64,000 nt of DNA from Lonsdalea iberica (GTDB lineage Bacteria > Pseudomonadota > Gammaproteobacteria > Enterobacterales > Enterobacteriaceae). Position 1 is the stretch's first letter, and each line of letters starts with the position of its first letter. Location of the stretch: assembly GCF_002111585.1 (NCBI RefSeq), contig NZ_LUTP01000010.1, forward strand, positions 1 to 64,000. Direction: 5' to 3'. Below are positions 1 through 64,000 of the stretch, in pieces. Under the pieces are notes generated by a model. The model did no database searches. It worked only from the letters and a program-made list of their open reading frames with translations, and was not told the origin of the DNA. A program made the translations under genes and the position numbers.

Positions 1-3000
1 CTGGGCGTGACGGGCGAGCTGTATGTCGGCGGCGCCGGGGTTGCGCGGGGCTATCTGAATCAGCCTGGGCTGACGGAAGCGCGATTCCCGCTCGACCCGT
101 TCAGCGGTGAAGTGGGGGCGCGAATGTATCGCACCGGCGATCTGGGCCGCTGGCGGGAAGACGGCTCGGTGACGTATCTCGGCCGCAATGATTTTCAGGT
201 GAAGATCCGCGGGTTCCGCATCGAGCTTGGGGAGATCGAGTCTGCGCTCCAGGCCTGTGAGGGCGTAAAACAAGCGGTGGTCACGGCGACAGGCACGGAG
301 ACGCAGGATAAACGGCTGATCGCTTACTATGTTGCGGATGAGCGGGGACAGGCTCCGACGACGGAAGCGCTCAAGGCTCAGCTCGGTAAACGCTTACCGG
401 CATTTATGGTCCCGGCGGCCTACGTGGCGTTGGACGCCGTGCCGCTGACGGCGAACGGTAAGGTGGATCGCCCATTGCTGCCGTCCCCGGATCTTGAGGC
501 GTTCGAGCATCAGATTTATGAGGCGCCGCGCGGCGATACGGAAACGACGCTGGCGTCGATCTGGCGCTCGATATTGGGCGTGGAGCGAGTCGGGCGCCAC
601 GACAGCTTCTTTGCGCTGGGCGGTCACTCGCTGCTGGCGGTGCAGCTGATTTCCCGCGTGCGTAGCGAACTCCAGCGGGAGCTGTCGGTCGCGACATTGT
701 TTGACTGTCCGGTGCTGCATGAACTGGCGGCCACGTTGGACATCGCGCCGACCGACGGGCATCTGCCCGACATCGTGCCGTTGGCGGAGGGCGTTCATCC
801 TCCGCTGTCTTTGGCTCAGCAACGACTGTGGTTTCTGTCGCGCATGGATGACACCGCGCGGGCGGCATACCTCATTGCATTTACGATCCGGATCGAGGGC
901 GAGCTTAACGTCACGGCGCTAGCGCAGGCGCTCGATCGTATCGTGGATCGTCACGCCGCGCTGCGCACTTGTATTGCTGAACGTGACGGCGCGCCGGTGC
1001 AGGTTATCGCTTCTGACGGCAGTGGATTCCCGCTTCGACGTACAACCTCGGACGCGCCGATAGCGACGCCTGATACGGCATCTGAGTCCGCCTCGGACGC
1101 CTTGGCGCACGGCGAGCTCATCGCGGTCGGCGCGCAGGAACACCACCTGCGTTTGTCGTTTCATCATTTGGTCGCCGACGGTTGGTCGGTCGGCATTTTT
1201 CTTCAGGAACTGCAAAGCCTGTACATCGCGTTCAGTCAGGGCCGCGGCGATCCGTTACCACCGCTGGCGATCCAATTCGGTGACTACGCGGCCTGGCAGC
1301 AGCAACACATGCAGGGAGAGGTGCTGCGCGCCCAGCAGGCGTATTGGGAAAAACAGCTGAGCGGGATCCCGGATTGCCTGACGCTGCCCAGCGACCGACC
1401 GCGTCAGCCGATGCAGGATTATCGCGGCGCCAGCCTGGACATTGAGCTGGATCCGTCGTTGACGCAGGATCTGAAGTCGCTGAGTCAGCGTCATGGCGCG
1501 ACGCTGTTCATGATACTGCTGGCGGGCTGGTCGGCGCTGATGAGCCGTTTGTCCGGTCAGGAGGATGTCGTGATCGGCAGCCCGGTCGCTGGCCGCGGCC
1601 GTCAGGAGCTTGAGCCGCTGATCGGCATGTTTGTCAATACGCTGGCGCTGCGCGTCAATTTGTCGGAACAGCCGGATACCATCGCGCTGCTTGCGCAGGT
1701 GAAGGCGATGACGCTGGCGGCGCAGGAACATCCGGATCTTCCCTTCGAGCAGGTGGTGGAGATGCTGGCGCCTGCTCGTAGTCTGTCTCACAGCCCGGTA
1801 TTTCAGGTCATGCTGGCGTTGCAGAATACGCAGGAGGTGGCGTTTACGCTTCCTGGACTGAAAGCCTCCCTGATTGCTGATCCCGTGGAGACGGCCCAAT
1901 TCGATCTGAGTCTGGATCTCCGTGAGGCCGACGGTCGGATCACCGGACGGCTCTACTACGCCACCTCACTGTTTGACGCCGCGACGGTCCGGCGCTATTT
2001 GGACTACTGGCATGCAATGTTGCGGGGGATGACGGCGGATCCGCATCAGCCGGTGCAGACGCTGCCGCTGTTACCCGACGACGAACGCCGCCAGCTATTG
2101 TTCGGCTTCAACGCCACGCGTGCCGACTATCCGGCCGAAAATGCCCTGCATACGCTGTTCGAAGAGCAGGCGGAGCGACAGCCGGACGCGGCGGCGGTGG
2201 AGTGCGACGGAGAACGCCTGAGCTACGGTGAGCTGAACCGGCGCGCTAACCAACTGGCCCACTGGCTGATGGCACAGGGCGTCCGGCCGGATGGCCGAGT
2301 GGCGATAGTGCTGGAGCGCAGCTGCGATCTGATCGTCGCGATGCTGGCGACGCTGAAGGCTGGCGGAGCCTATGTGCCGATTGATCCGGCGACGCCCGCT
2401 GAACGTCTGGCCTATCTGCTGGAAGACTGTGGGCCGCAGGCCATCATCACAGAACGTGCGCTGCGTAGTCGACTGGGGGAACCGTCGCGCCATCCTCATA
2501 CGCTGGTCATTGACGGCGGCGCCCGTCCGTGGACGCGCTACCCGCAGGACAACATTCCGCTTGCGGCGGCAGGGCTGACGTCGTTTCATCTGGCGTACCT
2601 CATTTACACCTCGGGTTCGACGGGTCGCCCGAAAGGCGTCATGGTCGAGCATCGCAATATCATCAATTTGGTGCATTGGCACTGCGAGGCCTTCGCCCTG
2701 CGCTCACGGGACTGCGTTTCCAGCGTGGCGGGTCTGGGCTTCGACGCGGCCGTCTGGGAGATCTGGCCCGCGCTATCGGTGGGCGCGCGGTTACTGCTGC
2801 CCTCGCCCGCGATCGCCCGCGATCCGGATCAACTGCTGGCGTGGTGGTGCGCGCAGCCGCTTGACGTGAGTTTTCTGCCGACGCCCATCGCTGAACTGGC
2901 GTTTGTCCGCGAGGCCGCACCGGCCACGCTGCGCACGCTGCTGGTCGGCGGCGATCGGCTGAATCGCCGACCGTTTGCCGGGGCGCGCTTCACCCTGATG

Positions 3001-6000
3001 AACAACTACGGCCCGACCGAAAACACCGTGGTGGCGACTTCCGGAGACATCAGCGCCGATGAAGCGCTGCTGCACATCGGCCGTCCCATCGCCAACACCC
3101 AAACCTATATTCTGGATGCGCGAATGCAGCCTGTTCCGGTAGGGGTGTGCGGAGAACTGTATATCGGCGGCGCGCAGGTGGCGCGCGGGTATCTCAACCG
3201 TCAGGATCTCACTACCGAGCGCTTTATTCCCGACCCGTTCTCCTCTGAGCCGCATGCGCGACTGTACCGTACCGGCGATTGGGGGCGCTGGCGCGCCAAC
3301 GGCACGATCGAGTTTCTGGGACGCTGCGACTTCCAGGTGAAGATCCGCGGCTTTCGCATCGAGCTCGGCGAAATCGAAGATGCCTTGTTGCACTGCGAGG
3401 GGATCCAGCAGGCCGTGGTGGTTGCGCAGGGGGGCGCCGCTCAGGAAAAACGTCTGATCGCCTACTATCTGGCGGAGAAAGGTACGAATGCACCTTCTAT
3501 TGATGCGCTGCGAGAACAGCTACTGGCGCGATTGCCTGAATACATGGTGCCGATGGCCTGGGTGCCGCTGGAAAGCCTGCCTCTGACGGCCAATGGCAAG
3601 GTTGACCGGCGTGCGCTACCTGAGCCGGATGACTCCGCATTTATAAGACAGCGCTATGAAGCGCCGCAGGGTCGGGTGGAGCCGACGTTAGCCGCCATCT
3701 GGCAAACGTTGCTGCGCGTGGAGAAGGTGGGGCGCCGGGATAACTTCTTCCTGTTGGGCGGGCACTCGCTGCTGGCGGTGCAGTTGATCTCGCGTATTCG
3801 CAGCGAAATGCAGCGGGAGCTGGACCTGAAAACGCTGTTCATGCACCCCACATTGTGTGAGATGGCGCAAGCGTTGGGCGAGAAGGCGGTACCGCCTTTA
3901 CCGGCGATTTCTCCCCTGGCGGCGGCTGAGCCGCCGCTGTCGCTGGCGCAGCAACGCCTCTGGCTATTGGTGCAAATGGATCCGGCGGCAAGCGCGGCCT
4001 ATATGATCACCGGCGGGATCCGGCTCCAGGGACATCTGAATCTCGCCGCGTTGCAACAGGCTCTGGATCGTATCGTCATGCGCCACGCGGCACTGCGCAC
4101 GCACATCGAGCGCCGGGACGGCGTTGACGTGCAGGCGATTGCTCCCGCGGAGAGCGGTTTCCCCCTGTACCGGCTGGATATGAGCGGCAGCCAAGATCGC
4201 CCGGAACCGTTCACGCCGTCCATGTCCCTCACTGCCGGTCCGCTGGCGCAGGGGCAACTGCTCCGTATTTCCCCGCAGGAACACTGGCTGAGGTTGGCGC
4301 TGCACCACATTATCGCTGACGGCTGGTCGGTCGGCATTCTGATGCGCGAGCTAGGTACCCTCTATAGCGCATTGAGTCAGGGACAGCCCGACCCGCTGCC
4401 GCCGCTGCCTATCCAATACGGCGACTATGCCGCTTGGCAGCGACAACATTTGCAGGGCGAGCGAATGCAGGAGCAGCAACGCTACTGGGTCGAACAGCTG
4501 CGCGGCGCGCCTGACACTCTGACGTTACCGACGGACCGACCCCGTCCGCCGTTGCAGCGCTTTGCCGGGGCGTATAAAACCCTGACGCTGGACGCCGACC
4601 TGACGCAGGCGTTGAAGACGTTAGGTCAGCAACACGGCTGTACGCTGTATATGACGCTGTTAGCCGGTTGGTCTGCGTTGATGAGCCGCCTTTCCGGGCA
4701 GGATGACATCGTGATCGGGTCACCTATCGCCGGGCGCGATCGACAGGAAATCGAACCGCTGATCGGGATGTTCGTCAACACGCTCGCGCTGCGGGTTGCC
4801 GTGACGCCAGAGATGGACACTGCGGCGCTGCTGGCGCAGGTCAGGCGTACCACACTGGCGGCGCAGAGCCACGCCGATATTCCGTTCGAACAGGTGGTTG
4901 AAGCCGTCGCGCCGGTGCGCACGCTGTCCCACAGTCCCATCTTCCAGGTGATGATGGCGCTGCACAATCTACCTGAAATGGCGATTGAGTTACCTGAGCT
5001 TCATGTGTCGCCGTTGCCTAACGAGACGGCGACCTGCCAGTTCGATTTGAATCTGGAATTACGTGAGACGAACGGGCGGCTGGAAGGCACGCTGTATTAC
5101 GCGACCGCGCTGTTTGATGAGGATACCGCCCAGCGTTATCTGGACTACTGGCAGCGTTTGTTGCGAGGGATGGTCGCCTCCGCCGCGCAGCCGGTAGCCA
5201 CGTTGCCGCTGGTCTCCGCCGCTGAGCGGCAGCGGGTGCTCACGGCGTTCAACGCCACGGAGTCCGCCTGTCCGGCAGACCGTTGTCTGCATGAACTGTT
5301 TGAGATACAGGCGCATCGGCAGCCGACAGCAACGGCGCTGGTCAGCGGCGAACGGCGGCTGAGTTACGGCGAGCTGAACGAGCGGGCCAACCAACTGGCG
5401 CACTGGCTGATGGCTGAGGGCGTGCGTCCGGACGATCGCGTGGCGATCTGCGTCACACGAGGTCCGGACATGGTCGTGGCGCTGATGGGGATCCTGAAAG
5501 CCGGCGGCGCTTATGTGCCGCTTGATCCCCTCTATCCTACCGAGCGTTTGGCTCACATGATCGCCGACTGCACGCCGCTGGCGGTACTGTGTGACGACGT
5601 CGGTCGCTCTTCGCTGGCATCTTGTTCCGCGTTGCCGCCCATCCTCGACCTGAGTGCGGATGAGCCGCTGTGGGCCAAGTCAGAGCGCAGCAATCCGGAT
5701 CCGCAATGTATCGGACTGACCCCGCGTCATCTGGCTTACACCATCTATACCTCCGGCTCGACCGGTCGCCCCAAAGGCGTGGCGATGCCGCACGCGCCGC
5801 TGGTCAATTTGGTGCATTGGCAGAATCAGCGCCCCGTCGGCGTCACGTTGCAGTTTGCTTCTTTTGGTTTCGATGTGGCGAGCCAAGAGATCCTCAGCGC
5901 GTTGACCGGCGGGGGGCGGTTGATCATTGTCCCGGATGATGTGCGGCTCGATATGCCGCGGCTGGCGGACTTACTCGAGCAGCAGCACGTCGAGCGGGCC

Positions 6001-7098
6001 TTTATTCCGCCGTCAGTTTTGCCTGCGCTGGCGCAGATGTATCGCGCTTCGGAACGCGTGCCGCCGTCGATGGAGATTATCGCCAGCGGCGAGGCGCTGC
6101 GCCTCGGTCCTGATGTGCGGGCGTTGTTCCAGCACTCGGAGAATGTCCGGCTTCACAACCAGTACGGCCCGGCGGAAACGCATGTGGCGAGTGAATTCGT
6201 CTGTCCGGCGACATTTTCGAACGGGGTGTCCCAACCGCCTATCGGGCGTCCTATCGCCAACAGCCGACTCTATCTCCTCGATCAAAAAGGCGAACCCGTG
6301 CCAGTCGGCGTGGCGGGGGAGATCTATATCGGCGGCGTCAGCGTGGCGAGAGGTTACCTGAATCAGCCGGCGCTGACCGCCAAGCGGTTTATCCGGGATC
6401 CTTTCTCCTCTGAGGCGGACGCGCGAATGTACAAAACCGGCGACCGGGGGCGTTGGCGCAAGGACGGCATCCTCGACTATCTGGGACGCGACGACGACCA
6501 GGTCAAGATCCGGGGATTCCGCATCGAGCCGGGCGAGGTGGAAGCCTGTCTGAGCGGATGTCCGGACGTTGTGGCGGCGGTGGTGGTTCCGCGTGAGTGC
6601 GGCGGAGAAACACGGCTGGTCGCTTACTACCAGGGGAGCGCGAAAATCGAGGCGATGCGCGCCCATCTCGTGGCGCAACTGCCGGCCTATATGGTGCCCG
6701 CGGCCTGGGTGGCATTGACCGAGTTCCCTCTGTCGCCCAATGGAAAAGTGAACCGCCGCGCGTTGCCGGAACCGGGGGATGATGCGTTCGCGCATGCAGC
6801 ATTCGAAGCGCCGCAAGATGAAACGGAACAGGCGGTAGCGGCAATCTGGCTGTCATTGCTGGGCGTCGAGCGTATCGGCCGTCACGACAACTTTTTCGAA
6901 CTGGGCGGGCACTCGCTGCTGGCAGTGCAGCTGGTGTCTCGACTACGGCTTGAGCTGGACGTCGACGTGCCGTTGGCGGAAATTTTTGCTCATCCGAGTC
7001 TGAGCGCGCTCAGCGAGCGGATCCTGGACCTGAGCATCGAAGAGTTTGATATCGCTGAGCTGCTGGATATGGCGGCATCAATGGAAGGAGAAGAATAA
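1..7098 (+). CDS. Non-ribosomal peptide synthetase, 3 modules visible (5' end outside window)
   Basis: Assembles a peptide by thiotemplate chemistry in the cytoplasm. The frame is open from base 1, so the start lies upstream. Order seen (residue 1 = codon at nt 7): end of an A domain (YRTGD, NGKVDR near 150), T (LGGHS, Ser ~208), C (HHLVADG ~386), A (YTSGSTG ~867), T (Ser ~1254), C (HHIIADG ~1433), A (~1914), T (Ser ~2303). By alignment to GrsA, pocket residues of the second A domain read DAWFLGNVV(K), the classic Leu code. Those of the third read DVQFISQVA(K), close to Pro-type codes but not exact. The first A lacks its pocket. No epimerase domain is present. The protein ends in an acidic helix-like tail (FDIAELLDMAASMEGEE), suited to docking with the next protein. 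The stop overlaps the next start (TAATG at 7096-7100), so the genes are translationally coupled. Confidence 0.95.
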   Translation: MGVTGELYVGGAGVARGYLNQPGLTEARFPLDPFSGEVGARMYRTGDLGRWREDGSVTYLGRNDFQVKIRGFRIELGEIESALQACEGVKQAVVTATGTETQDKRLIAYYVADERGQAPTTEALKAQLGKRLPAFMVPAAYVALDAVPLTANGKVDRPLLPSPDLEAFEHQIYEAPRGDTETTLASIWRSILGVERVGRHDSFFALGGHSLLAVQLISRVRSELQRELSVATLFDCPVLHELAATLDIAPTDGHLPDIVPLAEGVHPPLSLAQQRLWFLSRMDDTARAAYLIAFTIRIEGELNVTALAQALDRIVDRHAALRTCIAERDGAPVQVIASDGSGFPLRRTTSDAPIATPDTASESASDALAHGELIAVGAQEHHLRLSFHHLVADGWSVGIFLQELQSLYIAFSQGRGDPLPPLAIQFGDYAAWQQQHMQGEVLRAQQAYWEKQLSGIPDCLTLPSDRPRQPMQDYRGASLDIELDPSLTQDLKSLSQRHGATLFMILLAGWSALMSRLSGQEDVVIGSPVAGRGRQELEPLIGMFVNTLALRVNLSEQPDTIALLAQVKAMTLAAQEHPDLPFEQVVEMLAPARSLSHSPVFQVMLALQNTQEVAFTLPGLKASLIADPVETAQFDLSLDLREADGRITGRLYYATSLFDAATVRRYLDYWHAMLRGMTADPHQPVQTLPLLPDDERRQLLFGFNATRADYPAENALHTLFEEQAERQPDAAAVECDGERLSYGELNRRANQLAHWLMAQGVRPDGRVAIVLERSCDLIVAMLATLKAGGAYVPIDPATPAERLAYLLEDCGPQAIITERALRSRLGEPSRHPHTLVIDGGARPWTRYPQDNIPLAAAGLTSFHLAYLIYTSGSTGRPKGVMVEHRNIINLVHWHCEAFALRSRDCVSSVAGLGFDAAVWEIWPALSVGARLLLPSPAIARDPDQLLAWWCAQPLDVSFLPTPIAELAFVREAAPATLRTLLVGGDRLNRRPFAGARFTLMNNYGPTENTVVATSGDISADEALLHIGRPIANTQTYILDARMQPVPVGVCGELYIGGAQVARGYLNRQDLTTERFIPDPFSSEPHARLYRTGDWGRWRANGTIEFLGRCDFQVKIRGFRIELGEIEDALLHCEGIQQAVVVAQGGAAQEKRLIAYYLAEKGTNAPSIDALREQLLARLPEYMVPMAWVPLESLPLTANGKVDRRALPEPDDSAFIRQRYEAPQGRVEPTLAAIWQTLLRVEKVGRRDNFFLLGGHSLLAVQLISRIRSEMQRELDLKTLFMHPTLCEMAQALGEKAVPPLPAISPLAAAEPPLSLAQQRLWLLVQMDPAASAAYMITGGIRLQGHLNLAALQQALDRIVMRHAALRTHIERRDGVDVQAIAPAESGFPLYRLDMSGSQDRPEPFTPSMSLTAGPLAQGQLLRISPQEHWLRLALHHIIADGWSVGILMRELGTLYSALSQGQPDPLPPLPIQYGDYAAWQRQHLQGERMQEQQRYWVEQLRGAPDTLTLPTDRPRPPLQRFAGAYKTLTLDADLTQALKTLGQQHGCTLYMTLLAGWSALMSRLSGQDDIVIGSPIAGRDRQEIEPLIGMFVNTLALRVAVTPEMDTAALLAQVRRTTLAAQSHADIPFEQVVEAVAPVRTLSHSPIFQVMMALHNLPEMAIELPELHVSPLPNETATCQFDLNLELRETNGRLEGTLYYATALFDEDTAQRYLDYWQRLLRGMVASAAQPVATLPLVSAAERQRVLTAFNATESACPADRCLHELFEIQAHRQPTATALVSGERRLSYGELNERANQLAHWLMAEGVRPDDRVAICVTRGPDMVVALMGILKAGGAYVPLDPLYPTERLAHMIADCTPLAVLCDDVGRSSLASCSALPPILDLSADEPLWAKSERSNPDPQCIGLTPRHLAYTIYTSGSTGRPKGVAMPHAPLVNLVHWQNQRPVGVTLQFASFGFDVASQEILSALTGGGRLIIVPDDVRLDMPRLADLLEQQHVERAFIPPSVLPALAQMYRASERVPPSMEIIASGEALRLGPDVRALFQHSENVRLHNQYGPAETHVASEFVCPATFSNGVSQPPIGRPIANSRLYLLDQKGEPVPVGVAGEIYIGGVSVARGYLNQPALTAKRFIRDPFSSEADARMYKTGDRGRWRKDGILDYLGRDDDQVKIRGFRIEPGEVEACLSGCPDVVAAVVVPRECGGETRLVAYYQGSAKIEAMRAHLVAQLPAYMVPAAWVALTEFPLSPNGKVNRRALPEPGDDAFAHAAFEAPQDETEQAVAAIWLSLLGVERIGRHDNFFELGGHSLLAVQLVSRLRLELDVDVPLAEIFAHPSLSALSERILDLSIEEFDIAELLDMAASMEGEE

Positions 7099-10000
7099 TG
7101 CAGAACACGGAAGAAACCTCATCCTCTGTCCAGCCCCTCACGCGGGAGCAAAAGGCCAAACTGCTGGCGCTGGCAAAAGCCAAGGGGCTTAAGCCGAAGG
7201 CCGCGGGCCGTCGACAACCGATCCCTCTTGCGACGCGCGTCGAAGGCGGGATGCCGCTGGCGCCCGTCCAGCGCGGGCTGTGGTTTATGTCGCAAATGGA
7301 GTCGCAAGCGCCGGAGCGTTATCTCCTGAGCATCGCCTATCGGCTTAGTGGCCAGGTGAATATGGCGGCGCTACAGGCGGCGTTGGACCGCATTGTCGCC
7401 CGTCATGAGATTCTACGAACGAGGGTGATCAACGTGGCGGGTACGCCGCGTCAGCTCATCGCTTCCGCCGATAGCGGTTTCGCGCTGGAAATCCGGACGT
7501 TATCGGATGCCTCGGAACCACTACCGGATTTCACGCCGCGGCCCGATCCGGAAGCCGGCCTGCTGCTGGGCGGACAGCTGGTATGTCTGGGCGACGGGGA
7601 GTGCCTGCTGCGCGTTGCGCTGCATCACTTGATTGCCGACGGGTGGTCGCTCGGGATTTTTCTGCATGAGTTGAACGCCCTCTATACGGCGTTTAGCCAG
7701 GGACAGCCCGATCCTTTGCCGCCGCTGCCGATTCAATATGCCGACTATGCGGCGTGGCAGCATGCGCAGCTGAGTGACGAGGCGCTGGAAACGCAGCGCG
7801 ACTACTGGCGGATGCAACTCCGGGGGGCGCCGACGTGTCTGGCGCTGCCGACCGATCGCCCGCGTCCGCGGGTACAGGATTACGACGGCGCCTGCGCGTC
7901 AGTGACGCTGGACGCGAAGTTGCTGAACGAGCTGAAAGCGCTGGCGCGGCGCCACGGGTGTACGCTGTTTATGACACTGTTGTCAGGGTGGGCGGCGTTG
8001 ATGAGGCGTCTGTCCGCTCAGGACGACATCGTCATCGGCGTCCCGACGGCTGGGCGTCACCGCCGCGAGGTCGAATCGTTGATCGGCATGTTCGTCAACA
8101 CGCAGGCGCTGAGAATCGATCTCTCGGATCCGTTGGATACGCCCGCGCTGCTGATGCAGGTGCGGGACACGGCGCTGGCGGCCCAGCGTTACGCCGACAT
8201 CCCTTTGGAGCAGGTGGTGGAAGCGGTCGCGCCGACCCGCAGCCTGTCTCACAGCCCGCTGTTTCAGGTGATGCTGTCGTTGCAAAATACGCCGCAGCAG
8301 CCGTTTACCCTGCCCGGCGTTGTGGCTTCGCCGTTGGAGGGCGAAGCCACGATGGCGCAGGTCGATTTGAATCTGACGTTGACGGAAACCGACGGGGGAT
8401 GCGAAGGGACGCTGTGCTATGCGAAGGCCCTGTTCGACGCGGACACGGTGCGGCGTTATCTGAGCTACTGGCTGCGGATCCTACGTGGTATGGCGGAACA
8501 GCCTGACTGCGCGGTGCAGTCGCTGCCGCTACTGTCTGCTGATGAGCGGCGACAGGTTCTGGACGAGGTTAATGCGATGCGGGTGGACTACCCCCGCGAG
8601 GCCTGCGTCCACGAATTGGTCGAATATCAGGCCGCCGCGCAACCTGAGGCGCTGGCGGTGGTCTCCGACGAACGGACGCTGAGCTACGGCGAACTTAACC
8701 GCATGGCTAACCAATTGGCGCACTGGCTCGTGGCGCACGGAGCCGGCCCGGAGACCCGGGTGGCCGTGGCGCTGCCGCGCGGCCCTGAGTTAGTTGCCTC
8801 GTTGCTGGCGGTGCTTAAGGCGGGGGCCGCTTATGTACCTTTGGACCCGGCCCAGCCGTCGGCGCGACTTAACGCGTTGCTGCATGACTGCGCGCCTATC
8901 GTGGTGATCGCTTCGCAAACAACGCGCGGGGCGCTGGGCGAGCTGCCTGACTCGGCCACGTTGCTGGAGTGTGATGAGGCAATCGGTCCGTGGACGCGAT
9001 GCGCCGAGGCCAATCTTGCCCCGGTTTCGCGTGGGCTGACGGCGAAGCATCCGGCTTATCTCATTTATACCTCCGGCTCGACCGGCCGTCCCAAAGGCGT
9101 GACGGTGCCGCACCGGGCCGTCGTGAATTTCTTGCACAGTCAGCGACATCAGCATCAGGCGGCGTCGCATACCCGACTGCTGGCGGTCACGACCGTCTCC
9201 TTTGATATCCACGTTCTGGAAATTTACCTGCCGTTAATCGTGGGTGGTCAACTGCATCTGGCGAGCGATGCACTGCGCCGGGACGGCGAACGGCTGGGGC
9301 GTTACCTGAACGCGGAGGCGATCTCGCTGTTTCAAGCCACGCCGGCGACGTGGAAACTGTTGCTGGCCGCCGGTTGGGCAGGCGCGCCCGGCTTGACAGG
9401 ATTGATAGGCGGTGAGGCTTTTTCGCCGACGCTGGCGGCGGCGTTGATCCCGCGCGTTGATGCGCTGTGGAATATGTTCGGTCCAACGGAGACCACGGTT
9501 TGGTCGACGACGTGGCGCATCGGAGCTGAAGAGGTGGCGGTCCCTATCGGTCATCCCATCGCCAATACGCGGGTCTACCTGCTGGACGCGGAAGGACAGC
9601 CGGTGCCGACCGGCGTGCCGGGCGAGATTTACATCGGCGGCGATGGCGTCAGTCTGGGGTATTTTAACCGTCCTGACCTGACGGCGGAGCGCTTCCTGCC
9701 CGACCCCTTTTGCCGCGATACCGATGCCCGTATGTATCAAACCGGCGATCTGGGGCGCAGACGGCCCGACGGCGTGCTGGAGTATCTGGGTCGCGACGAC
9801 TTCCAGGTCAAGATCCGCGGTTTCCGTATCGAACTGGGCGAGATCGAGACGGCGCTGTTGGCCTGCGTGGGCGTGCGCGAGGCGGTGGTGACGGCGCTGA
9901 GCGGTGAACATGAGGAAGCCCGACTGGTCGCTTATTACGTGGCGGAAGCAGACACGGCACCCACCCGCGAAGGGTTGCGGACGGCGTTGAGCGAGCGTCT

Positions 10001-10808
10001 TCCTGACTACATGGTGCCTGCCGCTTGGGTCGCGCTGGAGAATGTGCCGTTAACGCCGAACGGCAAGGTAGACCGCAAGGCACTCCCTGCGCCGGATGAA
10101 TCGGCCTATGCACAGCAGCCCTACGAAGCGCCGCAAGGGGAAACGGAGACGGCGCTGGCGGCGATCTGGCAGTCTCTGCTCGGCGTGCAAAAGGTGAGTC
10201 GTCACGACAACTTCTTCGCGCTGGGCGGGCACTCTCTGCTGGCGATGCAGCTCGTTTCCCGGGTGCAGGAAGCGCTGCATCGGGCGCTACCGCTGGCGAC
10301 GTTATTCGCCTTTCCGTCGATCAGCGGGTTGGCCGCGTCGCTGGACGCCGCGTCGCAGGAGACGCTGAGCGAAATCCCGCCTTTGAAAGAAGGCGTAGAC
10401 GCTCCGCTATCTCTGGCGCAACGGCGAATCTGGGTGTTAAGCCAGATGGACGCGGCATCTGGGGACGCCTACGTGCTGGCGGGCGGCGTGAAGCTTGAAG
10501 GGCCGCTGAATACGGCGGCGCTGCGCCAGGCGCTGGATCGCGTTTATGCGCGGCATGACGTGTTACGTACGCATATCGAGGTTCGCGACGGCACGCCGGT
10601 TCAGGTGATTGAGGCGGAGAACCGCGGTTTTCCGCTCAGCGTGGTCGGGCTAGACGACCCGCGCGATCCACCGAGCTTCCAGCCGACGTTCGATCTGACG
10701 GCCGGGCCGCTGGCGCTGGCTCAACTGGTCACGGTATCGGAAAAAGAGCACTGGCTGAGACTGCCAAGGCACACATCATCGCCGACGGTTGGTCTATCGG
10801 CGTGCTGA
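7098..10808 (+). CDS. Non-ribosomal peptide synthetase, C-A-T-partial C (5' part of a frameshifted gene)
   Basis: Second NRPS protein, coupled to the first by TAATG. The N-terminus has a basic helical stretch (LTREQKAKLLALAKAKGL) typical of an acceptor docking segment. Then C (HHLIADG ~176), A (YTSGSTG ~657), T (LGGHS, Ser ~1046) and the first part of another C domain. A-domain pocket residues align as DILQLGMVW(K), nearly the known Gly code DILQLGLIWK, so Gly is likely. After about nt 10762 the reading leaves the C-domain pattern and stops at 10808, while the rest of the C domain continues in the frame of the next entry. Adding one base gives a continuous protein of about 3731 residues (7098-18292). 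I read these as one gene with a single-base loss, not as two proteins. Confidence 0.88.
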   Translation: MQNTEETSSSVQPLTREQKAKLLALAKAKGLKPKAAGRRQPIPLATRVEGGMPLAPVQRGLWFMSQMESQAPERYLLSIAYRLSGQVNMAALQAALDRIVARHEILRTRVINVAGTPRQLIASADSGFALEIRTLSDASEPLPDFTPRPDPEAGLLLGGQLVCLGDGECLLRVALHHLIADGWSLGIFLHELNALYTAFSQGQPDPLPPLPIQYADYAAWQHAQLSDEALETQRDYWRMQLRGAPTCLALPTDRPRPRVQDYDGACASVTLDAKLLNELKALARRHGCTLFMTLLSGWAALMRRLSAQDDIVIGVPTAGRHRREVESLIGMFVNTQALRIDLSDPLDTPALLMQVRDTALAAQRYADIPLEQVVEAVAPTRSLSHSPLFQVMLSLQNTPQQPFTLPGVVASPLEGEATMAQVDLNLTLTETDGGCEGTLCYAKALFDADTVRRYLSYWLRILRGMAEQPDCAVQSLPLLSADERRQVLDEVNAMRVDYPREACVHELVEYQAAAQPEALAVVSDERTLSYGELNRMANQLAHWLVAHGAGPETRVAVALPRGPELVASLLAVLKAGAAYVPLDPAQPSARLNALLHDCAPIVVIASQTTRGALGELPDSATLLECDEAIGPWTRCAEANLAPVSRGLTAKHPAYLIYTSGSTGRPKGVTVPHRAVVNFLHSQRHQHQAASHTRLLAVTTVSFDIHVLEIYLPLIVGGQLHLASDALRRDGERLGRYLNAEAISLFQATPATWKLLLAAGWAGAPGLTGLIGGEAFSPTLAAALIPRVDALWNMFGPTETTVWSTTWRIGAEEVAVPIGHPIANTRVYLLDAEGQPVPTGVPGEIYIGGDGVSLGYFNRPDLTAERFLPDPFCRDTDARMYQTGDLGRRRPDGVLEYLGRDDFQVKIRGFRIELGEIETALLACVGVREAVVTALSGEHEEARLVAYYVAEADTAPTREGLRTALSERLPDYMVPAAWVALENVPLTPNGKVDRKALPAPDESAYAQQPYEAPQGETETALAAIWQSLLGVQKVSRHDNFFALGGHSLLAMQLVSRVQEALHRALPLATLFAFPSISGLAASLDAASQETLSEIPPLKEGVDAPLSLAQRRIWVLSQMDAASGDAYVLAGGVKLEGPLNTAALRQALDRVYARHDVLRTHIEVRDGTPVQVIEAENRGFPLSVVGLDDPRDPPSFQPTFDLTAGPLALAQLVTVSEKEHWLRLPRHTSSPTVGLSAC

Positions 10809-13800
10809 TGAAGGAGATTGGAACGCTGTATGCCGCGTTTAATCAGCACCAGAACGATCCACTGCCCGCGCTACCGATCCAGTACGGCGATTATGCCGCC
10901 TGGCAGCAACACTATCTGTGCGGCGACCGGATGCAGGCGCAGCAGCATTACTGGATGGAGCAGTTGCGCGGCGCGCCCGAATGTCTGACGCTGCCGACCG
11001 ATCGTTCCAGGCCGCAGACGCAGGATTATCGTGGCGGCCGCGTGGCGGTGTCGCTGGACGCTGGGCTCACACAGGCGCTGAAGGCGCTGAGCCAGCGCGG
11101 GAATGCCACGCTGTATATGACGCTGATGGCGGGCTGGGCGGCATTGATGAGCCGGTTGTCCGGTCAGGAGGATGTGGTGATCGGTTCACCTAACGCGGGC
11201 CGCCATCGCCGCGAGGTAGAGCCATTGATCGGTATGTTCGTCAACACGCAGGCGCTACGCATTGACCTGTCGTCTCAACCGAATGCCATGACGTTGCTTG
11301 AACAGGTGAAAGCGACCGCGCAGGCAGCGCAGACGCATGCCGACATGCCGTTCGAGCAGGTCGTGGAGACGCTGGCGCCGTCCCGTAGCTTGTCTCACAG
11401 CCCGATCTTTCAGGTCATGATGACGCTGCAAAATACGCCGGAAGGGGCGCTGGCGCTGCCGGGGGTGGGGGTGACGCCGCTGCAAGACGCGGCGACGGTG
11501 TCGCCGTTCGACCTCAGTCTGGTCCTGAGCGAGCAGGGCGATGAGCTTGACGGAGGGCTGTATTTTGCCCGCGCACTGTTCGATGAAAGCACGGTGCGCC
11601 GCTATTTGGGCTATTGGCAGCGGCTGCTCGCCGGCATGGTTTCTTCGCCGTCAACGCCGGTGACGGCGTTGCCGCTATTGTCGGAAGAGGAGCGCCGTCA
11701 GGTACTGTGCGACTTCAATGCCACGCACGCCGACTATCCAACCGGGGACAGTCTGCATTCGCTGTTCGAGACGCAGGCGGCCCGTCAACCGGATGCGCAG
11801 GCGGTGCTGTGCGGCGGCCTGAGCCTGCGCTATGGCGAATTGAATGCTCAGGCTAATCAGTTGGCGCACTGGCTGAAGGCGCAGGGCGTGAGACCGGGCG
11901 ATCGGGTGGCTATCGCGCTGGATCGCGGTTGCGATCTGATTGTCGCGTTGCTGGCGGCGTTGAAGTCAGGGGCCGCCTACGTGCCGCTGGACCCAGCGCT
12001 GCCGACGAAACGACTGGCCTATATTCTGGAAGACAGCGCGCCGCAGGCGGTGGTGACCCGCCGCGACGTACGCGAGCGTTTGGGGGCGCTGCCGTCAGCG
12101 GTGACCCTGGTCTTGCTGGAGGGGGGGAACCGGCCTTGGGCGCAGTTGTCCCGGGACAACCTTCCAACAGAAACGCTGGGGCTGACGCCTCGTCACCCGG
12201 CCTATCTTATCTATACCTCCGGCTCGACCGGCCAGCCGAAAGGCGTTGTGGTCGAACATCGGCATGTCGTCAATCTGGTGCACTGGCACCAAGAGGCGTT
12301 CGATTTGCGGGCGCAAGACATGTCGTCCAGCGTGGCGGGATTGGGATTCGATGCCGCGGCTTGGGAGATCTGGCCGCCGCTGTCGGTCGGGGCCAGGCTG
12401 GTGATGCCGACGCCGGAGATATCACGGGATCCGCAGCAGCTGCTGGCATGGTGGGCGGCGCAGCCGCTGGACGTCAGCTTTCTGCCGACGCCCGTCGCTG
12501 AGCTGGCGTTCGCCCGGGGTATATCGCCGTCAACGCTGCGGGTGCTGCTGGTCGGCGGCGACAGGCTTAAACGCCGCCCGCCCGCCGGGGCGCGCTTTAC
12601 CCTGTTCAACAACTACGGCCCGACGGAAAACGCCGTCGTCGCCACTTCCGGCGTCATCCACGCCGATGAGACGGCGATGCACATCGGTCGTCCCATCGCC
12701 AATACCCGTGTGTATATTCTGGACAGTCAGAAGCAACCGGTGCCGCCGGGCGTATGCGGCGAACTGTTTATCGGCGGCGCGCAGGTTGCTCGCGGGTACG
12801 TCAATCGTCCGGATTTGACCGCCGAACGTTTCCTGCCCGACCCGTTTGTGCAGGACGCAGAAGCGCGGATGTATCGAACCGGTGATTTGGGGCGTTGGCG
12901 GAGCGACGGGACGATCGACTATCTTGGACGTAATGACTTCCAATTGAAGATCCGCGGTTTTCGCATCGAACTGGGCGAGATCGAGTCCGCATTGCTGGAG
13001 TGCGAGGGGATCCGCGGGGCGGTGGTTGAAGCCTTGTCCCTGACAGATCAGACGCAGGACAAACGGCTGGTCGCCTACTACACCAGCGACGATCTTCAGG
13101 GGATCAGCGCTGACGGTCTGCGTGAACAACTGAGCGCCCGACTGCCCGCGTATATGCTGCCCGTCGCCTGGATGGCGTTGGCTGAGATGCCGCTCACCGC
13201 GAATGGCAAGGTCGATCGTAAAGCCTTGCCGCTCCCGGATCAGGCCGCGTTTGCGCATCAGCCCTACGCCGCGCCGCGGGGCGACATGGAAACGACGCTG
13301 GCGGCGATATGGCAGACGCTTCTAGGCGTGGAAAACGTCAGCCGTTACGACGACTTTTTCGCACTGGGCGGGCACTCTCTGCTGGCCGTGCAGCTGATTT
13401 CGCGACTACGCGAAGAGCTGGGCCTCGAGCTCTCTCTGGCGACGCTGTTTGCGCGTCCTGCGCTGTATGATGTCGCCGCCGTGCTTGGCGCGGCGGCGCA
13501 GAGCGACTTGGCGCCGATTCGGCGGCGTGGAAGCGAGAAACCGCGGCCGTTGTCTCTGGCTCAACGGCGCATCTGGTTCCTGACGCAGCGGGATGCCAAC
13601 GCCAGCGCGGCCTACGTCATTACTGGCGGAATCAAACTCTCAGGAGTGCTTGATGTGTCGGCGCTACAGCGCGCGCTCGATCGTATCGTTGCCCGCCACG
13701 CCGCGTTACGCACTCACATCGCGTGCCGGGACGGCGAGCCGGTGCAGGTGGTGGAGTTGGAGGATCGGGGGTTCCCGCTGTATGTAACGACAGTGAACGA

Positions 13801-16800
13801 TCAGCATGACGAGCGGGCGTCATTTATGCCGGAGTTCGACCTGACGGCCGGTCCTTTAGCGCTGGGGCAGCTGACTCAGATCTCGCCGCAGGAGCATTGG
13901 CTACGTCTGGCGTTGCACCATATCATCGCCGACGGCTGGTCGCTTGGCGTGATTATGAACGAACTGCGCACGCTGTATTCGGCCTTTATACAGGATCAAC
14001 CCGACCCGCTGCCGGTTATGACGATCCAGTTCGGCGACTACGCCGAGTGGCAACGTGAGCATACGCAGGGTGAAGTCCTTCAGGCTCAGCAAGCGTATTG
14101 GGTGACCCAGTTGCAGGGGATCCCGGCGTGTCTGGCGTTGCCGAGCGATCGCCCCCGACCCGCGGTGCAGGATTACCGTGGCGCGAGCCTGACGGTAGAA
14201 CTGGATCGCGAGTTGACGCAGTCGCTTAAAGCCTTGAGTCAGCGCTGCGGGGGGACGCTGTTTATGACGCTATTAGCGGGCTGGTCGGCGCTGCTGAGCC
14301 GACTGTCGGGGCAAGAGGACGTGGTGGTTGGCACCCCCGTGGCCGGTCGTAACCGGCGCGAGCTGGAACCGCTGATCGGCATGTTCGTGAATACCCAGGC
14401 TCTGCGCGTTGATATGTCCGCCGATCCCGATGCCGTCGCACTGATCGAGCAGATTCGGGAAACCCAACTGGCTGCACTGGCGCATGCGGATATTCCCTTC
14501 GAACAGGTCGTGGAAGCATTGACTCCGGCCCGCAGTTTGTCGCATGGACCGGTCTTTCAGGCCATGTTGGCGTGGCAAAATCTCCCCAATGAATCCGCCG
14601 AGTGGCCTGGACTGATGCTCTCGCCGCTGCACCATGAAACGCAGACCGCCCAGTGCGATCTCATTCTGGAGTTGCGCGAGGAAGACGAGCGGTTGGTGGG
14701 GAGCCTGAATTATGCGGTCTCTCTGTTCGACGACGTCACTGTACGGCGCTATTTACGCTATTGGGTACGGCTGCTGCGAGGCATGGTGTCTGAACCGTAT
14801 CGACCGATGCAGGCTGTGCCGCTGCTCTCCTCTTCCGAACGGCAGCGGGTGCTGAGCGATTTCAACGAGACCCGGACGGAATACCCGTCGCAGAAGAGCC
14901 TGCCTGAATTGTTCGAGGAGAGGGCGTTGCGGCACCCTGATGCACAGGCACTCAGCTGCGGTGAGCAGCAGGTAAGTTATGGCGAGTTAAACGCGAGAGC
15001 GAATCAACTGGCTGCGCGGCTGGCGGCGCTTGGCGTGCAGCCCGGCAGCCGGGTGGCGATCGCACTGGCGCGCAGCGGGGAGCTCATCGTCGCGATATTG
15101 GCGACGCTCAAGGCAGGCGGCGCTTATGTGCCGCTGGATAGCGGATATCCGCAGGCGCACCTGCAATACGTTTTGGCGGATAGTGCGTCCGAGGTGCTGA
15201 TTACGGATGCGATAACGCGCCATGCATTCGACAGTGTCTCGCATGCGTGTGCGGTGGTCGACGTCGATTGCCCGCCACCGAATGCGGCTGATGGCACTGA
15301 GTATGACCAGAACGCGAACGTGGCGTGCGGCGGCGGCCAACTTGCTTACATCATGTACACCTCCGGTTCGACCGGTAAGCCGAAAGGCGTGATGGTGGAG
15401 CATCGCAACATTGCGAAACTGGCCATCAACAACGGCTATGCAGAGTTTCGGCAGAGCGACCGGGTGGCTTGCCTTGCCAATCCGGCGTTCGACGCCAGTA
15501 CGATGGAGATTTGGGGGCCCTTGCTTAACGGCGGCTGTATCGTGCTGTTCAGTCAGGATACCGTGCTTGATCCTGTGCGCTTCGCGGCCGAGATCCAGCG
15601 TCAGCGGGTCAGTATCGTCTTTATGACCATCGCCCTGTTCAATCAATATGCCGAGACGCTGCAACCGGTGCTTCCCCACCTGCGTTACCTGATGGTCGGC
15701 GGCGAATCGCTCGATTTGACGTTTGTGCGCCGGGTGCTGCGCGTCGGGCCGCCGCAGAACTTCCTGCATATGTATGGGCCGACGGAAACAACGACGTATG
15801 CCACCGCTTTCCGCATGAATAATGTGGCTCCCGAAACGGGAAGCATGCCGATTGGCCGACCGATCGCCAACACCACGATCTACATCCTCGATCGTTATCG
15901 CCAACCGGTGCCTCTCGGCGTGAGCGGCGAGCTGTATATCGGCGGGGCCGGTGTCGCGCGCGGCTACCTGAATCTGGACGAGCAGACGACCGAGCGTTTC
16001 CTGCCCGATCCCTTCTCGAACATACCAGGTGCGCGGATGTACAAGACCGGCGATCTGGGGCGCTGGCTGTCCGATGGCACTATCGAGTTTATGGGACGCA
16101 ATGATTTTCAGGTGAAGATTCGCGGTTTTCGCATTGAACCCGAAGAGGTCGAGGCGGTGTTGCAGGCGCAGGACGAAGTGCGGCAGGCCGTGGTGATGGT
16201 GCGGACGACGGCGACTCAGGAAAAACAGCTGACGGCCTATTTCACCGCATCCGAGCCAGATGTCGACATTGCATCGCTACAGGCGCGTTTAGGCGCGCGT
16301 CTGCCCGCCTACATGGTGCCCTCCGCCTATGTGCAGTTGGAGAATATGCCTCTGACGCCTAATGGCAAAGTAAACCGCGCGGCGCTGCCTGAGCCGGATG
16401 ACAGCGCGCGAGTGCGATGCGATTATGAGGCGCCCCAAGGGCGTATCGAACGCACGCTGGCGAAGATCTGGCAGCGTTTGTTGGGAGTGGAGGAAGTCAG
16501 CCGTTACGACGACTTTTTTGCGTTGGGCGGCCATTCGCTGCTGGCTCTGCGGCTTGTGAATGAAGCGCGGCAGCAAGGGGTGCAACTGACGCTGTCTTTG
16601 CTGTTTTCGGCGCCGCAATTGCAGGCGCTGGCGGCGGAGATCCAGACCCAAAGCCCGCAGGTTGGACGCGGTTCGGAGCAGGCCATCCTATTTCGCGCTA
16701 CGGGAGAGCAGCGTCCGCTGTTTATCGTGCCGGAAGCCAGCGGCGAATTGTTTTATGGACCATTGCTGACCCGTTGCATTAATGACGATATTCCAGTTTA

Positions 16801-18292
16801 CGGGCTGCCAGGACCGAATTGCAGCCAGCCGCCTTTCGCGACGCTGGAGGCCGCGGCATCACGCTATGTTCGGATCATCCGCGCGGCCCAGCCAGAGGGA
16901 CCATATCGGCTGATTGGTTGGTCATTTGGCGGGACGATGGTCTATGAAATCGCGGCGCAGCTGCTGGGACAAGATCAACAGGTCGAATTCATGGGCATGC
17001 TGGACACGCGGCTGCCGGACTCGCCGGAGGGGTTCACCGTCCCGATGGATGAGCTGTTGGCGATGACCGACGAGGAGGAGATGATGGCATTCCTGGTTCG
17101 CGGCGATTTAGAGGCTATGGCCAATGGCGCCGTGGAGCTACCACCGGACGCTATCGCGCGAGCGCGGCGAGGACGGCTGGAAGATCACTATGACATCGGG
17201 CGCGAAACGGGCATTTTCCCGGAGGAGTGGCCACCATCATATTACCGTGGCTGGCTGCGCCACCGCTTGGCCTTGCTGCGAGTGCAGTATCGAGTGCCGA
17301 CGTTACCGCTGAGGTTGGATCTCTTTATCGCTCAAGATGAGCCGTCTGAGGGAGGGCGATATCTTGGTTGGGAACGCGTGCTGCCGAGGTCGTCCATTCG
17401 TCGTATTCCGGTGCCCGGCGATCATCGGCGCTTAGTCTCGGAGCCTTACGTGCAGGAGGTGGGGCGGGCGATCAGCGCGGCGTTGCAGACTGGCTGCTCA
17501 GAAGTGGAAAGCACTGAGGACCCTGTGGTGGCGCTGCAGGCCGGGAGCGGGGCGGGACCGACTCTGCTCTGCATCCCCGGGGCGGGCGATAACGTGTTCG
17601 CATTCAAATCGCTGGTGCAGCGCTTACCCGACGAGTGGACGGTACTGGGGCTGCAACCGCGTGGGTTGTGGGGCAGTGAGGTGCCCCATACAAGCGTTGA
17701 GGCGGCCGCGGTGTGTTATCAGCAGGCGCTGAGCCGCTACTCTCTGACGGAAAATGTGCATCTGTTGGGGCACTCGTTCGGCGGCTGGGTCGCATTGGAG
17801 CTAGCCGCCAAGCTGGAAACGACAGGGATCGTGCCGGCATCGCTGCTGCTGGTCGACTCCGATGCGCCCGCGCCCGCAACGCGAGAACACACGGACATGC
17901 AGGCGCTGATGTCGTTGGCTGAACTTTTCGAAATGAGAGGATGTTCTCTGGGACTCACCGAGGAGTACCTTGCCAGCCTCACGCTGCCTCGTCGGTTGGA
18001 GGTCATGCTGGAGCGTCTGACCGCTCAGGGGGTGCTGCCTAAACAGACGAAGTTGTCGGTTCTGGCGGGGATATATCGCGTTTTCTCAACGAACATCCGT
18101 ACTGCTTACCGGCCGACGGCCTTGCCTTCGACGCCGCCGGTTCTGTTGATGGCGAAAGAAGCGTCCCCTGAGCTGCTCCCCGATTGGCAGTCGGTGGTGC
18201 CGACGCTGCGTGGTGTTTATGGCGAAGGGAATCATATTGAACTACTGGCGTCACCCTGCGTCCAGGCCTTAACCGAGTTATTGCGCCGATAG
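10802..18292 (+). CDS. Non-ribosomal peptide synthetase, partial C-A-T-C-A-T-TE-TE (3' part of the frameshifted gene)
   Basis: Continuation of the preceding NRPS in another frame. The GTG at 10802 falls inside a condensation domain and is not a credible natural start. Residues counted from 10802: end of C, A (YTSGSTG ~471), T (Ser ~859), C (HHIIADG ~1039), A (~1519), T (Ser ~1912), first thioesterase (GWSFGG, Ser ~2041), second thioesterase (GHSFGG, Ser ~2325). Pocket residues of the first A are DAWFLGNVV(K), Leu. Those of the second are about DAMFMGMTY(K), matching no code I know, though hydrophobic overall. Tandem TE domains are known from cyclic lipopeptide synthetases such as arthrofactin, where they release and cyclise the chain. 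A strong terminator follows the stop. Confidence 0.88.
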   Translation: MLMKEIGTLYAAFNQHQNDPLPALPIQYGDYAAWQQHYLCGDRMQAQQHYWMEQLRGAPECLTLPTDRSRPQTQDYRGGRVAVSLDAGLTQALKALSQRGNATLYMTLMAGWAALMSRLSGQEDVVIGSPNAGRHRREVEPLIGMFVNTQALRIDLSSQPNAMTLLEQVKATAQAAQTHADMPFEQVVETLAPSRSLSHSPIFQVMMTLQNTPEGALALPGVGVTPLQDAATVSPFDLSLVLSEQGDELDGGLYFARALFDESTVRRYLGYWQRLLAGMVSSPSTPVTALPLLSEEERRQVLCDFNATHADYPTGDSLHSLFETQAARQPDAQAVLCGGLSLRYGELNAQANQLAHWLKAQGVRPGDRVAIALDRGCDLIVALLAALKSGAAYVPLDPALPTKRLAYILEDSAPQAVVTRRDVRERLGALPSAVTLVLLEGGNRPWAQLSRDNLPTETLGLTPRHPAYLIYTSGSTGQPKGVVVEHRHVVNLVHWHQEAFDLRAQDMSSSVAGLGFDAAAWEIWPPLSVGARLVMPTPEISRDPQQLLAWWAAQPLDVSFLPTPVAELAFARGISPSTLRVLLVGGDRLKRRPPAGARFTLFNNYGPTENAVVATSGVIHADETAMHIGRPIANTRVYILDSQKQPVPPGVCGELFIGGAQVARGYVNRPDLTAERFLPDPFVQDAEARMYRTGDLGRWRSDGTIDYLGRNDFQLKIRGFRIELGEIESALLECEGIRGAVVEALSLTDQTQDKRLVAYYTSDDLQGISADGLREQLSARLPAYMLPVAWMALAEMPLTANGKVDRKALPLPDQAAFAHQPYAAPRGDMETTLAAIWQTLLGVENVSRYDDFFALGGHSLLAVQLISRLREELGLELSLATLFARPALYDVAAVLGAAAQSDLAPIRRRGSEKPRPLSLAQRRIWFLTQRDANASAAYVITGGIKLSGVLDVSALQRALDRIVARHAALRTHIACRDGEPVQVVELEDRGFPLYVTTVNDQHDERASFMPEFDLTAGPLALGQLTQISPQEHWLRLALHHIIADGWSLGVIMNELRTLYSAFIQDQPDPLPVMTIQFGDYAEWQREHTQGEVLQAQQAYWVTQLQGIPACLALPSDRPRPAVQDYRGASLTVELDRELTQSLKALSQRCGGTLFMTLLAGWSALLSRLSGQEDVVVGTPVAGRNRRELEPLIGMFVNTQALRVDMSADPDAVALIEQIRETQLAALAHADIPFEQVVEALTPARSLSHGPVFQAMLAWQNLPNESAEWPGLMLSPLHHETQTAQCDLILELREEDERLVGSLNYAVSLFDDVTVRRYLRYWVRLLRGMVSEPYRPMQAVPLLSSSERQRVLSDFNETRTEYPSQKSLPELFEERALRHPDAQALSCGEQQVSYGELNARANQLAARLAALGVQPGSRVAIALARSGELIVAILATLKAGGAYVPLDSGYPQAHLQYVLADSASEVLITDAITRHAFDSVSHACAVVDVDCPPPNAADGTEYDQNANVACGGGQLAYIMYTSGSTGKPKGVMVEHRNIAKLAINNGYAEFRQSDRVACLANPAFDASTMEIWGPLLNGGCIVLFSQDTVLDPVRFAAEIQRQRVSIVFMTIALFNQYAETLQPVLPHLRYLMVGGESLDLTFVRRVLRVGPPQNFLHMYGPTETTTYATAFRMNNVAPETGSMPIGRPIANTTIYILDRYRQPVPLGVSGELYIGGAGVARGYLNLDEQTTERFLPDPFSNIPGARMYKTGDLGRWLSDGTIEFMGRNDFQVKIRGFRIEPEEVEAVLQAQDEVRQAVVMVRTTATQEKQLTAYFTASEPDVDIASLQARLGARLPAYMVPSAYVQLENMPLTPNGKVNRAALPEPDDSARVRCDYEAPQGRIERTLAKIWQRLLGVEEVSRYDDFFALGGHSLLALRLVNEARQQGVQLTLSLLFSAPQLQALAAEIQTQSPQVGRGSEQAILFRATGEQRPLFIVPEASGELFYGPLLTRCINDDIPVYGLPGPNCSQPPFATLEAAASRYVRIIRAAQPEGPYRLIGWSFGGTMVYEIAAQLLGQDQQVEFMGMLDTRLPDSPEGFTVPMDELLAMTDEEEMMAFLVRGDLEAMANGAVELPPDAIARARRGRLEDHYDIGRETGIFPEEWPPSYYRGWLRHRLALLRVQYRVPTLPLRLDLFIAQDEPSEGGRYLGWERVLPRSSIRRIPVPGDHRRLVSEPYVQEVGRAISAALQTGCSEVESTEDPVVALQAGSGAGPTLLCIPGAGDNVFAFKSLVQRLPDEWTVLGLQPRGLWGSEVPHTSVEAAAVCYQQALSRYSLTENVHLLGHSFGGWVALELAAKLETTGIVPASLLLVDSDAPAPATREHTDMQALMSLAELFEMRGCSLGLTEEYLASLTLPRRLEVMLERLTAQGVLPKQTKLSVLAGIYRVFSTNIRTAYRPTALPSTPPVLLMAKEASPELLPDWQSVVPTLRGVYGEGNHIELLASPCVQALTELLRR

Positions 18293-18307
18293 TCCTGGTA
18301 CGGTAAC

Positions 18308-18345
18308 GGCTCGCCTGAAGGGACTTCCCTTGGGCGAGCCTTTTC
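18308..18345 (+). terminator. Rho-independent terminator after the NRPS genes
   Basis: Arms GGCTCGCC (18308-18315) and GGGCGAGCC (18332-18340) enclose an inner AAGGG/TTCCCTT hairpin and are followed by TTTT. It lies 16 nt after the NRPS stop. Confidence 0.8.
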
Positions 18346-18647
18346 CGCTTCACGCCTTTCTCTGTTGTCCTTTTCGGGACGTCCGTTTGCTCCTTATCGG
18401 GGCCGAAATTCGCCAATGTCAACCAGACGAACCCACGGTTTCCCTGCGTAATTGTCTTTTCAGCGCCCCTTTATCCCTAACAACTATGCTGTATTGTGTC
18501 CTACCCATGCCGGAAGCGTGCAGAGGTCGGAGACGGGTTAAGTTTCCTTTCATGTGCAATTACAGAGAATGCTTATTTATTGCCTTTGCCTTTCATTGCT
18601 AGAGTCGATTCTTGCCAACAGAAGAGTGAATGTGAAGGAGATAAAAA

Positions 18648-18842
18648 TTGACTGTTTTTGGCGCTCTTCCTGCAGGAGTCACTACACCTTGGGTATTCGG
18701 GCATGTAGAATGCGTGGACTATTTTGGCAATTTACCTCTTCCTGAGGAAAGATTATTGACTAATATTCAACTCGTTCCTGAATTCTTTAGGGGTGCTCCT
18801 AAGGGCGGTAGCGTGATTGATACTCCTACTACTCCTTTGTGA
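18648..18842 (+). CDS. Possible 64-residue leader ORF (hypothetical)
   Basis: A TTG-started ORF with a full Shine-Dalgarno (AAGGAG, 18635-18640) seven bases upstream. The peptide starts MTVFGALPAGVTT and matches no family I know. It reads through the ops element and ends in the first bases of the second 26-bp repeat copy. The ribosome site argues for translation; the TTG start and the position in a regulatory leader argue against a conserved protein. It may be a leader peptide, a gene remnant or chance. Confidence 0.3.
   Translation: MTVFGALPAGVTTPWVFGHVECVDYFGNLPLPEERLLTNIQLVPEFFRGAPKGGSVIDTPTTPL
18775..18815 (+). promoter_or_regulatory. JUMPstart / ops element (RfaH recruitment)
   Basis: GGCGGTAGCGTG at 18804-18815 is an exact match to the ops core, where RfaH is loaded on paused RNA polymerase to suppress polarity in long surface-polysaccharide operons. 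The preceding bases (TTTAGGGGTGCTCCTAAG) resemble the rest of the 39-bp JUMPstart sequence and can form a short hairpin. It lies about 80 nt upstream of rfbB, as in other O-antigen operons. Confidence 0.88.
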
Positions 18843-18872
18843 TTGATACTCCTACTACTCCTTTGTGATTGA
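18813..18872 (+). repeat. 26-bp tandem direct repeat (2.3 copies)
   Basis: Two identical 26-bp copies at 18813-18838 and 18839-18864, each starting GTGATTGATACTCC, followed by the first 8 bases of a third (18865-18872). The first copy starts inside the last three bases of the ops element. The repeat ends 25 nt before the rfbB ATG and lengthens the spacing between ops and the first gene. Confidence 0.95.
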
Positions 18873-18897
18873 ACAACTAGGCGATGGATATAGCGTT

Positions 18898-19968
18898 ATG
18901 AAAATACTGGTTACAGGCGGTGCAGGCTTTATTGGTTCTGCCGTCGTTCGCCACATCATCAGCAACACCTCGGATGCCGTGATTAATGTGGATAAGCTGA
19001 CCTACGCTGGGAATCTGGAATCGTTAACAGACGTTGAGGACCACGAGCGTTATGCTTTTGTTCAAGCGGATATCTGCGATCGCGCCGCGCTGGACGATAT
19101 TTTCCAGAGCCACCGCCCTGATGCGGTCATGCACCTGGCTGCGGAATCGCACGTAGACCGCTCCATCGACGGTCCTGCGGCGTTTATCGAGACGAATATC
19201 GTAGGGACGTACACGCTGCTCGAAGCGGCTCGCGCTTATTGGCTGTCGCTCAACGAGGCGGAAAAATCTCGTTTCCGTTTCCATCATATTTCTACCGATG
19301 AGGTGTATGGCGATCTGGAAGGCGTGGACGATCTGTTTACCGAAACGACGTCGTATGCGCCTAGCAGCCCGTATTCCGCCTCGAAAGCGTCCAGCGATCA
19401 TCTGGTGCGCGCCTGGCAGCGGACCTACGGTCTTCCCACGATCGTCACTAACTGTTCCAACAACTACGGCCCCTACCATTTCCCAGAGAAACTGATCCCT
19501 CTGATCATTCTTAACGCGTTGGAAGGTAAACCGCTGCCGGTCTATGGCAACGGAATGCAGATCCGCGACTGGCTGTTCGTCGAAGATCACGCCCGAGCGC
19601 TCTATACCGTGGTGACCACCGGCGAAGTGGGTGAGACCTACAACATCGGGGGGCATAACGAGAAAGCCAATATCGACGTCGTGAAGACCATCTGCGCCTT
19701 GTTGGAAGAACGGGTGCCGAAAAAGCCCGATGGGGTCAGCCAGTACCAGGACCTGATTACCTATGTCAAAGATCGTCCTGGCCATGACGTTCGCTACGCC
19801 ATCGACGCCAGTAAAATCGCCCGCGAGCTGGGCTGGAAACCGCAGGAAACGTTCGAGTCCGGGATTCGTAAGACCGTGGAGTGGTATTTGACTCACCGGG
19901 AATGGTGGAGCCGCGTTCAGGATGGCTCCTATGCGCGTGAGCGCCTGGGTATGGGAGAGACATCATGA
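18898..19968 (+). CDS. rfbB: dTDP-glucose 4,6-dehydratase RfbB (RmlB)
   Basis: Second enzyme of dTDP-L-rhamnose synthesis: converts dTDP-glucose to dTDP-4-keto-6-deoxyglucose with bound NAD. 356 residues from the ATG at 18898. An extended SDR with the Rossmann motif [11 protein letters not shown] at the N-terminus, STDEVYGD (catalytic Thr/Asp/Glu) and the [10 protein letters not shown] catalytic Tyr-Lys region. An in-frame GTG at 18865 lies in the third partial repeat copy. I prefer the ATG because MKILVTGG is the standard family start. The Shine-Dalgarno is weak. First gene of rfbBADC, under the ops element; overlaps rfbA by 4 nt (ATGA). Confidence 0.95.
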
Positions 19969-20828
19969 AAGGCATTATTCTGGCAGGCGGGTCCGGTACG
20001 CGTCTGTATCCCCTGACGCGCGGCGTGTCGAAGCAGCTGCTACCGGTGTACAACAAGCCGATGATCTACTATCCGCTCTCCACGCTGATGCTGGCTGGCA
20101 TCCGGGACGTCCTGATCATCACAACGTCGGAAGATAACGAGGCCTTCCGTCGTTTGTTGGGCGACGGCTCTAATTTCGGCATCAATATCGATTATGCGGA
20201 ACAGCCTAGTCCGGACGGCCTGGCGCAGGCGTTTATCATCGGTGAATCCTTTATCGGGAATGAGCGCTGTGCTTTGGTGCTGGGCGACAATATCTTCTAT
20301 GGCCAGTCTTTCAGCCGCATGTTGGCGGACGCCGCCGCCAAAGAGCACGGTGCAACCGTGTTCGGCTACCAGGTGAAAGACCCAGAGCGTTTTGGCGTGG
20401 TTGAGTTCGATAACAATATGAAAGCCGTCTCCATCGAAGAGAAACCGACCAAGCCTAAATCCAACTATGCCATTACCGGGCTCTATTTCTACGACAACCG
20501 CGTGGTGGATTTCGCCAAGCAGGTGAAGCCTTCCCACCGCGGCGAGCTGGAGATCACTTCCCTAAATCAGATGTATTTGGAAGATAATTCGCTATGTGTC
20601 GAGTTATTTGGTCGTGGCTTTGCATGGCTGGACACGGGAACGCATGAAAGCCTGCACGATGCATCGTCCTTTGTGCAGACTATCGAAAATGTGCAGGGCC
20701 TGCAGGTCGCCTGTTTGGAAGAGATTGCCTGGCGCAACGGTTGGCTTTCCGACCAACAATTAGCGACTTTGGCCGATCCGATGATGAAAAATCAGTACGG
20801 TCGCTACATCATGAATTTACTTAACTGA
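19965..20828 (+). CDS. rfbA: Glucose-1-phosphate thymidylyltransferase RfbA (RmlA)
   Basis: First enzyme of dTDP-rhamnose synthesis: glucose-1-phosphate plus dTTP to dTDP-glucose. 287 residues, about the family length. N-terminal [11 protein letters not shown] nucleotide-binding signature, LGDNIFYG metal-binding aspartate region, and [20 protein letters not shown] of the sugar nucleotidyltransferase core. The start overlaps the rfbB stop by 4 nt, so translation is coupled. Same operon as rfbB, rfbD and rfbC. Confidence 0.95.
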
Positions 20829-20849
20829 CGGAAGTGTCCGGGAGCTAGA

Positions 20850-21722
20850 ATGAAAATACTAATCACGGGTAGTCAGGGGCAGGTAGGGCAGAGCTTGGTC
20901 GCTCAATTACAAGAAAAGGCTGAACTATTGGCCGTCGACCGTGACGAACTGGATATTACCGATCGATATGCTGTAATGCGTAAGGTAGAACAGTTTGAGC
21001 CAGACTACATCATCAATGCAGCCGCTCACACCGCTGTAGATAAGGCTGAGGATGAGATCGCTCCCTCATATAGTATCAACCGTGATGGCCCGGCCTATTT
21101 GGCTGAGGCTGCGAAACAGGTTGATGCTGTCTTACTGCATATCTCTACTGACTATGTTTTCGATGGTAAAAGCGATCAGATTTACAGTGAAGAGATGCCC
21201 GTAGGACCGCAAGGGATCTATGGCAAAAGCAAACTCGCGGGGGAGTATGCGGTGGCTGAACTGGCCGATCGCTATTTGATCCTGCGTACCGCGTGGGTGT
21301 TTGGCGAACATGGTAATAATTTCGTCAAGACGATGCTGCGTCTGGGCGAAACTCGAGATGCGCTCAGCATCGTGGGCGATCAGGTTGGCGGTCCGACTTA
21401 CGCTGGTGATATTGCTGCGGCGTTGATTCACATGGTGGAATTTATTGAAGCCGGCAACACGCCCGAGTGGGGCGTGTATCATTTCTCCGGTATGCCGTAC
21501 GTCAGCTGGTTCGAGTTTGCACAGGCTATTTTCGAGCAGGCAAGCAAGGCGGCGTTACTCCCGGCTCTGCCAACATTGTCCTCTATTTCGACTTCCGACT
21601 ATCCCACTCGCGCCCAACGTCCGGCCAACTCCCGACTCAATTGTCAGAGGATCGAGAGGCAGTTTGGTATTGCCCCTAGCGACTGGCAGTCCGCCCTCAA
21701 CAACATCCAAGCGTATAAGTGA
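20850..21722 (+). CDS. rfbD: dTDP-4-dehydrorhamnose reductase RfbD (RmlD)
   Basis: Last step of dTDP-L-rhamnose synthesis, an NAD(P)H-dependent reduction. 290 residues. N-terminal MKILITGSQGQVGQ nucleotide fold, STDYVFDG and the YGKSKLAGE catalytic Tyr-Lys motif. Preceded by GGGAG at a good distance from the ATG and 21 nt after rfbA. Operon order B-A-D-C is one of the usual arrangements. Base composition starts to fall towards AT at this gene's 3' end, where the variable part of the O-antigen cluster begins. Confidence 0.95.
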   Translation: MKILITGSQGQVGQSLVAQLQEKAELLAVDRDELDITDRYAVMRKVEQFEPDYIINAAAHTAVDKAEDEIAPSYSINRDGPAYLAEAAKQVDAVLLHISTDYVFDGKSDQIYSEEMPVGPQGIYGKSKLAGEYAVAELADRYLILRTAWVFGEHGNNFVKTMLRLGETRDALSIVGDQVGGPTYAGDIAAALIHMVEFIEAGNTPEWGVYHFSGMPYVSWFEFAQAIFEQASKAALLPALPTLSSISTSDYPTRAQRPANSRLNCQRIERQFGIAPSDWQSALNNIQAYK

Positions 21723-21726
21723 TCTT

Positions 21727-22275
21727 ATGAAAATTATCGAAACGGCTATACCTGATGTGAAAATTATCGAGCCCGCCATCTTTGGGGATGAGCGTGGTTT
21801 TTTTATGGAAACCTGGCAGCAGAAAAAATTCGAAGATTTAGTGGTTAAACGCCCCTGCACTTTTATTCAGGATAATCACTCAAAATCTAAACAAGGTATA
21901 CTGAGAGGACTTCACTACCAAACTGAAAATACCCAAGGTAAATTGGTACGAGTTGTCGCTGGTGAAGTTTTCGATGTGGCCGTAGATATACGAAAAAACT
22001 CGCCTTCCTTTGGTCAGTGGGTTGGTGTTTATCTCTCTTCGGAAAATAAACGACAGCTCTGGGTTCCAGAAGGTTTTGCTCACGGGTTTTATGTGACAAG
22101 TAATGAGGCCGAGTTTGTCTACAAATGCACTGATTATTACAATCCATTATCTGAGCAGTCTATTTTGTGGAATGATAGCTCGATTGGCATCGAATGGCCG
22201 ATTAAAAACGATTTGGTGATTTTATCTGCCAAAGATGAAAATGGTAAAAAACTTCAGGATAGCGTTTTACTCTAG
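21727..22275 (+). CDS. rfbC: dTDP-4-dehydrorhamnose 3,5-epimerase RfbC (RmlC)
   Basis: Third step of the rhamnose pathway, a double epimerisation of the 4-keto sugar. 182 residues from the ATG at 21727, 4 nt after the rfbD stop. The frame is open further upstream inside rfbD, but MKIIETAIPDVKIIEP is the normal family start. Cupin fold with GILRGLHYQ (catalytic His), KLVRVVAGEVFDVAVDIR and the WVPEGFAHGF motif. Clearly more AT-rich than rfbB and rfbA. Followed by a terminator-like hairpin at 22313. Confidence 0.95.
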   Translation: MKIIETAIPDVKIIEPAIFGDERGFFMETWQQKKFEDLVVKRPCTFIQDNHSKSKQGILRGLHYQTENTQGKLVRVVAGEVFDVAVDIRKNSPSFGQWVGVYLSSENKRQLWVPEGFAHGFYVTSNEAEFVYKCTDYYNPLSEQSILWNDSSIGIEWPIKNDLVILSAKDENGKKLQDSVLL

Positions 22276-22312
22276 TCGAGCATTGTCATATTGATTAAGT
22301 ATGCTTGATAAA

Positions 22313-22334
22313 GCCGCATTAAGATGCGGCTTTT
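22313..22334 (+). terminator. Terminator-like hairpin after rfbC
   Basis: GCCGCAT (22313-22319) pairs with ATGCGGC (22324-22330) over a 4-nt loop, followed by TTTT. In an RfaH-controlled operon such a site may be read through, which would let the downstream transferases share the rfb transcript. Confidence 0.7.
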
Positions 22335-22409
22335 GTGATCATCAATTAATAACACACTGCATTGTCCCCCCTTGCAAACAGATATAATGTTCGGAAAGCT
22401 AACATTAAA

Positions 22410-23309
22410 ATGAAAGATAAATTTCAAAGCATTGCGGCTATTATTATAACTTTCAATCCTGATTTGGCCGCACTAAATACTCTTATTGGTATAATTAAAA
22501 ACCAGGTAAACAGTACAATAATAATCGACAATAGTTGCCCATCTAAGTTAGATATGGATTTCCCTGAAAATGTAGAAGTGATTACCCTGAATGAAAATAG
22601 AGGTATAGCGACAGCTCAAAATATAGGAATAAAAAAAGCCGTCGAGAAAGAAATGCATAATGTCATTTTGTTCGATCAGGATACAATCCCTTCAACCACG
22701 TTGGTTTTTGACTTATTGCAAGCAAGAGAAAAAGCAGAGAAAAACAATATCAAAGTGGCCGCTATTGGCCCGGCTCATTATGATGCTGATAAAAAGAGTC
22801 ACTGTGTTTCTGTAAAAACAGAAAGAAATAAATTATTTATACTCACCCCGGATTTTGATAAAGAATATACAGTTTGTGACTTTGTTATATCATCCGGATG
22901 CTTGATTAAATCGGACGTCTTGAAAAGAGTCGGATTGATGGAAGATGAACTATTTATAGATTGTGTCGATATTGAGTGGGGGTTCAGAGCTAAATCATTC
23001 GGGATGAATTGCTTAATTGCAAATGCTGCACATGCCTATCACAAGATAGGTGATAAGCCGTTGGTGGTATTGAAAAGAGCCTTGACCACTCACTCACCTG
23101 TTCGTCATTACTATTTTTATAGAAATTTCTATCTTTTGATGAAAAGAAAATATGTGCCGTCTGTTTGGAAAAGACACGTATTCATTAAATCATCGTTGCA
23201 AGCATTCATATTCTCACTGCTCCTTTACCCTAGAGTTGAACACTTAAAAATGATAATAAAAGGCATATATCATGGAATTGTTGGGCGTACAGGAAAGCAT
23301 GAAAAATAA
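22410..23309 (+). CDS. Glycosyltransferase family 2, rhamnosyltransferase-like
   Basis: Probably transfers rhamnose from dTDP-rhamnose to the growing O-polysaccharide on the inner face of the membrane. About 299 residues from the ATG at 22410; an upstream in-frame start at 22362 would add 16 residues without family character. GT-A fold features: AAIIITFNPD at the N-terminus, NENRGIATAQNIGI, and FDQDTIP as the DXD-type metal motif. The layout resembles WbbL/RfbF-type rhamnosyltransferases, which fits the rfbBADC neighbours. AT-rich, with codon use unlike the flanking core genes, as usual for acquired O-antigen genes. The exact acceptor and linkage cannot be read from sequence. Confidence 0.8.
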   Translation: MKDKFQSIAAIIITFNPDLAALNTLIGIIKNQVNSTIIIDNSCPSKLDMDFPENVEVITLNENRGIATAQNIGIKKAVEKEMHNVILFDQDTIPSTTLVFDLLQAREKAEKNNIKVAAIGPAHYDADKKSHCVSVKTERNKLFILTPDFDKEYTVCDFVISSGCLIKSDVLKRVGLMEDELFIDCVDIEWGFRAKSFGMNCLIANAAHAYHKIGDKPLVVLKRALTTHSPVRHYYFYRNFYLLMKRKYVPSVWKRHVFIKSSLQAFIFSLLLYPRVEHLKMIIKGIYHGIVGRTGKHEK

Positions 23310-24438
23310 GACCCTGCTTTATGTTGTGAACATAGACTGGTACTTTAAACTACACTGGTTAAATAGAGCGATGGCCTCAATAGAGGCTGGTTACTGTGTG
23401 AAGCTAGTATCATCCTTTGTCACCAAGGGTGTAAAAAGTGAGCTGGAAGCTTTTGGCATCGAATGTTTTGACATCAACCTTTCACGCAATAGCATTAATC
23501 CACTATCAGAGTTAAGTACGCTGTATGAAATTTATAAAATAGTGTCTAAACTGCATCCCGATATTATTCAAAGTATAACAGTAAAGCCTAATTTATATGC
23601 CGGGATAATTGGTCAGTGGTTAAATATTCCTGTTGTAAAAAGTATAACAGGAACTGGGTCAATATTTTCTAGTCAGTCAAGCCTGCTTAGGATATTGAAA
23701 CCTATCGTTATTATCCTTTATAAGTATGTTGGACGAGGTGCTCGAGGTGCCTTTGTTTTCGAGAATAACGAAGATAAAGAGCTCTTTCGAAACTTGGGTA
23801 TTGGTAATAATCATCTTTCTGTACATGTTTCTGGAGCGGGTGTTGATCCTAATAAGTATGTTTATAGTGAAAAAATATTCGAACGTGACACGGTAAGAAT
23901 ATTGTTTGCTGCTAGGCTATTAAAGGATAAGGGGCTAGATACCCTATTGGAAGCGCTGGATGTTATTTATCAGGAAAGACAAGATTTTGAACTGATTATT
24001 GCCGGTATTTTAGACTCAGCTTCATGTAATGCTTATCAGGAACATGAAATCGTAAATATAAGTCATAGAAAGTTTGTCCGATGGATTGGCCAACGAGATG
24101 ATATGAATAATATATTATCTGAAGTCGATATTGTTGCTCTTCCTACTCGCTATGGCGAAGGTGTGCCTAGAATCCTAATAGAAGCAGGATTTACTGGTCG
24201 TGTAGTGGTAACGACTGATGTAAGGGGATGTCGTGAGTTAATTGATGACAATGAAACAGGGTATCTAATGATGCCAAATAATACCGAACAATTAATAACT
24301 ATTCTAAAAAATATCTTTTCCAACAAGTCCGACGCTTGTCATTGTGCTAGAAACTTATATCGCAAGGTAAATAATAATTTCACAGATAAGGATGTCATTG
24401 AGGGGTTTCTCTATACGTACAGAAATCTTCTGAATTGA
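23299..24438 (+). CDS. Glycosyltransferase family 4
   Basis: Adds one sugar to the O-antigen chain. About 379 residues from the ATG at 23299, which has AGGAAAG six bases upstream and overlaps the previous gene by 11 nt. GT-B fold: N-terminal acceptor half with SITVKPNLYAGIIG and ITGTGSIF, and C-terminal nucleotide-sugar half with ILFAARLLKDKGLDTLLEA and PTRYGEGVPRILIEAG (E-x7-E type motif). It resembles N-acetylgalactosaminyl/fucosaminyl transferases of the PglA/WbpH group, but the donor sugar is not certain. AT-rich like its neighbours. Confidence 0.8.
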   Translation: MKNKTLLYVVNIDWYFKLHWLNRAMASIEAGYCVKLVSSFVTKGVKSELEAFGIECFDINLSRNSINPLSELSTLYEIYKIVSKLHPDIIQSITVKPNLYAGIIGQWLNIPVVKSITGTGSIFSSQSSLLRILKPIVIILYKYVGRGARGAFVFENNEDKELFRNLGIGNNHLSVHVSGAGVDPNKYVYSEKIFERDTVRILFAARLLKDKGLDTLLEALDVIYQERQDFELIIAGILDSASCNAYQEHEIVNISHRKFVRWIGQRDDMNNILSEVDIVALPTRYGEGVPRILIEAGFTGRVVVTTDVRGCRELIDDNETGYLMMPNNTEQLITILKNIFSNKSDACHCARNLYRKVNNNFTDKDVIEGFLYTYRNLLN

Positions 24439-24554
24439 TTTTTTACTTCATTAAGGTTTTTCATTGACATAGTAGATAGTCCCCCGAAGTTTTATGATAT
24501 ACTAACTAAGGTTATAGTGCTGTTAATATCAACAAATACAAGAGCTTATCGTTT

Positions 24555-25799
24555 ATGGCGTATATGATTTTACTATTTAATCGTGCGAAGAGATTTCTTT
24601 CGCTTTTTTCTATTAAACTTGGATTGAGATTTCGCTCTTTCTTAGAACGAAGAAAATACCCAAGTAAATGTTCTATCATTTATGAGAGAGAATATTTATC
24701 AGAGCCTGTTATGCTTTTAGCCCTTTATGAGAAGGGGGGGTTGCGTAATGACGTTCAATGTCTTCTTAAATTTGCGAAAAAGCTTGGTATTTACACCATA
24801 GGTGTTAATACCAGGTCTATGCAATGGGACCCTGAATATAGCGAATTGCTAGACTGCTATATTGAGAGAGATAATTTTGGTAGAGACTTTGGTAGCTATA
24901 AGGTTGGTTTTAATCATATTTACAGCAAATCTATAGATGAGCGTTGTAATAGGTTTCTGATGATTAACGATAGTGTTTTTTTCTCTGAAAAGCACTGCCT
25001 AAGTTTTCTTAAAATAATGTTTGAATCCGAAATTGACGTTTTAGGGGCTACAGAAAACCATGAGATTAGACACCATCTCGGTTCTTTCTGCATATCTATG
25101 TCTGGGAATATATTACGTTCTGACAAGTTAAAGAAATATTGGTCGAACTATAAGAACTCTGACATTAGACCTGAAGTCATTGCACGCGGGGAGATGGGAT
25201 TATCCCAATGTTTAAGAAGCATTGTATCAGCAGATGACCAATTTAGAGCCTACTATGATACCGCTTATGTATCGAGCATTATTGAAGATAGGACAGATGA
25301 ATTATTGCCACTCCTAGATAGATTGAGTTGCAAATCTGAGCATCGAGGATGGCGTAAGTTTAATTGGGAAGATGCCCTAAATACCAGTGCTTTTCTGAAA
25401 AATAGCTTACTCAAACCAATAGGCGATGATGACTTCTTCTTCGATGTTAATGACTGGAAAGGGTTAGAAGGATTGATACCTAATAATAAAGGAGATATTG
25501 ATCCTGAAAGGTTTTTGGGTGAGTTTGAAGAAAAAGTAAAAGCACATTTCTTGACGTGTTTTAATTCCGGCTCTCAAATTCATGCTAACAACATATTCTT
25601 GCACTATATAGGTATGCCCATAATTAAACTGGACGGGCTATATCGTGGTATGTTCAACGCCGAAGATGTAGAAAATATAGCTTCGCAGCTAGTACCTTCT
25701 CAGAAAGATGAGTTTAGAAGGATGATGTATTCAAGGCCATTTGGTGGTCACGTTCTCTTCGGTTGGAAAAACACCGCATTCTTCAATGGATTCATTTAG
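24555..25799 (+). CDS. RgpF-like rhamnan synthesis protein
   Basis: 414 residues. Central motifs YERDNFGRDFGSYKVG and MINDSVFF are hallmarks of the RgpF family (rhamnose-glucose polysaccharide assembly, first known from streptococci, also in proteobacterial O-antigen loci with rhamnan chains). Likely a rhamnosyltransferase or chain-assembly factor using dTDP-rhamnose from the upstream rfb genes. It starts 116 nt after the preceding transferase and is the last + strand gene before convergent wzt. The N-terminal 30 residues are basic. Function is inferred from family and context. Confidence 0.78.
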   Translation: MAYMILLFNRAKRFLSLFSIKLGLRFRSFLERRKYPSKCSIIYEREYLSEPVMLLALYEKGGLRNDVQCLLKFAKKLGIYTIGVNTRSMQWDPEYSELLDCYIERDNFGRDFGSYKVGFNHIYSKSIDERCNRFLMINDSVFFSEKHCLSFLKIMFESEIDVLGATENHEIRHHLGSFCISMSGNILRSDKLKKYWSNYKNSDIRPEVIARGEMGLSQCLRSIVSADDQFRAYYDTAYVSSIIEDRTDELLPLLDRLSCKSEHRGWRKFNWEDALNTSAFLKNSLLKPIGDDDFFFDVNDWKGLEGLIPNNKGDIDPERFLGEFEEKVKAHFLTCFNSGSQIHANNIFLHYIGMPIIKLDGLYRGMFNAEDVENIASQLVPSQKDEFRRMMYSRPFGGHVLFGWKNTAFFNGFI

Positions 25800-25839
25800 T
25801 TATAAATGCTAATTAGTACCCATGGCTTAATCTAGTTCA

Positions 25840-25900
25840 AGCAGTTTTCCATCATCAATGGATATATGACCTGGTTCTTATCCTATAATGGAAAACTGCT
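25840..25900. terminator. Perfect 13-bp inverted repeat between convergent genes
   Basis: AGCAGTTTTCCAT (25840-25852) and its exact complement ATGGAAAACTGCT (25888-25900) flank a 35-nt loop. It lies between the stops of the RgpF-like gene (+) and wzt (-), so a bidirectional terminator is the simplest reading. The long loop and lack of a clean U tract are unusual for one. Confidence 0.5.
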
Positions 25901-25905
25901 CAATT

Positions 25906-26643
25906 CTAACTAAAATATCGAGAAAGAATTTCTTCGGGGGCACCATCCATTTTTACAGTTCCATGCTCCAACCAGATGACTCTGTTACAAACTTTCTCAA
26001 GTAACTTTCGGCTATGGCTTGCCAAAATCAAAATCTTTGTCGAGTGAATGAGGTCTGTCATTCGCTTCTCTGCTTTATCTTTAAATCCTTCATCACCTAC
26101 CGACAGCCACTCATCCATTAGCAGTATCTCAGGATTAAATATTGTGGAAACGCTAAATCCCAATCTCATCTGCATACCCGACGAATAGGTTCTAACCGGC
26201 ATGTCAATAAAATCACCTAAATCTGTAAAGTCTATAATTTCATCAATTCGGTCATCTACTTTCTTTTTTGACAAGCCGAGCAATGCCCCTCGGATGTATA
26301 TATTTTCGCGACCACTAAATTCGGGATTTATACCAAGTGAAATGGATATTAATGAGCCTATCTCGCCTTGGATCAGGGCTTTTCCCTCTGTTGGATGATA
26401 GACACGGCTGAAAAGTCTAAGTAATGTAGTTTTGCCTGCGCCGTTATGCCCAATCAAGCCTACCCGTTCGCCATCGCCAATGTTTAAGTTAATATTGTTT
26501 AAAGCCGATACAACGACTTTCCCTCCTTTGTTGCCAACTTTTCCGCCAGTGGCAAAGTTGATGAAGTTGTTTTTTATTGACCTAGAAGATGCGTCAAAAA
26601 TAGGGAAGTCGACACCAACATTTTCAAAATTAATTATAGCCAT
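25906..26643 (-). CDS. wzt: O-antigen ABC transporter, ATP-binding protein Wzt
   Basis: Powers export of the undecaprenyl-linked O-polysaccharide across the inner membrane together with Wzm. 245 residues: Walker A GHNGAGKTTLL, signature YSSGMQMRLGFS, Walker B ILLMDEWLSVGD, and the switch His in LASHSRKLLE. The protein lacks the C-terminal carbohydrate-recognition domain of longer Wzt proteins such as E. coli O9a, so it belongs to the short type (as in Klebsiella O2a-like systems). Starts 9 nt after wzm. AT-rich. Confidence 0.9.
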   Translation of the reverse strand: MAIINFENVGVDFPIFDASSRSIKNNFINFATGGKVGNKGGKVVVSALNNINLNIGDGERVGLIGHNGAGKTTLLRLFSRVYHPTEGKALIQGEIGSLISISLGINPEFSGRENIYIRGALLGLSKKKVDDRIDEIIDFTDLGDFIDMPVRTYSSGMQMRLGFSVSTIFNPEILLMDEWLSVGDEGFKDKAEKRMTDLIHSTKILILASHSRKLLEKVCNRVIWLEHGTVKMDGAPEEILSRYFS

Positions 26644-26652
26644 TTTTTATAC

Positions 26653-27453
26653 CTATACCCAGTATGCTACTCTATATTTGTATTTTCCCAATGCTAGAAA
26701 AGAAATCACGAAACCTATAATTAACATTGATAAAGTAACGATATAACTGGTTTGAGATGGGATTTCACCCAGCAAGGGTGCTCTGACGACATTGACTAGA
26801 TGATAAAAAGGATTGAAGTTTAATAATGACTCGCCTGCTCGATGCGTTAATAAACTGGGCATCCAAATAACAGGTGTCAGATAGAAAAAAACTTGCATAA
26901 TACTCGATATAATTTGGGCCATATCTCTGAATCTTGCGCAGACAAGCGCCAACAGCATTGATATCCAAGACATATTAAATACTAGTATAAATATACCGGG
27001 AATAGCTAAAAGGGCATCAAGATTAATTGGTCTACCCATAGCAACTAAAACTAAGGGGTAAATAACAATGTTATGAAGAAATATTATTATATTTCTCCAT
27101 ACAATTCTGAGTACGTGAGTATATAAAGGTACCGGAAGCTGCTTGATTATGCCTTCAGCTAGTATAAGAGCGTCACACCCTTCGGAGATGCAGGACGAAA
27201 TTAGCCCCCATATGATTAACCCTAAGGTTAGATATGGTAGAAAATCATAGAGCGGCGTTTTGAATAAATTACCAAATACCAATCCCATGGTCGAGATCAT
27301 TACTGCCATACTGATTGTTATCCAGAATGGTCCCAATGTTGATCGTTTATATCGATGCTTTATATCCTGCCCACCTAAAACCCTCACTATATGGAAGGCT
27401 TTTATGGCTGAGCAAAAATCTGTTATGCCGTCTAGTTTTGCTATGAGATTCAT
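26653..27453 (-). CDS. wzm: O-antigen ABC transporter, permease Wzm
   Basis: Membrane channel for O-polysaccharide export, partner of wzt. 266 residues with the ABC-2 type layout: a cytoplasmic N-terminal stretch with DIKHRYKRSTLGPFWITIS, then about six hydrophobic segments, ending near SMLIIGFVISFLALG. The motif YKRSTLGPFW is typical of polysaccharide ABC-2 permeases. Its presence with wzt, and the absence of wzx/wzy-like proteins in the window, indicates the ABC-transporter-dependent O-antigen route. Transcribed opposite to rfbBADC, so it must have its own promoter. Confidence 0.9.
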   Translation of the reverse strand: MNLIAKLDGITDFCSAIKAFHIVRVLGGQDIKHRYKRSTLGPFWITISMAVMISTMGLVFGNLFKTPLYDFLPYLTLGLIIWGLISSCISEGCDALILAEGIIKQLPVPLYTHVLRIVWRNIIIFLHNIVIYPLVLVAMGRPINLDALLAIPGIFILVFNMSWISMLLALVCARFRDMAQIISSIMQVFFYLTPVIWMPSLLTHRAGESLLNFNPFYHLVNVVRAPLLGEIPSQTSYIVTLSMLIIGFVISFLALGKYKYRVAYWV

Positions 27454-27951
27454 ATTAAACCTATTGACTATGTTTTACTTGGGTAAGACCCATCTAAAAA
27501 GGAAAAAATTACAATATATTTACTGATGAATATTTATAAAGTCACCCGATGATATTGAATAATTCGCATAGATACTGATACATCATCTTTATCTTTTTAC
27601 CTATCTACGATAAGAAAACTCTTGTATTTGTTAGTGAGTTTTTTATGTCATAAACAATAAATTATCGCCCTTTTTAGTGGCGCCAATGTTGTAAACGACC
27701 AAATCAATAACAGACATCCGTCATTTTCTCTATTTATAGTATAATGTCAAGAGTAATCAAGTTCTTTATAACGTAATATTGATTTTATACACGTTTCTTT
27801 CATATGCAGGAAATCGCTGCGGATAATACTGTTACAAGGAATATTCATTTGTCAGCACCTGTATAAAAAATAAATGGCATGTGATAAGTAATCCTTAATA
27901 GTGGTGATGTAAGAAGCTAATGCACGACTTAGCTTACATATGTAAATTATT
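27454..27951. other. AT-rich intergenic region upstream of wzm
   Basis: About 500 nt of very AT-rich sequence with no convincing ORF. It should hold the promoter for wzm-wzt on the minus strand. I found no ops core on either strand and no promoter pair with good spacing. Confidence 0.6.
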
Positions 27952-29025
27952 TTATTCTAGGAATACAGCTGCGGGTGAGGTAGTGTTTACCCCATTCTCC
28001 GAAGTAATAAACTCGTCAAATTTCTCAGGGCTATAGTCTTTCAAAAAACCTGTCTTTAACGGAGTTGGTAATGATTTAATATCTTCTTTTTTTTCAAAGA
28101 TGTTTACTGTATCTATTTTTCTAGTTAAATTCCTAACACCATCGCAAGTAAAAAGATTGACGCCCTTGTTGTGCATTTCATAATCAAGTAAACATGTTGA
28201 GGCTGTGCTGATACCCATCTTGCAGTAGGGTATTAAATCGTTTGTACATTGAATCCCATGGAAGTAAATATCTTGATCTAATCCATAAGTTAAAATGTTC
28301 TTAGGCATAAAATCTTTTACATAAAAACTAAAAGAATCAAGATTCATTTCAGCTGGATGCGGACTCCAGATAAATAACTCTCCAGTCTTTTCTTGCGCAT
28401 AATCGATGATTATTTTGAAGAATTCCCGCTTGTCTTTCATTGCATACAAATACCAATTTGTATTTGTTGTAATAAGATTGAAAACAGGTAGAGGCCGCTT
28501 CGGATAACTGTTTCTTAGGGTTGTTCGTGGATAACCAATACCTTCTTTTCCGTACCACCATGCTCTATTTTTTGTTATTGGAGGAAGGTTATCTCCGATA
28601 CCATCGTAGTAGGAAGCAATATCAATATACTTAGTGTCGTCAACTAGGTTATATCCTGATTGGAAAAGACCATGAGGAATTTCGTAAATGTTTATATTAT
28701 TTTCCATCGCAGCCTGTAATACTTTTAAATAAGAAGACTGTGTATTTATTGATGGGTGAGTCGAAAATATAACCAGTTTGGTGAATTTTACAAAAATTCC
28801 TGCAAGTGACATATAATTTTTGATTAACTTAAAATTAACCTGACTCTCGGGAACATCAGCGCTATTGTGAGATTCAAAATAAATATAAGAGTCAAATTTG
28901 CTATTGCTGGCTATGATTTTAGCTAGTTCGTAGTGAGAGTGGTTTAGTGCAAAAAACAACACTACATGCTCAGTATAATCAGACGGTGAAACTTCTTTAA
29001 AATCACCAATAATTATATTATTCAT
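27952..29025 (-). CDS. Putative GT-B type transferase in O-antigen cluster (CDP-glycerol glycerophosphotransferase-like)
   Basis: 357 residues, not recognised with certainty. Visible motifs IPHGLFQSG, WSPHPAE and GISTASTCLLDYEMHNKGV resemble the C-terminal half of TagB/TagF-like and capsule GT-B transferases, where the HP and ST-rich loops bind the donor phosphate. No signal peptide or membrane segment. The start codon overlaps the stop of the upstream gene by one base (TAATG on the minus strand), so the two are coupled. A role in adding a non-reducing or phosphate-linked group to the O-antigen is possible but inferred. Confidence 0.55.
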   Translation of the reverse strand: MNNIIIGDFKEVSPSDYTEHVVLFFALNHSHYELAKIIASNSKFDSYIYFESHNSADVPESQVNFKLIKNYMSLAGIFVKFTKLVIFSTHPSINTQSSYLKVLQAAMENNINIYEIPHGLFQSGYNLVDDTKYIDIASYYDGIGDNLPPITKNRAWWYGKEGIGYPRTTLRNSYPKRPLPVFNLITTNTNWYLYAMKDKREFFKIIIDYAQEKTGELFIWSPHPAEMNLDSFSFYVKDFMPKNILTYGLDQDIYFHGIQCTNDLIPYCKMGISTASTCLLDYEMHNKGVNLFTCDGVRNLTRKIDTVNIFEKKEDIKSLPTPLKTGFLKDYSPEKFDEFITSENGVNTTSPAAVFLE

Positions 29026-30251
29026 TATATACTAAACTCCTTCAATGCCGTTTTGTGTGCATTGATCCCAACATTATAAACTACGGAAGGGGTCGATATT
29101 ATATGTCTTAATTTTTCATACCATTCAATTTCATTTTCACACAGCCATCCATTAACATTGTCTTGAATGCATGAAAGATATTCACTTGCTGTGGAGGCAA
29201 TGACTGGAACGCCTTGGGAAGCAGCTTCGATAAACTTTATATTAGATTTGGCATCGTTGAAAACTGTGTTCTCAAGAGGAACAAGCACTAGATCATGTTC
29301 TCTGATTGTATCCAGCATATCTTCGAAAGGGCGCAATGGGATAAATTTCGAGTCACATCCTATTGTGTTGAAAATTTCTGAATAGTCATGTAATTTTCCA
29401 AAAAAGTTAATGCTAAATTTGTTAGGCATCTCTTGAGCTAGGCGAAGCAATACACCATTGATAAGACTGTAATCTTTTTTATGACTGAAGCCTCCTGATA
29501 AATAAAGTAGTTTTGCTTTCCTTTTTTTGTGATCCAATTTGTCCCCAAAAAATGATTTGTTTTTTTTGAATAAATAAGTTGGTAATTTATTTTTTGAAAT
29601 GGTTATTTTTCTCGCTAGACCAACATGCAGTTCCGCTATCTTCTGGGTAGAACAAATAATTTCATCTGCCGCAAGTATTAATGCTGAATCTTTTAGCATA
29701 TGTTCAAAAACTTGTCTCTTAGATATTGTTCCAGATCTGGATTCCCCCAGTAAATCAATGTATTCAGGTAGTAATAGATCATCTAAATCTAGTGATAATT
29801 TCACTCCAAGTTTGCGGCACAGCTTTATTATATATTGCATTTTTTCATTATTGGTCGGCCGAAGTAATATGATCTCTTCGGCACTAAATATACCGGTAAG
29901 CAGCTCTGCTGTTTGCGCGTCATTGCCCAGTACTAATGACCCTTTACCATTAACATAAAACCCTCTATAAATGAAAGACCCGCTTTCAGCTGGTAGAGTT
30001 GAATATATTACTTTTTTACCATCCACTTTTTGTGGGAATTTTTTAGAAAAAGACAGGTTCGGAAAACACCATTGTCGTCCTTCAGCCTCTCCGTGGCGCA
30101 CGAAGTGGTCCACGGCACAAATCTTGGCCTTTTTTACATCTGGATACATCTCATAATATTTTTCGTCATTTAAAATAAGATGTTTGATTTCGTCTTCTGA
30201 TATGTCCGGTCTCAGTGAGTGAAGTGTTGAAATTATAGTATTAACAGTCAT
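29025..30251 (-). CDS. Glycosyltransferase in O-antigen cluster (GT-B, family 4/1-like)
   Basis: About 408 residues from the ATG at 30251, preceded by GGGAAAAA; an upstream in-frame ATG at 30302 would add 17 residues. The N-terminal segment DEKYYEMYPDVKKA...HFVRHGEAEGR matches a short module often fused to polysaccharide glycosyltransferases. The C-terminal half has the nucleotide-sugar fold: LYLSGGFSHKKDYSL, FIPLRPFEDMLDTIREHDLVLVPL, and NIKFIEAASQGVPVIAS. Donor and linkage are unknown. First gene of a two-gene minus-strand unit, AT-rich. Confidence 0.7.
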   Translation of the reverse strand: MTVNTIISTLHSLRPDISEDEIKHLILNDEKYYEMYPDVKKAKICAVDHFVRHGEAEGRQWCFPNLSFSKKFPQKVDGKKVIYSTLPAESGSFIYRGFYVNGKGSLVLGNDAQTAELLTGIFSAEEIILLRPTNNEKMQYIIKLCRKLGVKLSLDLDDLLLPEYIDLLGESRSGTISKRQVFEHMLKDSALILAADEIICSTQKIAELHVGLARKITISKNKLPTYLFKKNKSFFGDKLDHKKRKAKLLYLSGGFSHKKDYSLINGVLLRLAQEMPNKFSINFFGKLHDYSEIFNTIGCDSKFIPLRPFEDMLDTIREHDLVLVPLENTVFNDAKSNIKFIEAASQGVPVIASTASEYLSCIQDNVNGWLCENEIEWYEKLRHIISTPSVVYNVGINAHKTALKEFSI

Positions 30252-30353
30252 TTTTCCCTCGTAAAATCTGGTGAAATAATTTAGTAAGCTAAAATGATAC
30301 AATTAACATGCATTTGATAATTTTAATTTTTGTGACGCTTTATTCCTATCTGT

Positions 30354-32257
30354 TTATATTGTAGAGGCCAACTTTATCTGCTCTCTTTCGATTCTCTGCT
30401 GAGTTTTATACCCAGTAGGCGCTGCCAGTAACACCTTTTTAACCAGCTCTTCGTTATAATCGTGACAGGCCACATTGAGCCGATGTAACAGCTCCTCCAT
30501 TTCCCGCCAACTTAATCTATCTTCCAGCGCTGTCATGATTTTAGGGTGACGAGTGCCTTCCACATTTTCGCTAATCAGCAACTCCTCATAGAGCTTCTCC
30601 CCGGGGCGCAACCCGGTGAATTTGATAGCGATATCACCTTCCTCTCCAGAGCCCTCAACGTATTCCTTCATCCCCATCAAATGAATCATCCGACGAGCGA
30701 GGTCGAGAATTTTCACCGGTTCCCCCATATCCAGCACGAAGACCTGGCCGTTGTTGCCCATGGCACCAGCTTGGATCACCAGTTGGGCGGCTTCAGGGAT
30801 CAGCATGAAGTAGCGAATAATATCCGGGTGGGTCACTGTGACGGGGCCGCCCTGGCGAATTTGCTTTTTGAATAAAGGAACCACGGACCCCGATGATCCC
30901 AGCACGTTGCCGAAACGCACCATAGTGAACACGGTTTGGCACTGTCTTTCAGCTAGCGCCTGCAAGACTAACTCTGCCAGTCGTTTACTTGCCCCCATGA
31001 TATTGGTGGGGCGCACGGCTTTATCAGTGGAAATGAGGGTGAAGCTGTTTACGCCCGCTTCAATTGCGGCCTCAGCACAGGCGAGTGTGCCAAAAACGTT
31101 ATTGCGGATGCCCTCAATAACATTGTCTTCGACCAATGGCACATGTTTGTATGCCGCAGCGTGATACACCGTTTCTACCTGATTATCGTGCATCACCTTC
31201 AGCAAGCGGTTTTGTTTTTGAATAGAGCCTAGGGTGGTAACGATGCGCGTTTCAAGTCCTAAGCGCTGCTTGATGCTCTGTAACTCTTGATCAATGGTAT
31301 AGAGGTTGTATTCATTGAGCTCAAACAACACCAGAGTGCTGGGTTTCAGGGCAATAATTTGCCGGCAAAGCTCAGAGCCGATGGATCCGCCAGCCCCGGT
31401 GACCATGACAGACTTTTGAAAGATGTTTTTCGTCAGCAGCGTTTGGTCGGGGTCGACGGCGCGCGCCCTAAGAGGTCTGCCACTTCCAGATCTCGGACTT
31501 CGGTTGCTTGGGCGCGACCCGCGACAATATCTTCCATGGAGGGAACTGACTGGACCTCAATAGGCCAATGAGACAGTTTCTCCAACAATCTCAGTCGCAG
31601 TCCTCGCTTAATATTATTAATGGCCAACAGCAACTTGACCGGTTGATATAACTTTTGCAGCGTATCAAATTCGCCGCTGTAGTGGACGCGAATACCACAG
31701 ATGATTTGGCCCGCTTTACGCTCGTCATCATCCAAAATCACCACTGGGTGAAATTCATCACCTTGCGTTAAGGCATAGGCGAGATCCCTTCCGGTCGCTC
31801 CCGCCCCGTAAATGAACACATTGGGCTTTTGGCGTTTGTAGTAGTGGTAGTAGAAGCTACGAATAAAAACACGTGGACTGCCCAACGTCAGGATGGCTAA
31901 TCCCGCATAGATGAACGGTACGCTGCGTGGCACAAATGACTGGAAGAAAAAGCTGCTCAGGGCGAGCGTCAACGTCGACAAGATGACTGCGAAGAACACG
32001 TTGCCCAACGCGGGCAGCATCATGTAGCGCAGTACGGCGCGGTACATCCCGCATCGAATAAACACTGCGATGGTGATCACCAGCGTCACCAATAGGCTGG
32101 CTATTTCCGAAAGACCAACATGGAAGGTGTAAGTGCCCAGACGAAAGGCGACCGCCAGGTAGAGCGAAAAGATAATCGCGGCAATATCATACAGAACGGT
32201 AACGATACGTTTGTTTTTTCTTGGCGCGTTAAGCAATGCATGAATGGGGTTAAACAT
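30354..32257 (-). pseudogene. WbpM/CapD/FlaA1-type UDP-sugar 4,6-dehydratase, frameshifted
   Basis: Membrane-bound NAD-dependent dehydratase that typically makes UDP-4-keto-6-deoxy-GlcNAc, precursor of QuiNAc or FucNAc. The N-terminal part (31433-32257) holds about four membrane segments and a first Rossmann fold (IYGAGATGRDLA). The C-terminal part (30354-31406 and upstream in that frame) holds the catalytic SDR domain (VTGAGGSIGSELC, TDKAV-PTNIMGASKR). The two lie in different frames. At 31458-31462 the sense reads GCGCCGTCGAC where GCGCCCGTCGAC would restore RAPVDPDQTLL and a full 634-residue protein. So one C is missing from a C run. A real null would block initiation of this O-antigen; a sequencing undercall is more likely. 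Confidence 0.85.
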
Positions 32258-32433
32258 CTAAAGCCTGGATGTCAGATGATGAAATTGGATTTTGTTGTTA
32301 CTATTCACAACCATTGTAGACACCCCTTTTTTTATTAGCTAGCGGGAAGTATAGCCCCTCATAATGTGAGGTTGATATGTATACGATGGCGTCCGTTATC
32401 TTACGAGTGTCGGCCTTAAAAAGGTAATACATT

Positions 32434-33393
32434 TTGAAACTATTAGTGACAGGTAGTAGCGGGTTTATTGGACGCCGCGTCGTTGAATTGGCCGAAGCTC
32501 GGGGAATATCGTGCCTGTCCCATCGTAGCAAGAAGCCGGACGCTGATTATCAGGAAGGCGTCGTTTACAAAAACTTGTCGGCTGACGAAGACTGGCATGA
32601 CGCGCTCGATGGCGTCGATACCGTCATCCACTGCGCGGCTCGTGTACACCAGATGCAAGACGCGGAGCGCGACTCACTGTTGCTATATCGCGAGACCAAC
32701 GTGGCGGGGACGTTAGCACTGGCGCGCCAGGCGGCGGACGCCGGGGTAAAGCGTTTCGTCTTTCTCAGCTCCATCAAGGTCAACGGGGAAGTAAGCCTAC
32801 CCAATCATCCTTTCACGCCCCATGTCGCACAATCCCCGCAAGATCCCTACGGCCTGAGCAAATATGAAGCTGAGCTGGGCCTATGGCAAATTGCCCGTGA
32901 GACTGGCCTTGAAGTGACGGTGATTCGCCCGCCTCTGGTCTATGGTCCTGGAGTTAAAGCGAACTTCCGTACGATGATGAATTGGATCCGCAAAGGTTTA
33001 CCCCTGCCGCTCGCGGCCGTGAAGAACAAACGCAGCCTGGTTTTTGTGGATAATCTGGCGGATCTCGTCTTGCTGTGCGCTCATCATCCGCAGGCGGCGG
33101 GCGAAACATTTCTGGTTTCGGACGATCATGATGTCTCTAGCGCCGAGCTGCTTGCCGATATGGCGAAGGCTTTGGGCGTTCCCAGCCGCCTCTGGCCGCT
33201 GCCTCCGCGTTGTTTGCTGTGGGCGGCGAGGGCGTTAGGCAAAGCGCCCGTAGCGGAAAGATTATTGGGATCGTTGCAGGTCGATATTAGTCATACGCGC
33301 GACCGTCTGGGATGGCGGCCTGTTGTGGCCTATCCTCAGGCGCTTGCGCTGACCGCCAGCGCCTATCAGGCTGAGCGCGACGCTACGGATTAA
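32434..33393 (+). CDS. NAD-dependent epimerase/dehydratase (WbpV/WreQ-like 4-keto reductase)
   Basis: SDR enzyme of 319 residues acting on nucleotide sugars. TTG start at 32434 with AAAAAGG upstream; MKLLVTGSSGFIGRRVVEL is the expected N-terminus. Motifs: SSIKVNG, DPYGLSKYEAE (catalytic Tyr-Lys), RPPLVYGPGVKANF. It is divergent from the dehydratase gene and followed after 18 nt by an initiating sugar transferase. Dehydratase, reductase and initiating transferase together match the set making UDP-QuiNAc and linking it to undecaprenyl phosphate in Rhizobium and Pseudomonas (WreV-WreQ-WreU; WbpM-WbpV). The C4 reductase role is inferred from that set. Confidence 0.75.
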   Translation: MKLLVTGSSGFIGRRVVELAEARGISCLSHRSKKPDADYQEGVVYKNLSADEDWHDALDGVDTVIHCAARVHQMQDAERDSLLLYRETNVAGTLALARQAADAGVKRFVFLSSIKVNGEVSLPNHPFTPHVAQSPQDPYGLSKYEAELGLWQIARETGLEVTVIRPPLVYGPGVKANFRTMMNWIRKGLPLPLAAVKNKRSLVFVDNLADLVLLCAHHPQAAGETFLVSDDHDVSSAELLADMAKALGVPSRLWPLPPRCLLWAARALGKAPVAERLLGSLQVDISHTRDRLGWRPVVAYPQALALTASAYQAERDATD

Positions 33394-33411
33394 TCGATAA
33401 ACCAAGGTTTA

Positions 33412-33969
33412 ATGCACATTATGTTTCGTTTTTTTGATCTCACGCTCGCGTTGGTTGGACTTTGTTGTTTATGGCCCGTGATGGGCGTTATTTATCTCAT
33501 CGGGCTATTTGATACCGGGTCGCCGGTGTTCGTGCAACGGCGGGTCGGGCGGCACCAACGGCCGTTCAATCTGATTAAATTCCGCACGATGGCAGTCGCA
33601 ACCGAGTCCGTCGCGACCCATTTGGCCAACCGTCATGCCGTGACCCGTCTGGGCGCCTTTTTACGTAAAACTAAGCTGGACGAGCTGCCGCAGCTGATCA
33701 ATGTGGCTCGCGGCGAGATGAGTCTCGTAGGGCCTCGCCCCTGTTTGTTCAACCAGCAGGAACTGATCGACGCACGACAATCCCGTGGCGTATTCGACGT
33801 CTTGCCCGGCATCACCGGATTGGCGCAGATTAACGCCATCGACATGTCTACGCCGCAGAAGTTGGCGGAATGGGATCAGCGAATGATTGAGACGCTAACG
33901 GTGAAACGCTATTTTCGCTATCTGCTGCTGACGGTGGTGGGGAAAGGCGCGGGCGACCGCGTGCGTTGA
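33412..33969 (+). CDS. Undecaprenyl-phosphate sugar phosphotransferase (initiating transferase, PglC-like)
   Basis: Initiates polysaccharide synthesis by moving a sugar-1-phosphate from UDP-sugar to undecaprenyl phosphate at the inner membrane. 185 residues, the short monotopic form. One N-terminal hydrophobic re-entrant segment, then [41 protein letters not shown] (Asp-Glu catalytic pair) and LVGPRP. The ATG at 33412 or at 33421 could be the start. Coupled to the epimerase gene in one operon. Probably the starting enzyme of the O-antigen made by this cluster. Confidence 0.85.
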
Positions 33970-34669
33970 TATTGACTCCTGCGGCCTGTTAACGGTCGTG
34001 GGGGCTTCCCCCCTTGGCCGCCAGAGGCTTACTTCACGCCTTCTAATGCCGTTTGGTCCACATAGGGCTTGATTAAGCTATCCGCTTCGCGTTGCGCGGC
34101 ATTGGCGGCATCCTGCGTGACGGCTCCCTGACACCGTGCTGGAATATGAAAATAAAGAAAGTAGAACCCCGTGCGGTCAATGTTGTCGAACCGGACAACA
34201 GCGAATGACGTTGGAATGCATCCGTGCATTTTTGTCTAAACTCAGCGTGTAATCTGAGCGGAAGTGAAAGGGAGAGGATGCGGTTTTAGCGTAACGTGTT
34301 GCTTAGGTTGCAGATGATTCTGATAGGAATGGGCGACGCCATGTCAGTTCAGCATGTTACACTGCCCGCGGCAGTCGCAGGGCGTGTGCGGTTTACGCGG
34401 CGCATTCTCTTCCAAACAGTCGATATCCCTACCATTTCAGGCTCTGTTATCGCGTTAAGTTGTGCGTGGGGGCAGACTATTTTTAGGTAAAATAGTTTTA
34501 CCATTAATTGTTGGCCTGCCTGGGGTCGATTGTTTCCTCTGCCATTACCATTCCGCTTTAGTCGGTTTTCCCGGCCTGCGTGGTAAGGAATTAACGGTTT
34601 TTTGTCATTTCTGGCATGGTTCGGCTAAGAACTGCTGTCATTCCAGTATGGCGTTACGAGATGATAGCA
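33970..34669. other. 700-nt intergenic region with hairpin and possible gene remnant
   Basis: Starts with a hairpin after the sugar transferase (GCGGCC at 33980-33985 with GGCCGC at 34016-34021, inner GGGGG-CTT-CCCCC), which could end transcription. A minus-strand frame at 34029-34229 encodes 66 residues ending EADSLIKPYVDQTALEGVK, coding-like but unrecognised. It may be the tail of a decayed gene. The rest should hold the lpxP promoter; I see nothing else definite. Confidence 0.4.
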
Positions 34670-35596
34670 ATGAGCACCCCCAAAAAATTCACCAAAGATT
34701 TACTCCATCCCCGTTATTGGCTCGTCTGGTTTGGTCTGGCCCTTTTATATCTCCTGGTACAGTTGCCTTATCCGCTGCTGATGTACATCGGACGCAGCAT
34801 GGGCAACGCCGCGCGTTTCTTCCTGAAACGCCGGGTTCGCATCGCCCGCCGCAATCTCGAACTGTGCTTTCCCACGATGTCGCCCCAAAAGCGTGAGGCG
34901 ATCGTCAAAGAAAACTTCGCTTCACTGGGCATGGCGCTCATGGAAACCGGCATGGCCTGGTTTTGGTCCGATCGCCGCGTACGCGCCTGGTGCGAAGTTA
35001 TCGGGCTGGAAAATTTGCAGCAGGCGGGCAGCGAACAGCGAGGCGTGATGGTGATCGGCGTACATTTCATGTCGTTGGAGCTGGGCGGCAGGGCGATGGG
35101 ATTATGCCGACCGATGATGGCGATGTACCGGCCTCACAACAATAAAGTGATGGAACTGGTGCAAACCTGGGGACGTTCCCGCTCCAATAAAGCCATGATC
35201 GACCGCAAAGATTTACGCGGCATGGTACAGGCGCTGAAACGCGGCGAAGCGGTCTGGTTCGCGCCGGATCAAGACTACGGTCCGCGCGGCAGCGTATTTG
35301 CGCCGTTCTTCGCCGTCCCGCAAGCGGCGACGACTAGCGGAACGTTCACGATCAGCAAGCTGGCCAATCAGCCAGCGATGGTGACCACCATCTTGATTCG
35401 CAAACCGAAGTGCAGGGGCTATCAGCTGGTGATTCAACCCGAGCTAAAGGACTATCCACAAAACGACGAAACGCAGGCGGCGAGCTATATGAACCGCGTG
35501 ATCGAGCAGGAGATCATGCGCGCGCCGGAACAGTATCTCTGGTTGCATCGCCGTTTTAAAACGCGACCGGTGGGAGAAGCGTCTCTCTACCTCTAG
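34670..35596 (+). CDS. lpxP: Kdo2-lipid IVA acyltransferase LpxP
   Basis: Adds the secondary acyl chain to Kdo2-lipid IVA in lipid A synthesis. In E. coli LpxP is the cold-induced palmitoleoyl enzyme, LpxL the lauroyl one. 308 residues from ATG 34670 (an ATG at 34661 is an alternative). LHPRYWLVWFGLALLYLLVQ is one N-terminal membrane segment, HFMSLE is the H-x4-E catalytic motif, and the C-terminus KTRPVGEASLYL is almost that of LpxP. The sequence is closer to LpxP than LpxL by my recollection of both. It stands alone, bounded by a terminator downstream. Confidence 0.85.
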   Translation: MSTPKKFTKDLLHPRYWLVWFGLALLYLLVQLPYPLLMYIGRSMGNAARFFLKRRVRIARRNLELCFPTMSPQKREAIVKENFASLGMALMETGMAWFWSDRRVRAWCEVIGLENLQQAGSEQRGVMVIGVHFMSLELGGRAMGLCRPMMAMYRPHNNKVMELVQTWGRSRSNKAMIDRKDLRGMVQALKRGEAVWFAPDQDYGPRGSVFAPFFAVPQAATTSGTFTISKLANQPAMVTTILIRKPKCRGYQLVIQPELKDYPQNDETQAASYMNRVIEQEIMRAPEQYLWLHRRFKTRPVGEASLYL

Positions 35597-35614
35597 ACGC
35601 TTCCTCAATTTAAC

Positions 35615-35650
35615 GACGGGCAACCGCTTATGGCGGATTGCCCGTCTTTG
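35615..35650 (+). terminator. Terminator after lpxP
   Basis: GACGGGCAA (35615-35623) pairs with TTGCCCGTC (35638-35646), with an inner CCGC/GGCGG pairing, followed by TTTG. 19 nt after the lpxP stop. Confidence 0.8.
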
Positions 35651-35735
35651 ATCATGAAGGAATGTCGGCGCAATAAATAAATAGTTTTTGAAATTGCCGC
35701 CCTAAAAACGGGATAATCGCAGGCTTACTTTACGG

Positions 35736-35751
35736 CAGCAAACGTTGTCCC
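35736..35751. promoter_or_regulatory. Candidate PurR operator upstream of ghxP
   Basis: CAGCAAACGTTGTCCC matches the PurR consensus ACGCAAACGTTTTCGT at the central GCAAACGTT and TC positions. It lies about 200 nt before a purine permease gene, which is where PurR control would make sense. One outer arm is poor, so this is tentative. Confidence 0.4.
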
Positions 35752-35954
35752 GACGTTGTCGGGGCTTTAGGGGGCGTTTCTGTCGCGGGTGAGGGTCCAT
35801 GTTGTTTGTCTTAGGCAAGGGATAAACGGCGTGGCGTTAGCTGAATTTTGGCTCCGTTTCTGCTTCACCCCATCTCTGGTCAGTCACCTTGAGCGTGTCG
35901 TCCGGATTAGATGAACAGAGACTTAATAATAATGACTTAGCAAGGGATACCACC

Positions 35955-37322
35955 ATGTCCAATTCTACTCGTCAGGCTGATGAGGCTGCCCGTCCTCGCG
36001 GCGCACTCGACGCTTTCTTCAAAATCGCCCAGCGAGGCAGCAGCGTACGTCAGGAAATATTGGCGGGTCTCACCACGTTTCTGGCGATGGTTTACTCGGT
36101 TATCGTTGTTCCCAGCATGCTGGGAAAAGCAGGCTTTCCGCCTGCGGCTGTATTTGTTTCGACCTGCCTGGTGGCGGGCTTCGGCTCTCTGCTGATGGGG
36201 CTGTGGGCCAATCTCCCGATGGCTATCGGCTGCGCAATCTCTTTGACCGCATTCACGGCGTTTAGTCTGGTGCTGGGGCAGAATATCAGCGTGCCGGTCG
36301 CGCTGGGCGCCATTTTCATGATGGGCGTGCTGTTTACCATTATCTCCGCCACAGGGATCCGTTCTTGGATCTTGCGTAACCTGCCGCAAGGGGTAGCGCA
36401 TGGCGCAGGTATCGGTATTGGTCTGTTCCTGTTGATCATCGCCGCTAACGGCATCGGTCTGGTGGTGAAAAACCCGGGCGCGGGTCTGCCGGTCGCGATG
36501 GGCGAGTTTACGGCGTTCCCGGTCATGATGTCGCTGCTGGGGCTGGCGGCGACAATCGGTCTGGAAAAACGTCGTGTTCCCGGCGGCATTCTGATTGTGA
36601 TTATCGCCATTTCCGCACTCGGCCTGATTTTTGATCCCAACGTGACCTACCACGGTTTATTCGCCTTGCCGAGCCTGAGCGATGCCTCTGGTCAGTCGTT
36701 GTTCTTCAATCTGGATATCAAAGGCGCGTTGCAGCCTATCGTCCTGCCGAGCGTGTTGGCGCTGGTCATGACAGCGGTATTCGATGCGACCGGGACAATC
36801 CGCGCGGTCGCGGGGCAGGCGAACCTGCTGGATAAAGACGGTCAGATTATCAGCGGCGGTCGTGCGCTGACGGCCGACTCCGTGAGCAGTATTTTCTCCA
36901 GCCTGATGGGAACCTCGCCTGCGGCGGTTTACATTGAGTCCGCAGCCGGTACGGCGGCCGGAGGCCGCACGGGGCTGACGGCGACGGTGGTCGGCGTACT
37001 CTTCCTGCTGATGCTGTTCCTGTCTCCGCTCTCTTATCTGGTGCCAAACTACGCCACCGCGCCTGCGCTGATGTACGTCGGCCTGTTGATGCTGAGCAAC
37101 GTATCCAAGCTGGACTTCAACGATTTCGTCGACGCGATGGCCGGTCTGGTCTGCGCCGTGTTTATCGTGCTGACGTGCAACATCGTGACCGGCATTATGC
37201 TCGGTTTTGGTTCGCTGGTACTGGGCCGGGTTTTCTCCGGCGAATGGCGCAAGCTGAATGTGGGCACGGTCATCATCGCGGTAGCGCTGGTGGTGTTCTA
37301 CGCCGGCGGCTGGGCGCTGTGA
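35955..37322 (+). CDS. ghxP: Guanine/hypoxanthine permease GhxP (YjcD)
   Basis: Proton-coupled uptake of guanine and hypoxanthine through the inner membrane, NCS2 (AzgA-like) family. About 455 residues from the ATG at 35955, which has AAGGGAT upstream; an in-frame ATG at 35889 is less likely. Twelve or more hydrophobic segments. [21 protein letters not shown], the run [20 protein letters not shown] and the C-terminal [22 protein letters not shown] are nearly identical to E. coli YjcD. Followed by yjcE and acs as in E. coli. Single-gene unit with a strong terminator. Confidence 0.92.
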
Positions 37323-37350
37323 TACTGTCGCACAGACTGTAGTCGCTAGA

Positions 37351-37376
37351 GGGGAACGTTATCGTTCCCCTTTTTT
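37351..37376 (+). terminator. Terminator after ghxP
   Basis: Perfect GGGGAACG-TTAT-CGTTCCCC hairpin (37351-37370) followed by six T residues. Textbook Rho-independent site. Confidence 0.92.
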
Positions 37377-37569
37377 GTAAACTCATTTCCGTTTTTTCTT
37401 TTCCGTTGCCTTTTCATCGCAATCCTTCTGTTATTATTTTCATAGGTCGATGACGACATTGCTCGAACGACGCTTAAGGTCAATTCCCTACGCGGCCCCG
37501 CCAGAAACATGTCACGTCAATTCACCGGTGTTAGCGCGTTGATCGGTTACAGCAAGAACTAAGGAAAGC

Positions 37570-39216
37570 ATGGAAATATTTTTCACCATCTTGATTATGA
37601 CGCTGGTGGTTTCTTTGTCCGGCGTTATCACACGTATTTTGCCCTTCCAAATACCGTTGCCACTGATGCAGATTGGCTTGGGGGCGGTGTTGGCCTGGCC
37701 TAAGTTTGGTTTACACGTCGATTTCAATCCTGAGCTGTTCATGGTGTTGTTCATCCCGCCGCTGCTGTTCGCCGACGGCTGGAAGACGCCGACGAGAGAG
37801 TTCCTTCGCCATATGCGAGAGATCCTCGGGTTGGCTCTGCTGCTCGTGATTATCACCGTTGTCGGAATGGGATATCTCATTCATTGGATGGTGCCGGATA
37901 TGCCGCTGGTGGCCGCGTTCGCGCTGGCGGCGGTGTTGTCGCCGACGGATGCGGTGGCGTTGTCGGGCATCGTCGGCGAAGACCGGATTCCGAAAAAATT
38001 GATGGGAATTTTGCAGGGCGAAGCGTTGATGAACGATGCGTCCGGCCTGGTATCGCTGAAATTTGCTATCGCTATCGCCATGGGCACGATGGTTTTTACC
38101 GTGCATGGCGCAACGCTGGAATTTCTGCAGGTGGCTCTCGGCGGTCTGCTGGCGGGGATCGCCATTACCTGGGCTTACAGTAAATCGCTCGGGTTGATCA
38201 GCCGCTGGAGCGATGACGACGCCGCAACGCAAATCGTCTTGCTGCTCCTGCTGCCGTTCGCCGCTTATCTGATAGCGGAACATTTGGGCGTGTCGGGTAT
38301 TTTGGCGTCCGTCGCGTCGGGAATGACGATCAGCCGCTCGGGCATGATGCGCAGCGCGCCGTTGAACATGCGCCTGCGGGCCAACAGCGTCTGGTCCATG
38401 CTGGAATTTGTGTTTAACGGCATGGTGTTTCTGATGCTGGGGTTACAGCTGCCGAGCGTGCTGGAAGAGTCGATCGTTCAGGCGCAGAGAGACCCGACGA
38501 TTGAGACCTGGATGCTGTTCACCGATATCGCCATCATCTACTGCGCGCTGCTGCTTCTGCGCTTTTGCTGGGTATGGCTGATGAAGCATTACAGCCTCCA
38601 CATTCAGAACAAGCGCCCGATGGTGTTCGCGGAGTACTCCTCGCGCGAACTGTGGATTGTCTCTTTTGCCGGGGTGCGTGGCGCCATCACGCTGGCGGGT
38701 GTGCTATCCATCCCGCTGATGCTGAGCGACGGCAGTGATTTCCCCTCACGTTATCAGTTGGTCTTTATCGCGACCGGCGTCATCCTGTTTTCATTAATGT
38801 GCGGGGTGATTGCGTTGCCGCTGTTGCTCAAAGGCATTGTAATGACGGACAAAAGTTCGCATAAAAAAGAGGAACGATTGGCCCGCACCGCCATGGCCAA
38901 AGTCGCCATCGATAGCCTGCTGAAAATGCAGGAGCGGTTGGCGGCCGATCGTGAGGATAATATTGATGAACAGGTGCTGAATGAGGTCTGCGCGCAGGTC
39001 ATCGGGATGCTGCGTCGGCGTGTGGCTGGCAATGATGAGTTGGAAGCGAGTATCGAGATTGAGAACCTGGAACGTCGTTTCCGACTGGCCGCCGTTAACG
39101 CGGAACGCGCCGAACTTTATCATCTGCGCGCCACGCAGCAGATTAGCAATGAAACGCTGCAAAAGATGCTGCGCGAGCTGGATCTGCTGGAAGCCGTGCT
39201 GATCGAAAAGGTCTAG
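37570..39216 (+). CDS. yjcE: Na+/H+ antiporter YjcE (CPA1 family)
   Basis: Cation/proton antiporter of the inner membrane, 548 residues. The N-terminal ~420 residues hold about 12 membrane segments with the CPA1 signatures SPTDAVALSGIVGEDRIPKK and MNDASGLV (ion-site Asp) and VRGAITLAGVLSIP. The C-terminal ~130 residues form a charged, helical cytoplasmic tail. Same length class and gene neighbourhood as E. coli yjcE. It converges with acs across a terminator. The physiological ion is not certain. Confidence 0.88.
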   Translation: MEIFFTILIMTLVVSLSGVITRILPFQIPLPLMQIGLGAVLAWPKFGLHVDFNPELFMVLFIPPLLFADGWKTPTREFLRHMREILGLALLLVIITVVGMGYLIHWMVPDMPLVAAFALAAVLSPTDAVALSGIVGEDRIPKKLMGILQGEALMNDASGLVSLKFAIAIAMGTMVFTVHGATLEFLQVALGGLLAGIAITWAYSKSLGLISRWSDDDAATQIVLLLLLPFAAYLIAEHLGVSGILASVASGMTISRSGMMRSAPLNMRLRANSVWSMLEFVFNGMVFLMLGLQLPSVLEESIVQAQRDPTIETWMLFTDIAIIYCALLLLRFCWVWLMKHYSLHIQNKRPMVFAEYSSRELWIVSFAGVRGAITLAGVLSIPLMLSDGSDFPSRYQLVFIATGVILFSLMCGVIALPLLLKGIVMTDKSSHKKEERLARTAMAKVAIDSLLKMQERLAADREDNIDEQVLNEVCAQVIGMLRRRVAGNDELEASIEIENLERRFRLAAVNAERAELYHLRATQQISNETLQKMLRELDLLEAVLIEKV

Positions 39217-39224
39217 TTCAGGCG

Positions 39225-39263
39225 ATGCCCCGTAGCGCGGTGCTGGCGTTGTGGGGCATTTTT
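39225..39263 (+). terminator. Terminator after yjcE
   Basis: ATGCCCC (39225-39231) and GGGGCAT (39253-39259) with a 21-nt loop and TTTTT. Lies between convergent yjcE and acs; the T tract favours termination of the + strand. Confidence 0.75.
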
Positions 39264-39264
39264 A

Positions 39265-41223
39265 TCAAGGCGGCGTACCCGGGAGCGGTTTTTCCTCCAG
39301 CAGCTGAGCGATGATGCCTGGGTTGGCCAACGTCGAGATGTCCCCCAAATTCTCTCCCTCTCCCGCGGCGATTTTTCGCAGGATCCGACGCATGATCTTG
39401 CCGGAACGCGTCTTCGGCAGGGCTTCCGTCCAGTGCAAAATATCGGGAGTGGCAATTGCGCCGATCTCTTTACGCACCCACGCGCGCACCTCCTCATGCA
39501 GTTCATCAGTCGGTTTCTCGCCGTGGTTTAGCATGATGTAGGCATAAATGGCCTGTCCTTTCACGCTGTGTCCCACCCCCACGACGGCGGCTTCGGCAAT
39601 TTTGGGATGAGAAACCAACGCGGATTCGATCTCCGCCGTCCCCAGCCGATGACCGGATACATTTAACACATCGTCCACGCGGCCGGTGATCCAGTAATAA
39701 CCGTCCGCATCGCGTTTTGCGCCGTCGCCGCTGAAATAGCAACCTTTGAAGGTTGAAAAGTAGGTTTCCTCAAAACGAGCGTGGTCGCCGAACAGGGTGC
39801 GCGCCTGCCCCGGCCAGGCGTCGGTGATGACCAGGTTGCCTTCACATTCCCCTTCCAACAGCTGGCCTTCGCCATCGACCAATGCGGGTTTGACGCCGAA
39901 AAAAGGCAGCGTGGCCGCGCCGGGTTTGAGAGCAATGGCACCCGGCAACGGGGTGATCATGATGCCGCCAGTCTCCGTCTGCCACCAGGTATCGACGACC
40001 GGACAGTCGCCGTTGCCGATTTTATGGTAATACCACTCCCAGGCTTCAGGGTTAATGGGTTCGCCGACGGATCCAATGAGCTTTAACGAGCGGCGAGTTG
40101 ACCCTTGAATCGCCTTATCGCCATCCGCCATGAGCGCGCGAATGGCCGTGGGGGCGGTATACAGAATATTGACCTGATGCCTGTCTACGATATGTCCCAA
40201 ACGACTGGCGTCCGGCCAGTTGGGAATACCTTCAAACATCAGCGAGGTTGCGCCACAGGCCAGCGGTCCATACACCAGGTAACTGTGACCGGTGATCCAT
40301 CCGACGTCGGCGGTACACCAGTAAATATCGCCGGGGTGGTAATCAAATACGTATTTGAAGGTGAGGGCCGCGTAAACCAGATATCCGCCGCTGGTGTGCA
40401 GCACGCCCTTGGGCGTGCCGGTTGAACCGGAAGTGTAAAGAATAAACAACGGATCTTCGGCTTGCTGTTCTACAGGCGGGCAATGATCGTCCGCCTGTTC
40501 CATCAATGAGTGCCACCAGCAATCGCGATTTTCTTCCCAGACTACGTCATTGCCGGTATGACGAAACACGATCACACGTTCAACCTGACTAAGTCGTGGA
40601 TTTTTCAATGCATCGGTCATGTTTTGTTTGAGGGGGATCGTTTTTCCGGCTCGCTGGCCTTCATCCGCCGTGATCACCATCCGGCTGCCGGAGTCGAGCA
40701 GCCGGCCAGCAATGGACTCCGGTGAGAAGCCACCGAAAATGACGGAGTGAATCGCCCCGATGCGGGCGCACGCCAACATGGCGATGGCTGCTTCCGGCAC
40801 CATCGGCATGTAGAGCGTAATGACATCGCCTTTGCCCATCCCCTGATTTTTCAACACGTTGGCAAATCGGCAGACCGCCAAATGGAGTTCACGATAAGTC
40901 AGGCATCGGGTGCGTTGCCCGTCATCACTCTCCCACAGAATAGCGTTTTGGTCGGCGGCGTGCGGTAGATGGCGATCCAGACAGTTGGCCGAGACGTTCA
41001 GTGTGCCGTCTTCAAACCAGCGAATATCGATCTCACCCGGAGAAAAGGAGGTTTTTTTTACCGACTGGTAGGGTTTAATCCAATCGACTATCCTTCCTTG
41101 CTGACGCCAAAAAGTATCAGGGTCTTCAATGGATTGCTGATAAAGCAGCCGGTAGCGCTCGGCGGTGATCAGCGCCTTATCCGCGATGGCGGCGGAGACC
41201 GGATAGGGTTTGTGCTGGCTCAT
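39265..41223 (-). CDS. acs: Acetyl-CoA synthetase Acs
   Basis: Makes acetyl-CoA from acetate, ATP and CoA for acetate scavenging. 652 residues, the E. coli length. AMP-binding motif [18 protein letters not shown], and near the C-terminus [11 protein letters not shown], whose Lys is the known acetylation-controlled catalytic residue. In E. coli acs leads an operon with yjcH-actP; here those genes are absent and acs ends directly against yjcE. A CRP-like site lies about 190 nt upstream of the start, fitting catabolite control. Confidence 0.96.
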
Positions 41224-41980
41224 CGTGCATCTCCTTTATATTTGTGTTAACGATATGTCAATAAAAGGTTAAATGCATTTTGAGGTGTGAGTTTGTTTGG
41301 TTTTTGCGCGGACGATCACGGATTACTCAAGTCTGGGTAATGTTTCCAGATGGCAAAATAGACCGATGCCAATGGAAAATACGAAGTTTAAAAGGATTCA
41401 AAAATAGTGACTAACATCACATTTTATTGAATATAAAGACGATTTTTTACCTCCCGTAATTAGAAAGCTACATTGCCTAACAATCATTGATTTGAACTAT
41501 TCTTAACAGGAATTTGATCGGTGTATGCGATCAAATGGCGTAAAGATCGCGCTTATTTGGCCGATTACATCCAAACGAATTGAGGTATAGTGCCGCAGTC
41601 TTGATTTATGAACGGTTCGAGTTAGAGGAATGTGGCGTATATTCGGTACGTCGGGCAGGGGCCTAAAGAAAAGACTTCAGCGATGATCAAGATAGCTATA
41701 TTCAACTCGCCTTAGTAACAAACATATAAGTATTCTTTTAAGGAATAGCTTAGAAACAATTCGTTAATTTATTATAAATAAGCACAAAGAATAAATGGTA
41801 GAAGTCGTTCTACATCATTCAAAGGCTTAATGCTATTTTTGGCACGGTTGGTTTTTCATTTGTCAGAAATTTTTCTGACGGGGCGAGGATTGCCATCATC
41901 AGGGGGACCATCTCTGTCTGGCCGAACTGGTGCCTGGCTTTATCATTTTCTATACAGCTTGATATAGAGCAGAGGAAACA
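41224..41980. other. Intergenic region upstream of acs
   Basis: About 750 nt, AT-rich, between divergent acs and the PAS-like gene. It holds a CRP-like site at 41406 and must contain both promoters. A minus-strand frame at 41819-42382 overlaps the PAS-like gene and looks like a shadow. Nothing else recognised. Confidence 0.5.
41406..41421. promoter_or_regulatory. Candidate CRP site upstream of acs
   Basis: AGTGA-CTAACA-TCACA, one mismatch from TGTGA-N6-TCACA, with AAAT before and TTTT after as in the extended consensus. In E. coli acs transcription depends on CRP. It could equally serve the divergent PAS-like gene. Confidence 0.6.
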
Positions 41981-42373
41981 ATGAGTCTCATATTTGGGCG
42001 GAATGACATCATCGGTATATTGAGTACACCGATCCATAATGACCGCCGGGCGGTCGCCATTATCGACGAACAATGCAAGGTTCTCTGCGCCAATTCTGCA
42101 TTTAACGCCCATTTTGGCTTGCGTCCGAATGCCAGCAATCCGGCGTCGATACACGAAATACTGCCTATCAATGTGCGGTTTGCCTTCCAGGACTTTATCG
42201 CCGATAAGCATATGCTGAGCACGCATGTCAGCTGTGAACTGCTGGCGGACGGCTTTATGAAAAAGCCGATAAGCACGCTGACCTTTTCCAAGCTGAATGT
42301 GGAAAACCGCGTGTTGTCGCTGATCATCCTTAATCATGGCGGTGTGTTCCTGAAGCCGGGTTTGGCTTCCTGA
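41981..42373 (+). CDS. Small PAS-domain-like protein (hypothetical)
   Basis: 130 residues, AGAGGAAACA just before the ATG. The core reads RRAVAIIDEQCKVLCANSAFNAHFGL, the typical PAS opening (a beta strand, then the A-N-xx-F helix), followed by a charged middle and VLSLIILNHGG as a final strand. No output domain (HTH, kinase, GGDEF) follows; the frame simply stops. It may be a stand-alone sensor, an anti-regulator, or the N-terminal remnant of a larger regulator. Not recognised as a known gene. Confidence 0.55.
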   Translation: MSLIFGRNDIIGILSTPIHNDRRAVAIIDEQCKVLCANSAFNAHFGLRPNASNPASIHEILPINVRFAFQDFIADKHMLSTHVSCELLADGFMKKPISTLTFSKLNVENRVLSLIILNHGGVFLKPGLAS

Positions 42374-43085
42374 CTCAGACACCCCGCAGTATTTTTCTTG
42401 GGAACGACAGATATACGTCTTGTATCGCTGTCGTTGGCCCTTTGGGAAGTTTATACCTTACTTTTATGAAAATTTTATTCTAATTAGAGAACTTAATAAG
42501 CAAGTAGAGGGAATTGAGCACACTGCCTTCCGTACATTTCATGGCGTGTCTCATAAATAATATTTACTTATCTCTAACGTTCTTATTCGTTATCGTCTGT
42601 GTCCTGCATAATGTTTTCTGAGCTGATTTCTCCCTGCCTCTCTATTATTCATCAAGTTAGCGAAGGCATGTCTTCAATTATTGAGTCAAATGATTCCGCA
42701 AGATGTCATTCTGTTATTACAGCGTATAAAAATGGATTGATATTTTAATGAATTGATCGCTTCACCTAATAACAAATAACCCTAATATCATCGGTGATAT
42801 TAATTATCCGGTTGGCTTAGTATGGCGGTTTACCGGTCAGGGTAAGGTGAGGGTGAGGAGAGTCAGCGCAGACGTCTCTCGCGTTGGCGGTGTGGTTAGC
42901 CTCGATCCGGCGTTGGACAAGGCGCGGCGGCAAATTGCCGCTGGTGTTTCTGAGGTAAAACGCTAAGAATAATTGCAGAAACAGCCTTTCATTGTCAGTT
43001 CATCGCTCTTTCTCAGGAATTCTCTGTATCAGTGAACAGAGGGAGGCGATGCCTTGACGCAGCATTACGGACACAGGATGCCATC
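42374..43085. other. Intergenic region with hairpin and possible gene remnant
   Basis: A hairpin follows the PAS-like gene (AACGACAG at about 42402 with CTGTCGTT at about 42430), possibly a terminator. From about 42811 to the TAA at 42964-42966 a frame with coding-like codons ends DKARRQIAAGVSEVKR, without a clear start or ribosome site. It could be the tail of a lost gene. The remainder shows nothing I can name. Confidence 0.35.
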
Positions 43086-44096
43086 ATGCAGTTGTTGAAT
43101 TTAAAACAAGCCCGATTGTTAAGTTTTGTCTTTATCATGGGAGGATTGCTGCTGTTGATACAGCTGCGTTTACTGGCTTGTTTTATCGCCGGTTTTCTGG
43201 TGTACGAAATCATCAACCTGCTCACGCCCCATTTTCAGAAGGTCATCAGCGGCAAGCGCGCTCGCTTGGCGGTTGTCGCGGTGATCAGCGCGCTGGTCGT
43301 CAGCTTGCTCAGCGTCACATTTGCTGCGCTGGTGGGGCTATTAATGCAGGAGATGAGGGACACCCGTGTTTTCAACGCGCGTATCGCCTACATTCTGGGT
43401 GATGTGCAATCCCAGATTATGACTTTTTTGCCAGGTTATCTGCCGGTCAGCGTTGAAGACCTCCAGCAAGAGGTGATCCAGTGGCTACAACAGCACGTGG
43501 CGATTTTGCAGAACTTGGGGAAAAGCTTCCTGCACGGCTTCGTGACGATGCTGATAGGCATGATCCTGGGGGCAATCATTTCGCTGTATAACGTCGATCA
43601 TCGTGTGGACAAGCCGTTGCTCAAAATGGAGCTGTTGAATCGTATCGCTTTGCTGTCGGCTTCGTTCCGCAACATCGTCTTCGCGCAGGTGAAAATCTCG
43701 CTGGTGAATACGATCCTGTCCGCCATTTTTATACTGGGCATTCTGCCGGTTTTCGGGATCCACCTGCCGTTTTCAAAAACGCTGGTTGTGCTGACGTTTG
43801 TTTTCGGCCTGCTGCCGGTGGTCGGGAATTTGATCTCCAACGCGATGGTTTTCATCTCCGCACTTTCCATCTCGCTGCCGACGGCGCTGATCGCACTTCT
43901 GTATCTCATGTTGATCCACAAGCTGGAATATTTTCTTAACGCACAGATCGTCGGGACGAGAATCAAAGCCCACGCCTGGGAGATTTTGCTGGCGATGCTG
44001 GTGTTTGAGGCCGCTTTTGGTTTATCCGGCGTGATCGCCGCGCCAATTTATTACGCCTATCTGAAAAGCGAGCTGAAGCAAGCTGCGTTGATCTAA
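43086..44096 (+). CDS. AI-2E family transporter (PerM/YdiK/YhhT-like membrane protein)
   Basis: Polytopic inner-membrane protein of 336 residues from the ATG at 43086 (AGGAT upstream; an in-frame ATG at 43032 is less likely). About eight hydrophobic segments in the family pattern: two at the N-terminus (FIMGGLLLLIQLRLLACFIAG), a soluble middle, then FAQVKISLVNTILSAIFILG and FVFGLLPVVGNLISNAMV, and the C-terminal GVIAAPIYYAYLKSEL. Members are linked to export of small molecules, including AI-2 for some, or to Na+/H+ exchange. The substrate here is unknown. Converges with the L,D-transpeptidase gene. Confidence 0.8.
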   Translation: MQLLNLKQARLLSFVFIMGGLLLLIQLRLLACFIAGFLVYEIINLLTPHFQKVISGKRARLAVVAVISALVVSLLSVTFAALVGLLMQEMRDTRVFNARIAYILGDVQSQIMTFLPGYLPVSVEDLQQEVIQWLQQHVAILQNLGKSFLHGFVTMLIGMILGAIISLYNVDHRVDKPLLKMELLNRIALLSASFRNIVFAQVKISLVNTILSAIFILGILPVFGIHLPFSKTLVVLTFVFGLLPVVGNLISNAMVFISALSISLPTALIALLYLMLIHKLEYFLNAQIVGTRIKAHAWEILLAMLVFEAAFGLSGVIAAPIYYAYLKSELKQAALI

Positions 44097-44224
44097 CTGT
44101 CGTTAGCGTTTTGCCGTTCTTTGTGAGAAGCAATTTTTATGCTCGTCCCATGACGACGGTCTGTTGCGCAAGTCGGGTCAGATTGGCGTATACGGAAAGC
44201 GTCGGAGAGGCGGGATGGAAATCG

Positions 44225-44250
44225 AAAGAAGGGCGGCCGAGCGCCGCCCT
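44225..44250 (-). terminator. Terminator after the L,D-transpeptidase gene
   Basis: On the minus strand AGGGCGGC/GCCGCCCT stem (44230-44250) followed by TTCTTTC, 10 nt after the stop. Confidence 0.75.
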
Positions 44251-44260
44251 GTCGAAGAAC

Positions 44261-45403
44261 TCAAGACTGGCTGGGAGTCTCTGAAGGTGGTGTCGCGGTG
44301 TCGGTTTCTTCCGGCGCAGCTGTGGCTTCGGGCGCCGTCGTTTCCGGCTGTGCGGTATCAGACTGCGGCTGAGCTTCCGGTTGAGTGGTCTCTGGCGCAG
44401 CGGGCGTGTTCGCTTCCGGTGCGGGCTGCTGTGCGGTCTGCGGTTCGACCGGCGCAGTACTCTGCGGCGCTGCCGGGTCATTGGCCGGGCCGTTAACCTT
44501 GAGCGGAATGCCGAGGCGATCGTGAATCACCTGATTAACCGTACTTTCGTTCACGCTGGCATCAGTCAGAATATTGGTCACGGCAGGCGTCAGCGTCAGC
44601 GGCACCGGTGTGTCGGCGTTGAATTCTTCCACGGTGCGCGACAGAGGGTGGTGAACCTCGAGATAGCGGGATCCATCAGGCTCCGTCGTTGCTTTTACCG
44701 GTTCATTGATGAACTGCACGCGAGTGCCGACCGGCACATGATCGAACAGGTACTTGATATCGTCGGCACGCAGACGCACACAGCCGTGGCTGACGCGCAG
44801 GCCTATGCCGAAGTTGGCATTGGTGCCGTGAATGGCATACAGGCGTCCGACGTACAGCGCATACAGGCCCATCGGGTTATCCGGACCGGCCGGGTAGACC
44901 GCAGGCAGCGTCTCGCCGCGAGCGGCGTATTCGGCATGCATAGCGGCGGTCGGCGTCCATGTCGGGCCATCTTTCTTGCGCTGTACCGAGGTGACCCAGT
45001 TAATCGGGGTGTCTTTGCCTAATTCGCCGATGCCGATCGGCAGGACTACGACGGTATTTGTGCCTTTCGGGTAGTAATACAGACGCATTTCAGCGCTGTT
45101 GATCACAATGCCCTGACGCGGCGTATCAGGGAGAATCAACTGCTGCGGGATGACGATATCGCTGCCGGGTTTGGGCAGGTAAACATCGATCCCCGGATTT
45201 GCTTCCATCATATTGCTCAACCCCATCTGGAACTGGGCGGCAAAATGCTCTAGAGGCTGGGTGCTATCGCTAGGGATAGTAAAGTGAATGTTTTCACCCA
45301 CCAACCGACTTTTACCGGCAGGCAGAGGATAGACTACGGCCAGGGCTGCCTGGCTAAAGCAGGCAGCAGCCAAAACGAACGTCAGAATCGCACGAATACT
45401 CAT
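44261..45403 (-). CDS. L,D-transpeptidase (ErfK/YcfS family) with Pro/Ala-rich tail
   Basis: Periplasmic enzyme linking Braun lipoprotein to peptidoglycan or forming L,D cross-links. 380 residues: signal peptide ending near SQAALA, a LysM-like segment ([21 protein letters not shown]), then the YkuD catalytic domain with [21 protein letters not shown], where the Cys is the nucleophile. The catalytic part aligns with E. coli LdtA and LdtC. Unusual is the last ~75 residues, almost only Pro, Ala, Gln, Glu and Thr, which E. coli homologues (about 310-320 residues) lack. Which paralogue it is cannot be settled here. Confidence 0.88.
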
Positions 45404-45642
45404 GTTGGGATCTTAATTGAGTGTGAAGCCATACCGGCGGAAATGGTTATTGGGGTCAATAGAGACCTGTGCGCATTATATGGGCAGATCGTCTTAATTG
45501 GGAAACAACATGTGTAACTAATCACATTTTTTGAAGCCCATCCACGCGGTTTCTCATTTTTGGCACGAAAAAGTGCCGGGGCCGTCTTTCTGACGGGGAT
45601 ACCAGTACGTCGGCCGCTGCTCATATAAGTGTGCGTCACCAT

Positions 45643-45678
45643 AAAAAACGCCCTGCGCCGAAGTGCGGCGCAGGGCGT
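45643..45678 (-). terminator. Terminator after nifJ
   Basis: Perfect 13-bp stem (45648-45660 with 45666-45678, arms ACGCCCTGCGCCG and its complement) with a 5-nt loop, followed on the minus strand by TTTTTT. 20 nt after the nifJ stop. Confidence 0.92.
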
Positions 45679-45698
45679 GGATGTAGCCGCGGCGACTG

Positions 45699-48600
45699 TT
45701 ACTCCTGAGTGTTCTTCTCGGCCTTGCCAGCCATCAGATTCAGGAAGTCATAGCGACGACGCAGATCCAGCTCGGCTTCTTCATATAGCACGGCCGTTTC
45801 CTCCGGCATCTGCGTATTCAGGCGGCGGAACCGTTGTTCCTTAAGCAGCGTTTCGCTCAGGCTGGCGGACGGCGGACGAGAGTCCGTCATCAGCGCAGGT
45901 TTGCCTTCCGCGCTGCGGCGTGGGTCGAAGCGGTACAGCGGCCAGAAGCCGGTCGCCGTCAACTGACGCATCTGATCGTGACTGAACGCCAGATCGTAGC
46001 CGTGCTCTTCACATGGGCTGTAGGCGATAATCAGTGACGGACCCGGCCAGGCTTCCGCTTCCTGAATCGCTTTCATCGTCTGGTTGAGCTGAGCGCCCAG
46101 CGAGATCTGCGCGACGTAGACGTGACCGTACATCATGACGTTGATGCCGAGATCTTTCCGCGCCTTGCGTTTGCCGTTCTCGCCAAACTTGGTCACCGCA
46201 CCCAGCGGCGTCGCTTTGGACTGCTGGCCGCCGGTGTTGGAGTAGCACTGCGTATCCAGCACCAGAACGTTAACGTTTTCCGACAAGCTCATCACGTGGT
46301 CCAGACCGCCGTAGCCGATATCATAAGCCCAGCCATCGCCCCCAATCAGCCAAATGGATTTATCGACCAGATGATCGGCTTCTTCCGACAACTGCCGCGC
46401 TTCATGGCTCGTCAGTGACGCAAGCTGTTCGCGTAGCTGCTCAATCTGCCGGCGACGGTCGTCGGTTTTGATGTTTTCTTCCAGCAGAGACGCGACCAGT
46501 TCCGTCGGCAACTGAGGCGCCAGCTGGTTCAGCAGGCGCTGAGCGCGCTGACGATGATGATCCACGCTCAGGCGGAAGCCCAGACCAAATTCGGCGTTGT
46601 CTTCGAACAGGGAGTTGGCCCATGCCGGACCGCGGCCGTTGGCGTCGGTCGTCCACGGCGTCGTTGGCAGGTTGCCGCCGTAAATCGACGAACACCCCGT
46701 GGCGTTGGCGATCAGCAACCGGTCGCCGTACAGCTGGGTCAGTATCTTGATATAAGGCGTTTCGCCGCAGCCGGAGCAGGCGCCGGAGTATTCAAACAGC
46801 GGGGTAATCAGCTGAGACGTACGAATGTCGATACGCTCCAACTTGTTGCGGTCGATTTCCGGCAGATTCAGGAAGAAGTCGTAATGTGCCTTCTCTTCCT
46901 CGACGTGTTCCAGACGCGGCTTCATGTTGATGGCCTTGATCTCTGGATTCTGACGATCTTTCGCCGGGCAGACTTCCACGCACAGGTTACAGCCGGTGCA
47001 GTCTTCAGGCGCGACCTGCAATACGTATTTCTGTCCACGCATGTCGCGAGCCTTCACGTCCAGCGACTGCAGTGACGCTGGCGCGGCATCCATCTCCTCC
47101 GCCGGTACGACTTTGGCTCGGATGGCGGCGTGCGGGCAGGCAGCGACGCAATGGTTGCACTGGGTGCACAGGTCGGGTTTCCACAGCGGGATCTCTTCCG
47201 CGATGTTGCGCTTTTCCCAACGGGTAGTGCCCGTCGGCCAGGTGCCGTCCGGCGGTAGCGCGGAGACGGGCAGGGTATCGCCCAATCCGGCCAGCATGGC
47301 GGCGGTCACGGTCTTGACGAAGTCGGGCGCGGCGTCGGAGACGACCGGCGGGCGCTGCGGGCTGCTCGGGTTGACCTGCTCCAGCGGCACGGCCTCCAGC
47401 GCTTCCAGCGTGGCGTCCAGCGCGCGCCAGTTACGTTCAACCAGCTCTACACCCTTGCTGCCGTAGCTGCTGTTGATGGCGGCGCGCAGTTTCTCCCGCG
47501 CATCTTCACCCGGCAAAATTTGCGACAGGTGGAAGAAGGCCATCTGCATGACGGTATTGATACGCGCACCCAGTTGGCAATCACGTGCGATCTTGGCGGC
47601 GTTGATGCAATAGACGCGCGCCTGGCGCTGATTCAATCCCGCCTGAACTTCCTGTGGCAGTCGATGCCACAGGTCTTCGCTGCTATAAGGCGTGTTAATC
47701 AGGAAAACCCCGCCCGGTTTCAGGCGTTCGACCATGCTGTATTTATCAATGAACTGCCACTGGTGACAGGCCACGAAGTCGGCCTGCTCGATAAGATATG
47801 CCGAGTTGATGGGCGTCGGGCCGACGCGCATGTGCGATACGGTCAGGCTGCCGGCTTTCTTCGAGTCATACACGAAGTAGCCTTGCACGAACATCGGCGT
47901 GGAATTACCGACGATTTTGATAGAGTTTTTGGTGGCGGAGACGGTGCCGTCGCTGCCCAAACCGTAGAACAGCGCTTCGTGCGACGCCTGCGTCGGCATT
48001 GGCAGGTCGGACAGCGGCAGAGACAAATGCGTTACATCGTCATAGATACCTACCGTGAAGCGCGGTCGCGGGTTGGCAAGCGCTAACTCCTTAAATATGG
48101 CCTCGACGCATTGCGGCGTAAATTCTTTGGATGACAGGCCGTAACGGCCGCCGATCACGCGGGGCATGAGTGGGCGCTCACCTCGAGAGAAAGCCTCGGC
48201 CACCGCGGTCATGACATCCAGATACAGCGGCTCCGCCAGCGCGCCCGGCTCTTTGGTGCGATCCAGTACGGCAATGTTCTGCGCGGTCTGCGGGATGACA
48301 TCCAGCAGATGCTGGGCGGAGAACGGGCGGTACAGACGCACTTTCACCACACCGACTTTTTCGCCACGGGTCAGCAGTGTATCAATGACTTCTTCGCTGG
48401 TGCCGACGCCGGACCCCATCAGGATGATGATGCGGGTCGCTTCCGGATGCCCGTAGTACTCAAACGGGTGGTACTGACGACCGGTCGCGGCGGCGAAGTC
48501 ATTCATCGCCTGTTCAACATGCTGATAGGCATCGTTGTACCAGGTATTGGTGGCTTCACGCGCCTGGAAGAAGGTATCCGGGTTGGACGCGGTCCCGCGA

Positions 48601-49232
48601 ATGACGGGACGCTCAGGTGTGAGCGCTCGCTCACGATGCTCATCAATCGACTTCTGCGGCAGCAGTTGCAGAATGTGTTCATCGCTGAGCGGCTCGATCT
48701 TATTGATTTCATGCGAGGTGCGGAAACCATCAAAGAAATGGATAAAAGGCAAGCGGCTGTTCAGACTGGCCATCTGAGAGATCAGCGCGAAGTCCTGCGC
48801 TTCCTGAACGTTGCTGGCGCACAGCATAGCGCAGCCGGTTTGACGAACGGCCATCACATCCGAATGATCGCAGAAAATGGACAACGCGTGGGTGGCTACG
48901 GTACGGGCGGCCACGTGCAGGACGAAGGGCGTGAGCTGCCCGGCCAGTTTGTACAGCGTCGGGATCATCAACAACAGTCCCTGGGACGATGTAAACGAGG
49001 TCGCCAGGGCCCCGGTTTGCAGCGCGCCGTGCACGGTCGCGATGGCGCCGGCTTCCGACTGCATTTCCATCACGCGCGGCGTGTCTCCCCACAGGTTGCG
49101 GCGGCCTTCGCTAGACCAGGCTGCGGCCTGCTCCGCCATGGTCGAACTGGGCGTAATGGGGTAAATGGCGATAACTTCATTAGCTCGCCAGGCCACGGAT
49201 GCGACTGCGTTATTACCGTCGGTGGTGATCAT
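45699..49232 (-). CDS. nifJ: Pyruvate:flavodoxin/ferredoxin oxidoreductase NifJ (YdbK)
   Basis: Single-chain enzyme that oxidises pyruvate to acetyl-CoA and CO2 and reduces flavodoxin or ferredoxin. 1177 residues, the full family length. N-terminal pyruvate-binding domain (IYPITPSSTMAE), CoA-binding region, two 4Fe-4S motifs (CTQCNHCVAACPHA and CTGCNLCVEVCPAKD), the proximal-cluster cysteine CSGCGETPY, and the TPP site GDGWAYDIGYGGLDH. No nif genes are near, so the role is probably general redox or stress metabolism as for E. coli YdbK. Monocistronic with its own terminator. Confidence 0.96.
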   Translation of the reverse strand: MITTDGNNAVASVAWRANEVIAIYPITPSSTMAEQAAAWSSEGRRNLWGDTPRVMEMQSEAGAIATVHGALQTGALATSFTSSQGLLLMIPTLYKLAGQLTPFVLHVAARTVATHALSIFCDHSDVMAVRQTGCAMLCASNVQEAQDFALISQMASLNSRLPFIHFFDGFRTSHEINKIEPLSDEHILQLLPQKSIDEHRERALTPERPVIRGTASNPDTFFQAREATNTWYNDAYQHVEQAMNDFAAATGRQYHPFEYYGHPEATRIIILMGSGVGTSEEVIDTLLTRGEKVGVVKVRLYRPFSAQHLLDVIPQTAQNIAVLDRTKEPGALAEPLYLDVMTAVAEAFSRGERPLMPRVIGGRYGLSSKEFTPQCVEAIFKELALANPRPRFTVGIYDDVTHLSLPLSDLPMPTQASHEALFYGLGSDGTVSATKNSIKIVGNSTPMFVQGYFVYDSKKAGSLTVSHMRVGPTPINSAYLIEQADFVACHQWQFIDKYSMVERLKPGGVFLINTPYSSEDLWHRLPQEVQAGLNQRQARVYCINAAKIARDCQLGARINTVMQMAFFHLSQILPGEDAREKLRAAINSSYGSKGVELVERNWRALDATLEALEAVPLEQVNPSSPQRPPVVSDAAPDFVKTVTAAMLAGLGDTLPVSALPPDGTWPTGTTRWEKRNIAEEIPLWKPDLCTQCNHCVAACPHAAIRAKVVPAEEMDAAPASLQSLDVKARDMRGQKYVLQVAPEDCTGCNLCVEVCPAKDRQNPEIKAINMKPRLEHVEEEKAHYDFFLNLPEIDRNKLERIDIRTSQLITPLFEYSGACSGCGETPYIKILTQLYGDRLLIANATGCSSIYGGNLPTTPWTTDANGRGPAWANSLFEDNAEFGLGFRLSVDHHRQRAQRLLNQLAPQLPTELVASLLEENIKTDDRRRQIEQLREQLASLTSHEARQLSEEADHLVDKSIWLIGGDGWAYDIGYGGLDHVMSLSENVNVLVLDTQCYSNTGGQQSKATPLGAVTKFGENGKRKARKDLGINVMMYGHVYVAQISLGAQLNQTMKAIQEAEAWPGPSLIIAYSPCEEHGYDLAFSHDQMRQLTATGFWPLYRFDPRRSAEGKPALMTDSRPPSASLSETLLKEQRFRRLNTQMPEETAVLYEEAELDLRRRYDFLNLMAGKAEKNTQE

Positions 49233-49524
49233 GACTTAACCTTCAATTGCTGAGCGAATTACCTTGTGGGGCGGGTTTTATCACCGCTGAGACTGATCGT
49301 TATACAGCCGTTTGTGCGCGGAGTTGTCTTAAAAATCTGTTCACTTCAAGCTGAAGCCAAAATGTAGCCATTTTGTTACAGCAAGACGAATCGTTTTCGA
49401 TCATAACAGGTCCGGCGAAAACGTTCATCCTCGCGACGAATACGGGAACTGTTTTTTCCTGCGCCGCCACTGAATCCTCATTACCCCGTTCATTTCTGCG
49501 GGGACCGCGCGTAAGGTGGGCGTT

Positions 49525-50109
49525 ATGACAAAAGAAAAGCGGCAGCAGCCGATCATTGACACACCGCGTCTGGCGCTGCGACCGCTGCGGGATTCGGACG
49601 TAGTCGCGTTGTTCGCACTGCTGGAAAGCGACCCGCGCATTGCCGCTATGGCCGTGCATATTCCTTATCCTTGCCCGCAGTCCCGAATTTCATCATGGAT
49701 TGCTTCTCTACAGGATAACTGGCTAAGCGGAAAAAGCGTGACGTTTGCCCTGTGTCTGCGACAGGGCGGCGAGATCGTGGGCGCGATTTCGTTGTCGGCG
49801 CTGGATAGCCATTACCCGGAGGTCGGATACTGGTTAGGGACGGAGTATTGGGGGCACGGATATGGTACGGAAGCCTGTCTGGCGATATGTCAGTTCGCGT
49901 TTCAGCAACTCGGTTTGGACCGGCTGTATGGTTGCCACAAAGACGGCAATATTGCGTCAGGCAAGGTGCTGCTAAAAAGCGGATTTCAGCTACTGGGCAG
50001 TCAGAATCTGTATATCGCCGAGCTGCAGCGACATGAATGGGTCGCCTTTTATCTGAGAGTCGCTGCTGGGGAGGCTGCGCTGGGGCAAGATGATGCGCTG
50101 GCGGAATAA
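49525..50109 (+). CDS. GNAT family N-acetyltransferase (RimJ/RimL-like)
   Basis: 194 residues from the ATG at 49525 with AAGGTGG upstream (a GTG at 49516 is in frame). N-terminal IIDTPRLALRPLRDSDV and the acetyl-CoA loop GYWLGTEYWGHGYGTEA are typical of the Acetyltransf_3 group, which includes ribosomal-protein and antibiotic acetyltransferases. A helix with NIASGKVLLKSGFQ follows as usual. Substrate unknown. Divergent from nifJ and convergent with ddlA. Confidence 0.85.
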   Translation: MTKEKRQQPIIDTPRLALRPLRDSDVVALFALLESDPRIAAMAVHIPYPCPQSRISSWIASLQDNWLSGKSVTFALCLRQGGEIVGAISLSALDSHYPEVGYWLGTEYWGHGYGTEACLAICQFAFQQLGLDRLYGCHKDGNIASGKVLLKSGFQLLGSQNLYIAELQRHEWVAFYLRVAAGEAALGQDDALAE

Positions 50110-50239
50110 CCGCCGCTCGATGCGTCGTGAATAGTGAGGATATAAGGAGGAAAGCGCGTTCGAGGTAAATCCGGAGATTGAGAGAATGGAAGGCGAACCG
50201 GGCAAGACTTCTGACGCCTTGCCCGATGACCATTGAGCG

Positions 50240-51340
50240 TCAGTCGCGCACTGAGCTTTGCAGGGCGTTATCCTGCTTGTAGCGCTCCAGCGCTAGCTCA
50301 ATCAGCTGAGTAATTAATGCGGTATAACTAATACCGCTCGCCTGCCACAACTTCGGGTACATACTGATATTGGTGAAACCGGGCAGCGTGTTGACTTCGT
50401 TGATAACGATCTCGTCATCCTGCGTCAGGAAGACATCGACCCGCGCCATCCCCTGACACTCCAGCGTCTGGAAAGCGCGCAACGCAACGGCGCGAATACG
50501 CTCGTCGGTCACTTCCGGCAGGGGAGCCGGGATTGCGACGCCGGCACCGTCTTTATCAATGTATTTGGTATCGTAAGAGTAGAACTCGTCGTGCAGCACG
50601 ATCTCGCCGCACACGCTGGCCTGCGGAAAATCATTGCCCAGTACGGCGCATTCGATTTCACGGCCGACAATCGCGGACTCTACCAGCACCTTGTGGTCAT
50701 AACTGAACGCCAGATCGACCGCGCGTTTAAATGACGCCTCGTCTTTGACTTTGCTGACGCCGACGGAAGAGCCTTGGTTGGCCGGTTTGATAAACAGCGG
50801 CAGACCCAGCTTGGCGGTGATTGTGGTGAAGTCGAATCGACGACGGTTAGCGCGGGTGAGAGTAACAAACGGCGCGACCAGCAGCCCGGCGTCTCGTAAC
50901 AGTCGCTTGGTCACGTCTTTATCCATGCTGACCGCCGAGCCCAGTACGCCGCTGCCGACGAACGGTATATTCGCCATCCGCAGCAGTCCCTGCAGAGAAC
51001 CATCTTCGCCCAACGTGCCGTGAACGATCGGGAAGATCACGTCGATCTGGGACAGGGCATCTGCATTTTTCGTATCGATTAACTGGCGGTCGACCTGACC
51101 GGGGATCAGCGCGACATGCTGGCTTGAACGGTTAAGGGCTATTTTCACCGGGTTTTCTGCATTCAGCAGATAATTGGAGGCATCATTAATGTGCCACTCG
51201 CCCTGCTTGTCGATACCCAGCAGAACGACGTCGAATCTATCCTTATCAATGGTTTCCACGATGTTTTTGGCGGACTGCAGCGAAACTTCGTGTTCTGCCG
51301 ATTTACCACCGAACACGACGCCAACTCGAATCTTAGTCAT
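50240..51340 (-). CDS. ddlA: D-alanine--D-alanine ligase A
   Basis: Joins two D-alanines with ATP for peptidoglycan precursors. 366 residues. N-terminal [21 protein letters not shown], central [14 protein letters not shown] (ATP grasp loop), and C-terminal [24 protein letters not shown] are those of DdlA, the longer Ddl paralogue outside the mur cluster. Downstream of mltB on the same strand with about 190 nt between, so probably a separate unit. Confidence 0.95.
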
Positions 51341-51529
51341 ATCACTCTTTCCGTTATGCGAGGTCTTTGCCCCAGCCTTGATCGATAGTGCTCACTAAAA
51401 CAGCCAACGGCACCAGGCGCAAGGGAATCATTCCGGGAAATTCGATTTTACGTTGCAAGCGAAGAAACTATCGCCTAAGCGCCTAACTCCCCGTCAGTCC
51501 ATCCGCCTCTCACGTCGGTAAAGATGCCG

Positions 51530-52612
51530 TCACTGCTGAGCTCGCCGGGCTATTTTCACCTCTTCGCCCAACTGCCAGACCACCATCGCGTAATGGGTGC
51601 TGTGGTTATAGCGGGTGATGGTGTAGAAGTTGGGCTGCCCGTACCAATACTGATAGCGATTCCCCATATCCAAACGCAATAGGCTAACTTCCTGGTTACC
51701 GATGAGCGGTTCGAGCGGAGACAGGCCGGCGGCCGACAGGGTTCTTACCGAATAGCGGGTATTAAAGCCGGTATCCAGACTCAACGCCTGACCATTCGCG
51801 GAGACGGCCACCTGTCCGTTGCGTACCCAGCCGTGGGCTTTGAAGTAGTTGGCGACGCTGCCGATGGCGTCGACGGGGTCCCAAAGATTGGGGATGCCAT
51901 CGCCATTAAAATCTACCGCATAGCGTTTAAAGGCGGAGGGCATGAATTGCCCGTATCCCATAGCGCCGGCGTAAGAACCCCGCAGCGTCAGCGGGTCAAA
52001 ACCATCTTTCCGCGCCATCAACAGAAATTGCTCCAGCTCGCCTTTGAAATAGGCGGCGCGACGCGGATAGGCGAAGGAGAGTGTTGCCAACGCATCCAAA
52101 ATACGGGTTTTCCCCATGATGCGGCCCCAGCGGGTTTCCACGCCAATAATCCCCACGATGATTTCCGGCGGCACGCCATAGGTCTGCCATGCGCGATTCA
52201 ATGCATCTTCGTATTGGTTCCAGAACATAACGCCATTTTGCACGTTGTCCGGCGTAATAAATTTCTTGCGATAACGCAGCCAGGCGCCGTTGGGGATGTT
52301 GGACGGGATCGCGGAGGTCGGCGAGGGCGCCTGTCGATCCATCAGCCGGATCACACCATCCAGCCGTTGCGCCTGTCCCAGGACGCGGTGCAGGTTTTCA
52401 CGCTCGAATCCGTACTCTTTCACCATGTGATCCACGAAGCGATCGACGTCTGGATTGTTTGCGAAGTCTCCGCTCTGAAAGCCCGCGGATGAAGAGCGAA
52501 AAAAACCGCCTGACGGTTTCAGCATAGTGTCTGAAGGGAGGGAAGAGGCTGGCTTGCTGCTACACGCTTGCAGCATCACGATAAGGGGCAATAAAGCAAC
52601 CAGACGACGCAT
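51530..52612 (-). CDS. mltB: Membrane-bound lytic murein transglycosylase B
   Basis: Outer-membrane lipoprotein that cleaves the MurNAc-GlcNAc bond of peptidoglycan to give 1,6-anhydro ends. 360 residues, E. coli length. Lipobox LQAC near residue 17, catalytic Glu in GVETRWGR, MGYGQFMPSAFKRYAVD and the Ca-binding-like DFNGDGIPNLWDP loop. Typical Slt35 fold. In E. coli mltB lies elsewhere; here it is next to ssrA. Confidence 0.94.
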   Translation of the reverse strand: MRRLVALLPLIVMLQACSSKPASSLPSDTMLKPSGGFFRSSSAGFQSGDFANNPDVDRFVDHMVKEYGFERENLHRVLGQAQRLDGVIRLMDRQAPSPTSAIPSNIPNGAWLRYRKKFITPDNVQNGVMFWNQYEDALNRAWQTYGVPPEIIVGIIGVETRWGRIMGKTRILDALATLSFAYPRRAAYFKGELEQFLLMARKDGFDPLTLRGSYAGAMGYGQFMPSAFKRYAVDFNGDGIPNLWDPVDAIGSVANYFKAHGWVRNGQVAVSANGQALSLDTGFNTRYSVRTLSAAGLSPLEPLIGNQEVSLLRLDMGNRYQYWYGQPNFYTITRYNHSTHYAMVVWQLGEEVKIARRAQQ

Positions 52613-52814
52613 CGGAAATCCATAAAATTGGGGTAAATTGGATGTTGGAATGTTAGCTCATCACGCTCAAAAACGGTGAGTTAAATGCGAATAGTTCGGT
52701 TAATTATTCAGGGGGTGTTTTCTTAGTTTGCTCTCGCAAAACTTGCTTGGGGATGTGTTGTGAGGGGCACTAACGTTGTGAAAGCTACATAACCGCACTG
52801 CGTCCATCTGGCAC

Positions 52815-52850
52815 AAAAAAGCCCGCGGGGCTTGTGCCATGCGGGCTTTT
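52815..52850 (-). terminator. Terminator after ssrA
   Basis: AAAAGCCCGC (52817-52826) pairs with GCGGGCTTTT (52841-52850) over a 14-nt loop, followed on the minus strand by more T residues. 43 nt beyond the tmRNA 3' end. Confidence 0.85.
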
Positions 52851-52892
52851 CGTACTTCACCGGCCTTATCTGGTAATAACCGGTGTCTAAAT

Positions 52893-53257
52893 TGGTGGAG
52901 CTGGGGGGATTTGAACCCCCGTCCGGAATTACTCTACCGTCGGTACTACATGCTTAGTCTAGTCTTTACATTCGCCTGGTAGCTGCGGACAGACACGCTA
53001 CTAACAAACTAGCCTGATTAGATTTAACGCTTCAACCCCAGGCAAGGCATCCACGCGATCTCTTTTTAGGTTTGACCTCTCTTGATCCCCGTCCTAAGAG
53101 CGGAGGCTAGGGAGAGAGGGCTATACGCAGGGTATTAAGCTGCTACAGCGTAGTTTTCGTCGTTTGCGACTATTTTTTTGCGGCTTTTTACGAGGCCAAC
53201 CGCCCCTCGGCATGCACCTTGGGCTTTGCAAATCCCGTCGAATCCAGAATCAGCCCC
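52893..53257 (-). ncRNA. ssrA: tmRNA (ssrA)
   Basis: 365 nt on the minus strand, from GGGGCTGATTCTGG to the 3' TCCACCA. The tRNA-like ends pair as in E. coli ssrA, and the T arm carries GGTTCAAATCC. The tag reading frame is 53135-53167 and encodes ANDENYAVAA followed by TAA; E. coli has ANDENYALAA, so one Leu-to-Val change in the degradation tag. With SmpB it rescues stalled ribosomes. smpB is 49 nt upstream on the same strand. The 3' end, a common integration site for islands, is followed directly by its terminator and mltB, with no integrase. Confidence 0.96.
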
Positions 53258-53306
53258 AAGAAACTTTCGCCAGTATACCAGAACTTACCGGACTTAAGCC
53301 ACCCGC

Positions 53307-53789
53307 TTAGCGGTTTGCGCTCTTCATGATACGGGCTTTGTCTAATTTCCACTCACGTTCTTTGATATCGTCGCGCTTGTCGTGATCTCGTTTCCCTTTC
53401 GCTACGCCGATTTTGACTTTGCTCCAGGCATTTTTCCAATACATCGACAATGCGACGACGGTATAACCCTCACGGCTGATTCGGCCGATGAGCGATTCTA
53501 TCTCGCGTTTGTTGAGTAACAGTTTGCGCGTGCGAGTGGGGTCACATACAACATGCGAAGACGCAACGTTGAGCGGGGTAATCGTGGCGCCAAAGAGGAA
53601 GGCTTCGCCGTCTCTTAGGGTCACATAGCTGTCGCTGATATTGGCTTTGCCCGCTCGCAGAGATTTGACTTCCCAACCTTGCAGTTCAAGGCCAGCTTCA
53701 AATTCTTCTTCGATGAAGTACTCATGGCGAGCACGCTTGTTTTGCGCAATGGTAGCGGAACCGGGTTTGTACGCTTTTTTCTTTTTCAT
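53307..53789 (-). CDS. smpB: SsrA-binding protein SmpB
   Basis: Binds the tRNA-like end of tmRNA and brings it to stalled ribosomes. 160 residues, the E. coli length. N-terminal [28 protein letters not shown], core [19 protein letters not shown], and the basic C-terminal tail ([19 protein letters not shown]) that enters the ribosomal channel. Upstream of ssrA on the same strand, divergent from ratA. Confidence 0.97.
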
Positions 53790-53943
53790 AGTGCCGTCAT
53801 TATACTGGATGTCTAAGGGAATGAAATCCCCGCCAAAGTGTAGAGTGACATTGTGTTCTGCCTTGGGGCAACTTTCCCGGCGTTTTTATCTGAAGACCGA
53901 AAATGCTATTATTTTGCGCATTTTGTTACTCTTGGAAAATGGT

Positions 53944-54378
53944 ATGCCCAAAATCAATCGCTCTGCGTTAGTCCCCTACAGTGCCGAGCAAATGTTTAAA
54001 CTCGTTAATGATGTTCCTTCTTACCCTGCTTTTTTACCGGGATGTACAGGAAGCCGAGTTTTATCTACCTCTTCGGAGGGAATGACCGCGGCGGTTGATG
54101 TTTCCAAAGCTGGCATTAGTAAAACCTTTACAACACGAAATACGCTGACAGATAACCAGTCTATCTCAATGCGGCTGGTTGACGGTCCGTTTCGGCAATT
54201 AAAGGGTGATTGGCGGTTTACCCCGCTGAGTGAAGAGGCCTGCAAAGTTGAACTCGACTTGGATTTTGAGTTCAAAAATGCGTTGATTGAACTTGCTTTC
54301 GGCAAAGTATTTAAAGAGTTAGCGAATAATATGGTCCAGGCTTTCACAGAACGAGCCAAAGAGGTTTACAGTGCCTGA
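53944..54378 (+). CDS. ratA: Ribosome association toxin / ubiquinone-binding protein RatA
   Basis: START-like (polyketide cyclase/COQ10) domain protein of 144 residues. E. coli RatA blocks 70S assembly when overproduced and is also proposed to bind ubiquinone. Start [24 protein letters not shown] is the family N-terminus; the frame is open upstream across smpB but without coding character. Contains YPAFLPGC and [18 protein letters not shown]. Overlaps ratB by 8 nt, so one operon. Confidence 0.92.
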
Positions 54379-54661
54379 GATGCGGGTTGAGGTGGTTTAC
54401 GCGCTGCCGGAGCGCCAGTTTCTTCGTACGCTGGGGCTCAATGAGGGTAGTACAGTGGAGCAGGCAATCAAAGCGTCGGGTTTACTGACATTGCGTCCAG
54501 AGATAGATCTCAATATCAATAAAATTGGTATTTTTAGCCGCCCGGTCAAACTGGATCAAAAGCTGCAGGAAGGCGATCGCGTTGAAATTTATCGCCCCTT
54601 GACTGCCGATCCCAAAGAGTTGCGCCGACAACGGGCTGAACACTCAAAAAGTAAACGCTAG
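54371..54661 (+). CDS. ratB: RnfH family ubiquitin-like protein RatB
   Basis: 96 residues, beta-grasp fold of the RnfH/YfjF family. Visible: [59 protein letters not shown], followed by a basic tail. Translated with ratA through an 8-nt overlap. Function in E. coli is not established; it accompanies ratA widely in gamma-proteobacteria. Confidence 0.92.
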
Positions 54662-54731
54662 ACGTGTGCCATCTCGCTAACGAACTCAAGGCAGTTTGCC
54701 AGAAAAGTCCCCATAAAAGGGAAAACAGAAA

Positions 54732-54776
54732 GGTGGCGGTTTTACGAGGCGTAGCATCAAAGATGCGACAGCCACC
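54732..54776. other. Structured palindrome downstream of ratB
   Basis: GGTGGC (54732-54737) and GCCACC (54771-54776) enclose GCATC-AAA-GATGC, giving a nested cruciform without a T tract. It may be a processing or attenuator element, or a repetitive extragenic palindrome. The rest of 54662-54979 shows only the bamE terminator. Confidence 0.4.
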
Positions 54777-54891
54777 GACTTACTTAATCGTTATTCCCGA
54801 CATCTACTGCATGACGCCCCCCGAATAGACATACTGTGCGTCTCCCGTTCAGTGATGTATCCGTATCGCTCGTTGCCATAATTCGATTCGA

Positions 54892-54927
54892 CCTGAAAAG
54901 CTTTTCCCGAGAGGAAGGCTTTTCAGG
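54892..54927 (-). terminator. Hairpin terminator downstream of bamE
   Basis: CCTGAAAAGC (54892-54901) pairs perfectly with GCTTTTCAGG (54918-54927). Lies about 50 nt beyond the bamE stop, between the convergent ratAB and bamE units, so it may work for both. Confidence 0.7.
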
Positions 54928-54979
54928 CGTCTTCGGCTTCAACTCAGTAGCTTTGAGCCTATCCGACAACACTCGCCGA

Positions 54980-55318
54980 TTAGTTCAGCGCTGGCTTATT
55001 ATCGATGCTGGTAAGGATGCCTTGGCTGTTGAAATTCAGCGTCAGAGTCTGCTGTTTTACGGCTTCGTGACCGGGTTGCTGGCGGAATACATAGAACCAT
55101 GTATCGCTACCAAACGGGTCCTGTAACATCGGTGTTCCCAGAGAATAAGCAACCTGTTGTTTTGTCATACCATTATGGATCTTGGCGACGTCAGCCGGAG
55201 CTAAGTAGTTCCCCTGATTGATATCCGGGCGATAAACCACCTTCTCCAGCGTGGAGCATCCGGCGGTCAACATAACAGCGACTACGGCGGCGATGACAGT
55301 CAGCGTTTTACAGCGCAT
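54980..55318 (-). CDS. bamE: Outer membrane protein assembly factor BamE (SmpA)
   Basis: Small lipoprotein of the BAM complex that inserts beta-barrel proteins. 112 residues from the ATG at 55318; an upstream ATG at 55387 would place 23 non-signal residues before the signal peptide and is unlikely. Signal peptide with lipobox LTAGC, then [33 protein letters not shown], and [14 protein letters not shown], all BamE hallmarks. Sits between recN and ratB as in E. coli. Confidence 0.95.
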
Positions 55319-55429
55319 AGTGAGTTCATTCCTTAAGGGCATAGGTTGCCGATGATAATAGACCTTGCCTGTCTTGAAAACCGGCAAGGCCCATGTAAGA
55401 CCTCAGGAACCCGAAAAAGTTGAACGTTT

Positions 55430-57090
55430 TTATGCGGCCAATAACTCTTTGGCATTCGCCAGCGTATTCTTGGTCACGGCGCTTCCCCCTAGCAGGCGGG
55501 CCAATTCCTGAAGGCGAGCTCGTTTGCCGAGAGGCTCCATCAGCGTCTCAGTTTCTGCACCGTCAGTCTGCTTGCTGACGAAGTAATGATGGTGTCCGCA
55601 ACCAGCGACCTGCGGTAGATGGGTTACGCACATCACCTGCGTGGACTCGCCGAGTTGGCGCAGCATTTTGCCTACAATCGCCGCGGTCGGACCGCTAATT
55701 CCCACATCCACCTCATCGAAAATAAGTGCCGGCGTATCCATTTTCTGTGCCGTGATGACTTGCAGAATTAACGCGATACGTGACAGTTCCCCGCCTGATG
55801 CGACCTTCGCTAATTGTTGGTGTGGCTGTCCTGGGTTGGTTGTGACGCGAAACTCGATCTGGTCGGCCCCCGTCATGTTGAGGTGCTCGGTCGCGAAGGT
55901 GACGTGAATGGAGAAATCGCCGTGTGGCATTGCCAGTTCGCGCATGTTCTCGGTAATTAACTGGGAGAGTGCTTCCGCATGCTGGCAGCGCCGAGTATGC
56001 AGCTGTTCAGCGACATGCAATGCCTCCTGATGATATTCGTGTACAGCCTGACTTAAGGTCTCGTGATCGCTTTCCTGCTGCTCCAACAGCTGTTGCTCGT
56101 TTAGCAGTTGCTGATAAAACACAGGCAGCTCTTCCGGCGTGACATGGTGTTTCCGAGACAACGACAGCTGGCGGGACAGCCGCTGCTCCAGTTCATACAG
56201 GCGGACAGGATCAAGCTCCATTCGGTCGCTGTAGTGACGCAACTCATCGCTGGCTTCGCTAATTTGAATGTGGCTTCGTCGAGTAAAGACAGAATGCCAG
56301 ACAACGATTCGTCCAGCCCAACCAGTTCGGTCAGGGTCTGACGAGCGCTGTGTAACATTCCGAGCAGGTTCTGCTCTTCCCCTTCGCTGAGGATCTGCAA
56401 GGTTTGTTGGCTCAGAGACTGTAACTGCCCGCTGTTGGCTAGACGTTTGTACTCGGCGTCGATCTGTTCGTATTCGCCGGCCTGAGGCATAAATTCGTTC
56501 AATTCTTTCAATTGGTACTGCAGCAGCTCGCGTCGGGCCTCTCGCTCAATCGCGGCCTGCTGGTGGCGAGCAAGCTCTCGGCAGCTATGGTGCCACTGAC
56601 GGCAAGATTCTCGCATCGCAGACAGTAGCTGCGGTTCGTCCGCATAAGCGTCCAGCAGGTAACGCTGATGTTCAGGTTTCAGCAGCAGCTGATGGGCGTG
56701 CTGACCGTGCAGTTGAATCAAATGCTGACCCAATTCACGAAGTTGGGAAAGCGGCACGGCAGTCCCGTTGATAAACCCGCGAGAACGCCCATCAGCTCCG
56801 ACTACCCGGCGGAGAAGACATTCGTTGCTGTCATCCAACTGATTAAGCTCCAGCCACTCAAGTGCGGCTGGCGTATCTGCCAGGGAAAACCGCGCGCAGA
56901 TGTCCGCGCGCGCCGCGCCGGGCCGAACCATGCTGGCGTCGGCGCGATTCCCGAGGCAAAGGCCCAAGGCATCAATCGCGATGGATTTACCTGCCCCGGT
57001 CTCTCCGGTAATGACGCTCATACCTGTCTGAAAATCAATCTCCAGTTCGCGCACGATAGCGAAGTTACTGATAGTGAGTTGAGCCAGCAT
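55430..57090 (-). pseudogene. recN: DNA repair protein RecN, frameshifted
   Basis: SMC-like ATPase of recombinational double-strand break repair, SOS-induced. The N-terminal part (to about 56270) has Walker A GETGAGKS and coiled coil. The C-terminal part in another frame has [13 protein letters not shown] and [15 protein letters not shown] (Walker B). The switch is at 56268-56272: the sense GAAGCCACATTCAAATT needs one more base to run into [17 protein letters not shown]. With one base added the length is exactly 553 residues, the E. coli value. Two LexA boxes precede the gene. A one-base undercall is more likely than a true null. Confidence 0.92.
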
Positions 57091-57116
57091 GATGTTTTTC
57101 CTGTATGTAAAAACAA

Positions 57117-57154
57117 GTGTTAATGCATACAGTATAAACTGGTTTTTTATACAG
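57117..57154 (-). promoter_or_regulatory. Two LexA (SOS) boxes upstream of recN
   Basis: On the minus strand CTGTATAAAAAACCAG (57139-57154) and CTGTATGCATTAACAC (57117-57132), each one mismatch from CTGT-N8-ACAG. Their spacing copies the E. coli recN operators. They imply strong LexA repression and SOS induction. Confidence 0.85.
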
Positions 57155-57175
57155 TAAAGCCGTTAGGTTGACTTA

Positions 57176-58053
57176 TTAAAATAATTTTTTCGACCAACCT
57201 AATTTACTGCTCAGCGTATTGAAATAATTGTAATTTTCAGGGTGGATAAGATTGAGATGGTGAGGGCTGCGGCGAATTAAGACCTCTTCGCCTTCCTGAA
57301 TAGGAAGCGCGATCTGGCTATCGCAACTGATCTCTAAGTCGTTGGTAATCTGGGAGAATTTAAGTCTTATGGTGCTGTCGTTGCTGATCACGAGCGGCCG
57401 AGCGGAGAGCGTATGAGGGAACATCGGCACCAGCGCGATGGCGTCCAGCGATGGGCTCAAGATCGGGCCGCCGCCGGAAAGGGAATAGGCGGTGGAGCCA
57501 GTGGGCGTCGAGATAATCAACCCGTCTGAACGCTGTGAAAAGGCAAAACTGTCGTCGATGTAGACTTCAAACTCGATCATGTGGCGACTTTGCCAGGATG
57601 GAGGACGACTTCGTTGATGGCGCTGCTGCTGCTGTTCATGTGGTTGGCCCGGCACACCTGAGCTTCCAGCATAAACCGACTTTCGCGAATATAGCGCCCG
57701 GCGAGGACGTCACTCAGCTGTTGCTGGGCATGATCCGGGTCGAGGTCGGTTAAAAAGCCGAGATTTCCTCTGTTGACGCCGATGACGCTGATGTCGTAGC
57801 GGGACAGCACGCGCGCGGCACCGAGCATGTTGCCGTCCCCGCCGACCACGACGGCGAGGTCGGCCTGCTGTCCAACTTCCGCCAGACTGCCGGTGACGGC
57901 CTCAGTGAGGTTCAGTTCCTGGGCTATTTGTTGCTCGAGGATTACGGAATAACCTTTATCGGTTAGCCATTTATAGAGCATTTCGTGTGTGGCCAGGGCG
58001 GAAGGATGCCGTGGATGACCGACGATACCGATGCAGTTAAATGTTTTATTCAT
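57176..58053 (-). pseudogene. nadK: NAD kinase NadK, frameshifted
   Basis: Phosphorylates NAD to NADP and is essential in E. coli. The N-terminal part (57577-58053) has [16 protein letters not shown] and INEVVLHPG. The C-terminal part in another frame (57176-57595) has [20 protein letters not shown] and [17 protein letters not shown]. At 57583-57588 the sense reads AAAGTCGCCACATG; AAAGTCGCCCACATG would give KVAHMIEF and a 292-residue protein, the E. coli length. One C is missing from a run of three. Because the gene is essential, this is very probably a sequencing error. Divergent from grpE. Confidence 0.93.
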
Positions 58054-58118
58054 TGGGCGGTTAATCCTTACGGGAAGAGGGCGTTCCGCGTTTCAGCCGA
58101 GCAATATGTCAGGGTTCC

Positions 58119-58147
58119 CTTGAAACCCCCGTTTTGATCCCCATAAT
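58119..58147 (+). promoter_or_regulatory. Sigma-32 heat-shock promoter of grpE
   Basis: CTTGAAA (58119-58125), 13-nt spacer, CCCCATAAT (58139-58147). This matches the RpoH consensus CTTGAAA-N11-15-CCCCATNT almost perfectly and lies about 45 nt before the grpE start. Confidence 0.92.
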
Positions 58148-58189
58148 AAGCGAACAAGCGAGATGAATGCCAAAACCGCGGAGTATTTC

Positions 58190-58762
58190 ATGAGTAGTAA
58201 AGAACAGAAGTCGCCGGACGAACAGGTCCAGGATCAAAAGAAAGCAGCAGACGCCTCTGTTGAGACGCCAGAAGCGGCTGATCCCCGTGATGAACGTATC
58301 GCCGAACTGGAAGCGCAACTAAGCGAATTAGAGCAGCGTGAGCGCGAAAGCGTGCTGCGCTCTCGCGCCGAAAGCGAAAATATTCGCCGCCGTGCGGAGC
58401 TGGATGTCGAAAAAGCGCATAAGTTCGCGCTGGAAAAATTCGCCGGCGAAATGTTGCCGGTAATTGATAATTTAGAGCGTGCGCTGGAAACAGCAGACAA
58501 GTCCAACGATGCGCTGACAGCCATGATCGAAGGGGTCGAACTGACGCTGAAATCTTTGCTGTCTGCCGTGCATAAATTCGGGATTGAAGTCGTGGCGGAT
58601 GTGAATGTCCCGTTCAACCCGGAAATCCATCAGGCGATGACAATGATGGAATCTGCCGATCACGAGCCTAATCAGGTGATGCTGGTCATGCAGAAAGGTT
58701 ATACCCTGAACGGTCGCCTGCTGCGCCCGGCGATGGTTGCGGTATCAAAAGCTAAAGAGTAA
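58190..58762 (+). CDS. grpE: Nucleotide exchange factor GrpE
   Basis: Releases ADP from DnaK in the DnaK-DnaJ-GrpE chaperone cycle. 190 residues from the ATG at 58190 (GGAG upstream; an in-frame ATG at 58163 is unlikely). Acidic N-terminus, long coiled coil ([20 protein letters not shown]), then [12 protein letters not shown] and the beta-wing with [14 protein letters not shown] and [11 protein letters not shown] sigma-32 promoter precedes it. Divergent from nadK as in E. coli. Confidence 0.96.
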
Positions 58763-58776
58763 CTTTTCTGGCTTTG

Positions 58777-58820
58777 CTTCGGAGCAGGGGATGTTAACCT
58801 GCTCCGAAGAGCCCCTGCTT
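58777..58820 (+). terminator. Terminator after grpE
   Basis: Perfect 12-bp stem CTTCGGAGCAGG (58777-58788) with CCTGCTCCGAAG (58798-58809), 9-nt loop, then a pyrimidine-rich tail. 15 nt after the stop. Confidence 0.75.
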
Positions 58821-59027
58821 TTCCTCTTTCCCCTTTCTCTCCCCCAAGTATTGACGCAACAATATTTCTCGCCTGATTTATATCGAACCCGTTTTTTTTC
58901 AGGCCGAAAGCATCACATTGTGTATATTTTGTTAATATTAGTTTTTTGATACGCATCGGGTTTTGTGTCGAAACACCTCATCATCTCTGCCTATCAGAAC
59001 AATCATTTCTATCGCTCTAAATGCACT

Positions 59028-59042
59028 TGATAATCATTCTCA
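59028..59042. promoter_or_regulatory. Fur box upstream of mntH
   Basis: TGATAATCATTCTCA matches the 7-1-7 Fur inverted repeat TGATAATnATTATCA in all but one position. A TATAAT -10 box lies just downstream (59055-59060), so Fur bound here would block the promoter. Fur repression of mntH is known in E. coli and Salmonella. The MntR operator of those species is not evident. Confidence 0.8.
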
Positions 59043-59087
59043 TATCTGTGAGAGTATAATTTCAGTATGTTTAGAAGGGTCAATTTT

Positions 59088-60326
59088 ATGCAGGAGAGCC
59101 GCGTTATCACATCTGTCAGCCGTACATCTAGGAAGATCAAACTTTCCCTGATGGGGCCTGCGTTTATCGCGGCAATCGGCTATATCGATCCTGGTAACTT
59201 CGCGACCAATATTCAGGCCGGGGCATCTTACGGCTATCAGCTGTTGTGGGTGGTCGTATGGGCTAATCTCATGGCCATGCTGATTCAGCTACTTTCGGCC
59301 AAGTTGGGAATTGCGACCGGTAAAAATCTTGCAGAGCATATTCGCGATCGCTTTCCGCGTCCTGCCGTTTGGGCCTATTGGGTACAGGCGGAAATTATCG
59401 CTATGGCGACCGACCTGGCGGAGTTTATCGGCGCCGCTATCGGCTTCAAACTGTTGCTGGGCGTCTCTCTGCTGGAAGGCGCGGTGCTGACCGGTATCGC
59501 TACGTTCCTGATACTGATGCTGCAACAGCGCGGGCAAAAGCCGCTTGAGATGGTGATAGGCGGTCTGCTGCTGTTCGTCGCGGCGGCCTATATCGTTGAG
59601 CTGATATTTTCTCGTCCTGAGCTGGCGTCGATTGCGCGTGGCATGGCGATTCCAAGTCTGCCGACCTCAGACGCCGTGCTGTTGGCGGCAGGCGTACTGG
59701 GGGCGACTATCATGCCGCACGTCATTTATCTGCATTCGTCGCTGACGCAGCGTAAGGGAGACAATACTCGCAGCGATCGCTATGCTTCGACGAAGTTCGA
59801 TGTGGCCGTAGCCATGACTATCGCTGGATTCGTCAATCTCGCCATGATGGCGACAGCCGCAGCGGCGTTCCACTTTAGCGGCAACACCCACGTGGCGGAT
59901 CTGGATCAGGCGTATTTAACCCTTAAACCCCTGTTGGGACAGGCAGCCGCCACGATATTCGGTCTCAGTCTGGTCATTGCGGGGCTGTCGTCGACGGTGG
60001 TGGGTACTCTGGCGGGGCAGGTCGTTATGCAGGGATTCGTCCGCTTTAGAATACCGCTGTGGCTGCGTAGAGCGGTGACCATGCTGCCATCGTTTATCGT
60101 CATCCTGTGCGGTATGGACCCCACGCGGGTGCTGGTCATGAGTCAGGTACTGCTGAGCTTTGGCATTGCGCTGGCGCTGGTTCCTCTGCTGTTATTCACC
60201 AACGACCGCAAACTCATGGGCGATTTAGTCAACGGCCGGTGGGTGAAATTGATTGGCTGGGTCATCGTCGCCGTGGTGGTGACATTGAACCTCTATCTGC
60301 TGATTGGCAGCCTGTTCGGTCTCTAG
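59088..60326 (+). CDS. mntH: Manganese transporter MntH (NRAMP family)
   Basis: Proton-coupled Mn2+ (and Fe2+) importer of the inner membrane. 412 residues from the ATG at 59088, with AAGGG upstream; an in-frame ATG at 59067 adds 7 residues. Eleven predicted membrane segments. Key motifs: [11 protein letters not shown] (metal-binding DPGN), [14 protein letters not shown] and [15 protein letters not shown] (MPH). Nearly the E. coli sequence through the core. Controlled by the Fur box; ends in a strong hairpin. Confidence 0.96.
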
Positions 60327-60332
60327 CACAAA

Positions 60333-60359
60333 GCGCGGCGCTTATTGCGCCGCGTCTTT
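60333..60359 (+). terminator. Terminator after mntH
   Basis: GCGCGGCGC (60333-60341), loop TTATT, GCGCCGCGT (60347-60355), then CTTT. Between convergent mntH and the tautomerase gene. Confidence 0.75.
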
Positions 60360-60366
60360 ACGCGGT

Positions 60367-60567
60367 TTATTTCCCTTTTCTTAATTCGGTCACCGGGACG
60401 CCGCCGATTCCCCAGTTATCCGTATCAACCTCCTCAATCACCACGACGGTGGTGCTGGGATTTTTGTTCAAAACGTCCACCAGCAATTTTGTCGCGCCTT
60501 CAATCAATTGCTTTTTCTGGTCAGCGGTCACGCCTTCCCGTGTAATTTTGATATTGACGTATGGCAT
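60367..60567 (-). CDS. 4-oxalocrotonate tautomerase family protein
   Basis: 66-residue small tautomerase. Pro is residue 2 of the gene product and becomes the catalytic N-terminal Pro after Met removal. MPYVNIKITREGVT, KKQLIEGATKLLVDVLNKNP and DNWGIGGVPV fit the 4-OT/YusQ-like group, which catalyses keto-enol shifts on small carbonyl compounds. It lies 43 nt downstream of the FAD protein gene on the same strand, so probably the last gene of the MFS-FAD-tautomerase unit. The substrate is unknown. Confidence 0.88.
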   Translation of the reverse strand: MPYVNIKITREGVTADQKKQLIEGATKLLVDVLNKNPSTTVVVIEEVDTDNWGIGGVPVTELRKGK

Positions 60568-60610
60568 AGTTTCCTCCGGTGTAGACTCGAAAATTATTCA
60601 GGTAACAGGA

Positions 60611-62444
60611 CTACGAGAACACATTTGAATCATCCATGGAGTGAAGCTGTTCCAGCTGCTGATACATGTCGATAACGCATCTTCCGGCATCCTGCAGCGC
60701 GCGCGAGTTAACCTGCGGACGTGGCAGCACATAGGTATAGAAGTTCGGCCCTTCAGCGAGAACACCCAGCGCCCACAGTGATTTCTGCGCTTCTCCTTCG
60801 CTAGAGATCGGATGCTGATTGCGATCGATATCTATCCCGCCGGGATGATAGCCTTGGTTGATGAAGGGGCGGATAATTCCCTGTGTGATGAGGTTGTGGA
60901 TAAACGGCGAATCATCGTGCAGTACAGAGAAACTGTCGATCCTGGCTTTGATCAGCACATCGAATTCCGTCCGGCTGTTTGTCTCGGTAAACGAGCTGTT
61001 AATCTCGTAACAGCCTGATTGGGCGTTGAGCATCAGTGTAGACGCGGGCCCCCCGCAAGCTTGACCACCCCCGCTTCCATCAGCGCCAGCAGTTCACGGT
61101 TCCGCTCTAATGGCGGTCCCACCGCGATGCGGTTAAAAATTGGCGCGTAGTGGTCCGAGAGACGCTGATGAGATTCGCCGGTTAACCCGCCGAAATCGAT
61201 CGCACTTCGCAGAATATCGCGCACGTCTCGAATCACATCGGTGGCCGCTTTGATTGGGCCCTCAATATTGCCTTGATCCGCGGCGTGGAGATCGTCAATC
61301 AGGTGCGCCATCAAGAATTCAGTGTAAGCCTGCAGGGAAGCGAATGACCTGCCCTGATGTGGATAAAACAGCGCGAGGATACATTGACGATCCGCAGGAT
61401 CTTCTTGATACGTCGCCGCATCCGGCCACTGCTTATCTAGAGTGCTGCGATAGACGTAGCACATCTCCTTCATCAGCAGAGGCAGGATCTGTTTTTCTAA
61501 ATCCAGCTTCGACGATCCCGTGTCGGAGAGCGTCTGCTGACGAAGTTTGTCGATGACGGCGAGAGTAATGAATGCGGGATGGTGTTGCCCGCCGACGCCC
61601 TTCTGATTACGACCGCGGCTGCTAAACGGCAGTGCCTGACGGGAGAACAGGGCGATAGCCGGTTCACGTCCGCTGGGGGTGTAGCGCAGTCGGTCTCCCT
61701 CTTCTGTGAAAATGCCTCCTCGGCCATAGGTCAGTTGCGATAGCACATCGTAAGCGGTAAGCCCCATACCTTGAATCAGCACGCGCGACTGTGGCGATAT
61801 CTCGTCCAGCATCGTGGTGGGATAAGGTGTGCTGAAATACTGAAGACGGGGATTTCGTATGCCTTGGCGGCCACAAATTGCAGCAGCACGTGATCGTCAA
61901 TGGACAGCCTATTGCGCCCATGCCCGGTGGTGAGGAAAACAAAATCGGCTGTAATGCTCGTCCCGCCCTCCAGATCAACCGTGGTTTTCCCGTTATTTCG
62001 AAGGGTCATGTTGGTGGCACGGTGCGGACGATAGTGGATCACGAAATCCTGAGGCAGCTCGCGGGTGATTTCGTGGTATCCCCAGGCAAGATATTTGCCC
62101 AGCAGACGACGGGGAAGGTAGTCGTTTTCCTGAATTTCAGTGCCATTTTTGTTTCGGTAGCCCTGTGCTCTAGCCCACTCACACAAGTTGAGCCCACGGC
62201 GGATGGGGCCGGTATTTCTGACCGACTCATCGCCAAAGAGCGTAATTTGACTGGCGACGGTGTTGACCAGCAGGTGGTCGGGTTGTTGAGGATGGTGAGC
62301 TCCCGTGCCAATTTCATTGGGATCAACGAGCAGGATTTCCATTCCTTCTGGGGGTGGTGAGAGGTGATAAAGCGTAATCAGACGTTCAAGAATACTTAAT
62401 CCTCTTGGACCTACGCCCAATATTGCAATAGTTGTTCGAGCCAT
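60611..62444 (-). pseudogene. FAD/NAD(P)-binding protein (FAD_NAD_binding type), with two frameshifts
   Basis: A flavoprotein-like oxidoreductase of about 611 residues if repaired. The N-terminal Rossmann site is IAILGVGPRGLSILERL; next come HLLVNTVASQITLFGD and VFLTTGHGRNR. The middle part (61033-61812) has VLIQGMGLTAYDVLSQLTYGRGG, and the end (60611-61033) completes the fold. The three parts are in three frames. Near 61873 the sense GTGGCCGCCAAGG needs one C (GTGGCCCGCCAAGG) to read VARQGIRNPRLQYFSTPYPT. Near 61052 a G6 run read as G7 gives LAGGPASTLMLNAQSG. Both are single losses in G/C runs. The family occurs in secondary metabolism and siderophore loci; the role here is unknown. Starts 3 nt after the MFS gene. 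Confidence 0.8.
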
Positions 62445-62447
62445 AAC

Positions 62448-63638
62448 TCATCTCCTTTGATTGATCGAACATTGACGATTTCCTGTTGTGAAATAACTCA
62501 TTCCAGAGGCAATAAATAACGCGATGGCACCGCAGACAGTGGCGAAGACGACTGCGTGGGGACCGGATTTCAGCGCGCTGGTCAGCAAGGGGCCGGCAAT
62601 TTGCCCTATCCCGTAAGTCAGGGTAACCAGTCCGAGCAGATTGATATGTCGTGGAACGCGAATGCGTTTGGCTAACGGCATCACCAGTGAGGTGGAGCCC
62701 ATGAACGTGGCGCCGAACCCGATGCTGCTGAGGATTAATAGTACGGGTGAGTTACTAACCAAGGTCAGCAGGACGCACGCTCCCTGCAGGAAAAGATTGA
62801 CCGTCAGGCATTGCAGCGTTCCCCACCGACCCGCGGCCCAAAGCCAAATGAAGCAGCCGGGAATGATGCCGAGACCGACCAGCGACCACAGGTGGCTGGC
62901 TAGCAGCGGAAATGCCAGTGTTGTGGCCATCAAAGGCAGATAGGTGGCGATGATGATGTAGCCGAAGCCGGCGAGTCCATACAGCAGCGCCAACTGCCAC
63001 CAGAGAATGGTTTCCTGTTTGACCGGCGTGGGAGCGACGCCGGCAGATGCCGCCGCACGCCGTGGCGTCAGCAGCCACATCCCCAGCAACAGCAGAGCGG
63101 ACAGCAGGCCCGCGCCCCACCACAGCGTCTCTGCGTCCAGCGCATAGCGCTGCCCGGCGACGACATACTCATTCCCCATGATGATTCCCACGCCAACGCC
63201 CGCATATAGCGCAGCGATAGCGCCAAAGTCATGCGTGAGGCGCATGATGCTTAAAGAGCCGAAAATCATCATTCCTGCGCTGGCGATACCGGCGGTGAAA
63301 CGAATCAACAGCGTCGGGGTAAAATCATGAGACAGGGCCATAGCCAATGTCAGTACCGCGGTGACGATAGCGGCGGCAAACAGCGTCGCGCTGGTGTAAG
63401 CGGGGGGAATCAGGCGGCTGAAAGCAAACAGCAGGCTACCAAACAGATACCCCGCATAGTTGGCGCTGGCAAGATACGAGAGCTGGTCGAACGTAAACAG
63501 TTTCTCGCTGAGCATGACGGGCAACATGGGGGTGAAGAGAAAACGGCCGAGTCCCATTCCCAGCGCCAAAATCGCCATGCCGAACAGTGCAGTGCTAATA
63601 GATGACGACATTTGCTGGGAATATCGCACTTGATTCAT
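62448..63638 (-). CDS. MFS transporter, YbfB/YjiJ family
   Basis: Twelve-segment inner-membrane transporter of 396 residues. The N-terminus with GMAILALGMGLGRFLFTPMLPVML and QLSYLASANYAGYLFGSLLF is the signature of the YbfB/YjiJ group. TPRRAAASAGVAPTPVK is the central cytoplasmic loop. First gene of the operon with the FAD protein and tautomerase, and divergent from a LysR regulator, so it probably exports or imports the same compound they act on. The substrate is unknown. Confidence 0.85.
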   Translation of the reverse strand: MNQVRYSQQMSSSISTALFGMAILALGMGLGRFLFTPMLPVMLSEKLFTFDQLSYLASANYAGYLFGSLLFAFSRLIPPAYTSATLFAAAIVTAVLTLAMALSHDFTPTLLIRFTAGIASAGMMIFGSLSIMRLTHDFGAIAALYAGVGVGIIMGNEYVVAGQRYALDAETLWWGAGLLSALLLLGMWLLTPRRAAASAGVAPTPVKQETILWWQLALLYGLAGFGYIIIATYLPLMATTLAFPLLASHLWSLVGLGIIPGCFIWLWAAGRWGTLQCLTVNLFLQGACVLLTLVSNSPVLLILSSIGFGATFMGSTSLVMPLAKRIRVPRHINLLGLVTLTYGIGQIAGPLLTSALKSGPHAVVFATVCGAIALFIASGMSYFTTGNRQCSINQRR

Positions 63639-63749
63639 TTTTCTCTTCCGCAGATAGCAGGAATGGTGTTAGAGCTATCCTGACGGTTATTAAGATAAAT
63701 AAAAGTGAATATTTATTAGCTAAATATTCATTTAAAGGGAACGTGCGAT

Positions 63750-64000
63750 ATGAACAGCGATTCACTGCGTTTCTTCAAAGCCGTCGCTGAGACAGGCTCT
63801 GTCACAGAAGCGTCAAAGCGTTTGCACTGCGTTTCGTCAAATGTGACTACCCGGCTCAAGCGATTAGAAGCCAGCCTCAATGTCTGTCTGTTCAGGCGTG
63901 AGAAAAATCGTCTCCACATCACGCCGGAGGGCGAATACTTGCTGGGGTACGCCAAACAGATTTTGGCGTTGCTGGACGAGGCGCAGCGAAATTTGCAGGC
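63750..64000 (+). CDS. LysR family transcriptional regulator (3' end outside window)
   Basis: ATG at 63750 with AAGGGA upstream; 83 codons visible before the window ends. They hold the N-terminal winged HTH of LysR proteins: LRFFKAVAETGSVTEASKRLHCVSSNVTTRLKRLEASL and LFRREKNRLHITPEGEYLL. The inducer-binding domain is not seen. Divergent from the MFS-FAD-tautomerase operon with 111 nt between, the usual layout for a LysR protein controlling its neighbour. Confidence 0.9.
   Translation, partial: MNSDSLRFFKAVAETGSVTEASKRLHCVSSNVTTRLKRLEASLNVCLFRREKNRLHITPEGEYLLGYAKQILALLDEAQRNLQ

Follow-up and report, generated by a model that had tools for sequence, protein, structure and literature searches.

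The window, i.e. the whole stretch of 64,000 nucleotides that was analysed, begins at base 1 of contig C10 in a Lonsdalea iberica genome of 3.78 Mb and 133 contigs. NRPS domains were recognised by Pfam in three reading frames, which occupy its first 18,292 nucleotides:

Positions 1 to 7098, forward strand: 3' part of NRPS 1 (2365 aa), A1 (C-terminal part only)-T1-C2-A2(Leu)-T2-C3-A3(Pro-like)-T3.
Positions 7098 to 10808, forward strand: first reading frame of NRPS 2 (1236 aa), C4-A4(Gly)-T4-N-terminal part of C5.
Positions 10802 to 18292, forward strand: second reading frame of NRPS 2 (2496 aa, listed from GTG), rest of C5-A5(Leu)-T5-C6-A6(Ile-like)-T6-TE1-TE2.
Positions 10760 to 10810, forward strand: reading-frame break in the HHxxxDG region of C5, the second C domain of NRPS 2, which is in one frame in three of four relatives.

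The TAA stop of NRPS 1 shares bases with the ATG of NRPS 2 (TAATG). Profiles built from the domains of the window gave the order A1(part)-T-C-A2-T-C-A3-T, followed by C-A4-T-C(split)-A5-T-C-A6-T-TE-TE; such profiles score the domains they were made from above strangers, and their bits were used only for the separation of classes. The region holds part of A1, the whole of A2 to A6, six T, five internal C and two TE domains, and corresponds to about 88% of the synthetase length in the relative G003. An earlier note on this DNA had counted six A domains, one of them partial, which was borne out by Pfam and by the profiles; it had also reported the absence of an epimerase domain, and with the profiles no extra C-like domain was found at any epimerase position. 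The second synthetase is in fact split between two frames near 10.77 kb, a feature that had gone unreported. The locus is a genuine, nearly complete two-protein lipopeptide NRPS, and adds one more case to an enzyme type that is well known. PF00668 matches were also present on contigs C9, C36 and C7 of the same genome.

If the break in C5 were real, no product would be made from this locus in this strain. NRPS 2 forms one frame of 3,729 to 3,731 aa in G001, G002 and G003, and a pseudogene would mean a line that is dead here while alive in relatives. The location of the break in a catalytic motif is compatible with such a loss, as is the second synthetase of G004, likewise interrupted in several places. 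Moreover, the longest one-base run within 15 bases of the break is of two bases (four at the break of a capD-like gene and three in the nadK overlap, see below), a setting in which the common homopolymer type of error is not apparent and a genuine mutation may be present. Against this stand three other genes of the window:

Positions 57176 to 58053: nadK, split between frames.
Positions 30354 to 32257: capD-like gene, split between frames.
Positions 55430 to 57090: recN-like gene, apparently split between frames according to Pfam only.

NAD kinase is essential and a cell without it is not expected to be viable. The one nadK match in this genome was a 177-aa frame, versus 305 to 337 aa in all four relatives, and the N- and C-terminal Pfam domains of the protein lay in different frames of the window. 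The capD-like gene was one 622-aa frame in G003, and the recN-like gene was apparently split, as judged by Pfam SMC_N matches below the curated cut-off only. Since a single-copy nadK and the capD-like gene are split within the same 64 kb, the assembly appears to contain single-base losses, of which the NRPS break is likely one. In addition, positions 4 to 18292 aligned to G003 at 94.1% identity with a single gap, located at the break. The break near 10.77 kb is thus probably a sequencing error rather than the mark of a dead gene, NRPS 2 would be intact in this strain, and a true pseudogene is unlikely. For frame breaks in draft genomes, neighbouring housekeeping genes deserve to be checked before a pathway is declared dead.

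The earlier note had suggested that a starter C domain may exist upstream, and a candidate was recovered on another contig. The N-terminal 848 aa of the synthetase in G003 matched this genome at C38:28939-30336 (75% identity), where the match stops at the last base of C38 (16939-18336 of L071), and at C10:1-102 (91% identity); the approximately 350 residues of A1 between these two matches were not found in this genome. In a PDB search, the best solved match of the putative starter domain was RzmA-Cs of the rhizomide synthetase (274 bits), followed by CDA Cs (165) and EntF (142), and a starter C domain acylating residue 1 would accordingly be present on C38. It was 75–78% identical to its counterparts in G003, G001 and G002, the A domains being 85–97% identical. 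PDB entry 7C1H is RzmA-Cs, in which residue 148 sets the acyl length: Arg goes with a C2 (acetyl) group, and shorter side chains bring longer acyl groups, up to C8 or C10, along the series R-M-L-V-A-G, in which Ile is absent (PMC7804268). The matched RzmA entry has Ala at position 148, as in a mutant described in PMC7804268. In our alignment this position was occupied by Ala in this strain and by Ile, Val and Val in G003, G001 and G002, respectively, from which a medium-chain acyl group is predicted; the cap is probably a medium-chain fatty acid.

Residue specificities were read from the A-domain codes, whose positions were located by motif anchors, GrsA numbering being assumed to apply:

Positions 2158 to 3195, forward strand: A2, code DAWFLGNVVK (Leu; given for Leu in PMC12283262).
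Positions 5299 to 6360, forward strand: A3, code DVQFISQVAK (Pro-like; azetidine carboxylate possible).
Positions 8622 to 9665, forward strand: A4, code DILQLGMVWK (Gly; nine of ten letters as in DILQLGMIWK).
Positions 11765 to 12799, forward strand: A5, code DAWFLGNVVK (Leu).
Positions 14912 to 15970, forward strand: A6, code DAMFMGMTYK (Ile-like; eight of ten letters as in DAMFLGCTYK).

Among 2051 A domains, DAWFLGNVVK, DAMFLGCTYK and DALWIGGTFK were reported as the commonest codes for Leu, Ile and Val, respectively, DILQLGMIWK as one of the Gly codes, and Val236 and Gln239 as frequent among Pro codes (PMC12283262). Judged by these published lists, A2, A4 and A5 can be assigned firmly to Leu, Gly and Leu; A3 reads as Pro-like and A6 as Ile-like. 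This matches the order X-Leu-(Pro-like)-Gly-Leu-X proposed in the earlier note, and the last residue would be Ile or Val. The code-bearing part of A1 was not found in this strain, and residue 1 was borrowed from the relatives: DFWNIGMVHK, given for Thr in PMC12283262, was found in all three in which it was available (G001, G003 and, twice, G002), which points to Thr. LgrA was rejected as a guide to A6, as its 612 bits were made up of roughly 300 bits from each of two A domains and carried no specificity information. The A6 region (window 14851-15450) was also the least conserved with respect to G003 (71–85% in 150-base tiles); A6 was nearer to G004 (89% protein identity) than to G003 (86%), as if exchanged by recombination, the code being unchanged.

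The stereochemistry of the peptide depends on the classes of its C domains. These were examined in a tree of 63 rows, repeats of the same domain included (58 different domains); L084, a Burkholderia NRPS in several frames, was left out of the list and tree, as were five C fragments no longer than 331 residues, including both pieces of the split C5. An LCL-like clade comprised 42 rows (99/99), and a separate clade of 15 of the 63 rows (100/100) gathered domains starting with QDIYP, a start taken here as the mark of dual C/E domains. The class names are working labels in a tree whose domains are all of unproved type, and the tree tool warned that long branches come together close to the QDIYP-start and starter domains. 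All internal C domains of the locus that were entered fell in the LCL-like clade, except an extra one of G002. The two classes also differed in the linker after the T domain (53–57 residues for QDIYP-start domains, 18–22 for LCL-like ones). Four internal C domains of the window are complete, and none of them was of the dual C/E type; the split C5 keeps an LCL-like start. Likewise, no dual C/E domain was found in G001 or G003, and one was found in G002. As neither dual C/E nor E domains were found in the window, an all-L peptide is expected.

In G002 (L059 1073-13873), the extra domain belongs to a seventh module, the order being starter C-A(Thr)-T-dual C/E-A(Thr)-T onward. Its two Thr A domains shared 89% identity with each other; A1 of G003, which has one such domain, was closer to the second (89%) than to the first (82%), which fits the loss or gain of a module by recombination. 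The six- and seven-module versions offer a small natural example of length change in an assembly line.

The locus ends with two thioesterase domains:

Positions 16679 to 17485, forward strand: TE1, GWSFGG serine; Asp and His conserved in five of five Lonsdalea genomes.
Positions 17486 to 18289, forward strand: TE2, GHSFGG serine; Asp and His conserved in five of five Lonsdalea genomes.

The roles of Asp and His are assumed here from the general TE triad. Both serines, described as intact in the earlier note, were present in all five Lonsdalea copies. A structure of the TE pair predicted from the single sequence had a mean pLDDT of 38.8 and was unusable.

The locus was found in all five Lonsdalea genomes, the identity of the TE pair being 100, 92, 90, 85 and 81%, with 92% and 90% for the two L. 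quercina records. Elsewhere among 197 relatives, near-whole single matches to the pair were restricted to a second locus in G002 and two matches in G016, which belongs to another genus, all at 31–32% identity. Shorter TE matches were many, reaching 55% over 51 residues, and the two partial ones lying close together in G032 are of a kind that may hide further TE pairs. Seven of 369 genomes of the class, including this one, matched the TE pair at E 1e-20, the six others only partially (28–39%). Among plasmids, 81 records matched and four of them covered at least 80% of the pair: Ensifer adhaerens (37.2%), Eleftheria terrae (35.2%), Burkholderia cenocepacia (33.7%) and Janthinobacterium lividum (32.8%). 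In the genomes and plasmids searched, no full-length TE pair outside Lonsdalea exceeded about 37% identity. The view that tandem thioesterases are uncommon in Enterobacterales is therefore a fair one, but they are not exclusive, as near-whole pairs occurred in the five Lonsdalea genomes and twice in G016.

Upstream of the locus, on C38, lie genes which we take to be recJ-, prfB- and lysS-like, together with an MFS gene. The NRPS is directly followed (window 18865-33969) by presumed rfbBADC-like genes, by glycosyltransferases and by an ABC exporter of O-antigen type; all these names except MFS were assigned from the translations. GC content was 62–64% in the NRPS and 36–44% between 20 and 32 kb of the window. 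The lysS flank recurs in G003, and the rfb flank in both G003 and G002; within 58 kb of G003 no counterpart was found for the MFS gene of C38 or for approximately 22.3 to 30.4 kb of the window. No gene in the 10 kb upstream of the G002 NRPS matched C38 above 70% identity, which indicates that the upstream neighbourhood is not conserved throughout. No dedicated exporter was recognised at the locus, and the window yielded no MbtH gene, one match being present elsewhere in each of the five genomes (here on C61). This contig (L073) carries an NRPS of 2874 aa with the MbtH gene beside it, and frames of 2876–2879 aa matched its TE region in the other Lonsdalea; its first C domain is presumably EntF-like and it is possibly a siderophore synthetase. 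G002 has a second tandem-TE NRPS locus, much longer and with at least six dual-C/E-like domains (L063 5723-19963 and L064; C1 1.36-1.40 Mb), and still more NRPS genes near 0.78-0.80 Mb.

With a probability of roughly 0.7, these data point to a two-protein Lonsdalea lipopeptide synthetase making N-acyl-Thr-Leu-Pro-Gly-Leu-Ile closed through Thr, with TE1 as the cyclising enzyme. In this model, the starter C domain on C38 would attach a fatty acyl group, probably of medium chain length, to Thr1, and five more modules, each with an LCL-type C domain, would extend the chain by Leu, a Pro or Pro-like residue, Gly, Leu, and finally Ile or Val. T6 would then hand the chain over to the tandem TE. Ring closure would most likely be the work of TE1, with the Thr hydroxyl attacking the C-terminal carbonyl, and TE2 would assist release or clear stalled chains. 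The residue identities, the acyl length, the ring closure and the division of labour between the two TEs are all predicted from sequence. For this model, the calculated [M+H]+ values of the cyclic product are 721.486 (C8), 749.517 (C10) and 765.512 (3-OH-C10), with m/z 721-793 spanning C8 to C12; linear forms would be heavier by 18.011 and seven-module products by 101.048, and azetidine forms lighter by 14.016. A bolder version, in which a genus-wide all-L cyclic lipohexapeptide carries azetidine-2-carboxylate at the third position and its length varies between six and seven modules by gain or loss of a Thr-dual C/E module, is rather improbable; A3 shares Ser and Gln, at positions 301 and 322, with one of the azetidine codes reported (DVQCLSEVTK and DMQLVSQQVK; PMC12283262).

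Release by hydrolysis would yield a linear lipopeptide instead, with TE2 acting mainly in proofreading. Tandem TEs are known from lysobactin, where TE1 cyclises and TE2 releases, from teixobactin, where both act jointly, and from Pseudomonas lipopeptides; in general, a TE tandem and a cyclic product are not directly linked (PMC8949500). This lends some weight to a linear product, but Thr1, as seen in relatives, would be a nucleophile of the usual kind. The full-length tandem TEs closest to this pair (33–37%) come from Ensifer, Eleftheria, Burkholderia and Janthinobacterium. Eleftheria is known for cyclic depsipeptides. With Thr at position 1, a lactone from Thr to the C-terminus is the simplest reading, and a linear product appears unlikely. 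Another objection concerns the cap, which could be an aryl acid added in a siderophore-like, EntF-type start. EntF did match the starter domain at 142 bits, the starter C domains grouped with the first C domain of the C61 NRPS, presumed EntF-like (100/100, on a flagged long branch and in a tree lacking an RzmA row), and further NRPSs lie on C9 and C61. RzmA-Cs was nevertheless the far better match, and Leu, Pro, Gly, Leu and Ile residues supply no metal ligands; an aryl cap is very unlikely.

It is also very unlikely that the product has already been described under another name. AntiSMASH NRPS clusters have been reported in L. populi and L. britannica, five clusters being similar to rhizomide, with L. 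populi clusters among them; rhizocticin, bicornutin and luminmide are named in the discussion of that paper, in which no description of the present cluster was found (PMC7914447). The NRPS terms sought in the available part of PMC6856664 gave no result. The first eight letters of the A3 and A6 codes had no match in the searched literature, and nothing there paired Lonsdalea with a depsipeptide; outside the genus, the closest named matches to the TE pair show 33–37% identity. The suggestion that the product may be undescribed held in so far as, among the matches listed, no paper on such a Lonsdalea product was found by title, a result that is only compatible with it. The fatty-acid-capped small ring peptide favoured here is probably not yet described. 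The presence of the synthetase in all five Lonsdalea genomes examined suggests that its product may be a trait shared across the genus. These bacteria are known as tree pathogens, and the compound may act as a surfactant or an antimicrobial, or have a role in the plant.

Among known systems, the rhizomide synthetase RzmA resembles the Lonsdalea line by its starter C domain, RzmA-Cs being the best solved match; it differs by Arg at position 148 and acetylated peptides (PMC7804268), whereas the Lonsdalea domains have Ala, Ile or Val and a longer acyl group is expected. This comparison concerns the starter C domain only. Pseudomonas CLP synthetases begin with a starter C domain. Those for arthrofactin, viscosin and massetolide share with the Lonsdalea line the lack of an E domain and a terminal tandem TE; they use dual C/E domains, which are reported in lipopeptide lines of Pseudomonas, Burkholderia and Xanthomonas (PMC8949500), whereas, in this comparison with published descriptions, none was found in the complete internal C domains of the window or in G001 and G003, and one was found in G002. 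The Eleftheria terrae and Ensifer adhaerens plasmid synthetases also have dual-C/E-like domains, in contrast to the six-module Lonsdalea lines, in which none was found, but they provide the nearest full-length TE-TE pairs (35% and 37%) and their internal LCL-like domains fall in the same clade.
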